Made by a program: the position numbers and the translations under genes
Assembly: GCA_947588735.1 (NCBI GenBank)
Contig: CANQAD010000018.1
Location: 1 to 34,565 of the forward strand
Direction of reading: 5' to 3'
Length of the DNA: 34,565 nucleotides
Origin: an uncultured Akkermansia sp.
Lineage (GTDB): Bacteria > Verrucomicrobiota > Verrucomicrobiia > Verrucomicrobiales > Akkermansiaceae
The notes under the pieces: model-generated
Seen by the model: only the letters and a program-made list of their open reading frames with translations
What the model was told of the DNA's origin: nothing
Databases searched by the model: none
In this document: one piece after another, positions 1 to 34,565 of the stretch
Position numbering within the stretch: the first letter of the stretch is position 1
Layout: each line of letters starts with the position of its first letter

Positions 1-207
1 GCAGTGAGATCACAGATATGGGTAGCCATGATTGCCTATTTACTCGTGAAAGTGCTCAAACGACGCGCTTCGCATCGGTGGTCGCTGGGAGGATTGGTTC
101 ACTACCTACGAATATCACTGCTGAGCACGCAGAACCTGTTTTCGTGGCTAAACCAACCGTATGACATAGCGGGGACGGAAGAGGTTTTAGTGCTCAATAG
201 CACGTAA
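1..207 (+). pseudogene. IS4-family transposase, C-terminal fragment
   Basis: The reading frame is open from base 1 and ends at a TAA at 205-207, so only the last 68 or so residues are visible. The segment QIWVAMIAYLLVKVLKRR, followed by a histidine/tryptophan-rich stretch and LFSWLNQPYD, resembles the tail of IS4-family transposases of the DUF4372 plus DDE type, which end in a helix beginning Q-I-W and a D/N-L-x-x-W-L-x-x-P motif. The catalytic DDE residues would lie upstream of the window. I cannot tell whether the full element is intact, and no terminal inverted repeat can be recognised without its partner end. The element sits just before a glycosyltransferase gene, where it may have been inserted or may mark a rearrangement. 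The family assignment is from memory of family motifs. Confidence 0.6.
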
Positions 208-323
208 AGTTTTATGGATTCGCCCAAAAATCGCCAACTCCTGCCCTCATCATGCTTCCCGCCCATGAATTACATTTTCTTGGGACGGGTGTGGTTATGC
301 CTTGGAATTCCTCAAATAATGAC

Positions 324-353
324 TTGACCTCCATATACCAGATATGGTACAGT
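324..353 (+). promoter_or_regulatory. Candidate promoter of the GT25 gene
   Basis: A -35-like TTGACC (324-329) and a -10-like TACAGT (348-353) are separated by 18 bp. A start site near 360 would place an AGGGAGG ribosome site (361-367) at the very 5' end of the message, before the ATG at 381. The fit supports the ATG at 381 over the upstream in-frame ATG at 252. Confidence 0.45.
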
Positions 354-380
354 CCCCGACAGGGAGGTTGTAACGATCTT

Positions 381-1172
381 ATGGATGAGCACGCCGTGAA
401 GTACTACATTGTGAATTTGCCTTGGGCGAATGAAAGGCGTGAGTTCATGGAGGAGCAAGCAAGATCGCTCGGACTTAAGTTTGAAATCATCCCGGCAATA
501 TCCGGGAAGGAGCTCACTGATGAAGATTTAGCCTGCTATGATTCAAAAAAACGCTCCCTCTACATGCCGAGCATGATGTCACGCAATGAGATAGCGTGCG
601 TCATCAGCCATCGAACCGCCCTGAAAACTTTTGTAGAAAGCGGGGCGAAGTATGGAATCATCTTGGAAGATGATGCGCTTTTGATGCCAAACTTTTTGGA
701 CGCTGTCCAAGAACTTACGCAACATTTGCACGGTTGGGAAGTTGCAAAGCTTTACACGATTGATGGAAAACTCTATCCAATCAAAAGTTGGGCGAAGGGA
801 GTCAACATGCCCATCCGCGTGGTATTCCCCAAAAAAATCCTGTGGGGTACTCTCGCATATATGTACACGCAAGATGGGGCAAAACAAGTTTATGAAGCAT
901 TAGAAAAATTCTGGCGCCCGTCAGATCCGCAAATTGCCGACATTCTGTTGCGTAACAAGATACCTACAATCGGCGTAGCACCGAGTCCGGTCGGCCTCTC
1001 TGAGCTCAATAAGTGCAGCTGCATAGATGCAGACAGTCTTGGGCGGGGCAAGAAGACCGTTGTCAGGCGCTCTCTGGTCAAATATCTACGGTATCGTTTT
1101 TACATTTTCATTATTTCTTGTTTTAAACTTCGGATGCGATTGATGATGGGGCGCAGACTATGGAGGGAGTAA
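381..1172 (+). CDS. Glycosyltransferase family 25 (LPS-type) protein
   Basis: This 263-residue protein resembles the GT25 (LPS glycosyltransferase, LgtB/LpsA-like) family, which adds galactose or a related sugar to lipooligosaccharide or protein glycans at the inner membrane. The features seen are an N-terminal YYIVNLPWANERR strand, an FEIIPAISGKEL segment, a conserved ISHRTAL helix, and an acidic LEDDALL motif near residues 95-101 that fits the family's metal-binding ExD site. The frame is open back to an ATG at 252. I prefer 381 because it has a good Shine-Dalgarno (AGGGAGG, 361-367) and a promoter candidate between the two starts, and because GT25 homology begins there. The last 30 residues are basic and hydrophobic, suggesting membrane association. 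It stands alone, between an IS remnant and the convergent cyd operon. Substrate is unknown. Confidence 0.8.
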   Translation: MDEHAVKYYIVNLPWANERREFMEEQARSLGLKFEIIPAISGKELTDEDLACYDSKKRSLYMPSMMSRNEIACVISHRTALKTFVESGAKYGIILEDDALLMPNFLDAVQELTQHLHGWEVAKLYTIDGKLYPIKSWAKGVNMPIRVVFPKKILWGTLAYMYTQDGAKQVYEALEKFWRPSDPQIADILLRNKIPTIGVAPSPVGLSELNKCSCIDADSLGRGKKTVVRRSLVKYLRYRFYIFIISCFKLRMRLMMGRRLWRE

Positions 1173-1640
1173 ACTGCAGAATCTACTTCGGAAAAGCAGT
1201 CGCGTTCCCGTCTCTCCGTTTTATTTTGTCGCAGTCGGGTTGGTTGAACCGGTGCAAGCCGGAGGCTTTCTGATTTCGCTCCAGAAGACGTGCGTGTGTG
1301 CAGACGATGTACCAGGGAAGCGCTTCTTCCGGTAGCAGGCAGTCCAAAGGTAACTGGCAGGCTGAATCATGCGATCGTGGGAGGATGCCTGATTGTTTTT
1401 CAGGCCCATGTATGGTTCAACTCTTTATCACCATTTTTTTGATTCAAGTACATAGGAACCGCCCTTCTCTCACCCCTTCTGTCGGCATTCTCGTTAACCC
1501 CGCACTCACCATTGCCCAAAGTCACGATTTCCTCACGCGCTTCACAAACGAGCTCACCACCGCACTTCCCGGGATTACTCGCATCGTTGTGGTGTATCAA
1601 TAATCAGCAGGTGCGAGACCAATTGCACACCAAAGCGAAT
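1173..1640. other. Intergenic stretch without a recognisable gene
   Basis: About 470 bp separate the GT25 gene from the convergent cydB. Short open frames occur on both strands, up to about 100 codons, but none has a ribosome site, a recognisable motif or a composition that convinces me it is coding. I found no clear intrinsic terminator with a T-run for either flanking gene. A degenerate mobile-element remnant or a structured RNA cannot be excluded. Confidence 0.4.
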
Positions 1641-1643
1641 ACG

Positions 1644-2798
1644 TCAGTGAGCGTCTTCCGATGCAACCTCTGAGGGTTGAATGGGGGACTTTTCCAGCGC
1701 GTGCCAAGCCCAGATGATATAGGCCAAAACGAAGGGAATGAGCAGGGAAACGGCGCTCATGACTTTGAGCGTGTAGGGACTGGAGCAACTATTGGCCAGG
1801 GTGAGGGAGGAAGCCGGATCTGCGAGTGATGGATAGTAGATGCCGCCATTCCAGCCTGCGGTGAGTAGCAGCGCCAATACAGTAAGCACCGAACCCAAGC
1901 CCGCGCTCCAAATGCCGCTGCGGCTCGCAGGCTTCATCAACGGAGTAATCAGCCCCACCAGCACCAGAACCACTCCTGCCAGCAACGCCGCAAGCACCAC
2001 GGGCATATTCAGCAATGCATGCAGGTAACGGTACGGCTCCGCTACTACGGTCGGACCGGCCTCTGCCACCGTCGCCGCAACGAACCCGGGGCTTGTAAAC
2101 CAAAACCAGGCAAAGCTCAGGAAAAAGATGAGGAAAAGGCCGATTTCCCAGGGCAACATGATGCGGCTGCGTGTTCGTATCTCATCATCCTCGATGCGAT
2201 TGAGGAAATACAGATGCGCCAGACAGCGGGAAAGCATAAGCACGGCCAGTCCAAGCAACACATTGCGTACGTCCAACACCGCCTCCAATCCATGCCAGGA
2301 ATTCGCCCAGCGGGAGATGACGGGCGGCTCACCCGGCAACACGATAGCTTGCTTATCGATGACAAACTCCGCACCGAAGAAGAGCGTGCCCACGGCGGTG
2401 CCGACAAGCAAGGGTCCTAGCAGACCGTTCAGCATGAGAAAGACGCGATAGGTCGTTGTGCCGAGCAAATTGAATTGCTTGAGCTGAAATTCGTACGAAA
2501 CCGCCTGAATGACAAAGCACAAAAGAATAAGCATCCACACCCAGTATGCTCCTCCGAAACTCGTAGAGTAAAAAAGCGGGAACGAGGCGAAAAAGGCGCC
2601 GCCAAAAGTCACCAACGTCGTGAAGGTGAGCTCCCACTTGCGGCCTGTGGCGAGCAGGAGCAGGCGTCGTTGCTGCTCGGTACGACCAAGAGCGTACACG
2701 AGCGTCTGCCCTCCCTGCACAAACATAAGCATCACGAAAAGACCGGCCAGCAAGGACACGATAAACCACCAGTATTCTTGAAAAAATGTGTAGGTCAT
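1644..2798 (-). CDS. cydB: Cytochrome bd quinol oxidase subunit II
   Basis: This 384-residue integral membrane protein is the second subunit of the cytochrome bd terminal oxidase, which oxidises quinol and reduces oxygen to water with high affinity. The N-terminal TYTFFQEYWWFIVSLL helix, the GR..ELTFTTLVTFGGAFFASFPLFYSTSFGG block and the EFQLKQFN segment fit CydB. Length matches the family's usual 335-385 residues, and about nine hydrophobic helices are visible. It follows cydA by 21 bp in the same direction and would be co-transcribed. A high-affinity oxidase suits an anaerobe that tolerates traces of oxygen at a gut mucosal surface. No CydX-like small subunit gene was found downstream. Confidence 0.95.
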   Translation of the reverse strand: MTYTFFQEYWWFIVSLLAGLFVMLMFVQGGQTLVYALGRTEQQRRLLLLATGRKWELTFTTLVTFGGAFFASFPLFYSTSFGGAYWVWMLILLCFVIQAVSYEFQLKQFNLLGTTTYRVFLMLNGLLGPLLVGTAVGTLFFGAEFVIDKQAIVLPGEPPVISRWANSWHGLEAVLDVRNVLLGLAVLMLSRCLAHLYFLNRIEDDEIRTRSRIMLPWEIGLFLIFFLSFAWFWFTSPGFVAATVAEAGPTVVAEPYRYLHALLNMPVVLAALLAGVVLVLVGLITPLMKPASRSGIWSAGLGSVLTVLALLLTAGWNGGIYYPSLADPASSLTLANSCSSPYTLKVMSAVSLLIPFVLAYIIWAWHALEKSPIQPSEVASEDAH

Positions 2799-2819
2799 AG
2801 GTTGAGTGGGGGTGAGGGA

Positions 2820-4346
2820 TTAAGCGCATTCCTTTTCGGGACCTGCAGCAATGGCACGCAGCATAATACAGAGTTCCGCAATGAGGAGCACCGTAAAGAG
2901 CACCGCAAATATCCAAAACGTCGTCTGCACCGAGCAAACAGAAAGCTTGGATACTGCTGCGCAGTTGGGTAGCAAATCTTGAATGGCCCACGGCTGACGT
3001 CCCACCTCTGCTACAATCCAACCGGCTTCGCTAGCCGCATACGCCAGCGGGATGCTCAGCAATATGATAAGCAGTACCGGTCTCCATGCCGCAATGCGCT
3101 TGCCGACCAGCAACAACCCTGCAAAAAGCGCCAGGAAATATCCACCCAAAATCACCATCACGCGGAAGGAATAAAACGTGGTAGCCACCGGCGGCACTAG
3201 CTCCTCAGGCGTCCTGAGGTAGCCGTAGCCAAAATAAGGGAAGTTTTCGCGCAGGATATCCACCTGTTCAGCATCCGCCCCCCGTTTGCAATCGCGTAAG
3301 GCATCAATTGCTTTGCGTCCGAATGCCATCTTTTGCGCAGCAGAGGGAGCTGTCAAGCCATCCTCGCCCACATACCCGCCTTCCAGCAAATTCTTAATGC
3401 CGGGCACGTAACCATCCGGCGTATTGGTCGCTAAGATGGAGAGTCCGCAGGGTATTTCAACCTTAAATAAGAAGGGGTCTTCTGCAGGATTGGCCCAGTC
3501 GATGCCGGGCTTGAGGAGCCCAATGCCCACAAGTCCAACACGATTACCACCTTCATAAAGCCCCTCCGCTGCGGCAAGTTTCATGGGCTGGTGGCGGGCA
3601 ATATCAACGCCGCTTTGATGACCTGTCGCCGCTGTGAGCAATGCTGCAAACAAGCCAAAAATGGAAGCCACGCGGATGCTGGCGTGTGCGAAATCCGTGT
3701 GTCTGCCGCGCAGCAAGTACCACGCACTCACGCCCACGACAAATACCGCACCAAGCACCCATGATGAAGTAACCGTGTGCAAGAATTTGGTGATCGCCAC
3801 AGGAGAGAGCGCCACGGCGGCAAAACTCACCATCTCGCTGCGCACGGTTTCGGGGTTAAACTCCATACCTGTCGGATACTGCATCCAGGAATTGGCAACG
3901 AGAATCCACCACGCCGAGAATGTGGCGCCCAGCACAGTCATCCACGTGGAGAGCAGGTGCGTCTTTTTCCCCAGCTTCTCCCAACCAAAAAACATGAGCG
4001 CGATAAAGGTTGCCTCCATGAAGAAAGCCACGATGCCTTCCACTGCCAGAGGCGCCCCGAAAATGTCACCCACAAACCAACTGTAGTTGCTCCAGTTCGT
4101 ACCGAACTCAAACTCGAGAATAATGCCGGTCGCCACGCCCATGGCAAAATTGATGCCAAAGAGTTTCATCCAAAAACGCGTGGTTGCCTTCCAAAATGCC
4201 CTGCCCGTGCGCACGTAGATCGCCTCCATGATGCACATGATCAGTCCCAGCCCAAGCGTGAGCGGCACGAATATCCAATGGTACATGGCCGTGAGCGCGA
4301 ATTGAGCGCGCGACCAGTCGATGAGAGAGGTATCAATGGGTTCCAT
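2820..4346 (-). CDS. cydA: Cytochrome bd quinol oxidase subunit I
   Basis: This 508-residue protein is the catalytic subunit carrying hemes b558, b595 and d. Visible landmarks are H23 in MYHWIFVPLT (the expected heme b595 ligand), the acidic pair E103 and E111 in the proton-path helix, H190 in FLHTVTSSW and M397 in SFRVMV (expected axial ligands of b558), and the GRQPW signature at 449-453. The quinol-binding loop lies roughly between residues 245 and 390, and length is close to the E. coli protein. The start codon lies 1 bp after the stop of the upstream DUF4492 gene, so translation is probably coupled. All key residues are present, so a working oxidase is expected. Confidence 0.97.
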   Translation of the reverse strand: MEPIDTSLIDWSRAQFALTAMYHWIFVPLTLGLGLIMCIMEAIYVRTGRAFWKATTRFWMKLFGINFAMGVATGIILEFEFGTNWSNYSWFVGDIFGAPLAVEGIVAFFMEATFIALMFFGWEKLGKKTHLLSTWMTVLGATFSAWWILVANSWMQYPTGMEFNPETVRSEMVSFAAVALSPVAITKFLHTVTSSWVLGAVFVVGVSAWYLLRGRHTDFAHASIRVASIFGLFAALLTAATGHQSGVDIARHQPMKLAAAEGLYEGGNRVGLVGIGLLKPGIDWANPAEDPFLFKVEIPCGLSILATNTPDGYVPGIKNLLEGGYVGEDGLTAPSAAQKMAFGRKAIDALRDCKRGADAEQVDILRENFPYFGYGYLRTPEELVPPVATTFYSFRVMVILGGYFLALFAGLLLVGKRIAAWRPVLLIILLSIPLAYAASEAGWIVAEVGRQPWAIQDLLPNCAAVSKLSVCSVQTTFWIFAVLFTVLLIAELCIMLRAIAAGPEKECA

Positions 4347-4347
4347 A

Positions 4348-4548
4348 TCAGTGTCGGTTCGTTAATTCCTCCGCCACGGCGCGGCTTTTTTGTTCGTCCG
4401 TACCTTGTAAATGAGGAGTGAAGAAAAACACACGCAACACCGCAAAGATGATCACTAACTTGAGCAAGATCACATACCAAAGCGTGCGTCCCAGCGTCAT
4501 GCGCCGGAAGCCATCTCGGTAAAATCTGTAGATGCCGCGTATGCCCAT
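4348..4548 (-). CDS. DUF4492 small membrane protein of the cyd operon
   Basis: This 66-residue protein carries the RFYRDGFRRMTLGRTLW segment followed by a hydrophobic helix (WYVILLKLVIIFAVLRVFFF), which fits DUF4492. Members of that family are known as a small gene directly upstream of cydA in Bacteroidetes and Campylobacterota. Function is unknown. Its fixed position suggests a role in assembly or stability of cytochrome bd, perhaps analogous to CydX. The frame extends upstream to a GTG at 4572, but I chose the ATG at 4548 because a -10-like TAGAAT (4557-4562) lies between the two, and GGGGAG directly precedes the ATG. Its stop is separated from cydA by one base. Confidence 0.8.
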   Translation of the reverse strand: MGIRGIYRFYRDGFRRMTLGRTLWYVILLKLVIIFAVLRVFFFTPHLQGTDEQKSRAVAEELTNRH

Positions 4549-4556
4549 CTCCCCGC

Positions 4557-4586
4557 ATTCTACCTTACTCACCTGCCATGAAGCAA
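4557..4586 (-). promoter_or_regulatory. Candidate promoter of the DUF4492-cydAB operon
   Basis: On the minus strand TTGCTT (4586-4581), 18 bp, and TAGAAT (4562-4557) form a sigma-70-type promoter, with the ATG only 8 bases after the -10 box. The core reads GGTAGAAT, as in two other operon promoters in this window. The message would have almost no leader. Confidence 0.5.
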
Positions 4587-4641
4587 GAAAAAAAGACCGG
4601 CAGCCCCACTCGAAGCTGCCGGTGGCGAGGCAAACTCGCGT
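4586..4641 (-). terminator. Double-hairpin intrinsic terminator of autotransporter 1
   Basis: Reading on the minus strand after the autotransporter stop there are two hairpins: GCGAG/CTCGC (4639-4625), then the perfect 8-bp stem CCGGCAGC/GCTGCCGG (4622-4597) followed by CTTTTTTTCT. This is a strong rho-independent terminator. Near-identical copies end the next two minus-strand genes at 7957-8010 and 11115-11164. Confidence 0.9.
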
Positions 4642-4669
4642 TTTTGTTTACTTACTGTAATGGTGAGCG

Positions 4670-7423
4670 TCAGAAGGCTATGCTGACCCCTCCGCCGACG
4701 CTCCACGAATTGGAACCGCTGCGCAAGTCTGCTTCACCGTTGACATAGAGCAGTGTGTCTCTGTCCACAGGTATGCTGACGCTCGCACCGAGCTGCGCCC
4801 CCACGACACCTGTTTCGGCCGAACGAACCCGTCCGCTGTAACCGCGGTCGCCGAGGAAGGAAACATCGGCCTCGCTGCGGCGGTCGCCCATATCTACTGC
4901 CACATTGGCTCGAATCTCCAGCACAGCAGCGCGACTGAATGTCTGTTCTCCACACTGAGACACAAAGCGAGCTCCGGCTGTCAACGTTGTCAACGTGGAT
5001 TTCTGTTCTCCCACGTGGAGTCCGGCATCACCGGCCCCATTTTCATTGTAGCCATCCATCTTTGTGGTAATGACCGAAAGACCGATCAGAGGCTGAAGAA
5101 GGCTGCTCTTCTGCTCATTAAGCGATATATCATAAGCCAATTCGTAGGCAGCTCCGAATCCGGCGCCGTTCGTACTCCCGCTGGTAGCGTAGTCGAGCAC
5201 ATAGGGCGCAACACCGCCACGGATAGTGCGGTTGAACTCAGCATCCGAGAAACCGGCGGACACGACGAAGCTGTGGTGGAAATTGCCGCTGCGATGGTGA
5301 GCGTAGAGGTTCACATAGTAGGTATCCAGATCTCCCTCGGCATGATCCGCCGCATCAACTTTCAAGTCGCCATAGGAAGCAACGAGGGAGAGACCGATGA
5401 TGGGACCTCCGCCTTGGAGATCTTTCTCCACGCCTACACCGGCTCCCCATGAGTTGTGTTCATATCCGGTTTCATCCCCGGATCGATCCAACTTGGCGCT
5501 GCCGCCCATACCTTCCACCCACACGCGCATCCCTTGGTCAGAATCGTCACGTGCCGCCGGTTCTTGACCGAGGCGAGCTGCCCGCGAAGCAGCGCGAGAG
5601 AGCTGCCCACGCATGGCATCCCGTTGTGCGGCTCCCAGCGCCGGCACAGCGCTGCCGACCACGGCAGACATGAGCCGCTGAGCCTCACTTCTGGCTGCGG
5701 CCGGATCAATGTTTGTTTCCTCGATGAGTCTTTCAGTGATCCCTGACTCAGCGATCATCGCAGCCATGGCTACAGCCGGTTGCCCTCCCTGCCCGATTTG
5801 AGCAAGTTCCGCGATGACACCTGCCACATTCCTCAGCTCTGAGGAGGTCGAATAATTCATGGCGTGGTAGAGCATGCCTGCGCCGGTCCGCGTGTTTTCG
5901 GAGATCGCAAGAGGCGCAAAAATGGTATCGGGATTGGGGTCATCCGGAATAGGCTCGATGGGGGCATCCGGCAGGTTGGCTCCATCGCCGGCTATCACGT
6001 AGAGTTGGACGACATTTCCATCCTTCTTCTCGACCATCAGATACGGATCGTCATATCCATCCACGGTGACCGTTACATTCTCCTTGAGCCATTTATTGAG
6101 CTCATCCTCGCTGTTCTCATCCGTATATTGTGATTGTGGACCCAGACGGAACCATGTCGTGTAGTCTTCACTGTACATATCCCCCGTCTGACTGTACATC
6201 ATAGACGTGAGAACGATGCCGTTTGACTGAATGAGAAGCTGTTTCAAATCCTTACCCGGATTCTCCGCGAATTCCACCCGAACGGCCAACTTGGTCGGGT
6301 CACCATGTCCCTCCCACGTGGTAGTCGTCAGATTAATTGCCGCAGAAGCCGTAATCTTCGCCCCCGTCTCTCCCTTCCCGTACTTCATCACCAATTTCGA
6401 CCGATCCTCCATACGGAAACTAAGCCCTCTTTGTACGAGAGGAGCATCAATACTTGAATCCCAGAAATTGCCAGCCTCAGGATCAGAGCCAATATCTTCG
6501 ACTGAGAAAGAAAACTTTCCAAGCAAAACCTTCGTGCCAGCTTCAATTGATAACGTATCTGTTATCTGAGGAACCGATGCATGCGAGAATGCGTCATATC
6601 CAATCGCGTATACATCTCCCAGATTTATCATTTGAAACTCGTTCTTGGAACCAGAAAGGACTACATTGCACCAACTCGTCGACAATTCCGTTTCCTTCGC
6701 AATAACATTGGTGAAAGTTTGTTCTGCCGGCAAAAAAAGCTCTTCGCGAGCTACACTCGCGACATCTATGTCACCCCGACCTTCTACAATCCCCTCGAAC
6801 TTCCCACCTGTTCCTATAATACTGATTTCACCGTCGTACCAATCTTCAACACTTCCTGCAAATCGAAGGGTCCCTTTTCCATTCAAAGAAGAGCACCACA
6901 CATTATCTCCTGCAATAAGCTCTCCTCCCTCTTCAATCGTCAAGCCAGGAGCAAAGGAACAGTCCCTTAGCGTAAGCTTCGCACCCTTTTGGACGACAAG
7001 TTCAGCACTATACTGATAGGCACTTGAGTCAACTCCACCCAACCTGGACTCCCCGGAGGCAAAGATAATTTTAGCGCCATTAAAAAGCGACAAACTGAGA
7101 TCATAGCTGGGAACCCACTCTCCTTCATAATAATCTCGCCAACCATCGTACGTGATCCCGCCTCTAATGGTCAGACTGGCTCCTTCTCCTACAGAGATAC
7201 TATGATGTTTGTTTTCGTCACCGTTCAGTCTTAAAGCCTTGCTCAGAGTAGCGTCTTCTCCTTCCACTTCGATACTAACCGACCCACTCGGAGTTCCTGA
7301 CAATTCCTCGAGACTTGAATTTTGGTCATCCACAGTCACAGTGACTGTACCAAATGCTGTTGTGCAGCATAGAAGAGCCGCCAGCAACGCGGCGCGCAAC
7401 GTATAAGGTAGGTGTAATTTCAT
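4670..7423 (-). CDS. Autotransporter (type Va secretion), copy 1
   Basis: A 917-residue outer-membrane autotransporter. A signal peptide beginning MKLHLPYTLRAALLAALLCC and ending near AFG leads to a passenger of about 430 residues with short repeated strand motifs (SLTIRGG, LVVQKGAKLTL, LTIEEGGEL) typical of a right-handed beta-helix. A proline-rich linker (DAPIEPIPDDPNPD) and an alpha-helical alanine-rich segment follow, then a C-terminal barrel of about 270 residues (autotransporter beta-domain) ending SVGGGVSIAF with the terminal phenylalanine used for barrel assembly. The frame is open to 7543, but the signal peptide fixes the start at 7423. There is no clear Shine-Dalgarno. Residues from WLKENVTVTV to the end match copy 2 exactly, also at DNA level, whereas the passenger has clearly diverged. 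An inverted-repeat-bounded switch lies 80-270 bp upstream. The passenger's target is unknown; adhesion is likely. Confidence 0.9.
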   Translation of the reverse strand: MKLHLPYTLRAALLAALLCCTTAFGTVTVTVDDQNSSLEELSGTPSGSVSIEVEGEDATLSKALRLNGDENKHHSISVGEGASLTIRGGITYDGWRDYYEGEWVPSYDLSLSLFNGAKIIFASGESRLGGVDSSAYQYSAELVVQKGAKLTLRDCSFAPGLTIEEGGELIAGDNVWCSSLNGKGTLRFAGSVEDWYDGEISIIGTGGKFEGIVEGRGDIDVASVAREELFLPAEQTFTNVIAKETELSTSWCNVVLSGSKNEFQMINLGDVYAIGYDAFSHASVPQITDTLSIEAGTKVLLGKFSFSVEDIGSDPEAGNFWDSSIDAPLVQRGLSFRMEDRSKLVMKYGKGETGAKITASAAINLTTTTWEGHGDPTKLAVRVEFAENPGKDLKQLLIQSNGIVLTSMMYSQTGDMYSEDYTTWFRLGPQSQYTDENSEDELNKWLKENVTVTVDGYDDPYLMVEKKDGNVVQLYVIAGDGANLPDAPIEPIPDDPNPDTIFAPLAISENTRTGAGMLYHAMNYSTSSELRNVAGVIAELAQIGQGGQPAVAMAAMIAESGITERLIEETNIDPAAARSEAQRLMSAVVGSAVPALGAAQRDAMRGQLSRAASRAARLGQEPAARDDSDQGMRVWVEGMGGSAKLDRSGDETGYEHNSWGAGVGVEKDLQGGGPIIGLSLVASYGDLKVDAADHAEGDLDTYYVNLYAHHRSGNFHHSFVVSAGFSDAEFNRTIRGGVAPYVLDYATSGSTNGAGFGAAYELAYDISLNEQKSSLLQPLIGLSVITTKMDGYNENGAGDAGLHVGEQKSTLTTLTAGARFVSQCGEQTFSRAAVLEIRANVAVDMGDRRSEADVSFLGDRGYSGRVRSAETGVVGAQLGASVSIPVDRDTLLYVNGEADLRSGSNSWSVGGGVSIAF

Positions 7424-7504
7424 AGGAATTATTTTATAGAGTCTGAATTTTCCCTTAGCCCTCACCATATACACGTAAGAGCTTTGGTACAGGAGCGAGT
7501 GTAT

Positions 7505-7522
7505 CGCATTTCGAATGAGATG
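7505..7522 (+). repeat. Left inverted repeat of switch 1
   Basis: CGCATTTCGAATGAGATG; pairs with the reverse complement of 7670-7687. The TTTCGAA core is shared by both ends and would be the strand-exchange region. Confidence 0.7.
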
Positions 7523-7669
7523 TACAGAAAAAAGTGTTATCATTTCTCGTTTTTAAGTAAGTTAACGTTCTGAGGCATCTTCGGATTTCGAAAGAAGTAA
7601 AGACGAGAGAGAGGAGGGATTGTTTCTTCAAAGCATTTTTGGTAAATATAAAACGAATACCCGTGTGCT

Positions 7670-7687
7670 CATCGTTTTCGAAAAGAG
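7670..7687 (-). repeat. Right inverted repeat of switch 1
   Basis: Minus-strand CTCTTTTCGAAAACGATG; 13 of 18 positions match the left repeat. Centre-to-centre distance of the TTCGAA cores is 167 bp, the same as in switch 2. Confidence 0.7.
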
Positions 7688-7703
7688 ATGAGCAAGCTCC
7701 CAT

Positions 7704-7956
7704 ATTGCAGAAGTTGCTGGACAGAAAAAGATTACGACTGAGACTTATACAATGGCATCTAGGGGCAACTGCATTTGAGAGATGTCGACAAGGCGATAAA
7801 TCATCTTGATCAGTTGAGCACACCAATTTCTGAAGAAAGTATACAAAATACACATACTATCAATAAATTATAAACCATACATCAAAAAAAACCGTAAATG
7901 GGAATCGTCCAAGTGGCGGAGACCGCAGGCTCATTGTCAATGTCTCTGCCCAGTCC
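7704..7956. other. Spacer between switch 1 and the terminator of autotransporter 2
   Basis: No gene is seen. A short block GACTTATACAA (7742-7752) is also found on the outer side of switch 2 (11081-11091). On the minus strand it reads TTGTATAAGTC and could be a fixed -10 element outside the switch. The rest is AT-rich filler without recognisable motifs. Confidence 0.4.
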
Positions 7957-8010
7957 CATAAAAAACCGGCAGCCCCACTCGAAGCTGCCGGTGGCGAGGC
8001 AAACTCGCGT
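7957..8010 (-). terminator. Double-hairpin intrinsic terminator of autotransporter 2
   Basis: Same structure as the terminator at 4586-4641: the stem CCGGCAGC/GCTGCCGG lies at 7966-7991 and a T-run is read from 7965 downwards. The identity with the other copy begins at the base before the hairpin (7965 against 4596), so the terminator is part of the duplicated or converted tract. Confidence 0.9.
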
Positions 8011-8038
8011 TTTTGTTTACTTACTGTAATGGTGAGCG

Positions 8039-10765
8039 TCAGAAGGCTATGCTGACCCCTCCGCCGACGCTCCACGAATTGGAACCGCTGCGCAAGTCTG
8101 CTTCACCGTTGACATAGAGCAGTGTGTCTCTGTCCACAGGTATGCTGACGCTCGCACCGAGCTGCGCCCCCACGACACCTGTTTCGGCCGAACGAACCCG
8201 TCCGCTGTAACCGCGGTCGCCGAGGAAGGAAACATCGGCCTCGCTGCGGCGGTCGCCCATATCTACTGCCACATTGGCTCGAATCTCCAGCACAGCAGCG
8301 CGACTGAATGTCTGTTCTCCACACTGAGACACAAAGCGAGCTCCGGCTGTCAACGTTGTCAACGTGGATTTCTGTTCTCCCACGTGGAGTCCGGCATCAC
8401 CGGCCCCATTTTCATTGTAGCCATCCATCTTTGTGGTAATGACCGAAAGACCGATCAGAGGCTGAAGAAGGCTGCTCTTCTGCTCATTAAGCGATATATC
8501 ATAAGCCAATTCGTAGGCAGCTCCGAATCCGGCGCCGTTCGTACTCCCGCTGGTAGCGTAGTCGAGCACATAGGGCGCAACACCGCCACGGATAGTGCGG
8601 TTGAACTCAGCATCCGAGAAACCGGCGGACACGACGAAGCTGTGGTGGAAATTGCCGCTGCGATGGTGAGCGTAGAGGTTCACATAGTAGGTATCCAGAT
8701 CTCCCTCGGCATGATCCGCCGCATCAACTTTCAAGTCGCCATAGGAAGCAACGAGGGAGAGACCGATGATGGGACCTCCGCCTTGGAGATCTTTCTCCAC
8801 GCCTACACCGGCTCCCCATGAGTTGTGTTCATATCCGGTTTCATCCCCGGATCGATCCAACTTGGCGCTGCCGCCCATACCTTCCACCCACACGCGCATC
8901 CCTTGGTCAGAATCGTCACGTGCCGCCGGTTCTTGACCGAGGCGAGCTGCCCGCGAAGCAGCGCGAGAGAGCTGCCCACGCATGGCATCCCGTTGTGCGG
9001 CTCCCAGCGCCGGCACAGCGCTGCCGACCACGGCAGACATGAGCCGCTGAGCCTCACTTCTGGCTGCGGCCGGATCAATGTTTGTTTCCTCGATGAGTCT
9101 TTCAGTGATCCCTGACTCAGCGATCATCGCAGCCATGGCTACAGCCGGTTGCCCTCCCTGCCCGATTTGAGCAAGTTCCGCGATGACACCTGCCACATTC
9201 CTCAGCTCTGAGGAGGTCGAATAATTCATGGCGTGGTAGAGCATGCCTGCGCCGGTCCGCGTGTTTTCGGAGATCGCAAGAGGCGCAAAAATGGTATCGG
9301 GATTGGGGTCATCCGGAATAGGCTCGATGGGGGCATCCGGCAGGTTGGCTCCATCGCCGGCTATCACGTAGAGTTGGACGACATTTCCATCCTTCTTCTC
9401 GACCATCAGATACGGATCGTCATATCCATCCACGGTGACCGTTACATTCTCCTTGAGCCATCCGTTGAGCTTCGACTCGCTGTCCACATCCGTATATTGT
9501 TCGGTCACCGAAAACGTGCGATCTCCGTCATCATGCTCCCCGTATTCAATGGAAGTAAGAACAATGCCGTTCGCCTGGATGAGGAGTTGCTTCAAATCCT
9601 TACCATGGTTCTCTGCGAATTCCACCCGAACGGTCAGCTTGGTTGGGTTTGATGTGTCTTCCTCCCACGTTGTCGTCTTCAACACAATTGCCCCGGACGC
9701 CGTGATTTTGGCTCCCATCTCACCCTTGCCATACTTCACCACCAGCGTCGACCGATCTTCCATGTCAAAGCTGAGTCCCCTCTGCCTGACAGGTTCATAT
9801 ATCCGCGAATCAAACTTTACGGAATCTGATTCCTCGTCATAATGCCAAGTGGGGGCATCGAGAAGTTTTCCGAGAGAAACTTTCGTCCCCTCCTCCATGG
9901 TCAACGTGCTTCTGGTTTGCAATTTGTCCGGATTGTCCCACGTATCAAAAGAAATGTCATGAACGCTTCCTAACTGCAGACCTTTGAACTCGTCCTTTGC
10001 GCCGGCGAGAGCGACATTGCCGCAGGCCACGGACAGGTTGGTCCCTTGAGATGTGACGTCGGTGAAAGTTTGATGGCTCGTGTCCAGACTTGGTTTCGAA
10101 GGGTTGAAAAGACTACCAACTTCAATAAATTCTTCGCCCTCTATCCTCCCGCTGAAATTCCCACCGGCGCCATCAATGAAAAAGCTACTAAAACCATAAA
10201 CCGGATTCTTTCGAAGGGTCAAAGTTCCACTCCCGTTCAGACTTGTACAGTTCAAGTCGGCCACGGACATTTCTCCGCCTTTCTCAATCGTTAAGATGCC
10301 AACTCGTGAAGTAATATCATCCGAAATTGTGACCTTTGCTCCGTTCTGCACGACAATCTCGCCTGGCCCGCCCCACACAGTACCCAGTTTCGATTCTCCT
10401 GCTGCAAAGATGATCTTTCCTCCCGGCTTGTCTTGATTACCCAATTCTTTCTCAAACAAATGGAGTATTCTCCCCCCACCCAGGTAGTTACCGTTGTACG
10501 TGAGTCCTCCCATGATGGTCAGGCTGTGTCCTTTTTCCACAATAATGTAATGGTCCGCCCCACTATCCAGTGTTAAAGCATGGCCCAAGATGGCGTCTTC
10601 CCCCTCCACCACAATACTGACGGACCCACTCGGAGCTCCTGTCAATTTTTCAAGACTTGAATCTTGGTCATTTACAGTCACAGTGACTGTACCAAATGCC
10701 ATTGTGCAGCACAAGAGCGCCGCCAGCACCGCATTGCGTAAAATATAGGGTAATCGAAGTTTCAT
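8039..10765 (-). CDS. Autotransporter (type Va secretion), copy 2
   Basis: A 908-residue paralogue of the autotransporter at 4670-7423. It has a signal peptide starting MKLRLPYILRNAVLAALLCC, a beta-helix-like passenger (SLTIMGGLTY, IVVQNGAKVTI, LTIEKGGEM), the same DAPIEPIPDDPNPD linker, the alanine-rich helical segment and the C-terminal barrel ending SVGGGVSIAF. The open frame extends up to 10942 through the switch region, but those 59 residues precede the signal peptide and are not expected to be translated; the start is 10765. There is no Shine-Dalgarno. The last 474 residues match copy 1 exactly, with identical DNA, while the passengers differ by many substitutions and small indels. This is the pattern left by recent gene conversion of the barrel. 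Confidence 0.9.
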   Translation of the reverse strand: MKLRLPYILRNAVLAALLCCTMAFGTVTVTVNDQDSSLEKLTGAPSGSVSIVVEGEDAILGHALTLDSGADHYIIVEKGHSLTIMGGLTYNGNYLGGGRILHLFEKELGNQDKPGGKIIFAAGESKLGTVWGGPGEIVVQNGAKVTISDDITSRVGILTIEKGGEMSVADLNCTSLNGSGTLTLRKNPVYGFSSFFIDGAGGNFSGRIEGEEFIEVGSLFNPSKPSLDTSHQTFTDVTSQGTNLSVACGNVALAGAKDEFKGLQLGSVHDISFDTWDNPDKLQTRSTLTMEEGTKVSLGKLLDAPTWHYDEESDSVKFDSRIYEPVRQRGLSFDMEDRSTLVVKYGKGEMGAKITASGAIVLKTTTWEEDTSNPTKLTVRVEFAENHGKDLKQLLIQANGIVLTSIEYGEHDDGDRTFSVTEQYTDVDSESKLNGWLKENVTVTVDGYDDPYLMVEKKDGNVVQLYVIAGDGANLPDAPIEPIPDDPNPDTIFAPLAISENTRTGAGMLYHAMNYSTSSELRNVAGVIAELAQIGQGGQPAVAMAAMIAESGITERLIEETNIDPAAARSEAQRLMSAVVGSAVPALGAAQRDAMRGQLSRAASRAARLGQEPAARDDSDQGMRVWVEGMGGSAKLDRSGDETGYEHNSWGAGVGVEKDLQGGGPIIGLSLVASYGDLKVDAADHAEGDLDTYYVNLYAHHRSGNFHHSFVVSAGFSDAEFNRTIRGGVAPYVLDYATSGSTNGAGFGAAYELAYDISLNEQKSSLLQPLIGLSVITTKMDGYNENGAGDAGLHVGEQKSTLTTLTAGARFVSQCGEQTFSRAAVLEIRANVAVDMGDRRSEADVSFLGDRGYSGRVRSAETGVVGAQLGASVSIPVDRDTLLYVNGEADLRSGSNSWSVGGGVSIAF

Positions 10766-10842
10766 AGAAATAATTGTGAATGATTTTTTACCTCTGCACA
10801 CATCGTTTGTCCGTGAGCGCTTCGGTACAAGGACGAGTATAT

Positions 10843-10860
10843 CGAATTTTAAAAACGATG
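10843..10860 (+). repeat. Left inverted repeat of switch 2
   Basis: CGAATTTTAAAAACGATG; pairs with the reverse complement of 11008-11025 at 13 of 18 positions, including the whole TTTTAAAA core. Confidence 0.7.
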
Positions 10861-11007
10861 AGCACACGGATATTCGTTTTATATTCACAAAAAATGCTTT
10901 GAAAAACCAGTCCCTCTTCTCTCTCGTCTTTATCCTTTTCAAAATCTCGGGATGCCTCAGAACGCTAACCTACTTAAAAACGAGAAATGGTAACATTTTT
11001 TCCTGTA

Positions 11008-11025
11008 CATCTCTTTTAAAAAGAG
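11008..11025 (-). repeat. Right inverted repeat of switch 2
   Basis: Minus-strand CTCTTTTTAAAAGAGATG. Its core agrees with the left repeat of the same locus, but not with the TTTCGAA cores of switch 1, as expected if recombination takes place within each locus. Confidence 0.7.
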
Positions 11026-11114
11026 ATAAGCAAGTGTCCATTTCCGGCAGTCTCAGGATGCAAAGAGCTTACGAGTGAGAGACTTATACAACGGCGTCTC
11101 TTACGCTTGGCGGT

Positions 11115-11164
11115 GAAAAACCGGCAGCCCCACTCGGAGCTGCCGGTAGCGAGGCAAACTCGCG
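11115..11164 (-). terminator. Double-hairpin intrinsic terminator of glnN
   Basis: GCGAG/CTCGC followed by CCGGCAGC/GCTGCCGG (11146-11121) and a short T-run on the minus strand. It differs from the two autotransporter terminators by only a couple of bases, so the same terminator module closes three consecutive genes. Confidence 0.85.
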
Positions 11165-11171
11165 TTTCAGA

Positions 11172-13274
11172 CTATTTGCTGTGGATGTTGAGCATCTGGG
11201 CGTAAGTAGGCACCGGCCACAAGTCGGCGTCCACAATGGCTTCGAGGGCATCAACGGTAACGCGGGCGGACTCCATGGCTTCTTTCATGCACACGGGACA
11301 GCCCTTATCGATGGCAGCCTGCAAAGCCTGAACTTTAGCGGGCAACTCATCGTAGAGTTTGCCCACGGCGTTGGCTTTGTCCTCTGCGGCCTTGAGACCG
11401 GCTTTGATGCCGGCAGCCTTGATGGCGGCAATGGTCCCGCAGATTTCTGTCATCTGACCGGCTATGGCCGGTAGGTAAATGGTCTGCAACATGTTCAGGC
11501 AGGTCTTGGCCTCAATGTGAATGAGCTTCAGGTAGCTCTCCGCCTGCACCTCCTTGCGGGCCAGAAGTTCGGCCTTGGAGAGGATGTTGTACTTTTTCAT
11601 GAGCTTGATGGTATCCGGGCGAGCGAGCACTTCAAGTGCCTCCGGCGTGGTCTTAAGGTGCGGCAAACCGCGGCGCTCAGCCTCCTTAATCCACTCCTGC
11701 GAGTAGCCATTGCCATTGAAGATGATACGATCGTGCTTCGTGATCATCTCCTTAATCATGGCGCTGACCACGGTGTTAAAATTACGCTTGCCTACGACGG
11801 GTTCAAGCCTGGTGGCCACCTCATCCAGGGCTTCGGCCACAATGGTGTTGAGGACAGCCATGGGCCACGCGCAAGTTTGCGAGGAACCAACGGCACGGAA
11901 CTCAAACTTGTTCCCCGTGAAAGCAAAGGGAGAAGTCCTGTTGCGATCGGTCGTGTCCTTCGGTAGAGTTGGCAGCACATCCACGCCCAGCTCCATGGTG
12001 GTCTTGGCAGCAGAGCTCTTGGCGCCGCCGGCCTTGATCTGTTCAATGATGTCGGTGAGCTGATCTCCCAGGAAGATGGAGATGATGGCGGGCGGAGCCT
12101 CATTAGCGCCCAGACGATGGTCGTTGCCGGCTTTAGAGATCGAAGCTCGCAGCAAATCGGCATGTTTGTCCACACCCTGGATCACGCAGGCGAGGAAGGT
12201 CAGGAAAAGCAAGTTGCTGTGCGGCGTCTTGCCCGGAGAGAAGAGCGACCCGAGTTCCGGAGTGCCGAGCGACCAGTTGTTGTGCTTGCCGGAACCGTTC
12301 ACGCAAGCGTACGGCTTCTCATGCAACAGACAAACGAGGTTAAATTTGAGAGCCTGCCGTTGGAGAATATCCATAATCATCACGTTGTGGTCCACAGCCA
12401 CGTTGCTCGCCTCAAAGAGCGGAGCAATTTCAAACTGCGCGGGAGCCACCTCGTTGTGACGCGTCTTGGCCGGCACGCCGAGGGCCCACAGCGCGTGATC
12501 CACGGAGTTCATGAACTCCAGCACTCTCTCCTTGATGGAGCCGAAGTAGTGATCCTCCATCTGCTGATGCTTGGGCGGCAGACAGCCGAAAAGGGTGCGC
12601 CCGGTCTCAATGAGATCCGGCCGCTGCAAGTACAAACTGCGATCAATCAGGAAATATTCCTGCTCCGCGCCCAAATTACTCTCCACACAGCTGGGCTCCA
12701 CCCCAAAACACCGCAACACGCGCGTTGCATGCTTCGACACAGCTACCATCGAACGCAACAGGGGCGTCTTCTTGTCCAAAGCTTCGCCTGTGTACGAACA
12801 AAAAGCCGTGGGAATGCAGAGCGTGGCAGTGTGCTCGGTGCGTTTGATGAACGCCGGAGATGTGGGATCCCATGCCGTGTAGCCACGTGCCTCAAATGTC
12901 GCACGTATCCCGCCGGAGGGGAAAGAGGAGGCATCCGGCTCAGCCTGAATAAGGTTCTTGCCTGTGAACTCGCAGATCATGCCCCCCTTCCCATCCGGTT
13001 CCACAAAAGAATCGTGCTTTTCCGCCGTAGCGTCCGAAAGCGGTTGGAACCAGTGCGTGTAGTGCGTGGCTCCTTTGGAGAGCGCCCACACCTTCATCGC
13101 CTGTGCCACTTCATCCGCTATGCTCATGTCCAGCTTCCCTCCGCGCTGGACCGTGGCAAGCATCTTCTTGAAAGCGCTTTTGGAAAGGTATTTCTCCATT
13201 GTTTTGATCCCGAAAGTATCGCTGCCGTACAATGCCGTCAACGCCTCTTCTGCACTGGTGTCTTTCGTTTCCAT
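11172..13274 (-). CDS. glnN: Glutamine synthetase type III
   Basis: A 700-residue cytoplasmic enzyme that makes glutamine from glutamate, ammonia and ATP. GSIII is larger than GSI and is typical of Bacteroidetes, cyanobacteria and Verrucomicrobia. Family landmarks are LGAEQEYFLID (201-211), RHNEVAPAQFEIAP (272-285), NGSGKHNNWSLGTPE (326-340), a DHRLGANEAPPAIISIFLG block and a FTGNKFEFRAVGSSQ segment. The long C-terminal helical extension of the type is present. The start at 13274 gives the normal N-terminus. A consensus sigma-54 promoter lies 69-85 bp upstream and a double-hairpin terminator 8 bp beyond the stop, so the gene is probably transcribed alone and controlled by nitrogen supply. Confidence 0.96.
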   Translation of the reverse strand: METKDTSAEEALTALYGSDTFGIKTMEKYLSKSAFKKMLATVQRGGKLDMSIADEVAQAMKVWALSKGATHYTHWFQPLSDATAEKHDSFVEPDGKGGMICEFTGKNLIQAEPDASSFPSGGIRATFEARGYTAWDPTSPAFIKRTEHTATLCIPTAFCSYTGEALDKKTPLLRSMVAVSKHATRVLRCFGVEPSCVESNLGAEQEYFLIDRSLYLQRPDLIETGRTLFGCLPPKHQQMEDHYFGSIKERVLEFMNSVDHALWALGVPAKTRHNEVAPAQFEIAPLFEASNVAVDHNVMIMDILQRQALKFNLVCLLHEKPYACVNGSGKHNNWSLGTPELGSLFSPGKTPHSNLLFLTFLACVIQGVDKHADLLRASISKAGNDHRLGANEAPPAIISIFLGDQLTDIIEQIKAGGAKSSAAKTTMELGVDVLPTLPKDTTDRNRTSPFAFTGNKFEFRAVGSSQTCAWPMAVLNTIVAEALDEVATRLEPVVGKRNFNTVVSAMIKEMITKHDRIIFNGNGYSQEWIKEAERRGLPHLKTTPEALEVLARPDTIKLMKKYNILSKAELLARKEVQAESYLKLIHIEAKTCLNMLQTIYLPAIAGQMTEICGTIAAIKAAGIKAGLKAAEDKANAVGKLYDELPAKVQALQAAIDKGCPVCMKEAMESARVTVDALEAIVDADLWPVPTYAQMLNIHSK

Positions 13275-13342
13275 AGTTTTGTGTGTGGTAATTGGTTTTG
13301 TTCGTCGAGCACGGCCCTTCGCTGTCCTCTCCCCTCCTCTTC

Positions 13343-13359
13343 TGCAAATATCGTGCCAA
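13343..13359 (-). promoter_or_regulatory. Sigma-54 promoter of glnN
   Basis: The minus strand reads TTGGCACGATATTTGCA, a full match to the RpoN consensus TGGCACR-N4-TTGCW with GG-N10-GC spacing. The predicted start site near 13331 leaves a leader of about 57 bases before the glnN ATG. I looked for a second such site on both strands and saw none. Confidence 0.85.
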
Positions 13360-13430
13360 TATCTAAACTTTTTTCTTTTTCACTCATATTTAGCCGTTCA
13401 AAATACGGCATCCCGACTTTACTTAGAAAA

Positions 13431-13491
13431 ATTAAATGACAAAAATGTAAAATTATCCCATTTAATGTACAAAATTGTTTAACATTTTTGT
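13431..13491. promoter_or_regulatory. Nested inverted repeats upstream of the sigma-54 promoter
   Basis: ACAAAAATGT (13439-13448) pairs with ACATTTTTGT (13482-13491), and ATTAAATG (13431-13438) pairs with CATTTAAT (13459-13466). They lie about 100-160 bp upstream of the predicted glnN start site, where enhancer-binding activators of sigma-54 usually bind. They do not match the enterobacterial NtrC site. Confidence 0.4.
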
Positions 13492-13753
13492 AAAACATAT
13501 GGACTCCGAAACTCTCTACTTGCCCCATAAAGTGCACGCAGGCTGGTGCTCGTCATTCTCCAGCGTGCAACCCGGTACTTGATCTTGACACGTTCCAGAG
13601 TTCATGTCATGACCGTCACGAAGTTGGACGTCGCCGAGTCTGGCAAGCCTTTTTGTGGGCTGAAAATCGCTCCTCCTCCAGTGCATCTCACCAAAAAGCG
13701 GCTGTAAACCACGCGCTCTCATGCTCTCAGCAGACAATCATCGAGCGTTTTTC
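13492..13753. other. Spacer between the glnN control region and tRNA-Arg
   Basis: An open frame of 73 codons exists on the minus strand (13516-13737), but it has no ribosome site or recognisable motif and I do not call it. No other feature was seen. Confidence 0.35.
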
Positions 13754-13825
13754 TAGCCCCGACAGGAATCGAACCTGTATTTGCCCTTTAGGAGAGGGCC
13801 GTTCTATCCATTGAACTACGAGGCC
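13754..13825 (-). tRNA. tRNA-Arg (anticodon CCT)
   Basis: The minus strand folds as a tRNA. The acceptor stem is GGCCTCG/CGGGGCT, followed by U8-A9, a D-arm GTTC..GAAC, an anticodon stem GCCCT/AGGGC with loop CTCCTAA, and a T-arm CAGG/CCTG with TTCGATT. The CCT anticodon decodes AGG. The 3' CCA is not encoded. It follows the unknown gene ending at 13871 on the same strand. Confidence 0.93.
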
Positions 13826-13870
13826 GGGGAAGTGCTTTTTACACCGAATGGACTTGAATGGCAAGAAAAA

Positions 13871-14692
13871 TTACGAGAAGGCGCTGCGAAGACGCAACAG
13901 CTGTGATTCAGAAAGAAAAGGGACAAGCTGAGGGAGGATGCGCGGGAGAAACTCCGGGAGAGACCATGAGTGCAAGGGCTGAGGCGCAGGGAGAGTAAAG
14001 CTCCATGCAGGCATGGGATAGTTAACATCCGCCACCAGCTGAGTGGATGCTGCCAGACGTTCCAACGCATGGGTGAGAGGCTCGCAGAGCGCCGGAGTCT
14101 GAGCAAGAGGCAACAGCCAGGCAGAACTCAAACTATTGAGTTGTCCCTGCAAACCTCGCAGTATAGAGGACAATTGGTCAACGGATAAATCATGCAGCTG
14201 CATGAGCTCCGGCAAAAGCCTTAAATCTGCTGGAGCAAGCATACCGCTGACGATAGCCGCAGAAGGCTTCTTCTCTGTATGCAACAGGTGCACCAGAGCG
14301 TGCGCTCCGACAAAGCGTGTTCCCTGTTCCGGCACGGCCAGCGTGACAGTCAGAGTCGCGGCGCGCGAAGCAAGCCACGGATGAGACTCCACGGCGGCCC
14401 ACAGTAACAAGGCGCGCCATCCCTCGCCACGGCGTCGAGTCACAAACTCACCGAGACAAGCCAAGGCCTGTGCACGCTGCTCTGCCGCAGCGTTTTTTTC
14501 AAATTGCGCGTAGAGAGGAGGAAACACCTCGCCCGGCAGGTTGGGCTGATCTGCTTCAGCAATGGCGAGAGCCACCATACCCAGGCACCACTCCTGCACG
14601 GAGAGCGACTCGCGTTGTCGATCATCACGCAGGCGCGCAAGCAACCGACTCACGCCAGTGAGTTCGGAAAAAATGTCGCGCTCCAAGGACAT
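13871..14692 (-). CDS. Unknown protein, last gene of the metF operon
   Basis: I do not recognise this 273-residue protein. It is rich in leucine and alanine and looks wholly helical, with repeated helix pairs (for example AQALACLGEFVTRR, GAHALVHLLHTEKK, LRLLPELMQLHDLS), so a HEAT- or TPR-like solenoid is possible. There is no signal peptide or membrane helix. The frame is open to 14842, but that would overlap the upstream TPR gene and adds an arginine-rich stretch with no start signal. The ATG at 14692 lies 22 bp after that gene's stop. It shares strand and spacing with the metF operon and precedes tRNA-Arg. Confidence 0.6.
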   Translation of the reverse strand: MSLERDIFSELTGVSRLLARLRDDRQRESLSVQEWCLGMVALAIAEADQPNLPGEVFPPLYAQFEKNAAAEQRAQALACLGEFVTRRRGEGWRALLLWAAVESHPWLASRAATLTVTLAVPEQGTRFVGAHALVHLLHTEKKPSAAIVSGMLAPADLRLLPELMQLHDLSVDQLSSILRGLQGQLNSLSSAWLLPLAQTPALCEPLTHALERLAASTQLVADVNYPMPAWSFTLPAPQPLHSWSLPEFLPRILPQLVPFLSESQLLRLRSAFS

Positions 14693-14714
14693 GCCACAAA
14701 GGGAGCAGTGATAT

Positions 14715-15500
14715 TCAGCGAGAACCGAGTCCCGGGAAAAGAGGCGCCTCTTTGCTTTGCTCCTTCCCCTGTTGCGGCTCCGGCGGGGGAACAGGCTTGG
14801 GAGCATCCACTCCGAGAATGAGCAATCTCTGCTGTGCGGCAACTTGCAGAGGAGAAGCCGGACAATGCTCCGCTATCTGCTTGTAGTAAGCACGTGCACC
14901 CTGCTCATCACCACTTTTTTGCGCCATATCTCCAAGCGAAAGCAGCGCGAGCGCCCGATACGGCGTCTCACCAGCTCGGTTCACCGCCTGCCAAAGCTCT
15001 GCGGATTTTTCGTTTTCTCCTCCGCGTGCGTAATACCCTGCGAGGTAAGTTTGAGCGCGCAGGCGCAAAAATGGTTCCTCTGCACCAAGGGCCACCTCTT
15101 GCAGCGCAGCAATGCCCTGCTTTTCTTCCCCGCCGGCGAGCAATTGCATGCCTCGCAGCAGCTGCGCCGTACCTACTGCCTGTGTACCGGGATAATCGTT
15201 GATGATACGATCGAGTGTGGTCATGTCCATGCCATCTTGGTCTGAGGACGAGTCCACCACTCGGAGCGCCTGCACCAGCAGACCCGAGGCTTCCGCCTCC
15301 TGACGCGAACGATAGGTGCCGTAAATGATGGCGGCCGCCAACAGCAGCATGATCGCCAAAGTGGCTACAATGAGCTTTTTGTAATGCGCATTGAGAAACT
15401 GCTCGTGGCGGGAAGGCCCCAGCTCTATTTCTCCGATAGCCTTCATCTCTTCAGGTGTGAGCTCGGGCATATCCTTCAGCTTGTCGTGTTTTTTTGCCAT
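14715..15500 (-). CDS. TPR membrane protein, YfgM-like
   Basis: A 261-residue protein with a charged cytoplasmic N-terminus (about 1-42), one membrane helix (LIVATLAIMLLLAAAIIYGTY, roughly 43-63) and a periplasmic helical domain with TPR-like units (GTAQLLRGMQLLAGGEEKQG, PYRALALLSLGDMAQKSGD, ARAYYKQIAEHCPASP). The tail is proline- and lysine-rich. This layout fits the YfgM/TPR_21 group, which works with periplasmic chaperones near the Sec translocon and Bam machinery. Here it may assist secretion of outer-membrane proteins such as the nearby autotransporters, but that link is only suggested by location. It lies 8 bp downstream of metF. Confidence 0.7.
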   Translation of the reverse strand: MAKKHDKLKDMPELTPEEMKAIGEIELGPSRHEQFLNAHYKKLIVATLAIMLLLAAAIIYGTYRSRQEAEASGLLVQALRVVDSSSDQDGMDMTTLDRIINDYPGTQAVGTAQLLRGMQLLAGGEEKQGIAALQEVALGAEEPFLRLRAQTYLAGYYARGGENEKSAELWQAVNRAGETPYRALALLSLGDMAQKSGDEQGARAYYKQIAEHCPASPLQVAAQQRLLILGVDAPKPVPPPEPQQGKEQSKEAPLFPGLGSR

Positions 15501-15508
15501 GGTGCAGG

Positions 15509-16456
15509 TTAGTTTTTGTAGAGGGAATTGAGGGATTTAAGTCGATCTACATCAACATAGTTGTTGATGCCGAGATTCCGGTAAATTTCAAGCGTGGCCT
15601 TGGATCGGTTGAGGGTGTAAAAGTGAATGCCGTCCACATCCGCATCCAGCAGTTCGCTGCACTGCTGGCTTGCGTAGTTAATGCCGATACGCTCCAGGCT
15701 TGTTTTGTCGCCGCCCGCACGCAACATCGCCTTGAGTAAACGCGCCGGGAAGTTTGTGCCAGCAGAGAGCTCAGCCATGCGGTTCATGCCGGATGCACTC
15801 GTTACCGGCATAATACCCGCGATAATTGGCACTTGAATACCCAGCAGGCGGCAGCGGTCGCGATAATCAAAAAAGGCATGATTATCAAAGAAAAGCTGTG
15901 TGCATATGTAATCGGCTCCCTCATCTATTTTCGCCTTCAAATAATCCATCTCGCGTAAGCGGTTCGGTGTGTCTGGATGCCCCTCTGCAAAGCCGGCCAC
16001 ACCTACTGTCAGGCGGTAAGGCAACGCACGATGGTCTTCCCAGTTACGAATGAAGCGCACCAGTTCCGCCGCGTGGCGGAAGGCATCACGAGTCGGGTCG
16101 TAGGCGCCATGACGAGGCGGATCCCCGCGCAGGGCAAGGATGGCACGCGCCCCCGCCTTCACAAATCCGTCCAATATCTCTTCGAGTTCCTTCTCCGTGT
16201 GTCCCACACAGGTGAGATGTGGCACAGTGGGAATGCCGCGCTGCTGGATGTCATGCACGACGGCTCGCGTGAGTTCGCGAGAACCACCTCCTGCGCCGTA
16301 GGTCACACTCACAAAGCTGGGATGAAACTGCTGCAGCGTCATGATCGTCTGCAGCAGAGATTCCGCTCCTTGTGGCGTTTTGGGCGGGAAAAACTCGAAG
16401 GAAAAACTCGGCGCACTCCCGAAGAGTCCGGAGGTTGGGGTATCTTGGCTCATCAC
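15509..16456 (-). CDS. metF: 5,10-methylenetetrahydrofolate reductase
   Basis: A 315-residue flavoenzyme that reduces 5,10-methylene-THF to 5-methyl-THF for methionine synthesis. It is a single TIM barrel with the signatures FSFEFFPPKT near the N-terminus, FVSVTYGAGGGSRE, HLTCVGHT, ILALRGDPP, AGFAEGHPDTPN and the C-terminal ERIGINYASQQC. Length is typical for bacterial MetF. Its first codon overlaps the stop of the upstream coiled-coil gene (ATGA), and a TPR gene follows after 8 bp, so it sits inside an operon with genes of unrelated function. Confidence 0.95.
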   Translation of the reverse strand: MMSQDTPTSGLFGSAPSFSFEFFPPKTPQGAESLLQTIMTLQQFHPSFVSVTYGAGGGSRELTRAVVHDIQQRGIPTVPHLTCVGHTEKELEEILDGFVKAGARAILALRGDPPRHGAYDPTRDAFRHAAELVRFIRNWEDHRALPYRLTVGVAGFAEGHPDTPNRLREMDYLKAKIDEGADYICTQLFFDNHAFFDYRDRCRLLGIQVPIIAGIMPVTSASGMNRMAELSAGTNFPARLLKAMLRAGGDKTSLERIGINYASQQCSELLDADVDGIHFYTLNRSKATLEIYRNLGINNYVDVDRLKSLNSLYKN

Positions 16457-17346
16457 TGCTCCAGGGTATTCGTGGTATCATCAAGCGAGGGAAGCTCGTC
16501 GTTGCTTCTGTGAGCAGGTGTCACTTGCTTTGGCGCGGTCACGGGCTGCGGCGCAGGTGACGCTGCAGACGGCGAATCAGACGCCTCCGGCTCATCTTCA
16601 GGAGGAGGCGGGGGCAACGGTGGAGGCTCTCGGTTATCCACGGGGTCCGTCACTTTCGGCAACTGCGGCGCGGAAGCCGCAGCGGCGCCCTCGCCAAGCA
16701 ATTCTTTAGCGCTCTTAAATGGGGAGATGATCACTTCGTCCCCCGCCTGCGGTTCCAGCTTCTTCGACTCCTCCGTATTAGTGGTAATATCCGTCTCCTT
16801 AATTGTTGCGCTCACTTGTCCGGACTCCGCATCACGAGCGTCCACCACCATCTCGCAGAGTACCAACCCGCCTCGGCGCACCGCCAGCGTTGTTCCCGGT
16901 TGAAAAAGCTCCGGCACGCTCGGTCGAATCATCACGCAATTCCACTCCGGGTCAAAGGCGGTCACATGGCCAATGACCGCGCTTCTCGGCTCTGCAGCCT
17001 GCTTTTCTTGCCGGGCAGCCCGGGCTCGCGCCGCCTCTTCCTTTCTCTTGGCTGCTGCCACCACATTGTTCTCTTCCGCCTCGTTAATGGTCGCTTCATT
17101 TCGTCGCGCCGCTTCCTCTTGTTCTAAGCGAGCTTGTTCCACTTCCGGCGCTTCCACTGCCGGATCGTACGCCATCATTTGCTGGCGGTGTATATCGTTC
17201 TTTTTCTCATACTCCGCCAGCTTCAACGACGATTGGTATGCTTCGTAATTTCCCTGCCATTCAGGTATGACAAAAAGCACAGCATAAAACATCAGCCCCA
17301 CCGACAGGCACAACAAGGTGAGTATGGTGATGCGAAATCCATTCAT
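16453..17346 (-). CDS. Membrane-anchored coiled-coil protein of unknown function
   Basis: A 297-residue protein with an N-terminal signal anchor (ITILTLLCLSVGLMFYAVLFVI, about 6-27), a long charged, alanine-rich coiled coil (about 30-120), a compact beta-rich domain (GHVTAFDPEWNCVMIRPS to AGDEVIISPF, about 125-210) and a low-complexity tail with a run of prolines (EPPPLPPPPPEDEPEA). It resembles cell-envelope proteins with a MreC-like layout of anchor, coiled coil and beta domain, but I cannot assign a family. It is first in the operon with metF. Its ATG lies 7 bases after a -10 box, so the transcript would be nearly leaderless. Confidence 0.7.
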   Translation of the reverse strand: MNGFRITILTLLCLSVGLMFYAVLFVIPEWQGNYEAYQSSLKLAEYEKKNDIHRQQMMAYDPAVEAPEVEQARLEQEEAARRNEATINEAEENNVVAAAKRKEEAARARAARQEKQAAEPRSAVIGHVTAFDPEWNCVMIRPSVPELFQPGTTLAVRRGGLVLCEMVVDARDAESGQVSATIKETDITTNTEESKKLEPQAGDEVIISPFKSAKELLGEGAAAASAPQLPKVTDPVDNREPPPLPPPPPEDEPEASDSPSAASPAPQPVTAPKQVTPAHRSNDELPSLDDTTNTLEQ

Positions 17347-17353
17347 GCGCTTT

Positions 17354-17381
17354 ATTCTACCATATTCCTTCTGCTTTTCAA
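17354..17381 (-). promoter_or_regulatory. Promoter of the coiled-coil/metF operon
   Basis: Minus strand TTGAAA (17381-17376), 16 bp, TAGAAT (17359-17354), with GG directly before the -10 box. The ATG at 17346 is 7 bases downstream. Confidence 0.6.
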
Positions 17382-17488
17382 GCCCGTATTATGTCACGTC
17401 TTTCCGCTTTTTCGCCAAGGCAAAATGCATTGAAATAAAGTGGGAAAGTAGAGCTCCCCTCACCCGCCGAATCACGCCCGCTTCCAGG

Positions 17489-17598
17489 AAAAACTGCGCA
17501 ATACGCACGTTCTCAACAAATTGTAATCGTTTAATCGTAAATGAATTATCGAAAACAGAAAATAAAAACGCTTTTTCCTAAGCGGTTCAGGGCAAACG
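17489..17598 (+). repeat. Intergenic repeat unit, copy A
   Basis: The unit reads CTGCGCAAtaCGCAC, then TCAACAAATtGTAATCG, ATCGTAAAT, a small hairpin CGCTT-TTCCT-AAGCG and a GGCAAAC end. Copy B at 17734-17830 has the same order of blocks with variable spacing. No protein is encoded. Function is unknown. Confidence 0.5.
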
Positions 17599-17733
17599 CA
17601 TTTGAAAGAAGTTCATCAACGGAGAAAATGACCTTGTTGGCTGATATGATAGTTGATTCGCATCAAAAAATGACAACAAGCAGTTATCATGATGATGGGT
17701 CACAAGAACTCTCCTGCCTACGTTCATAATTCG

Positions 17734-17830
17734 AAAAAAACCTGCGCAACGCGCACATGATCAATAAATCGTAATTCGCGCATCGTCAATCGTAAATAGC
17801 AACCGCATTTCCTAATGCGATTGCCCAAAC
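17734..17830 (+). repeat. Intergenic repeat unit, copy B
   Basis: It contains CTGCGCAAcgCGCAC, TCAATAAATcGTAATTCG, AATCGTAAATA and the hairpin CGCAT-TTCCTA-ATGCG, followed by TGCCCAAAC. It aligns block by block with copy A about 245 bp upstream. A shorter echo (CGTAATTCGTAATTCGTAAAT) lies at 21806-21826 beside another gene end. The hairpin arms differ between copies but still pair, which argues for a conserved structure. Confidence 0.5.
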
Positions 17831-17859
17831 TTGACAGCGGATACGGGACCTGATATAGG
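17831..17859 (+). promoter_or_regulatory. Possible promoter of the DUF4139-like gene
   Basis: TTGACA (17831-17836), 17 bp, TATAGG (17854-17859). The -10 box overlaps the Shine-Dalgarno TAGGAG (17856-17861), so a transcript from here would lack that ribosome site. Either the promoter match or the ribosome site is therefore fortuitous. Confidence 0.3.
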
Positions 17860-17869
17860 AGTGTTTGGG

Positions 17870-19459
17870 ATGAAATCAGAAGTATTATTCATGCTGCCGC
17901 TACTGGCAGTTCTCGCGGACGGGACGATGGCCGGAACCGAGGGAGCTCAGGCGGCTGCATGCGTGCGCAAGGTTGCACTCTTCAAGAACGGATGCAACTG
18001 GGTGGAAATGAGCGCGACTCTTCCGGATGCTCAGAGTGTGCGGATCACCGCGATGCCTGATGCGTTGTTGGGTACGGTGTGGTGGGATGCGGCAAGCGGC
18101 GTACGGCAGCTGGAGGGTGACAGCGTGGAGGTTGAGAAGAGCGTGGAAGACTACGGCTACGCGGATTTGCTGATGGCGAATGAGGGGAAGCAGGTGAAAA
18201 TCTTCTCGAAGAACCGCCAAGTGGAGGGCAAACTGCTGCCGCCTGCGAAGAGGGAGACGCCGAAGGGTTCCTTTCCGGAACCGGAGGGAGAGCAAGCCCC
18301 GAACATACCAAAGATTTTCTTTGTGCAGACGGTGGACGGTGTGCAAAGCGTGGCGGCAGAAGATGTGATGGGCGTGGACTTCGCGGAGACGCCGCAGCTG
18401 CCGATGAGGAAAGTGATGAGCAATATCGTGACCGCTCAGTTGGATAAGCCGAATCCGGGGGCAGAGTTTCGCTTCGGTTACGTGTCCGATGGCATGAGCT
18501 GGCTGCCGGAATACAGTCTGGAACTCAGTGAGGGCGGCACGGCGAAGCTCACCTGCCGAGCGAACATCATCAATGAGATGGCGGACATGAAGGACGTGGA
18601 ACTTCGGCTGGTGAGCGGATTCCCGATGCTGGGCGAAGCGATGGCGCCTTCCCCTCTCAACCGCGCGTTGAAGCTGCAGGACTTTTTGAAGAGGCTGGGC
18701 TTTTTGACGGAAGAGAGAAACTACACGAATCTGAGGGGCGTCTCAAGTGCGGTCGTGGCAGCGCCCTGCGCGGCAGAATCGGATGATTTCGAGGATGACG
18801 AGGGGTCGGAGGATAGTAAGCAGGTGGAAGATCTCTTCTGCTATACCCTCCCGCATTTCAGTTGTGAACGGGGCAAGAGCCTCCTGATCAAGCTATTCTC
18901 CTGTGAGGTTCCCTACAGTCACGTGTACACCTGTTGCGTGCCGAATCAATCGATGCTGGAAAGACTTTCGCGGAGCGGCGATCCCGTGGCGGATGTGTGG
19001 CATTGCATCCGGCTCAGCAATACCGGCAAACAGGCGTGGAGTACGGGAATTGTCACCTGTACGACGGGCGGACAGATCGTCGCGCGCTCTACGCTCTATT
19101 TTGCTGCGCCGGGAGCGGAAACCCTGCTGCGGCTTAACAAGAGCATGCAAACCAGGGTGCAGTGCAGCGAGGAGTTGGTGAAGCGCGAGGAGCGAAATGT
19201 TCCCGGGCGGCGCGACGATTCCGTGACGGTGAGCACCTTTCGAGGCACCGTCACGCTCAGGAACAGTTCCGATCGCCCGATGGAATTGCGCCTCACTAAA
19301 GAGGTCAATGGTCTCGTGACGGAAGCGGGCAAGGAGGGAAGAACGAGTGTGAGTCCCAGCTACTCCGGCAATCCGCATTCCGTCATCACGTGGAAGTTCA
19401 CCGTACAGTCGGGCGAGGAGGCTGAACTGCCCTACACCTACGAGTACGAAAACGATTGA
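17870..19459 (+). CDS. Secreted DUF4139-like protein
   Basis: A 529-residue exported protein. The signal peptide (MKSEVLFMLPLLAVLADGTM, cleavage near 28 after AQA) is followed by VRKVALFKNGCNWVEMSATLPD, which resembles the start of the DUF4140/DUF4139 group (a strand, then a residue pair and a reference to gain of side-chain symmetry). The central region GYVSDGMSWLPEYSLEL..AKLTCRANIINEMADMKDVELRLVSG is a close fit to the DUF4139 core, and the C-terminal VTLRNSSDRPMELRLTKEVNG..YTYEYEND resembles its final beta domain. Function of the family is unknown. There is an acidic insert around residues 310-325. I chose the ATG at 17870 over the upstream in-frame ATG because of its AGGAG site and signal peptide. 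It is convergent with the topoisomerase gene, ending 8 bp from it. Confidence 0.75.
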   Translation: MKSEVLFMLPLLAVLADGTMAGTEGAQAAACVRKVALFKNGCNWVEMSATLPDAQSVRITAMPDALLGTVWWDAASGVRQLEGDSVEVEKSVEDYGYADLLMANEGKQVKIFSKNRQVEGKLLPPAKRETPKGSFPEPEGEQAPNIPKIFFVQTVDGVQSVAAEDVMGVDFAETPQLPMRKVMSNIVTAQLDKPNPGAEFRFGYVSDGMSWLPEYSLELSEGGTAKLTCRANIINEMADMKDVELRLVSGFPMLGEAMAPSPLNRALKLQDFLKRLGFLTEERNYTNLRGVSSAVVAAPCAAESDDFEDDEGSEDSKQVEDLFCYTLPHFSCERGKSLLIKLFSCEVPYSHVYTCCVPNQSMLERLSRSGDPVADVWHCIRLSNTGKQAWSTGIVTCTTGGQIVARSTLYFAAPGAETLLRLNKSMQTRVQCSEELVKREERNVPGRRDDSVTVSTFRGTVTLRNSSDRPMELRLTKEVNGLVTEAGKEGRTSVSPSYSGNPHSVITWKFTVQSGEEAELPYTYEYEND

Positions 19460-19467
19460 GCACGAAT

Positions 19468-21585
19468 TCAGAAGTCCAGAGTCATCTGGTTTGCTTCATT
19501 CACATCCGGGGGCATGGGAGCGTCATGCCCTGGTACGGGCGCTTGCCCGGGTTGCCCGACCGTGGGATCTGCCGAGGCAACCTCTTCTCCTTCCGCGGGG
19601 ATTTGGGAAGCCGGTTCAGGCATCATGCGAGCAATGCGTTCCACCGGATTTTTGGTGACGATGTTGCCGAGCACGCCACGGCCCTTCACCCGCAGACTGC
19701 CAAAGTCGTACGGCACCGGACGTCGCAACTTTTTGAACTGATTTTTCAGGTACACGTTCACGCGGATAGCCGAGCTGTCTTCTTCCGTGGCATGCACTGA
19801 GAAGAAAAAGACACGCGTGCCTTTGGTGCCCTGGGTGAGCTGATACTCCTTGTCGCGGGTGAAGCCGCCCAAGCGGAAACGCTTGGCGTAGCAGGTGCCC
19901 TCCTTGCCATCGCGATAGATCATGTTGAATACCCAGTCCTGCCCGGGACGCAGCACGCGGATATCCAGCAGCTTCTTGCCTACGTAGAATTTGTCCTGCA
20001 CGCGGCGCACCATCATCACCCCCTGCGAATCAATGGTAAGAATATCGCTCATGGTGGAGCATTTTTCAATGGGCGTGCCCTTCCTCACACCGTACCCGGC
20101 AAACCCTTCTTCATCGATGTAGAGCGTTTCATTTTCCACAGCGGCCTCAGCGCGCGTGACAGTGTCAAAGGTGCAGAGTTCGGTACGGCGTTCGCGACCC
20201 TCGCCGTACTTCTTTTGCAGCCCTTCAAACCAGCGGATGGTGTAACGCGTGAGCTGGGCGAGATTCTTACGCGTCTGCTCCATCTGCTTTTCCAAATCCT
20301 CAATGCGCTTTTCCGCTTCGTGAATTTCGTACTTCGCAATCTTCTTGATGCGGATTTCCGTGAGGCGGATGATATCATCCTGCGTGACTTCCCGAAAGAA
20401 GTCTTTGACAAAGGGAGCAAGCTTCTTGGCGATTTGGGAAAGAGATTGCTCCCAACTGTTACTCTGCTCAAGCACCTTGTAAATACGATTCTCAATAAAG
20501 ATCCTTTCCAGACTCACCTGCATCCACGATTCGCGCAATTCGCCGAGCTGCACTTCCAGCTCCTGCCGCAAGATCTCGCGCGTGTTGTCCACATTGGCTC
20601 TCAGAATGTCGCTCACTCCAAGAAACACAGGCTTGCGGTCCTTGATGACCACTGCCTTGGGCGAGATGCTCACCTGGCAATCTGTGAAAGCGTACAGCGC
20701 GTTGCAGGTTTTCTCCACGTCTGCCCCGGCCGGCAAGTGCAGCAATATATCGGCCTCGGCCGCCGTGTTGTCCTCGATTTTCGCCAGCTTGAGCTTCCCC
20801 TTCTCCACTGCGGATTCGATGCTTTGAATGAGAGACTCGGTAGTGGTGCCGTAAGGTATCTCCGTGATGCGGATGAGCCGCTTGGCAGAAGTGTCGAGTT
20901 TGGCTCGGCAGCGCAGGCGGCTGTTGCCGGTGCCATCGTTATAGCCGGAGATGTCCAGCAAGCCGCCCGTGGGAAAATCGGGGTAAAGCTCAAAATCCTC
21001 CCCGCGCAGGTAGTGAATGGCGGCCTCAATGATCTCGTTAAAATTGTGCGGCAAGATAAGGCAGTTCATACCCACGGCAATGCCCAGCGCCCCCTGCGCC
21101 AGCAGAAGCGGGAATTTGACCGGCAAAGCCACCGGCTCCTTGTTGCGGCCATCGTAGCTGAGCTTCCACTGCGTCACCTTCGGACTGTACACCACCTCCT
21201 TGGCAAAGGCGGAAAGTCGTGCCTCAATGTAGCGTGGCGCCGCAGCGGCGTCTCCCGTCAAGATGTTGCCCCAGTTCCCTTGCGTTTCGATGAGCAAATT
21301 TTTCTGACCGAGGGTGACGAGAGCGCTCCCGATGGAGGCGTCCCCGTGCGGGTGATATTTCATCGTATCGCCTACGATGTTGGCCACCTTGTTGAAACGT
21401 CCGTCATCCATCCTCTCCATGGAATGCAGGATGCGACGCTGCACAGGTTTCAACCCGTCATCCACGTGAGGAACAGCACGTTCAAGAATTACATAGGAGG
21501 CGTATTCCAGATAGTAGTCCCCAAACATACGCTGGATTTTGCTCGGGTTTTCCTGCAGGTACACTGGAATCGTCTCGTTGCTCAT
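19468..21585 (-). CDS. parC: Topoisomerase IV/gyrase-type subunit A
   Basis: A 705-residue type IIA topoisomerase A subunit that cuts and rejoins DNA for chromosome decatenation or relaxation. Visible are the winged-helix region DGLKPVQRRILHSM (43-56), KYHPHGDASIGSALV (77-90), the active-site tyrosine Y119 in AAAAPRYIEARL, and GGLLDISGYNDG. A coiled coil (about 400-450) and a shortened C-terminal domain follow. The first 300 residues resemble the ParC-like protein of Bacteroidetes and Verrucomicrobia rather than GyrA. The proline-rich tail after residue about 655 is probably disordered. A GyrB/ParE partner is not in the window. Whether it acts as ParC or as a second gyrase is uncertain. Confidence 0.88.
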   Translation of the reverse strand: MSNETIPVYLQENPSKIQRMFGDYYLEYASYVILERAVPHVDDGLKPVQRRILHSMERMDDGRFNKVANIVGDTMKYHPHGDASIGSALVTLGQKNLLIETQGNWGNILTGDAAAAPRYIEARLSAFAKEVVYSPKVTQWKLSYDGRNKEPVALPVKFPLLLAQGALGIAVGMNCLILPHNFNEIIEAAIHYLRGEDFELYPDFPTGGLLDISGYNDGTGNSRLRCRAKLDTSAKRLIRITEIPYGTTTESLIQSIESAVEKGKLKLAKIEDNTAAEADILLHLPAGADVEKTCNALYAFTDCQVSISPKAVVIKDRKPVFLGVSDILRANVDNTREILRQELEVQLGELRESWMQVSLERIFIENRIYKVLEQSNSWEQSLSQIAKKLAPFVKDFFREVTQDDIIRLTEIRIKKIAKYEIHEAEKRIEDLEKQMEQTRKNLAQLTRYTIRWFEGLQKKYGEGRERRTELCTFDTVTRAEAAVENETLYIDEEGFAGYGVRKGTPIEKCSTMSDILTIDSQGVMMVRRVQDKFYVGKKLLDIRVLRPGQDWVFNMIYRDGKEGTCYAKRFRLGGFTRDKEYQLTQGTKGTRVFFFSVHATEEDSSAIRVNVYLKNQFKKLRRPVPYDFGSLRVKGRGVLGNIVTKNPVERIARMMPEPASQIPAEGEEVASADPTVGQPGQAPVPGHDAPMPPDVNEANQMTLDF

Positions 21586-21605
21586 ATTTTGCTTCTTGTC
21601 GGGGT

Positions 21606-21633
21606 ATTCTACCTATTTTTCCCCGTTTTGCAA
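21606..21633 (-). promoter_or_regulatory. Promoter of parC
   Basis: Minus strand TTGCAA (21633-21628), 16 bp, TAGAAT (21611-21606), again preceded by GG. The leader before the ATG is about 13 bases long and contains AAGAAG as a weak ribosome site. Confidence 0.6.
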
Positions 21634-21831
21634 GCACAAGAACCGAAGTACCAGAGAAACGAACGAGAAAAACAGCCTCACAGCCATCCGGAGTTTCGTT
21701 AATCGACGCTTTCCCCTTTCTGATTACCTGTCATGCCCGCTCTCCAAGATTCCTCTCCTCCCCTGCTCCGCTAGATTGCGCTTCCGGCGCGCGAATTCCC
21801 CACATCGTAATTCGTAATTCGTAAATAGGCT

Positions 21832-21859
21832 CTTGAAGGGGGCTTCGGCTCCCTTCAAG
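21832..21859 (-). terminator. Hairpin overlapping the stop of the winged-helix gene
   Basis: CTTGAAGGGGGC-TTCG-GCTCCCTTCAAG forms a 12-bp stem with one wobble pair and a TTCG loop. On the minus strand it begins with the last bases of the regulator gene, including its TGA. There is no good T-run after it, so it may be an inefficient terminator or a 3'-end stabiliser. Confidence 0.6.
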
Positions 21860-22193
21860 TGCCCATTCCTGTGTTGATTTTCTCAAGGATTTTTTGAGCA
21901 TTTTGAACAAGCAGGAAGCCCTTTAATGTAGGAAACACCCGGACGCGACGAAAATCGGTTAAATCTTCTGTTGTGTACGTCTCAATGAGAGAGAGACGTC
22001 GTAGAATGGTGAGGTGATTATGAACCGGCGTGCGGGATATATCCATGGCATTGGCTATGTCAGAGATGGTACATCCGCGATTCTTCTCGATATAATCGAG
22101 GATGACAAAGAGGGAGAAGGAGACGTGATGGGGACGCAGTAATTTGTAGAGGGCAATCATGGAATTGTCTGAAAGATTTTGCTTTGTTTTCAT
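21855..22193 (-). CDS. Winged-helix transcriptional regulator (MarR/ArsR-like)
   Basis: A 112-residue DNA-binding protein. A helix-turn-helix is clear in CTISDIANAMDISRTPVHNHLTILRRLSLIE (about 41-70), followed by a wing (ETYTTEDLTDFRRVRVFPTLKG) and a short C-terminal helix. This is a minimal winged-helix fold of the MarR/ArsR type without a ligand domain. A good ribosome site (GAAGGA) lies 7 bases before the ATG. It stands at the downstream border of the polysaccharide cluster and has its own upstream region, so it may regulate that cluster or itself. Ligand and targets are unknown. Confidence 0.75.
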   Translation of the reverse strand: MKTKQNLSDNSMIALYKLLRPHHVSFSLFVILDYIEKNRGCTISDIANAMDISRTPVHNHLTILRRLSLIETYTTEDLTDFRRVRVFPTLKGFLLVQNAQKILEKINTGMGT

Positions 22194-22422
22194 GACTTTG
22201 TCCTTCTCTAGTGTGAATTTTTGAGAAATCTTTTATAAGTTCATACTTCATGCGTGTGAGTCGTCTATGACGATGAGTGAAATCCCATCTCTCTACGCCT
22301 CAGTCGGATACCTAATCGATCATTGTTACTATTATTCAGCGGTTTGTTCATATTTGTATTTTTAACACTACACTGAGGGAGGACAAAGACCCATAAAATA
22401 TTGTGGATGAGGATAGCATGGC
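22194..22422. other. Upstream region of the regulator and end of the polysaccharide operon
   Basis: No gene is seen. A short palindrome TCGTC-TAT-GACGA lies in the middle of the region and could be an operator for the adjacent regulator. No intrinsic terminator for the O-acetylation genes was recognised. Confidence 0.3.
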
Positions 22423-24249
22423 CTATTTGGTTGAACAAAGGTTGCGAAGCTGGGGAAGGTTTTCCGAACTTACGGAGAGAATCAGGATATCCGGCTTAAA
22501 GGCGAGAATGTCTTTCTTGTATAACTTCATGATTTTAAGTTCATCTTCCCATTTCACCAGCCCCAAATTCACCCTAATATATTTAAGCTGAGCCGCAGAG
22601 TAAGGGAGGAAAAAATTGAGATTGTCATTTTGCGAGGATCCCACCAGTATGACCCTGTGTCTTCCCTCGGGATATGAAAACTCCTTGATAAACCTTCCAA
22701 CTTTCAATGACATCTTCGCGCGATTGCTGTGGTCATAGTAGCTATAGAGTGCTCGATTCGGGGGGGGATCTGAATCTCCATAATTGAAAAATTGGTAAAG
22801 CTGACGCCAAGTATCGGCGAACTCTGAACTTTCATCATATTTATCTCGAATTAGCCAATTTTGTGACTTTTGGAAGTCATTAAGAGAAACGATAGGCATG
22901 TCTGGAAAATCCTTCTGTACCTCTTTCATCAGTTCACGGTAACCGACATACGCTCCCCAATTTGTCCAATGGTGCGTCCATTTGAAAAACACAAAGTCTT
23001 GCTGGGTTGCATCGCGAATCGCCTTGTACGGATAGATGTAGGGAATATGGTGTTTGCGAGCTCCACTCCTAATGATTTCTTGTGCATGTGAAACCTCAGT
23101 TAATGCTTTCTCATCAAATCCGTAGTTTGCTTTGATGAGTTCCCTGTAAACAATCTCTTTTTTCGGCACCTCCAAAACGTAAAGTTTGATCTGATGTTGT
23201 TGACAAAACTCATTCAGTTGGATAATGTTTTGTACAATCGATTGAACAAAAGCTGGTCGGCAATCCAAGTCATATACGAGAGGAAGTCGAAAAATCCATC
23301 CGCTTTCCTTGAAGTAAAGAGCTCTTTTCGTACGGATAATGCAGGACAGTTTGTTCCGAAGGACATCGTGTAACTTCATCAGGGAAACACGACCGCAGAA
23401 ATGGTCATTGAACCAATTTTCATGCCGTCTCCCGTAGTCGGCTCCTTCTTTGAAGAGATCCCTTAACTCCGGCTTTACGGCAAGTGTTCTGCTTTCTCGT
23501 ACAGATTTCACCGCATCTGAAATGCCGATCATTGGAATAAAGAGAAGGAGAAAAAATGCGAGCAGGAGCAACATATCGCTGAGGTGAACGCATTCACAAC
23601 GCTTCGCGATATAAGACAGTAACAGGTAAATCAGGGAGAAGAACAACAGATTCCCCGTGATGATGTACCAGACTTTTCCGGATTTCAGCCATCTAAAATC
23701 GTGGATGGAAAAATGATGCCGACGAAACTCTGCTTCGATGTGAAGGATATCTCCCTTTTTGACATGAAGTTGCCTCATAAAGTTCTTTCTAAAAGAGAAA
23801 GCCCCTCGTTTCGGCAAGAAGGTTTTGCCGTTTATTTTGATATTTCGCCAATCCGTCAGGACAGAATAGAAAAAGCCGTACTCATCACGGATTTTCGGAC
23901 CTTCGAAAAGCATGGTGATTTCCCCGTCACGCTGTGCCTGAAGTTGGAGGGAAAGTTTCTGCCACTTTCCTCTCGCCCTCAAACTGAGACTGGATCGGTG
24001 AACATTCTTTCCGGCGACATACGCCCACGTAGTATAAGATGGGTTGGGCGTTACTTTATACTGAAAGGGTTCAGCACGGGTAATCTTGCCAGAATACAGC
24101 AACTCGAGCCTCGCTTCCTTGTTGAAAAGAGTGCGCACAAACCCGACATAATCGCACTCTGTCCACAGGGGAATGCATAAAGTATTAGCCAAGAGAGCTA
24201 GCATGCAAGTGACTAGTATCTTTTTGGCGCTTATCCATTGCTTGTTCAT
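22423..24249 (-). CDS. AlgJ/AlgX-like SGNH acetyltransferase-type protein
   Basis: A 608-residue membrane protein with an N-terminal anchor (12-30), an extracytoplasmic beta-rich domain (about 40-190), two more membrane helices (about 195-215 and 222-243) and a C-terminal SGNH/AlgJ-like domain (about 255-608). Such domains transfer acetyl groups to polysaccharides in the periplasm. Landmarks are ESGWIF (315-320), KLYVLEVPKKE (355-365), the active-site block FFKWTHHWTNWGAYVGY (421-437) and the serine-containing VGSSQND (536-542). The usual catalytic aspartate of the D-x-H-W motif is a threonine here (T425). A run of eight C on the coding strand encodes PPPN (497-500) at 22760-22767. Its start overlaps the stop of the acyltransferase gene by ATGA, so the two are probably partners. 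Confidence 0.75.
   Translation of the reverse strand: MNKQWISAKKILVTCMLALLANTLCIPLWTECDYVGFVRTLFNKEARLELLYSGKITRAEPFQYKVTPNPSYTTWAYVAGKNVHRSSLSLRARGKWQKLSLQLQAQRDGEITMLFEGPKIRDEYGFFYSVLTDWRNIKINGKTFLPKRGAFSFRKNFMRQLHVKKGDILHIEAEFRRHHFSIHDFRWLKSGKVWYIITGNLLFFSLIYLLLSYIAKRCECVHLSDMLLLLAFFLLLFIPMIGISDAVKSVRESRTLAVKPELRDLFKEGADYGRRHENWFNDHFCGRVSLMKLHDVLRNKLSCIIRTKRALYFKESGWIFRLPLVYDLDCRPAFVQSIVQNIIQLNEFCQQHQIKLYVLEVPKKEIVYRELIKANYGFDEKALTEVSHAQEIIRSGARKHHIPYIYPYKAIRDATQQDFVFFKWTHHWTNWGAYVGYRELMKEVQKDFPDMPIVSLNDFQKSQNWLIRDKYDESSEFADTWRQLYQFFNYGDSDPPPNRALYSYYDHSNRAKMSLKVGRFIKEFSYPEGRHRVILVGSSQNDNLNFFLPYSAAQLKYIRVNLGLVKWEDELKIMKLYKKDILAFKPDILILSVSSENLPQLRNLCSTK
22760..22767. repeat. Eight-base G/C tract in the AlgJ-like gene
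   Basis: A run of eight G on the plus strand (C on the coding strand) inside an AT-rich gene, three-quarters of the way through the coding region. A slip of one or two bases would remove the end of the SGNH domain, including the active-site serine. Confidence 0.7.
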
Positions 24250-25322
24250 GGCTGGCTTGAAATAGTTTCACGGAGATTTTTCTGAATTAGGTAATTACCA
24301 ATTTTCGGTACTAAAAACTTCTCAATCAAATGATATTCAATAATCCCTAACAAAATACCCCCCCCTATTACTATAATTCCTTTATTATCATAATTTAACA
24401 TTATTCTCAATTTATGTACACATTGCATCATAATTGCACATCCCATGAGAAAGGAGTATGTGTAACGAGAAAAAAATTGAATCCATGTCATTCGATTTAA
24501 GACTGCTGAAATATACCCCTGACCACTTGCGAGGGAAAGCATTAATAAGGAGAATACTAAATCTACCTCCAATGGAGTGTATTTTACATGAGAACCCCGG
24601 AACATATAACTAAAAAGCATATAGAAAGCAATTACTTCAAAAGAAGTAGCAACAAGACGGAACATATGTTTCATAGAAAAAACAAGATTTTCACTAATCC
24701 ATGATGCTAGCATCCCTAAACAGATACATCTGAGACCTAAGCAAGTACCTATGCTGACTACAGAATAATAAATTTTATCCACGTTTTCTGTGTACCGAAC
24801 AGGTACACCATGAAGTACAAGAGAGGTTGCGAGATATGCTAAAAGTCCAGCAATAATCCAGGCTCCATTCTTTGAGAAATTAAAGAGCCCGATCATCAGG
24901 CAACTTATCCAGAAATATACACAAATAAACCATTCCGAGTTCCGTATAACAGCTGGCACAATACCGGTTCCAGGAAGGAAGAACAAGAAATCAACAAATC
25001 TCCACCATGGTTTGTTCCCCACGAAAACCAAGATAATAAAAGCAAAAGCCATCGCCGGGAATAATCGTATCCACAGCTTTTTAACATGGTCCAATGGGCG
25101 AATCTTATTCCGAATTAAAGTTCTATGTAGAAAAAAGCCACCAATAATAAAGAATGGATCAATCCCATAGTTTAGGTGCATAGCTTTTGTATGAAATAGG
25201 GTCTTCAGGAACTCATGCAACCCCGGACACATATTCAACATATGGTGGACGGCAATTGCAAGGATAAAAATTATGCGCAATAGTTCAATACTGCAAAGTC
25301 TCTTCTGTTTCTGTTTGAGCAT
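24246..25322 (-). CDS. Acyltransferase 3 family membrane protein
   Basis: A 358-residue polytopic protein of the acyltransferase 3 (OafA/YrhL) family, which moves acetyl groups from acetyl-CoA across the inner membrane to sugars. The N-terminal RLCSIELLRIIFILAIAVHHM (catalytic-type histidines at 26-27) and the following ...YGIDPFFIIGGFFL motif are characteristic. About ten membrane helices follow. It lacks an own SGNH domain; the downstream AlgJ-like gene, joined by an ATGA overlap, could supply it. A G8 tract at 24358-24365 encodes the GGG of IVIGGGILLG near the C-terminus. A CAGGA site adjoins the start. The gene is AT-rich, unlike the housekeeping genes around it. Confidence 0.85.
   Translation of the reverse strand: MLKQKQKRLCSIELLRIIFILAIAVHHMLNMCPGLHEFLKTLFHTKAMHLNYGIDPFFIIGGFFLHRTLIRNKIRPLDHVKKLWIRLFPAMAFAFIILVFVGNKPWWRFVDFLFFLPGTGIVPAVIRNSEWFICVYFWISCLMIGLFNFSKNGAWIIAGLLAYLATSLVLHGVPVRYTENVDKIYYSVVSIGTCLGLRCICLGMLASWISENLVFSMKHMFRLVATSFEVIAFYMLFSYMFRGSHVKYTPLEVDLVFSLLMLSLASGQGYISAVLNRMTWIQFFSRYTYSFLMGCAIMMQCVHKLRIMLNYDNKGIIVIGGGILLGIIEYHLIEKFLVPKIGNYLIQKNLRETISSQP
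24358..24365. repeat. Eight-base G/C tract in the acyltransferase gene
   Basis: Eight C on the plus strand (eight G on the coding strand) in a gene that is otherwise AT-rich. Length is in the range that makes polymerase slippage frequent. Confidence 0.7.
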
Positions 25323-25377
25323 TCCTGACGTTTGGTATGTGTTGATGTATATTATTGTTAATATCTGATATCTAATA

Positions 25378-26013
25378 TCATGCAGATTTACTTTCCAATA
25401 TCGTTAAAACTTCTTTCGGGGAATTGGCATATCCTTTCACATGGGAAAACCCATACCCATAATTTACACCAATAAAGTCTATTCCGACCTCTTCAGCTGC
25501 CTGTTTATCCATTTCGGTGTCGCCGATCATCACCGCTTTACAAACATGGAGCCGTTCCATACACTCCTTAATCATGTCTGCTTTGGGTCTGATGACTCTA
25601 TCGTTTTGACCAACAATATAGGACATATATTGTGAAAATCCGAAATATTTGCATACAGCCTCGGCTATATCTTGTCTTTTGTTGGTTGCTATTGCTTGTA
25701 AAATACCGCGTTGTTGAATAGCATCCATCAATTCTACAGATCCTTCATATGGCTTGGCCTTGTAGAGATTATATTTTACATAATATTCTCTGTAGAAATT
25801 AGTTGCATTTTGAATATCATCGCCTTTCAAATGGAAATACTTTGAGAAAACTACTTGAGAAACCGGACCGTTAAGCCTCTCTAATTCCTCATCGCTCATT
25901 TCTTTTAGGCCCAGATTTTTGATGCAATATTTGTACGTGTCTATTACTCCCTCGGACGTATCCAAAAGAGTCCCGTCAATATCCCATATAACTGCCTGCA
26001 GTTTCATATCCAT
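25378..26013 (-). CDS. HAD-family phosphatase
   Basis: A 211-residue soluble hydrolase of the phosphoglycolate phosphatase-like HAD group. Motif I is WDIDGTLLDT (nucleophile D11, acid D13), motif II is the threonine of ATNKRQD, motif III a lysine in RPKADM, and motif IV MIGDTEMDKQAA. A helical cap domain lies between residues 20 and 90. The frame is open to 26091, but the ATG at 26013 directly precedes the conserved strand and lies 8 bp beyond the stop of the aldolase gene. Together with the two genes upstream it could perform the KdsC-type dephosphorylation step of a CMP-ulosonate pathway; this is inference from gene order. Confidence 0.85.
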   Translation of the reverse strand: MDMKLQAVIWDIDGTLLDTSEGVIDTYKYCIKNLGLKEMSDEELERLNGPVSQVVFSKYFHLKGDDIQNATNFYREYYVKYNLYKAKPYEGSVELMDAIQQRGILQAIATNKRQDIAEAVCKYFGFSQYMSYIVGQNDRVIRPKADMIKECMERLHVCKAVMIGDTEMDKQAAEEVGIDFIGVNYGYGFSHVKGYANSPKEVLTILESKSA

Positions 26014-26020
26014 TGGATGA

Positions 26021-26965
26021 TCATCTATCTTTATGGAGCATGTCATAAAAATCATGCAAGGATAAGTGTTCCTGCATCGCTTGTTGGGCACATGCCGGAT
26101 GAGCTTGACTATCTGCTGCCAGAGCGTAATAAAAAGCCTCCCATTCCTTTTGGGCCTGTCTTAAACTGGGGAAAATATACTTACTTTCGATATCCAAAAG
26201 TTCATCAACTCGGTAATTACCGCCATGGTTTTTGTTCACATATCCCATGAGCATTTCCAGATGCGGATTCCCGCTGGTCTTCCCTAATCCTCCTATACTT
26301 GCATCAAGTATAATATTTCGTTTTTTCGCATAATGATGCATAAATACCTGCGCTAATACAAAAGCAGAGAGCGAATTATCATGCAAATGCAACCCTAAAC
26401 AAATCGATGGATCAAGATTTTGATGTGCTTCGTCACATATTGTCAAGAAAGAAGGATAATTAAGCACTCCGTAGGTATCGGCGAGTGTGACATTAGTCAC
26501 GCCAAATCGAGATACCTCTCCCAACATACGTAATCTTTCATCCCTCGAGTATCCTGGGTAACATGTCAAATTAACGTGCAAGTTATACCCTTTATCAACG
26601 ATCTTTTGCACATACTCAAAAACATCGCGGTTGGCTCCCTCCTTGAATGTTACCCGTACATGCTTTAACTTCCCTCCGTTGTATGGTCTAAGATCCGATA
26701 TATCGTATTGAGGCGGATAAGGATAATCGATCATGAGTGTGTATTCCGCCTTGGTATCAGGATCTACATACTGTTCGGCTTCATCGACGAACGTATAGAG
26801 AGAACGTCCTTTTTTATGGCAATCAGGTCTTAAACATCCCAGTTCGATAAGATCGCATCCGCTCTGAGCTACAGCCGAGGAGATGTCACGCATTGCGGCT
26901 TCTCCCCAGTTGTAGCTGATAGCCCTTCCTCCATCTCTTAACGTAACATCCAGTATCTTTATCAT
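26021..26965 (-). CDS. HMGL-type (DRE-TIM) aldolase
   Basis: A 314-residue TIM-barrel enzyme of the HMGL-like family (4-hydroxy-2-oxovalerate aldolase, isopropylmalate synthase and relatives), which make or break C-C bonds next to a keto acid. The signature LDVTLRDGGR is at 5-14, with the metal-binding HLHDN in GLHLHDNSLSA and a glycine-rich GGLGKTSGNPHLE near the C-terminal end. Homologues of this type occur in capsule and LPS clusters next to a cytidylyltransferase. There it would act as the carbon-chain-forming step in place of a KdsA/NeuB-type synthase. Substrate cannot be inferred. It starts 1 bp from the cytidylyltransferase stop. Confidence 0.8.
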   Translation of the reverse strand: MIKILDVTLRDGGRAISYNWGEAAMRDISSAVAQSGCDLIELGCLRPDCHKKGRSLYTFVDEAEQYVDPDTKAEYTLMIDYPYPPQYDISDLRPYNGGKLKHVRVTFKEGANRDVFEYVQKIVDKGYNLHVNLTCYPGYSRDERLRMLGEVSRFGVTNVTLADTYGVLNYPSFLTICDEAHQNLDPSICLGLHLHDNSLSAFVLAQVFMHHYAKKRNIILDASIGGLGKTSGNPHLEMLMGYVNKNHGGNYRVDELLDIESKYIFPSLRQAQKEWEAFYYALAADSQAHPACAQQAMQEHLSLHDFYDMLHKDR

Positions 26966-26966
26966 T

Positions 26967-27623
26967 TTATTGTTTTTTTAATATTTGAGTATAAATTGCG
27001 TCTGCGATTAGAAAATCCTCCGGCCAGTCAATATCTATGCTTTCTAAAGCCGTACATTCGCACATAAAGGGCCTAGCGCCCGTACGCCCTTGGTACTTCT
27101 CAAAAACATCGCGTGTAAAGACGTAAGGCGAGGGCAACTCAGCGAAGATTTCCCCCATATCTTGTGTGCGTGGAATACTCCCACGTTGGAAGTTCATTGG
27201 TTCTCCGTTGCTCCACAAAAACTCAGCTACACGTTTACAAGTGAAAGCCGAATCATATTTGCCTGAAGCCACGGCATTAATACACGCGCTAAACCTTTCC
27301 GGCTTGATAAAAGGGGAAGTTGCATGAGATAAGACATAAATATCTGCCTCTACTGCATCGATGAAGGCACGTATGATATCTCCACACCTTGTAGAATTAC
27401 TATCCAATTCTTTCGGGCGTTTCAAGAATTCTACTCCCGGAAGTAAATAATCCCTGATACGCTCATCGCTACAATACACCACAATTCTCTCAATTTCAGG
27501 AACCTGAAGGAGAGCCCTTTGAATCAAATTGCATAAAGGAGTACCATCCGAAAAGGGTCTTATATTTTTTCCGGGAGTGCGTTCATTGTTGAACTTAATA
27601 GGTATAAAAGCCGTTATTTTCAT
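26967..27623 (-). CDS. CMP-sugar (acylneuraminate-type) cytidylyltransferase
   Basis: A 218-residue nucleotidyltransferase of the NeuA/KdsB group, which activates 2-keto-3-deoxy sugar acids with CTP. It has IPIKFNNERTPGKNIRPF (7-24) as the nucleotide-binding loop, VVYCSDERI, HATSPFIKPE and the C-terminal SIDIDWPEDFLIAD that typifies the family. It belongs with the aldolase and HAD phosphatase downstream: an activated CMP-sugar acid would be its product, and the sialyltransferase-like domain at 28723-30642 is a plausible user. No Shine-Dalgarno is visible, and the gene lies in the AT-rich part. Confidence 0.88.
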   Translation of the reverse strand: MKITAFIPIKFNNERTPGKNIRPFSDGTPLCNLIQRALLQVPEIERIVVYCSDERIRDYLLPGVEFLKRPKELDSNSTRCGDIIRAFIDAVEADIYVLSHATSPFIKPERFSACINAVASGKYDSAFTCKRVAEFLWSNGEPMNFQRGSIPRTQDMGEIFAELPSPYVFTRDVFEKYQGRTGARPFMCECTALESIDIDWPEDFLIADAIYTQILKKQ

Positions 27624-27682
27624 TTATATATAATTGTTTGCGATAACATTCTAGGTCAGTGTAATAACTACTTTCAAATAGA

Positions 27683-28693
27683 TCATCTGGGTAATGTTGT
27701 ATGGCTTTTCGATCTGGCAAACCATTTTTTTATAGTGCTCCAGAAGGGGTGATCGACAATTCTAAGGAAGTATTTTTTCTCATTAGTGCTGAATTCTGAA
27801 AAATTAGCTATTTCTCTGTAATTTCGAATGAGTTTTGACACTGCTTTTGCAAACACGAGACGTCTGAATCCAGCGAGTCTATCCTCCCTTTCCCACGAAT
27901 TTTTTAAAGAAATATAAAAAAATCTAAGATAGATTTCTAATGTGCTGGCATCCAAATTTTCTTCGTTAATTTGATTCTGGATTCTCTTATGAACATCCAG
28001 AATCCAGCGAGCACACGTATACCCCTGATTAATAGCTTGACTGGAACTGATCCTATAGTAGTAATAAGCATTTGAAACCACGTACAAAGAGGCCAACTTC
28101 GTGTAGACGCACCAGCCAAAAAACATATCTTGGAAGGAAGCCCCGGGCGTTGTTGTAAAACAAATGTTGTTATTATTAAGAAAGGAGCGTCGATAAATGG
28201 AACTCCAAATAGACATGTGTCCATAGACGAATTTAGCCGCTTGCTTTTTGTCAGTGATACGTTTATTCAGTGATTCCTTTCCGAAAGCTGTCTTATTGAT
28301 CCTAATTCCCGAATCGGTTGCCATAAAGAAGAATGACTTAACAACATCCACATTTTCACGAAGAGCTATTCTATACAGATCATCATACATCTCAGGTGAA
28401 ACCCAATCATCAGAATCAACAAAGCCCACATATTCTCCTTGGGCTGCTTTAATTCCCTGATTATAAGCTATACCAAGACTTTCATTTTTGTTTATATGAA
28501 TGACTCGGATGTTTGGATTTTCCTTGGCGTAATTATTCAGTATACGTGGACAAGAATCTGTTGATCCATTGTCAACTAATATAATTTCAATTTCCTTTAG
28601 CTTCTGAATCAGAAGGCTGCGTACACACTGATCGACGAAACGCTCAGTGTTATAAACAGGAACAATAACCGAAACACTTGGTGATTTGAACAT
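27683..28693 (-). CDS. Glycosyltransferase family 2 protein
   Basis: A 336-residue GT-A fold enzyme. The strand SVSVIVPVYNTERFVDQCV, the LVDNGSTDSC nucleotide-binding loop and the FVDSDDWVS metal-binding DxD (93-96) are complete. The C-terminal half (about 150-336) is basic and aromatic-rich, as in Bacteroides and Streptococcus capsule transferases. Donor and acceptor are unknown. The next gene upstream is a GT2 fusion with a similar N-terminus, so the two probably arose by duplication. Low-GC codon use is unlike the housekeeping genes of the window. Confidence 0.88.
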   Translation of the reverse strand: MFKSPSVSVIVPVYNTERFVDQCVRSLLIQKLKEIEIILVDNGSTDSCPRILNNYAKENPNIRVIHINKNESLGIAYNQGIKAAQGEYVGFVDSDDWVSPEMYDDLYRIALRENVDVVKSFFFMATDSGIRINKTAFGKESLNKRITDKKQAAKFVYGHMSIWSSIYRRSFLNNNNICFTTTPGASFQDMFFGWCVYTKLASLYVVSNAYYYYRISSSQAINQGYTCARWILDVHKRIQNQINEENLDASTLEIYLRFFYISLKNSWEREDRLAGFRRLVFAKAVSKLIRNYREIANFSEFSTNEKKYFLRIVDHPFWSTIKKWFARSKSHTTLPR

Positions 28694-28722
28694 AGAAAAT
28701 TGGGATAATTACTACTAATAAT

Positions 28723-30642
28723 TTATGATATAATGAATTCCGGATTAACTATTATCTCGGGATGTTCCCTAACATAAAGAGATGTGTACACATCATGAAA
28801 TATACCTCTCAATCCTATTGGATTAATCGAAATTATCTCAACATCGGGATAATAAATTCGCTGCATTTCTTTTATTTTAAGGTATCCGCTTTTAAGTCTC
28901 TTAATATTCATCGGAAGCTGAAACTTTGTACTTGTCAAGTAACCATTATTAGCAGTATCACACCCCACAAGATAAATGTGCTTTGGACGTGTGTATAAGA
29001 GAAAATGAAGGGCGGGATGTACCACAGTACAAAAGTCGGCAAGCGGGAAATTTTCTATGTCTTGATAAGCGTAAACTGTGCACGAACCTTCAGAATAATA
29101 CCTCTCAGCGTGGGCCTTCTCCGCTATGTATTCCGGTATGCCATACTTTTGATTGCGTTCATAAATATATTTTCCAAAAAAATTAATACATCCATAATCA
29201 TATGTATTCTGAATGCAATCACTTACACCCAAATAGTCTTGCATGAAACAATAATCAAATCTAAACTGCTTAAAAGTGATCGCTTTATTTACTGCTAAAT
29301 ATTTTGTATTATCAAATATCGGCGCATACTTGACTGTTGGTCCACACGCGACAATCATTACATCGCACCCTCTATTACTATCCTTATACTTAGGAAACGT
29401 TCTCTGATGTGTCCGCGAAATTGCCTGTGCGAAAAGAGCAGATCGTAAAGATTCAGCCTGATTTCTCTCCTGAGAAACGGAAATTTGGGACTTCCAAATT
29501 CTCATGCCAAAGAGTCGCGTTATTAGGTTTTGACCCTTCCTTTCTTTCTTAAGCAAGGGAAAATAAAAAAAGTAATTTATTTCATGGTCTTGAGCGCGGA
29601 TATGTTTCCATATCTGAATTCCTAAAAATTTTTTAATTATTTCTTTATTTTTTTTCTTTTTTTTGTAAAGCATGTCCCATACAGAAGCGACCACTGGATG
29701 TTTCTGGATGATGATGAGGCATCTTTTTTCTGATACGTGAAATTGGGAAAACTTTATTCCCTGAACTACCATTTTGAAAAATGCCGATAATTTTTTGTAT
29801 GCAAAAGGTCTCTTAGATGCGAATTGGTAATTGTGACACTGATCACCGTAAAGGGAAACATATGCATCCTTAACATATCTTTCAAAATAAGCGTGTTTCG
29901 TCCCATTTTTCGACAACCAGATAAAAAGCTCTTTCCACATATTTACTTTCGTATCCAATTCTTTCATGCTGAATTTTCCAATACGCCTTTCTTTCCTTAT
30001 GTTTCGGTAATAATAACTTGATGAAAAGATATAACATCTTCGCATTGTGGCAAAAACTTGCCAATTAAAGTATATATCCGAATATACCGCATCCTTAACG
30101 GGAAGGAATTGTATATTATTTCGAAGGATAAATTGACGAGAATATATTGCACTCCAGTAAGAAGTGTTGTCCGCTGCAAACTGGGGGATAAGAAGTGAAT
30201 TTTCTATTATGCAATTGGTTGTTTCTAATCTACCAAACTTGTTACAAATTTTTACTATTTTTCCATTATTTGCGATGGTATATAATGATTTTACGACATC
30301 GGTGTCATGCTCAATAGCTTTTTTTAGGAGTTCATAGTACATTTCCTTATCTACGTAATCCCAAGGTTCTACAAATCCAATATAATCACCTACCGCAATC
30401 TTTATACCTGAATTGAGTGCTATGCCAACCCCCTCATGAATTTTATGTAATGTACGGACACGTGGATCCATTTTCGCATATTTATCGCATAAATCACTGG
30501 ATTTATCCGTTGAGCCATCATCAACTAAAATAATTTCTATATCCGATATGACCTGATTGAGAATACTATCCACACATTCTTTCAACTCGGTTTCATTATT
30601 ATATATCGGTACGATAACAGAAACTTTTGGTATATTCGACAT
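28723..30642 (-). CDS. GT2 glycosyltransferase fused to a sialyltransferase-like domain
   Basis: A 639-residue two-domain protein. Residues 1-325 are a GT2 transferase (SVIVPIYNNETELKECV; LVDDGSTDKS), but the DxD site reads FVEPWDYV instead of FVDSDDWV. A lysine-rich linker with repeated motifs FLGIQIWK (339-346) and LFGMRIWK (377-384) follows. Residues 425-615 form a second Rossmann-like domain: VMIVACGPTVKYAP (428-441), FDYCFMQDY, HIYLVGCDTANNGY (555-568) and EIISINPIGLRGIF (602-615). Its layout resembles Campylobacter CstII-type (GT42) sialyltransferases or DUF115 proteins. The open frame begins at 30732, but GT2 homology begins at 30642. Two poly-A(8) tracts lie in the linker. The fold assignment for the second domain is tentative. 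Confidence 0.65.
   Translation of the reverse strand: MSNIPKVSVIVPIYNNETELKECVDSILNQVISDIEIILVDDGSTDKSSDLCDKYAKMDPRVRTLHKIHEGVGIALNSGIKIAVGDYIGFVEPWDYVDKEMYYELLKKAIEHDTDVVKSLYTIANNGKIVKICNKFGRLETTNCIIENSLLIPQFAADNTSYWSAIYSRQFILRNNIQFLPVKDAVYSDIYFNWQVFATMRRCYIFSSSYYYRNIRKERRIGKFSMKELDTKVNMWKELFIWLSKNGTKHAYFERYVKDAYVSLYGDQCHNYQFASKRPFAYKKLSAFFKMVVQGIKFSQFHVSEKRCLIIIQKHPVVASVWDMLYKKKKKNKEIIKKFLGIQIWKHIRAQDHEINYFFYFPLLKKERKGQNLITRLFGMRIWKSQISVSQERNQAESLRSALFAQAISRTHQRTFPKYKDSNRGCDVMIVACGPTVKYAPIFDNTKYLAVNKAITFKQFRFDYCFMQDYLGVSDCIQNTYDYGCINFFGKYIYERNQKYGIPEYIAEKAHAERYYSEGSCTVYAYQDIENFPLADFCTVVHPALHFLLYTRPKHIYLVGCDTANNGYLTSTKFQLPMNIKRLKSGYLKIKEMQRIYYPDVEIISINPIGLRGIFHDVYTSLYVREHPEIIVNPEFIIS
29648..29664. 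repeat. Two adjacent eight-base A/T tracts in the fusion glycosyltransferase
   Basis: T8-C-T8 on the plus strand, encoding lysines of the linker (residues 326-332). A one-base slip would cut off the second domain while leaving the GT2 domain intact. The region is AT-rich, so such runs are less surprising than the G/C ones. Confidence 0.5.
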
Positions 30643-30685
30643 AAGGGAAAAAAATAAAACCTTACAAGAGAGATATTTTATTGCA

Positions 30686-31759
30686 TTAACCTGGCACACT
30701 ATGTTCGTTGATTTGCTTGACGCAGAAGTCATACATATCGCTTGTCGTGAGGGCTTCCTTGTACCAATCCACCGTCTTGTGCACCGCCTCCTGCAGCCCC
30801 CATCTCGCTTCCCACCGCAACATCGTGTACGCCTTGGTCACATCCAGATTCAGCAGCGTGTTCTCATGCATAGCGTTCGGGTCGCTGGCATCCACCACGC
30901 TCCCCTTGCCGTAGTACTCCACGAGAGTTTGCACCACTTCCATCACTGTCTTGTTCGCCTTGAGTTGAGGACCGAAGTTGAAGCAGGTCGCGTACTTCAC
31001 CGGGTCTTCCATGAGCCGCTGACCCACGCGCAGGTAGCCGGAGAGAGGCTCCAGCACGTGCTCCCAAGGGCGCGTGGCTTTCGGGTTGCGCACCTGAATC
31101 GGCTTGCCCTCCTCAATGCTGCGGATGCAGTCCGGGATGATGCGGTTGGCCGACCAATCGCCGCCGCCGATGACATTACCCGCACGTACGGATGCCACGG
31201 CTTTTCCGTGTTCCGCATAGCGAGCAGGGTTGAAGTAGGATTGCCGGTAGGCATGAATCATGAGTTCTGCGCATCCCTTGGAGGCCGAATAAGGGTCTTC
31301 TCCGCCCATGCGATCCGTCTCCTTGTAACCCCAGATCTGTTCGCGATTCTCATAGCATTTGTCTGAGGTGATCATGACGGCTGTCCGCAAACAATCATGC
31401 TTCCGCACGCACTCCAGCACATTCAGACTCCCCATGATGTTCGTCTCGAAAGTGGTTTTGGGCTGCTCGTAGGAGGTGCGAACGAGGGCTTGCGCCGCCA
31501 GGTGAAAGACAATTTCAGGCCGGTACTTCTCGATGGCTGCACTGAGGGTGTCCAAATCCCGCACATCCCCGCGCAGGTCAGCGTGCAGATGTTCATACAA
31601 GTGCGAAGCGCAGTAATTCCCCTTCTTCGAGTACGGTTCCAGCGCATAGCCCACCACTTTCGCTCCCATCATCGTGAGCCAGATCGCCAGCCACGAGCCC
31701 TTAAAGCCGGTGTGTCCCGTCACCAACACCGTCTTGCCTTTGTATGCGTCGTTATACAT
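30686..31759 (-). CDS. rfbG: CDP-glucose 4,6-dehydratase
   Basis: A 357-residue extended SDR enzyme that converts CDP-glucose to CDP-4-keto-6-deoxyglucose. It has the NAD-binding GHTGFKG at 15-21, a VFHLAAQALVR block, the TSDKCYEN segment typical of RfbG, the catalytic YSASK motif, VRAGNVIGGGDWS, and RPWEHVLEPLSGYL. Its start overlaps the stop of the upstream SDR gene by 8 bp. With rfbF two genes upstream it forms a complete route from glucose-1-phosphate to the 4-keto-6-deoxy intermediate. The base composition is higher in G+C than that of the genes that follow. Confidence 0.95.
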   Translation of the reverse strand: MYNDAYKGKTVLVTGHTGFKGSWLAIWLTMMGAKVVGYALEPYSKKGNYCASHLYEHLHADLRGDVRDLDTLSAAIEKYRPEIVFHLAAQALVRTSYEQPKTTFETNIMGSLNVLECVRKHDCLRTAVMITSDKCYENREQIWGYKETDRMGGEDPYSASKGCAELMIHAYRQSYFNPARYAEHGKAVASVRAGNVIGGGDWSANRIIPDCIRSIEEGKPIQVRNPKATRPWEHVLEPLSGYLRVGQRLMEDPVKYATCFNFGPQLKANKTVMEVVQTLVEYYGKGSVVDASDPNAMHENTLLNLDVTKAYTMLRWEARWGLQEAVHKTVDWYKEALTTSDMYDFCVKQINEHSVPG

Positions 31760-32660
31760 GTTCTTTCCACTCTTGAATGGTTTCTTTTAGTCCTGACTCC
31801 AAGTCGTACTTTTGCTGCCAGTCGATGGAACAAAGCTTGCTATTATCTCCGACTAGTATTTCATGCTTCGGGGCACCGGGAAGCGCCCCCCATAAGATTT
31901 TTCCACGAAAGTCTGTGAGCTTGGCGATGGTTTCCACAATATCACGCAGCTGCACCGGTTTTCCGGAGCAAATGTTCACAGCCCCGGAGAGTTCGCTCTC
32001 AAACACGTCCGCAATTCCCCGCGCCGTGTCTTTGATATATAGAAAATCTTTGTAATTGAGACAATGGCTTATCCTCACATCTTCGCCTCTCATGCACGAT
32101 TCAATGACTGATGGAATGAGCCTGAAAGAACGCTTATCTCCGTATCCGAAGCAATTAAAGGGACGAGGCCATTGGAAGCGCAACCCATTCTTTGCACAGT
32201 AGATACGCGCTACTCGGTAAAGTGAGTTTTTGCCATCACCATACAAGGTGCCCGGACTCGTTGGAGTCTCATCTTCACGCATAAAGCCGTACTTATACTC
32301 ATATTCTGCGCATGTACCGCTCCCCAAGAAATGTTTTCCCCCTCCACTGGCAAAACATTCCAATAGGTGCAAACTAGCCGTCAGCCAACTCATATTCAAG
32401 TTATGAACGTGCGCTTCAAGTCCCACATACCACGCCAGATGCAGCAGATGCGTAAACTTCTCTTGCGCCATGAATGACTCCACCGCTGCGGTATCCAGCA
32501 AATCCAGTCGGTGGACGGTGACGCCGGGATGCGGCTTCACCTCCCCGCTGTGCACCACGGCGTGTACGCGGTAGCCGCGCCGCAAAAGCTCCGCCAGCAC
32601 ATGCGATCCGATGAAACCCGAAGCGCCCGTGAGAAGAATCTTTTTGTCCTGCGTACTCAT
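31752..32660 (-). CDS. NAD-dependent epimerase/reductase (SDR) of the CDP-deoxyhexose pathway
   Basis: A 302-residue extended short-chain dehydrogenase with GASGFIG at 12-18, the SGTCAEY segment and a YGDGK active-site motif (Y-x3-K). It sits between rfbF and rfbG, so its substrate is probably the CDP-4-keto-6-deoxyhexose made by RfbG. It could act as a 4-reductase or epimerase (compare RfbJ/RfbS, CDP-abequose and CDP-paratose synthases). Start 32660 is chosen because ATGA overlaps the rfbF stop; an in-frame ATG 5 codons upstream is the alternative. It overlaps rfbG by 8 bp, so the three genes are one transcriptional unit. Confidence 0.85.
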   Translation of the reverse strand: MSTQDKKILLTGASGFIGSHVLAELLRRGYRVHAVVHSGEVKPHPGVTVHRLDLLDTAAVESFMAQEKFTHLLHLAWYVGLEAHVHNLNMSWLTASLHLLECFASGGGKHFLGSGTCAEYEYKYGFMREDETPTSPGTLYGDGKNSLYRVARIYCAKNGLRFQWPRPFNCFGYGDKRSFRLIPSVIESCMRGEDVRISHCLNYKDFLYIKDTARGIADVFESELSGAVNICSGKPVQLRDIVETIAKLTDFRGKILWGALPGAPKHEILVGDNSKLCSIDWQQKYDLESGLKETIQEWKEHV

Positions 32661-33433
32661 GACCAAACTTTCCATGGCGCTTTGTTGCGTTCCCAGAGAC
32701 CGTTGAGCAAGGATTTGTCACGCTGTGTATCCATGCACTGCCAGAAGCCGCGGTGCTTGTAAGCCCCCAGTTGTCCGGCTGCTGCGAGCTTTTCCAGAGG
32801 TTCGCGCTCGAAGATTACGTCATCCCCCGTCCCGATGTAGTCGAACACCTCCGGCTGGCAGACAAAGAAGCCTCCGTTGATCCAGCTGGCGTCGTCCATG
32901 ACCTTTTCGGCAAACGCGCTCACTGTGCCATCCCCATCGATCGACATGGTCCCAAAGCGATTTGCCACCTGTACGGCCGTACAGGTGCACAGTTTCCCGG
33001 AATGCCTGTGGTATTCCAGCAGCTTGGCAACATCCACATCGGCCACCCCATCTCCATAGGTGAGCACAAAAGGCTCGTTGCCGATGTGTCGGCGAGCCTG
33101 AGCAATGCGCCCGCCCGTCATGGTATTTTCCCCCGTGTAGAGCATCGTGACCCGCCACGGTTCCACCCGCATTTTGTGCAACTCCACGCTATTGTGCTCC
33201 ATGTCCACCGTGAGGTCGGAGTATCGCTCGTAGTAACTCACGAAGAAGTTTTTGATCACGTGCGACAGGTACCCTGTGAGGATCACGAAGTCATGGTGAC
33301 CGTAGTGAGAATAGATTTTCATGATGTGCCACAGAATGGGGTGACCCCCAACCTGCACCATCGGCTTGGGGATCACCTGCGTCTCTTCGCCGAGCCTCGT
33401 ACCAAGCCCTCCTGCTAGAATCACTACTTTCAT
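32657..33433 (-). CDS. rfbF: Glucose-1-phosphate cytidylyltransferase
   Basis: A 258-residue enzyme forming CDP-glucose from CTP and glucose-1-phosphate, the first step of CDP-deoxyhexose synthesis. The nucleotide-binding LAGGLGTRLGEET (6-18), IPKPMV, the VDMEHNSVELH block, LTYGDGVADVD and the substrate-site KHRGFWQCMDTQRD are all typical of RfbF. Length equals that of the Salmonella enzyme (257). No 3,6-dideoxy gene (rfbH) follows in the window. Confidence 0.96.
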   Translation of the reverse strand: MKVVILAGGLGTRLGEETQVIPKPMVQVGGHPILWHIMKIYSHYGHHDFVILTGYLSHVIKNFFVSYYERYSDLTVDMEHNSVELHKMRVEPWRVTMLYTGENTMTGGRIAQARRHIGNEPFVLTYGDGVADVDVAKLLEYHRHSGKLCTCTAVQVANRFGTMSIDGDGTVSAFAEKVMDDASWINGGFFVCQPEVFDYIGTGDDVIFEREPLEKLAAAGQLGAYKHRGFWQCMDTQRDKSLLNGLWERNKAPWKVWS

Positions 33434-33470
33434 AAAACAGAATGTTATTAAAGCGCTATATTTTTTGATG

Positions 33471-34511
33471 TTAAGATGTTTGAGCGCGTCGCCACGCTTG
33501 GTTACAGCGCATGCGGGCTACTTGCTGCTCATACCGCATTTGCCACCCACCTCGAAACAGGGCGCTGTTCAGACGGTAGCGCAAAATGCGTAACCAACGA
33601 ACCACAGAAGAAATGAACTTACGCTCGTTTTCAGGACGCACATCGGGCTCTGTGGAACCGAGGAAGAAAGTAGGGAGATGCCGAACGCGAGCCCCAGTGG
33701 AAACCTGTTCATGAATGAATATGGCGGTGAGGTGTTCCCCGAGGTATCCGCAGAAGCGTTTATCTGCAGCATTAAATGAGGAGCTATCAACAGATTTTCT
33801 CACATGCTGCAAAACATCAAACAGATAGGCGGCATATTTTCCGAAAAAGTCGCGCCTCCAAATCGCCATATTCCATTGATAAGCACGTGTGCCTTGCAAG
33901 TATTCTTGAGCATAGCGGCTCCGCTCGGGGTAGTGAGTATCTAAGTATTGAAGAGCTTCTGATAAGCCGATGTTGCCGGGATTTTTCTCAATGACGCGGC
34001 AGGGTTCGGGGGGGAATTTCGTCCATGTGTAGCGTCCTTCACCCACTTTCAGGCGGTAGGCCTGCACGGGTTCCGGGGCGTAGAGGGCATAATCACCCAA
34101 ATGAAGATTGGACAAGTCATTCATCAGGAAATGCAACTCAGCGCAGGGCTTTTTGTAGGGGACAATGATGCCTCCCGTGCAGGGAACTGAAGGAAGGAAC
34201 CCGCGGCGATAATGGATGAAACCGATGTAATCCGGGCTGCCAAGCTTGTCATAATTCTTCCACGCCCAGAAGATGGCAGAGAGCTCGGAAAAGTTGCGAT
34301 GCTGGGCGGAGATATTCATCCCCGTGTCATCTCCGATGCAATGTTCCTGCATCCAGCTCGCATCCTCGAAGCAAAGGACGTTATCATCATCATCATCAGA
34401 ACGACCACAGTGGATGGGAACGTAGATATCCCTGCCGCGATCCCCATCAAGACACGGGAGCGCGGTCGGCTTGTGGCAACATACCAGTATCTTGAGACTT
34501 GGGCAACTCAT
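33471..34511 (-). CDS. DUF4422 glycosyltransferase
   Basis: A 346-residue protein matching the DUF4422 family, seen in capsule and exopolysaccharide clusters and treated as glycosyltransferases. The KILVCCHKPTALP start, YVPIHCGRSDDD, GDDTGMNIS, FSELSAIFWAWKNY, DYIGFIHYRRGF and YQWNMAIWRRDFF blocks are characteristic. A run of seven G on the plus strand (34008-34014) encodes the KFPPEP segment, and a (ATC)5 run at 34383-34397 encodes five aspartates. The start overlaps the stop of an upstream partial gene (ATGA). Base composition is higher in G+C than in the downstream polysaccharide genes. Confidence 0.85.
   Translation of the reverse strand: MSCPSLKILVCCHKPTALPCLDGDRGRDIYVPIHCGRSDDDDDNVLCFEDASWMQEHCIGDDTGMNISAQHRNFSELSAIFWAWKNYDKLGSPDYIGFIHYRRGFLPSVPCTGGIIVPYKKPCAELHFLMNDLSNLHLGDYALYAPEPVQAYRLKVGEGRYTWTKFPPEPCRVIEKNPGNIGLSEALQYLDTHYPERSRYAQEYLQGTRAYQWNMAIWRRDFFGKYAAYLFDVLQHVRKSVDSSSFNAADKRFCGYLGEHLTAIFIHEQVSTGARVRHLPTFFLGSTEPDVRPENERKFISSVVRWLRILRYRLNSALFRGGWQMRYEQQVARMRCNQAWRRAQTS
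34008..34014. repeat. Seven-base G/C tract in the DUF4422 gene
   Basis: Seven G on the plus strand. Only three runs of seven or more G/C occur in the window, all in polysaccharide genes (the others are 22760-22767 and 24358-24365). Confidence 0.6.
34383..34397. repeat. ATC trinucleotide repeat in the DUF4422 gene
   Basis: Five ATC units in frame give a run of aspartates (SDDDDDNV) on the minus strand. Copy-number change would not shift the frame. Confidence 0.5.
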
Positions 34512-34564
34512 GGCAGGAGCATCATGCGTTCGTTGTCGGCTACATCAATCACCTGACCGGTGAA
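34508..34564 (-). CDS. C-terminal end of an upstream polysaccharide gene (partial)
   Basis: Reading the minus strand from the edge of the window, an open frame gives FTGQVIDVADNERMMLLP and a TGA at 34510-34508. The stop overlaps the DUF4422 start in an ATGA, the usual sign of translational coupling in this cluster. Only 18 residues are visible, so the product cannot be named; the gene is expected to belong to the same operon. Confidence 0.5.
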   Translation of the reverse strand, partial: FTGQVIDVADNERMMLLP

Positions 34565-34565
34565 T

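Follow-up and report, generated by a model that had tools for sequence, protein, structure and literature searches.

A tandem pair of Akkermansia autotransporter genes with an identical barrel block and predicted invertible split promoters

The window—the whole analysed stretch of 34,565 nucleotides from an uncultured Akkermansia sp. (contig CANQAD010000018.1)—contains two autotransporter genes, A and B, which probably represent a modular, phase-variable pair of surface adhesins: judging from the sequence, they would share their barrels owing to recombination and each would be preceded by its own invertible, split promoter. The observations behind this reading are an exact identity of 1.5 kb, incongruent barrel and passenger trees, inverted segments in front of the genes, paired sites with matching cores and a -10-like signal bound to one position. 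A single commensal locus would thus join two mechanisms of diversity, the exchange of passengers on a homogenised barrel and on/off DNA inversion. A broader proposal, put forward with moderate confidence, is that the Akkermansia inversion site may act as the 17-bp spacer of a promoter, the -35 element being swapped against a fixed -10 element, and that in this clade a new family of such sites, the cores of which match within a locus and vary between many loci, would place dozens of genes (for autotransporters, glycans and a type VI operon) under the independent control of one tyrosine recombinase family, with passengers being shuffled on shared barrels by recombination.

Sequence features of the tandem pair

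Genes A and B are arranged in tandem on the minus strand, between cydAB and the gene of the type III glutamine synthetase. The features of both are as follows:

4670..7423, minus strand: autotransporter gene A (917 aa) with the predicted signal peptide MKLHLPYTLRAALLAALLCC and a PF03797 barrel (Pfam 6e-37)
8039..10765, minus strand: autotransporter gene B (908 aa) with the predicted signal peptide MKLRLPYILRNAVLAALLCC and a PF03797 barrel (Pfam 7e-37)
6093..7423, minus strand: diverged passenger A of the G084/G157_C68/G177_1/G181_2 type, its N-terminal part predicted as a stacked-strand beta-helix (alignment, tree, model)
9462..10765, minus strand: diverged passenger B of the G159/G157_C26 type (alignment, tree)
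4596..6092, minus strand: identical block, gene A copy, with terminator, barrel, helix, linker and WLKENVTV codons (0/1497 mismatches to 7965-9461)
7965..9461, minus strand: identical block, gene B copy (the same 0/1497 comparison)
4596..4623, minus strand: intrinsic terminator after gene A, 12 pairs, T tail (terminator search)
7965..7992, minus strand: intrinsic terminator after gene B, 12 pairs, T tail (terminator search)

The C-terminal beta-domain PF03797 was recognised in both proteins above the gathering score (E 6.1e-37 for A and 7.4e-37 for B), and a hydrophobic N-terminus is directly visible in the autotransporter sequence. Concerning the passenger, its residues about 25-270 were modelled as stacked short strands, many of them with pLDDT of 80-95, within an AlphaFold model that was built from 10 sequences, is poor as a whole (mean pLDDT 49.7) and has an unusable barrel half. 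The model gave weak Foldseek matches to beta-helix proteins (best E 1.1e-3), and a PDB sequence search with the passenger returned no relative. The role of A and B as adhesins is a prediction from these sequence features. The predicted arrangement—signal peptide, a passenger modelled as beta-helical, a helix and a C-terminal PF03797 barrel—resembles that of the type Va autotransporters, such as pertactin, Ag43 and Hap, from which the pair differs in that its passenger is unrelated to theirs in sequence and its barrel is homogenised between paralogues bearing diverged passengers. It should be noted that one terminator sequence is common to A, B and the glutamine synthetase gene (4592-4671, 7961-8040 and 11116-11196, the third one at 84-85%); it perhaps marks the junction where an autotransporter first entered the locus.

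The repeated barrel and the diverged passengers

The sequence-only reading claimed that positions 4596-6092 and 7965-9461 are identical at an offset of 3369, and the comparison indeed gave 0 mismatches over 1497 nt, the block being bounded by mismatches at 4595/7964 and 6093/9462. It extends, as had also been stated, over the terminator, barrel, helical segment, linker and WLKENVTV codons. To the left of the block the identity is wholly gone within five bases; to the right it continues at ~83% for roughly 100 nt, until the diverged passenger begins. The passengers, taken from the signal peptide to the linker, share 62.6% of their nucleotides and 57.5% of their amino acids, in agreement with the claim that they differ widely.

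A perfectly resolved repeat of 1.5 kb is somewhat surprising in so fragmented an assembly (2.2 Mb in 110 contigs, 89% complete), the contigs of which break at repeats of about 30 bp, i.e. far shorter than the block. If the barrels truly differed by some per cent or the assembler had copied one of them—graph simplification yielding a single consensus for both places—this would be in line with the fragmentation and completeness just given, with the contig ends falling at much shorter repeats and with the block being the sole 100% repeat longer than 1 kb in the roughly 380 kb of the genome compared. Such an artefact is nevertheless quite improbable, because each copy has its unique, correctly placed flanks that match the locus of the closest relative, the genome G159, on both sides, because other assemblies repeat the pattern on separate contigs with a few residual differences (99.4% and 95.8%), and because the incongruence between passengers and barrels is independent of the exact identity. 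Strong purifying selection alone would agree with the barrels being more conserved than the passengers in most comparisons, but the probability that it produced the identity is practically negligible, since the 1497 nt exhibit 0 differences also at synonymous sites and in the terminator, and the orthologous barrel of G159 differs by 3.8%.

The evolutionary trees were calculated by maximum likelihood, separately for the barrel and passenger halves, with the autotransporter genes from eight related Akkermansia genomes, and they disagree strongly with each other. The barrels of A, B and G159 form one clade with support of 100/100, those of A and B being identical, whereas the passenger of A falls with those of G084, G157_C68, G177_1 and G181_2, and that of B with those of G159 and G157_C26; the placement of both passengers in one clade was rejected with an AU p of 5e-45. 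The sequence-only reading had recommended a check for grouping of the barrels by strain and of the passengers by locus; the barrels were found to cluster largely by species and the passengers by type across species. Its suggestion of gene conversion or unequal crossing-over, leaving variable passengers on a constant barrel, is supported by the incongruence of the trees.

Homogenised barrels were also seen in related genomes of two other species. Two autotransporters of G186 located on different contigs (C19 and C71) have barrels 99.4% and passengers 68.7% identical, and for the pair C26 and C58 of G157 the corresponding values are 95.8% (100% over most of the 3' part) and 60.3%. These loci being unlinked, the homogenisation favours gene conversion—or the replacement of passengers—over unequal crossing-over alone. 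Between G157_C68 and G177_1, the passenger is 91% identical and a short stretch of the barrel 77%. The barrels of the tandem pair of G177, at 86.9%, are not homogenised, so that the process is recurrent, not constant; the autotransporters on contig C45, from the same genome as A and B, are not homogenised either (68% over 915 nt).

Origin of the locus

In G159, a single autotransporter gene is positioned between cydA and the glutamine synthetase gene, and the pair in the window is therefore probably derived. The alignments of this locus with the window gave 93% and 89% for the flanks, 96.2% for the barrel and 75.5% for passenger B. With 0 substitutions in 1497 nt between A and B, compared with 3.8% to G159, the last homogenisation would, provided that the assembly is correct, have taken place well after the split of the species. 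The promoter region of A is closest to those of B and G159 (74% and 81%, respectively), the others reaching at most 61%. A scan of named genomes with the autotransporter gave no match; that with the type III glutamine synthetase led to a single close relative among them, an Akkermansia sp. of the sheep cecum (85%), and the glutamine synthetase locus there is without the autotransporter pair.

The parsimonious reading is that of a tandem duplicate in which the passenger was exchanged and the barrel made identical by conversion. The single autotransporter gene that ancestrally stood between cydA and the gene of the type III glutamine synthetase would have undergone a tandem duplication, and one of the copies would have come to carry a passenger from a different lineage. 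Recombination would have kept the two genes identical in linker, barrel and terminator, most likely as gene conversion over a tract that stops at the WLKENVTV codons or, to the same effect, as replacement of a passenger cassette inside a shared scaffold. The barrel may have been copied or the passenger swapped in, and the steps may have followed in either order. A very recent tandem duplication with a passenger replaced from another locus or strain, instead of an old barrel being converted, is less likely: both the promoter region and the barrel of A belong to the lineage of B and G159, the passenger alone being the foreign part, but the promoter regions of A and B, 74% identical overall and 85% in the segment described below, are far older than a barrel of 100% identity. 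The barrel would thus have been homogenised after the duplication, unless the promoter was exchanged, too.

Predicted invertible segments in front of both genes

A self-comparison of the window revealed a feature absent from the sequence-only reading, namely that positions 7502-7678 and 10852-11028 are 85% identical in the inverted orientation, inside collinear (direct) flanks. Upstream of each gene, a segment of ~167 bp is enclosed by palindromes in inverted orientation, which read ATCTCTTT-NNN-AAAGAGAT or nearly so, the segments of A and B having opposite orientations; flipped in silico, the segment of A aligns with that of B and with those of 13 relatives, G159 among them. Both places (7502-7690 and 10840-11028) have the make-up of an inverton, i.e. 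inverted repeats flanking an intergenic segment before a gene. The sites and segments, given without strand, are as follows:

7502..7522: gene-proximal inversion site of A, core TCG, TATCGCATTTCGAATGAGATG (site search)
7512..7678: predicted invertible promoter segment of A, about 167 bp, orientation opposite to B and to 13/13 relatives aligned (alignment)
7670..7690: distal inversion site of A, core TCG on the inverted strand, CATCGTTTTCGAAAAGAGATG (site search)
10840..10860: gene-proximal inversion site of B, core TTA, TATCGAATTTTAAAAACGATG (site search)
10851..11018: predicted invertible promoter segment of B, oriented like the relatives, predicted OFF (alignment)
11008..11028: distal inversion site of B, core TTA on the inverted strand, CATCTCTTTTAAAAAGAGATA (site search)

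The palindrome at the two ends of each segment is 21 bp long, and its inverted copies agree in their 3-nt core (TCG for A and TTA for B); a site-specific recombinase would flip the two segments independently of each other. From their sequence, the segments probably flip and switch A and B on and off, thereby varying the cell surface. Different cores at neighbouring elements would keep these from recombining with each other; the tandem pair of G177 likewise has two different cores. Opposite orientations were also seen for the paralogous segments on contigs C8 and C60, this being a comparison between loci, not of one locus within one population.

Concerning the whole genome, the palindrome with one mismatch allowed was counted 52+55 times on the two strands—a near-palindrome can score on both—compared with 5 times in the reversed control, and the strict site ATCTCTTTNNNAAAGAGAT is present at 35 places, compared with 0 in that control. 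The 3-nt cores are equal as an inverted repeat in 47 of the 51 site pairs (18% expected) and as a direct repeat in one; the spacing within the pairs is mostly 165-169 bp. The genes behind the sites encode giant autotransporters (with MKLHLP.. signal peptides), glycosyltransferases, an MBOAT acyltransferase and the type VI sheath/Hcp operon.

Proposed promoter architecture

At the gene-side site, a hexamer of the TGGACA/TGTACA type inside the segment precedes the palindrome, and TAnnnT stands outside the segment, beyond a spacer of exactly 17 bp. In the window, the elements are as follows:

7498..7503, minus strand: fixed -10-like element TACACT of A, outside the segment (register comparison)
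7521..7526, minus strand: -35-like element TGTACA at the segment end now adjoining gene A, predicted ON (promoter scan, register comparison)
7666..7671, plus strand: weak hexamer TGCTCA at the other end of segment A (register comparison)
10836..10841, minus strand: fixed -10-like element TATACT of B, outside the segment (register comparison)
11004..11009, plus strand: -35-like element TGTACA of B, now at the far segment end (register comparison)

TAnnnT at the 17-bp spacer was found on 45 of 61 gene sides and on 1 of 61 other sides, with at most 7 at any other offset, where the loci are partly homologous and these and the related counts thus represent non-independent trials. A direction rule, fixed in writing ahead of the retrieval of 40 additional stretches (from G186, G159 and G084), gave the gene direction of the held-out loci correctly in 22 cases and wrongly in 3, with 3 ties. 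The hexamer T[GT][GT]AC[AT] is present at exactly one end in 32 of the 42 two-site loci (the other 10 being without a clear pattern), at the far end (OFF) in 26 of them and adjacent to the gene (ON) in 6. It should be pointed out that generic sigma70 scans of the whole upstream region gave mixed answers and that only the comparison in the fixed register was informative.

It is proposed that the recombination site would be the 17-bp spacer of a sigma70-like promoter, the -10 element being fixed beside the gene and the -35 element riding on the end of the segment, so that flipping would join or separate the two. The current promoters read TGTACA-17-TACACT for A and TGCTCA-17-TATACT for B; from this spacing A is predicted to be ON and B to be OFF in the assembly. 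The TGTACA of A and B matches TTGACA at 4/6 positions and also resembles a part of the palindrome arm.

Invertons known from other bacteria hold the promoter inside the segment, and the present ones could be of that ordinary kind, in which case the outside TAnnnT would simply belong to the site of the recombinase; in favour of this, both TGTACA and TATACA look like the extended arm of the palindrome (TGTACATCTC...GAGATGTACA). This is, however, unlikely, because the -10-like signal is one-sided (the above 45/61 vs 1/61) though both sites face the same recombinase, because TAnnnT predicts the gene direction on held-out loci, and because invertons of the A. muciniphila type, with an unrelated site sequence, have the same register. 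In G028, a genome with the CGGATT motif of that type, 14 of 15 invertons have a TTG[AT] hexamer at exactly one end in the same -35/site/-10 register, and TA is found at the -10 position on 8 of 11 gene sides vs 2 of 11 other sides. The split layout thus appears to be common across the genus, with two unrelated site sequences. No description of a split invertible promoter, or of an inversion site as a spacer, was found in the literature searched; Jiang et al. (2019) lies outside that scope, and the priority of the description is uncertain. Such a rule would make it possible to tell from an assembly, for most invertons, whether they are ON or OFF, which would be useful for metagenomes and for predicting the surface proteins that Akkermansia shows in the gut.

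Candidate recombinase and comparison with known invertons

The flipper is probably a tyrosine recombinase of the C24/L106 family, a candidate pointed to by the distribution of its gene. The genome contains 12 tyrosine-recombinase genes (PF00589), of which the one at C24:259-1257 (L106) has orthologues of about 70% or more in G002, G084, G107, G151, G157 (fragment), G159, G171, G177, G181 and G186. An orthologue is present in 11 of the 12 sampled genomes of the genus with sites and in 0 of the 47 without sites, the exception being G185, with 2 sites and without a close orthologue. A second recombinase (C8) tracks the same clade more loosely. Co-occurrence was rejected as a proof of the recombinase, since C8 also follows the clade and the signal is confounded by phylogeny. 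Mpi is a serine recombinase; a serine invertase of the Mpi/Hin type was rejected as the flipper for lack of a match to PF00239 in the 89%-complete genome.

The invertons of A. muciniphila, group 138 in PMC11892184, are likewise spread genome-wide, as elements of ~166 bp and ~310 bp with palindromic sites and a matching 3-nt core before surface genes; one of them is near two autotransporter-domain proteins (PMC11892184), and the cps1 inverton underlies phase variation of the capsule (PMC13343947). Their motif is given as CGGATT..AATCCG (Jiang et al. 2019, as cited in PMC13343947). The sites described here follow ATCTCTTT-NNN-AAAGAGAT or close variants, in contrast to CGGATT-NNN-AATCCG, and the source genome contains 35 exact sites of the new motif and 4 matches to the CGGATT motif, the latter having 24-83 matches in each of seven other genomes of the genus. 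Based on their sequences, the present elements appear to be of the same kind as those of A. muciniphila, with a different site family, and would add a second family of sites, with a candidate recombinase of its own, to the invertons known from Akkermansia. In Bacteroides fragilis, too, surface loci (those of the capsules) have invertible promoters, many of which are served by a single recombinase, Mpi, as outlined in the background of PMC13343947 and PMC11892184; the Bacteroides promoter sits within the inverton, whereas here it is predicted to be split across the site.

Additional observations

The start of a type VI secretion operon (TssB, TssC, Hcp) is positioned directly behind a pair of inversion sites at L089:3115-5949 (G000 contig C51) and in L312 (G084), which suggests that the type VI system may be phase-variable in the clade. 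Four giant autotransporters (L072, L076, L085 and L091 on contigs C3, C8, C35 and C60) have near-identical 5' ends and inverton flanks, up to 98.8%, and the combinations of their flanks suggest an exchange between loci; that on C8 is predicted ON, those on C3 and C60 OFF. Rows of three inversion sites, with two adjacent segments, were found at several giant autotransporters (L071, L074, L075, L077, L081, L082, L083, L085, L086 and L090) and would permit more than two promoter states. The G000 contigs C19, C28, C34, C56, C103, C104 and C107 end at or near inversion sites, which is what one would expect of an assembly tangled by the presence of both orientations or by near-identical elements.

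In the window itself, positions 17587-17826 represent a dispersed repeat of ~240 bp without a match in Rfam, with at least 11 further near-full-length copies (89-93%, one 73%) in both orientations in the fetched part of the genome. The sole Rfam match in the window is a tRNA gene at 13754-13825 on the minus strand. The first positions, 1-294, match the beginning of contig C80 (19-312) at 95% identity; a gene for a XerC/D-like recombinase is located on that contig.

Follow-up and report, generated by a model that had tools for sequence, protein, structure and literature searches.

The capsule promoters of Bacteroides fragilis are a case of many surface loci flipped by one serine recombinase, Mpi, acting in trans, and the fim switch of Escherichia coli (FimB/FimE) is one of a tyrosine recombinase system acting on inverted repeats at a surface structure. 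In Akkermansia muciniphila, invertons with CGGATT repeats and phase variation of the capsule have already been published (PMC13343947). These CGGATT..AATCCG repeats, for which that article cites Jiang et al. 2019, are equivalent to group 138 of PMC11892184. In A. muciniphila BAA-835 one inverton (2092093-2092283) is located near two autotransporter genes and its orientation drifts over mouse generations (PMC11892184).

We have analyzed a window of 34,565 nucleotides from an uncultured gut Akkermansia sp. (contig CANQAD010000018.1 of assembly GCA_947588735.1, genome G000 from here on). Two autotransporter genes are found in it, each with a putative invertible segment upstream. The relevant features are:

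4670-7423, minus strand: autotransporter 1, 917 aa, with a PF03797 beta-domain (Pfam E 5.5e-37)
7498-7503, minus strand: fixed -10-like hexamer TACACT outside the segment, part of the predicted ON promoter of autotransporter 1 together with the -35 and the 17-bp site spacer
7503-7521: gene-proximal recombination site of autotransporter 1, ATCGCATTTCGAATGAGAT, core ATCGCA-TTTCGAA-TGAGAT in the ATC-N13-GAT register common to the whole site family; its spacer TTTCGAA is the same as that of its partner, inverted
7521-7526, minus strand: -35-like hexamer TGTACA inside the segment, now beside autotransporter 1 (from the register scan and the inner/outer asymmetry over 57 pairs)
7522-7670: putative invertible inner segment of autotransporter 1, 149 bp, 86% to 10860-11008, reversed only
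7671-7689: gene-distal recombination site of autotransporter 1, ATCGTTTTCGAAAAGAGAT, core ATCGTT-TTCGAAA-AGAGAT, the inverted partner, with relatives of ~30 bp at many genome positions
7965-7992, minus strand: intrinsic terminator downstream of autotransporter 2, a 12-pair stem with a T tail
8039-10765, minus strand: autotransporter 2, 908 aa, with a PF03797 beta-domain (Pfam E 6.5e-37)
10836-10841, minus strand: fixed -10-like hexamer TATACT of autotransporter 2, with TGCTCA at the -35 position
10841-10859: gene-proximal site of autotransporter 2, spacer TTTTAAA
10860-11008: putative invertible inner segment of autotransporter 2, in the orientation common to eight relatives
11004-11009, plus strand: -35-like hexamer TGTACA of the autotransporter 2 segment, at the end far from the gene
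11009-11027: gene-distal site of autotransporter 2

Region 7503-7689 has the makeup of a DNA inverton, a short intergenic segment bounded by inverted repeats and located upstream of a gene, and the autotransporter 1 switch is a diverged branch of the known Akkermansia invertons. Like the CGGATT invertons of A. muciniphila, from the same genus, it belongs to a set of short intergenic segments present many times per genome, with palindromic arms around a variable spacer that is matched within pairs, upstream of surface genes that include autotransporters and with a -35 placed in the same register at a single inner end. The BAA-835 inverton is also short, of similar size and near autotransporter genes, but it belongs to another repeat family. 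The arms are ATCGCA, ATCTCA, ATCGTT and ATCTCT here, none with the CGGATT motif. Allowing one mismatch, ATCGGATTTNAAATCCGAT had no match in G000, from which the AT-extended CGGATT site is also absent; the CGGATT genomes that were checked gave no sites of the ATCTCT/ATCGCA/ATCTCA arm family, and the candidate recombinase of the ATC-N13-GAT clade (see below) has only paralogues there. Unlike the Mpi switches, whose promoters are whole, the promoter here appears to be split; no serine recombinase of the Mpi/Hin type was found by a PF00239 profile search of the genome (89% complete), and the sites and the spacer length fit a tyrosine enzyme. In the fim switch the promoter lies complete within the segment, with the recombinase genes adjacent to the switch; neither seems to hold here.

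We consider it probable that 7503-7689 is an inverton with a split promoter, flipped by a tyrosine-type recombinase and leaving autotransporter 1 ON and autotransporter 2 OFF. In the mechanism proposed, the enzyme would swap strands within the 7-bp spacer of each of the two 19-bp sites, which are inverted to each other, and flip the 149 bp between them. The segment would carry no whole promoter, only a -35 at one inner end, with the -10 fixed outside on the gene side, and the site core itself (A-17 bp-T) would run from the final base of the -35, through the full 17-bp spacer, to the initial base of the -10. A promoter toward autotransporter 1 would thus be built in one orientation, and a poor hexamer would take the place of its -35 in the opposite one. 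The enzyme would belong to the orthologue group of G000:C2:31042-32040 and act in trans on many such switches.

A sequence-only reading of the same DNA had reported 18-bp inverted repeats around a 147-bp segment. Its repeat coordinates hold within two bases, the true sites being 19 bp (7503-7521 and 7671-7689) and the segment 149 bp (7522-7670), and the TTTCGAA that it saw in both repeats is the spacer. The resemblance to the DNA upstream of autotransporter 2 only after reverse-complementing, on which that reading was built, is real: the inner 149 bp are 86% identical reversed and 50% direct, and a proper alignment of 7505-7687, reversed, to 10845-11025 gave 82.5% identity over 183 columns. 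This reversed match had E = 3.7e-53 in a genome search with the autotransporter 1 segment. The outer flanks match in direct orientation (61-72%), as it had also noticed. Its proposal of a duplicated pair with one copy inverted is also well supported. The sister species G016 (a MAG of an uncultured Akkermansia, isolate Lapin-003-2) has a single autotransporter at the orthologous position, and its segment is in the autotransporter 2 orientation. Among the ten homologous segments in the genus nine share this orientation and only that of autotransporter 1 is reversed. Since G016 and nine of the ten segments point the other way, autotransporter 1 is taken as the inverted copy. The uniformity of the nine may indicate that flipping is rare, and a single historical inversion would look identical at the autotransporter 1 locus. 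The comparison of related assemblies that had been suggested thus gave nine of ten autotransporter segments in one orientation, and an inversion relative to G016 at another locus. There (G000:C2:12693-12997 against G016:C18) the flanks (93-99% identical) match on one strand and the inner 306 bp on the other, with the breakpoints at the sites; it was the only clean case when orthologous inversions were sought across all collected loci. Both orientations are therefore known from paralogous and cross-species comparison of sequence assemblies.

The search of its own genome with the autotransporter 1 segment gave 21 places, mostly of ~30 bp. These sites share a 19-bp core, ATC-N13-GAT, made of two 6-bp arms around a 7-bp spacer, and this spacing is invariant across the family. 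The arms are mostly ATCTCT in G000 and ATCGCA or ATCTCA in its congeners. G000 has at least 19 site pairs, counting both pairs of the window, among sites collected by searches. The strict site pattern is present in 33 of 59 Akkermansia genomes (one sister genome has 71 sites), and a reversed control pattern had zero matches among the 59 congeners. A contig end coincides exactly with a site in three cases (0.1 expected), which a mixture of orientations would produce when a metagenome is assembled. Taken as lone 18-mers the arms of autotransporter 1 are weak (18/31 positions match), and a repeat search with default settings did not report these inverted sites; we take them as real because the same sites recur in the family with matched spacers.

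To compare spacers, sites were picked by their arms alone. The 7-bp spacers were identical at 7/7 positions, inverted, in 89 of 109 neighbouring pairs, with a mean of 23 and a maximum of 35 in shuffles. Without the commonest spacer, 50 of 55 pairs were matched vs 6.8 expected, with 18 different spacers. Autotransporter 1 has TTTCGAA and autotransporter 2 TTTTAAA, each matched within its own pair. Spacers that are matched within pairs and varied between pairs point to strand exchange in the spacer, a tyrosine-recombinase signature, and the arrangement of arms around 7 bp identical between partners is that of a tyrosine recombinase system, in which 6-8 bp are expected. With the site family, the matched spacers and the reversed match, the earlier suggestion of an invertible switch upstream of the autotransporter appears well supported.

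The hexamers next to the sites are distributed very unevenly. Those similar to a -35 (TGTACA, TGGACA, TTGACA) were found 60 times on the inner side vs 8 on the outer, and those similar to a -10 (TATACT, TACACT, TAGACT; like TATAAT) 70 times on the outer side vs 13 on the inner. Over the 57 pairs this asymmetry has p = 2.4e-20, a value that overstates independence because the pairs are related. The site pattern contains GTACAG, which favours finding that hexamer and not its inner/outer placement. In a register scan both signals peak in a single exact register, in which the core begins with the final base of the -35 and ends with the initial base of the -10, leaving 17 bp between the two hexamers. 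In 44 of 55 pairs just one of the two inner ends has a -35-like hexamer, and an outward ORF is more often found in front of the outer sides with a -10 (56/64 vs 24/38; p = 0.006, independence being again overstated by the related pairs). TGTACA matches TTGACA at 4/6 positions and is palindromic, and could partly be an extended recombinase-binding element. The known CGGATTNNNAATCCG sites of other Akkermansia genomes carry TTGAC at one inner end and at the identical register (20 inner vs 0 outer), and the outer -10 of CGGATT sites is weak in the exact register. Elements of the -35 and TATAAT-like types are described in A. muciniphila from a transcription-start study (PMC4782308).

With an E. coli-type matrix the gene-proximal junction of autotransporter 1, TGTACA-17-TACACT, is the best-scoring gene-directed promoter at the locus (8.1 as is, 5.7 flipped). 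With the same matrix the junction of autotransporter 2 scores 8.1 as is and 10.5 flipped, and flipping raises the junction score at autotransporter 2 and at each of eight relatives. Since the first junction is assembled and the nine others are better flipped, autotransporter 1 is predicted to be ON as sequenced, and autotransporter 2 and the eight relatives OFF; the promoter of autotransporter 2, with TGCTCA at the -35 position, is predicted to be weak or OFF. The assembled -35/-10 junction contradicts the earlier guess that autotransporter 1 was perhaps OFF. Its transcript would be expected to start near 7491, and its start codon is ~80 bp downstream of the gene-proximal site.

An inverton with a complete internal promoter, in which the conserved flanking hexamers would be extended recombinase contacts and not promoter halves, is an unlikely explanation, if the likeliest of the alternatives. 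In its favour, most invertible promoters of other systems are whole, the palindromic TGTACA directly borders the arms, and the autotransporter 2 segment has an internal candidate, TTTTCA-16-TATAAA, with a score of 8.4. However, no whole internal promoter conserved across the ten autotransporter segments was found when sought, the -35-like hexamer is at one inner end only with the -10-like hexamer on the outside facing the genes, and the different arms of the CGGATT family have TTGAC in the same register. These observations favour the split promoter.

A single old inversion after the gene duplication, now fixed as a relic and no working switch, would agree with the nine homologues in one orientation and with an orientation known here from the assembly alone, but we regard it as quite improbable: spacers stay matched within pairs and differ between pairs, those of autotransporters 1 and 2 included, the sister-species orthologue at another locus is inverted at its sites, and the excess of sites exactly at contig ends also speaks against it, as does the flipping of CGGATT invertons in cultured and host-associated Akkermansia (PMC13343947, PMC11892184). 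That the sites are transcription factor operators or parts of a dispersed repeat, the reversal being an accident of repeat evolution, is very improbable; each site is near-palindromic and recurrent through the genome, as this would require, but operators would not be expected to form strict inverted pairs whose matched spacers are specific to each locus, and the orthologous inverted locus breaks exactly at the sites.

G000 has 12 tyrosine-type integrase genes. No recombinase gene adjoins the sites in the regions examined, and the enzyme was therefore sought by its distribution across genomes. One clade (100/100) in a tree of 69 relatives was represented once in each of the six sampled site-bearing genomes and was missing from all seven sampled genomes that lack these sites. 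Defining the candidate orthologue by a cut-off of >=331 bits (paralogues reach <=270 bits), orthologue and sites are both present in 31 of the 59 genomes, both absent in 25 and discordant in 3, G039 having only the gene and G012 and G018 only the sites. The co-occurrence is confounded by phylogeny, with shared descent explaining part of it. Variation in the site arms follows that of the enzyme (Mantel r 0.41, p 0.0002). Of the R-K-H/K-R-H/W-Y set of tyrosine recombinases, the residues R, K, R, H and Y of the candidate are near-invariant in 30 members, with an aspartate at the usual histidine place. The orthologue group of G000:C2:31042-32040 is thus a strong candidate for the invertase of these sites, and the Akkermansia inverton literature examined identifies none. 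Neither the arm family, nor the split-promoter reading, nor this candidate invertase was found described in the literature searched, an absence that only weakly suggests novelty.

For the genus as a whole we lean, by a narrow measure, to Akkermansia invertons being split-promoter switches in which the site is the promoter spacer between a mobile -35 and a fixed -10, with one trans-acting tyrosine recombinase in this clade that co-evolves with the arms of its sites and sets the state of dozens of surface genes in each genome. If true, the ON/OFF state of dozens of surface genes could be read straight from an Akkermansia assembly, and the strict constraint on the sites would be explained by their doubling as promoter spacers. 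Phase variation of surface proteins bears on the encounters of a mucus-dwelling commensal with its host and with phage.

Several loci (L254, L031, L305, L306, L314, L315 and L316, and L061 and L071 in congeners) have three sites, the first inverted vs the other two and ~127-158 bp apart. The sites in direct order could delete the intervening piece, yet the piece persists. At L029 (1759-2277) a type VI secretion VipA gene (PF05591) is directly behind an inverton, which may subject a contractile injection system to phase variation. Other neighbours of invertons of this family are genes for a family 2 glycosyltransferase, a DltB-like protein and a nucleotidyl transferase (L047, L253 and L048). 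The TTTTCGAAGACGAGATGCG pattern was set aside as a different repeat; its ~15 copies (L009-L018, L020, L021 and others) constitute a separate dispersed repeat. In G004, an Akkermansia of the CGGATT-site type, a CGGATTNNNAATCCG site is found no more than ~300 bp from the estimated start of 7 of the 8 autotransporter ORFs.

Within the window, the 3' parts of the two autotransporter genes (4596-6092 vs 7965-9461) are identical over 1497 bp and their passenger halves are strongly different, which reflects either a recent gene conversion or an assembly effect. The terminator at 7965-7992 would shield autotransporter 1 from autotransporter 2 transcription. An 80-bp terminator-bearing repeat (ACCGGCAGC...GCTGCCGGT) is found after each neighbouring gene, at 4592-4671, 7961-8040 and 11116-11196, the copies being 83-95% alike.

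Follow-up and report, generated by a model that had tools for sequence, protein, structure and literature searches.

A probable inversion switch upstream of an Akkermansia autotransporter gene, one of at least 25 arrays with a common recombination site

The 34,565-nucleotide stretch analyzed here (the window) constitutes contig C18 of an Akkermansia MAG of 2.2 Mb in 110 contigs (labeled G000; 89% complete). It encodes two autotransporters in tandem on the minus strand: autotransporter 1 (4670–7423, starting MKLHLPYTLRAA; Pfam PF03797, E = 6e-37) and autotransporter 2 (8039–10765, starting MKLRLPYILRNA; PF03797, E = 7e-37). Both have the C-terminal PF03797 beta-barrel of type V autotransporters, and 75–80 bp upstream of each ATG lies a putative switch. 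The 168-bp switch 2 comprises a gene-proximal recombination site at 10841–10859 (ATCGAATTTTAAAAACGAT), which is 75 bp away from the ATG of autotransporter 2, a predicted invertible segment at 10860–11008, and a gene-distal site at 11009–11027 (ATCTCTTTTAAAAAGAGAT), which is a perfect ATCTCTTT-TAA-AAAGAGAT. The corresponding parts of switch 1 are found at 7503–7521 (gene-proximal site, ATCGCATTTCGAATGAGAT), 7522–7670 (segment, based on its blastn alignment with switch 2), and 7671–7689 (gene-distal site, ATCGTTTTCGAAAAGAGAT). Sequence comparisons outside the window covered the stretches around sites and recombinases.

An exact direct repeat of 1,497 bp (4596–6092 and 7965–9461) spans the C-terminal halves of both autotransporter genes, and much of the two passengers shares ~30–50% identity. 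The repeat suggests recent gene conversion, duplication, passenger exchange, or an assembly effect, and so long an exact stretch in a MAG calls for caution over the assembly. Recombination between the two copies would remove one autotransporter gene; the genome of a sister species, G016, has one. A terminator-like hairpin (ACCGGCAGC...GCTGCCGGT) occurs in three copies (4596–4623, 7965–7992, and 11120–11147), at the 3′ ends of autotransporters 1 and 2 and of a glutamine synthetase gene. The sole Akkermansia match to the glutamine synthetase (“Akkermansia sp. RGIG5191,” 85%) contained no switch sites.

Taken alone, the switch 2 site pair is modest evidence, because its arms match each other weakly (~13 of 19 positions). 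At up to three mismatches the window contains four site matches, against 0.14 expected. The cores are TTTTAAAA at 10847 and 11014 in switch 2 and TTCGAA at 7510 and 7677 in switch 1, and the core-to-core distance of 167 bp given for both loci in the sequence-only reading came out the same when recomputed. With blastn, the insides of the two switches align on opposite strands (151 of 177 identities, 85%, no gaps, E = 8e-57) and form the longest inverted repeat in the window, whereas their flanks align on the same strand and the breakpoints fall at the site positions. This bears out two earlier proposals: that each autotransporter has upstream of it an invertible element bounded by a pair of site-specific recombination sites, and that the two window switches are in opposite orientations. 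In G016, the one autotransporter at the position corresponding to the window pair has a gene flank that matches the flank of switch 2 at 98% identity and an inside (90% identical) oriented as in switch 2 and opposite to switch 1. Insides in both orientations between collinear flanks were found among the window paralogues, and also among orthologues and paralogues at other loci.

Genome-wide, the site is a 19-bp near-palindrome, ATCTCTTT-NNN-AAAGAGAT, whose arms flank a 3-nt core. A pattern with a 2-nt center (ATCTCTTTTNNAAAAGAGAT) gave nearly no matches, and the real layout is 8-3-8. The search for further repeat copies proposed earlier was productive: G000 contains 67 copies with up to two mismatches, vs. 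none for a reversed-pattern control, and these include at least 25 inverted pairs, or arrays. In 25 of 25 arrays the 3-nt cores of the outer sites are identical as inverted copies (permutation mean 7.1, maximum 17; 100,000 permutations), so that the matching of cores within a locus, first noticed at the two window switches, extends to the whole set. The 19-bp sites and their identical crossover cores also agree with the definition of invertons by end repeats of 10–40 nt. Six core types recur across the 25 arrays, and cores are therefore not unique to a locus. The inverted inside, the 67 sites against none, and the 25 matched cores together place the evidence for switch 2 far above chance. Four G000 contigs have an end only a few bases from a switch site (C28 and C56 at their starts, C34 and C103 at their ends), the outcome to be expected had the assembly been broken by mixed orientations or by repeated sites.

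Two-site switches are mostly 165–169 bp long, and 13 arrays have a third, middle site, with a spacing of ~157 plus 127–143 bp. Helical phase within a tight synapse may explain why these spacings are conserved. In 6 of the 13 three-site arrays the middle core is mismatched, and there the outer pair alone could recombine. Inversions were visible at several loci outside the window. Between an array on contig C2 of G000 and its G016 orthologue, the flanks are collinear (94% and 98%) and both inner segments (85% and 94%) are inverted; between the G000 paralogues on C8 and C60, the flanks are 87% identical and collinear, and a 278-bp inside, 98.6% identical, is inverted. A partial flip was found between C1 and C57 of G016, where the 157-bp A segment (95.6%) is inverted and the B segment (94%) is collinear. 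The middle site was therefore used for inversion in the past, and the idea that it never is was dropped after this comparison. Of 24 three-site array–gene pairs in G000 and G016, 11 have the long arm on the gene-proximal side and 13 on the distal side (binomial p = 0.84), a split consistent with free flipping of the whole array. Our literature search for nested or three-repeat promoter invertons found none. The long arm of three-site arrays (L142, L145, L259, and others) also carries a conserved TTTTTTGTGTCATACTT box, possibly a promoter or regulator site, which reads in the direction from the outer to the middle site in 19 of the 20 arrays bearing an exact TGTCATAC.

Most switch sites lie directly upstream of autotransporters that start with MKLHLP. 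In G000, 14 genes with an MKLHLP-like start pattern, as well as autotransporter 2, are 32–107 bp from an array, and the number in G016 is similar. At two G016 loci, L275 (contig C53) and L278 (contig C2), a single array sits between divergent MKLHLP autotransporters, an arrangement that would permit either-or expression. Other switches adjoin a glycosyltransferase gene, a nucleotidyltransferase-like gene, and an Eco57I-type restriction-modification gene. The last of these (L157, G000 contig C47, 3301–5343) has a two-site switch at 3020–3203, 98 bp upstream, and from this position restriction may be phase-variable as well.

We consider it very probable that the feature upstream of autotransporter 2 is an inversion switch (inverton) of a putatively phase-variable autotransporter and one member of the set of at least 25 arrays with a common site. 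In the mechanism we propose, a chromosomal tyrosine recombinase would bind the arms and exchange strands in the core, and the resulting inversion would point an outward promoter within the segment either at the gene, whose start is ~75 bp past the site, or away from it. Every switch would then give the cell surface one more on/off state, independent of the others; for two independently flipping switches the sequence-only reading put the outcome at four surface states. The third site located 127–143 bp further in many sister arrays would permit whole-array as well as partial flips. Comparisons of sister loci show turnover of switches, and individual cells therefore probably carry different mixes of surface proteins, though the inversions seen may have been rare events in evolution. 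Which orientation is ON is another matter. The window copy upstream of autotransporter 2 had been called as perhaps ON from a TATAAA-like box reading toward the gene; that call found no support, since this AT-rich position gives TATATT, which scores better as a −10 box, when read on the opposite strand. Candidate −10 boxes in other arrays are equally ambiguous in strand, and ON/OFF assignment by −10 scoring was rejected because the box reads on both strands.

The sequence-only reading had also suggested a search for a tyrosine or serine recombinase, and of these the tyrosine type was found. For serine recombinases (PF00239) there were no matches in G000 (89% complete), compared with matches in 10 of 14 control genomes. 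The 13 tyrosine-recombinase (PF00589) matches in G000 are XerC/D, four phage- or island-like integrases, and a six-paralogue family. One gene, at 31042–32040 of contig C2, encodes a 333-aa protein (PF00589, E = 4e-15) whose catalytic R, K, R, H, and Y align with those of XerC/D; its family has Asp in place of the first His of HxxR. It is found between two genes that we take, from general knowledge of the sequences, to be dprA and pheT in G000 and G016, and it adjoins dprA in G020 and G025. A phage origin was rejected, as phage relatives are just ~30% identical and the gene has these neighbors. The gene is single-copy per genome, and 24 of 40 congeners have one close orthologue.

This gene and the sites co-occur among congeners. 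The seven congeners with a 69–86% identical copy are those with ATCTCTTT sites (5–55 per genome), and congeners with a 49–58% identical orthologue include all that have at least two shifted ATCTCATT-type sites (2–22) but lack the first type. At least two sites of either type were found in 14 of 24 congeners with the gene vs. none of 16 without it (Fisher p = 8e-5), a correlation that phylogeny confounds: the genomes are related and hence not independent, and part of the co-occurrence can stem from shared ancestry. Ten genomes with the gene have fewer than two sites under the patterns used. By this phylogenetic co-occurrence, the dprA–pheT tyrosine recombinase is the leading candidate for the enzyme, and we favor it with some reserve.

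A less likely, though still serious, alternative concerns only the enzyme and is compatible with the switch itself: inversion could be carried out by the L042-type or L038-type paralogues or by XerC/XerD. The presence in G000 of six paralogues of the family plus XerC/D leaves room for this, as does the position of the dprA–pheT gene, which adjoins no switch. Against it, the dprA–pheT gene is the sole family member seen across all genomes with at least two ATCTC-type sites (ATCTC(T/A)TT), with the L042- and L038-type paralogues judged from partial data, and Xer genes are expected in site-free genomes too. Another paralogue, the L036 type (C86), was rejected as the enzyme, since it has no close orthologue in the site-rich genomes G020, G025, and G034 (33, 31, and 15 sites).

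Whichever enzyme acts, the segment might be a frozen relic that inverted on one or a few occasions as the genes duplicated, with sites at the window locus now inactive. Such decay would suit three of the four window sites, the left one of switch 2 and the two of switch 1, which differ from the consensus at 2–4 bases. Yet the cores are still exactly matched within each locus despite the drift around them, the whole arrangement is kept in the G016 orthologue, and the same site type elsewhere shows inversions with flanks and insides 87–98% identical, which points to recent flipping; we regard the relic as improbable. Least plausible is that the palindromes are regulator operators or terminator-like repeats and the inversions products of repeat-mediated homologous recombination: near-palindromic sites also suit dimeric repressors, but an operator needs no matching of a 3-nt center that varies between loci and is identical, as inverted copies, within all 25, the breakpoints lie at the sites in every case examined, and efficient RecA-driven inversion needs repeats longer than 19 bp.

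Taking the locus as an inversion switch, its nearest counterparts are in the same genus. The original Akkermansia motif paper reportedly appeared in Science in 2019. Published A. muciniphila invertons have the inverted-repeat motif CGGATT..AATCCG (inverton group 138, PMC11892184; the cps1 inverton, PMC13343947), and one of them is near two autotransporters, with inverted repeats ~174 bp apart and an orientation that shifts over mouse generations (PMC11892184). The CGGATT invertons resemble those described here in their short palindromic inverted repeats, in a variable 3-nt center matched within each locus, and in their location upstream of surface genes, with pairs ~166 bp or ~304–317 bp apart. 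They differ in their arms, which are CGGATT there and ATCTCTTT here; the sites here are ATCTCTTTNNNAAAGAGAT, and G000 has just two CGGATT-type matches. Six congeners without the candidate gene have 16–88 CGGATTNNNAATCCG sites (56–88 in four of them), vs. 0–9 in congeners with it, and among congeners the ATCTCTTT and CGGATT site types exclude each other. None of the five long CGGATT switches examined has a middle site. The window locus, very probably a switch with the same workings as the CGGATT invertons, belongs to a different site type in the genus, one that has three-site arrays in addition.

More distant systems share single features. The Mpi promoters of Bacteroides fragilis are alike in that a single recombinase is thought to flip many unlinked surface-gene promoters, but Mpi is a serine recombinase, a type with no PF00239 match in G000. 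The fimS switch of Escherichia coli also relies on tyrosine recombinases (FimB and FimE) to flip a short segment with a promoter, upstream of a surface structure; it is one 314-bp locus beside its recombinases, whereas the arrays here number at least 25 and are unlinked, with their candidate gene at a distance. R64 Rci shufflons likewise have multiple sites per array, giving more than two arrangements, but exchange coding segments, whereas the arrays here are intergenic and upstream of the start codon.

The widest reading of these comparisons is that, in this clade, a single tyrosine recombinase on the chromosome controls at least 25 switches as a surface-wide regulon, many of them three-site and with up to four states per gene, and that between species the site it recognizes has drifted (ATCTCTTT, ATCTCATT) along with the recombinase itself, with other Akkermansia using an unrelated site; we hold the case for and against this to be evenly balanced. 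The clade lends itself to a natural test: a single recombinase orthologue occurs alongside two site types related to each other, and other congeners have another type that excludes them. Should this be confirmed, the pairing of recombinase and site would be open to direct testing, and phase variation may extend to most of the large autotransporters that a gut commensal carries, some under switches with more than two states.

We found no paper that names the enzyme flipping the A. muciniphila invertons. Among the recombinase copies examined in genomes with CGGATT-type sites, none is beside dprA/pheT. Two such congeners have recombinases of the same family with CGGATTNNNAATCCG sites directly upstream (L313 in G004, 5707–6916; L319 in G028, 4422–5660); the two are 50% identical to each other and are candidate enzymes for the published CGGATTNNNAATCCG motif.

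Follow-up and report, generated by a model that had tools for sequence, protein, structure and literature searches.

A predicted CMP-ulosonate gene trio of Akkermansia with a DRE-TIM aldolase instead of KdsA or NeuB

To our knowledge, every biosynthetic route to CMP-Kdo and to sugars of the CMP-sialic type uses a PEP-dependent synthase, KdsA or NeuB, and the genes for these enzymes serve genome surveys as markers of ulosonate sugars. In the CMP-Kdo pathway, KdsA, KdsC and KdsB condense, dephosphorylate and activate with CTP. We analyzed a stretch of DNA of 34,565 nucleotides (the window), which is the entire contig CANQAD010000018.1 of a 2.2-Mb genome, 89% complete, from an uncultured Akkermansia sp. 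(GCA_947588735.1). Three adjacent genes in the window would follow the same logic as the CMP-Kdo pathway, but the predicted condensing enzyme is a metal-dependent aldolase of PF00682 and not the PEP-dependent KdsA. KdsA is missing from loci of this type and often from the whole genome, and many sister loci contain partners of KdsB and KdsC grade. The NeuB/NeuA, PseI/PseF, legionaminic acid and Kdn systems have a NeuA/PseF-superfamily cytidylyltransferase in common with the trio, and HAD proteins resembling KDN-9-phosphatase and sialyltransferase-like genes in common with the trio loci. However, a search for NeuB (PF03102) in the window's genome found none, and NeuB is absent from beside almost all relatives of the aldolase. 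The trio appears to represent a second route to CMP-activated surface sugars that has been overlooked.

The visible operon containing the trio runs from position 34511 to position 22423, with all 11 genes on the minus strand. Its first visible gene encodes a DUF4422 protein (33471..34511; PF14393, E 1.4e-38) that is a probable glycosyltransferase. A separate CDP-sugar branch follows in the same direction, consisting of a glucose-1-phosphate cytidylyltransferase (32657..33433; TIGR02623, 367 bits with a cut-off of 300), an SDR epimerase/reductase (31752..32675; PF01370, E 1.9e-34) and a CDP-glucose 4,6-dehydratase (30686..31759; TIGR02622, 488 bits with a cut-off of 278). Next are GT2b (28723..30732; PF00535, E 9e-30), which has an N-terminal family 2 glycosyltransferase domain, and the family 2 glycosyltransferase GT2a (27683..28693; PF00535, E 1.2e-36), directly upstream of the trio. 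The trio itself comprises CYT, a cytidylyltransferase of the NeuA/KdsB superfamily with 218 residues and a predicted CMP-ulosonate synthetase (26967..27623; PF02348, E 3.3e-15); ALD, an HMGL-like DRE-TIM aldolase of 314 residues predicted to condense pyruvate with a phosphorylated aldose (26021..26965; PF00682, E 5e-13); and HAD, a HAD-IA phosphatase (HAD_2) predicted to act on the ulosonate phosphate (25378..26013; PF13419, E 6.6e-36). The initial annotation had described this trio as contiguous with gaps of 1 and 7 bp, and genes, order and gaps were all found to be so: CYT and ALD are separated by 1 bp, and ALD and HAD by 7 bp when HAD starts at ATG 26013. The listed HAD reading frame begins at GTG 26091 and overlaps ALD, an overlap that the ATG start removes. 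A membrane protein downstream of HAD (24246..25322) is acyltransferase-like by inspection only and had no match in Pfam and NCBIfam searches. The last gene encodes an AlgX/DHHW-like protein (22423..24249; PF16822, E 6e-10), homologues of which flank the trio loci of relatives (L016-L018, L020-L022 and L024 in our numbering). Elsewhere in the window, two large autotransporters of 957 and 967 residues with the same beta-domain are encoded in tandem (4670-7543 and 8039-10942) and are apparently duplicates.

ALD matched the HMGL/DRE-TIM family (PF00682) in Pfam, its AF2 model (pLDDT 86) was a TIM barrel, and the RD and HxH metal motif was present. The closest fold was BVU_2661 of Bacteroides vulgatus (PDB 3dxi; Z 27.5, 2.7 Å over 260 residues), a structural-genomics entry titled 'putative aldolase' without a function, which shares the RDGG and HxHxN motifs with ALD. 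The 4-hydroxy-2-oxovalerate aldolase 1nvm scored Z 26.8, with acyl-CoA-dependent relatives close behind (Z 26). Across 87 ALD relatives of all contexts, R10, H193, H195 and N197 were invariant and D11 nearly so; R104 was nearly invariant and R216 common, and these two residues are candidates for binding of phosphate or carboxylate. The fold near 4-hydroxy-2-oxovalerate aldolase and the retained metal and enolate residues count in favor of the CMP-ulosonate reading. Fold, RDG and HxH metal motif and invariant Arg are those of the DmpG/MhpE/AmnG aldolases, but ALD differs from these enzymes in its glycan context, in having no dehydrogenase partner, and in scoring below curated cut-offs (44 bits with TIGR03217, cut-off 286). 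With characterised aldolases it shares about 20% sequence identity, which counts against the CMP-ulosonate reading. The position of DmpG His21, the catalytic His of 4-hydroxy-2-oxovalerate aldolase, also counts against it, being mostly Tyr in ALD relatives and Arg in ALD itself. Most relatives are longer, at 515-560 residues (L018 5779-7332 and most aldolases of L030-L109), and carry at the C-terminus an additional domain of about 200 residues that has an APGxS motif and no Pfam match and is absent from ALD. By eye this domain had seemed Maf/CstII-like, a likeness that we rejected when a comparison of profiles assigned it a probability of only 18%, across 46 columns.

Characterised aldolases with a fold close to that of ALD, of the DmpG and BphI type, serve catabolism, and an aldol reaction can run in either direction. 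The nearness of the ALD fold to this type would fit a trio in which ALD cleaves and ulosonates or keto acids are recycled or degraded. We regard this direction as very improbable, because the trio sits among glycosyltransferases and nucleotide-sugar enzymes, a search of the window operon for an acylating aldehyde dehydrogenase partner found none, and the operon also encodes an activating enzyme that consumes CTP and a domain that resembles transferases.

CYT scored over the Pfam cut-off for PF02348 and has R15, K19 and the D197 and D199 of the DID metal motif, an Asp pair with a metal role in cytidylyltransferases (PMC2901514). Its relatives in the PDB include CMP-NeuAc synthetase (1qwj, 1e-9), PpNeuA and KdsB, and its score with the curated KdsB model was 31 bits, below the cut-off of 193. 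In Neisseria NeuA and in KdsB, Q104 and Q98, respectively, contact the sugar, and their mutation harms sugar binding (PMC2901514). The corresponding residue of CYT is His100; the separate KdsB of the window's genome retains the Gln. Among cytidylyltransferases that partner the aldolase, the Gln was kept in 0 of 25 NeuA-like and 9 of 29 KdsB-like proteins. As the sugar-binding Gln is changed and the catalytic residues are kept, the product is probably neither Neu5Ac nor ordinary (LPS) Kdo. Loss of the Gln was also considered as a diagnostic feature and was rejected, since the position varies in NeuB-linked cytidylyltransferases as well (3 Gln, 4 Tyr, 2 Asp and 1 Thr in the control). This change argues for an unusual sugar and not for new chemistry. 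The PDB relatives of HAD were phosphoglycolate-phosphatase-like; HAD is not KdsC-like, a point against the CMP-ulosonate reading.

The last 300 residues of GT2b (residues 370-669, minus-strand positions 28726-29625) constitute a second domain, fused to the family 2 domain, with the predicted fold of the Maf flagellin glycosyltransferase and of CstI and CstII of GT42, to which its identity is 12-15%. The model of this domain (pLDDT 78) gave Z 12.9 with Maf 5mu5 (182 aligned residues) and Z 11.3 with CstII; the related nucleotide-binding folds of MptE-like proteins, SteA and thiamine pyrophosphokinase ranked between the two, and unrelated folds had Z<4. Foldseek placed SteA first and CstI (2p56) only at E 8e-3, such that the likeness rests on the VIA re-alignment and not on the Foldseek ranking. 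The Maf/GT42 fold found for this domain is shared with MptE-like kinases and SteA and is thus unspecific. A full-length GT2b homologue (43% identity) adjoins the trio at L022. At L018 of Akkermansia, a gene at 3508-5157 with a match to GT29 (E 5e-11), the animal-type sialyltransferase family, lies next to a trio with two cytidylyltransferases, and polysialyltransferase-like proteins occur at other trio loci. Nonulosonic acids are the sugars that Maf enzymes transfer, and one such enzyme also takes Kdo (PMC11339370).

A second trio with the same gene order was present on another contig (C15) of the window's genome, with identities of 64% for CYT, 41% for ALD and 46% for HAD. Aldolase relatives within the genus Akkermansia adjoin a cytidylyltransferase and usually a phosphatase too (L018, L020-L024), and HAD proteins of the window's subfamily adjoin ALD in other genomes as well. 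When ALD alone was used as the query against GTDB genome contigs there was no match. Relatives were collected by an alignment-based scan of one GTDB genome per species, which established a family of at least 508 confirmed members. The locus survey covered the best 80 of these, 76 of which had a recognisable aldolase ORF; the 80 loci were from Bacillota, Bacteroidota, Spirochaetota, Melainabacteria, Campylobacterota and Akkermansia. A NeuA/KdsB-type gene (PF02348) was found at most four genes from the aldolase in 43 of these 76 loci, and in 28 of the 43 both a CYT- or KdsB-type gene and a KdsC/HAD phosphatase were near the aldolase. As the window's genome has a second copy in the same order and 43 of the 76 loci have a PF02348 neighbor, we conclude that the trio is not a chance arrangement. 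In a maximum-likelihood tree of the aldolases the gene context was strongly clustered: the cytidylyltransferase context required 12 changes, compared to 27 after shuffling (none of 500 shuffles gave so low a number). ALD grouped with its C15 paralogue and L017 inside a cytidylyltransferase-associated clade. An aldolase, a 'KDO cytidylyltransferase' and a HAD hydrolase are also adjacent to each other on a plasmid of a cultured Leisingera. A Gastranaerophilales MAG (L056, 49-4777 onward) has a serial arrangement of two KdsB-like, two NeuA-like and two aldolase genes.

The aldolase was instead accompanied by a TPP enzyme of the acetolactate-synthase superfamily in 15 other loci of the 76, and one locus had both partners. 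The aldolase with an acetolactate-synthase-like TPP enzyme is a second, separate pathway. TPP-paired loci (L019, L036, L059, L073, L079, L082, L086, L087, L090-L092, L095, L098, L100 and L108) sometimes have a PfkB kinase or HAD gene as well. In a third context, the aldolase has as neighbors a split transketolase together with RfbH or a DegT aminotransferase (L149, a Desulfobaculum bizertense plasmid, and L084). Thirteen of the 76 loci had no cytidylyltransferase, phosphatase or TPP partner, which counts against the CMP-ulosonate reading.

The TPP-partner loci show that the aldolase family feeds more than one chemistry. This observation, the low identity of ALD to any characterised member and the presence of acyl-CoA-dependent synthases in PF00682 are consistent with a CMP-activated acid that is not a sugar or is built differently, from another nucleophile (for instance 2-oxobutyrate, hydroxypyruvate or an acyl-CoA) or an unphosphorylated acceptor, with HAD acting elsewhere. 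We consider such a product quite unlikely, because the nearest structures were 4-hydroxy-2-oxovalerate-type aldolases and not the acyl-CoA group, albeit by a small margin, and because partners of KdsC and KdsB grade occur at other loci. KdsB exceeded the equivalog cut-off at L060 and L103, and the phosphatase exceeded the KdsC-family cut-off (TIGR01670) at L020, L034, L060 and L071.

Among about 91 aldolase loci surveyed, none had KdsA and one had NeuB. At the level of whole genomes, neither KdsA nor NeuB was over threshold in 7 of 20 trio genomes, although the surveyed genomes are largely MAGs, in which such absence can reflect incompleteness. Strong NeuB was present in 9 of the 20, and weak KdsA and NeuB matches in trio genomes fell on proteins with the size of a DAHP synthase. 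In the window's genome there are genes for KdsA (contig C27) and a separate KdsB, both off the window contig, as is expected for LPS Kdo. The initial annotation had named a requirement for KdsA or NeuB encoded elsewhere as one outcome that would speak against the pathway. Its case stands insofar as the window's genome lacks NeuB and many trio genomes lack both synthases, and is weakened by the KdsA and KdsB on other contigs.

The KdsA gene of the window's genome would fit an alternative in which CYT activates an ulosonate made by KdsA or NeuB elsewhere, possibly derived from the LPS pathway, and in which the 2-oxo acid from ALD has no part in this sugar but serves to decorate or supply a different branch of the same glycan. 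Strong NeuB in 9 trio genomes and the occurrence of the aldolase without a cytidylyltransferase would also fit this alternative. To examine replacement, we searched an even draw of 200 Lachnospiraceae genomes for KdsB (E<1e-35); the draw was not conditioned on the aldolase, except that it includes the centre genome, picked earlier via its aldolase. KdsB was present in 18 genomes. In two of the 18, KdsA lay at a distance of about 2 kb from KdsB, without an aldolase in the vicinity. Of the remaining 16 genomes, 15 had an aldolase gene close to KdsB, in most cases directly next to it, while KdsA was not over the cut-off anywhere in the genome; one had neither near KdsB. Strong NeuB was missing too in 11 of the 15. 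With the centre genome left out the counts were 2, 14 and 1, and we calculate a probability of 3/136, or about 0.02, for both genomes with KdsA being among the three without the aldolase near KdsB. Such a distribution is to be expected if an unrelated aldolase had replaced the PEP-dependent synthase. Given that KdsA and the aldolase are mutually exclusive next to KdsB, that the tight trio order is kept across phyla, that many trio genomes have neither synthase and that the sugar site of CYT is unlike that of Kdo and Neu5Ac enzymes, we judge an ulosonate from elsewhere to be unlikely.

The preferred reading, to which we assign a probability of roughly three in four on genomic grounds, is that the trio is a CMP-ulosonate pathway with a DRE-TIM aldolase in place of KdsA or NeuB. 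As a divalent-metal enzyme standing in for the PEP-dependent synthase, ALD would turn pyruvate, or a 2-oxo acid close to it, into a metal-bound enolate, which would attack the aldehyde group of an aldose phosphate to yield the phosphate of a 4-hydroxy-2-oxo acid (an ulosonate). HAD would strip the phosphate, CYT would join the ring form to CTP, and the Maf/CstII-like domain of GT2b would transfer the sugar from CMP-ulosonate into the surface glycan of the operon. Phosphate hydrolysis, which would pull the reversible aldol step forward, and CTP use would together drive it. We infer the reaction, pyruvate as the nucleophile, the acceptor and the product, and hence the pathway, from genomes. Pyruvate enolate plus a phosphorylated aldose is the most economical reading, since a 2-oxo acid is common to the cytidylyltransferase and TPP partners and fits the aldolase fold. 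AraD (L-ribulose-5-phosphate 4-epimerase) is encoded in the trio clusters L020 (9565-10383), L022/L104 (10019-10837 in L022) and L063 (10001-10396), hinting at a pentose phosphate acceptor and an eight-carbon product there; the window has no AraD gene. Arabinose-5-phosphate isomerase and further genes that might supply an acceptor did not appear among the most frequent neighbors at aldolase loci. The order of condensation, dephosphorylation and activation proposed at the outset, with the aldolase in the KdsA/NeuB position, is supported by conservation of the trio across phyla, by the near absence of both synthases from the aldolase loci, by the complementary occurrence of KdsA and aldolase next to Lachnospiraceae KdsB and by the Maf/CstII-like domain in the window operon.

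We found no description of this gene set among openly licensed papers. We lean slightly towards the view that the aldolase family, with members in Bacillota, Bacteroidota, Verrucomicrobiota, Spirochaetota, Melainabacteria and Pseudomonadota, is a second, unrelated type of ulosonate-phosphate synthase whose pathways lead to at least one CMP-activated ulosonic acid of surface glycans that has yet to be described. If the aldolase route exists, many bacteria, gut Gram-positives among them, carry ulosonate glycans that have gone unnoticed, and the common family annotated as 'aldolase catalytic domain-containing protein' would gain a function.
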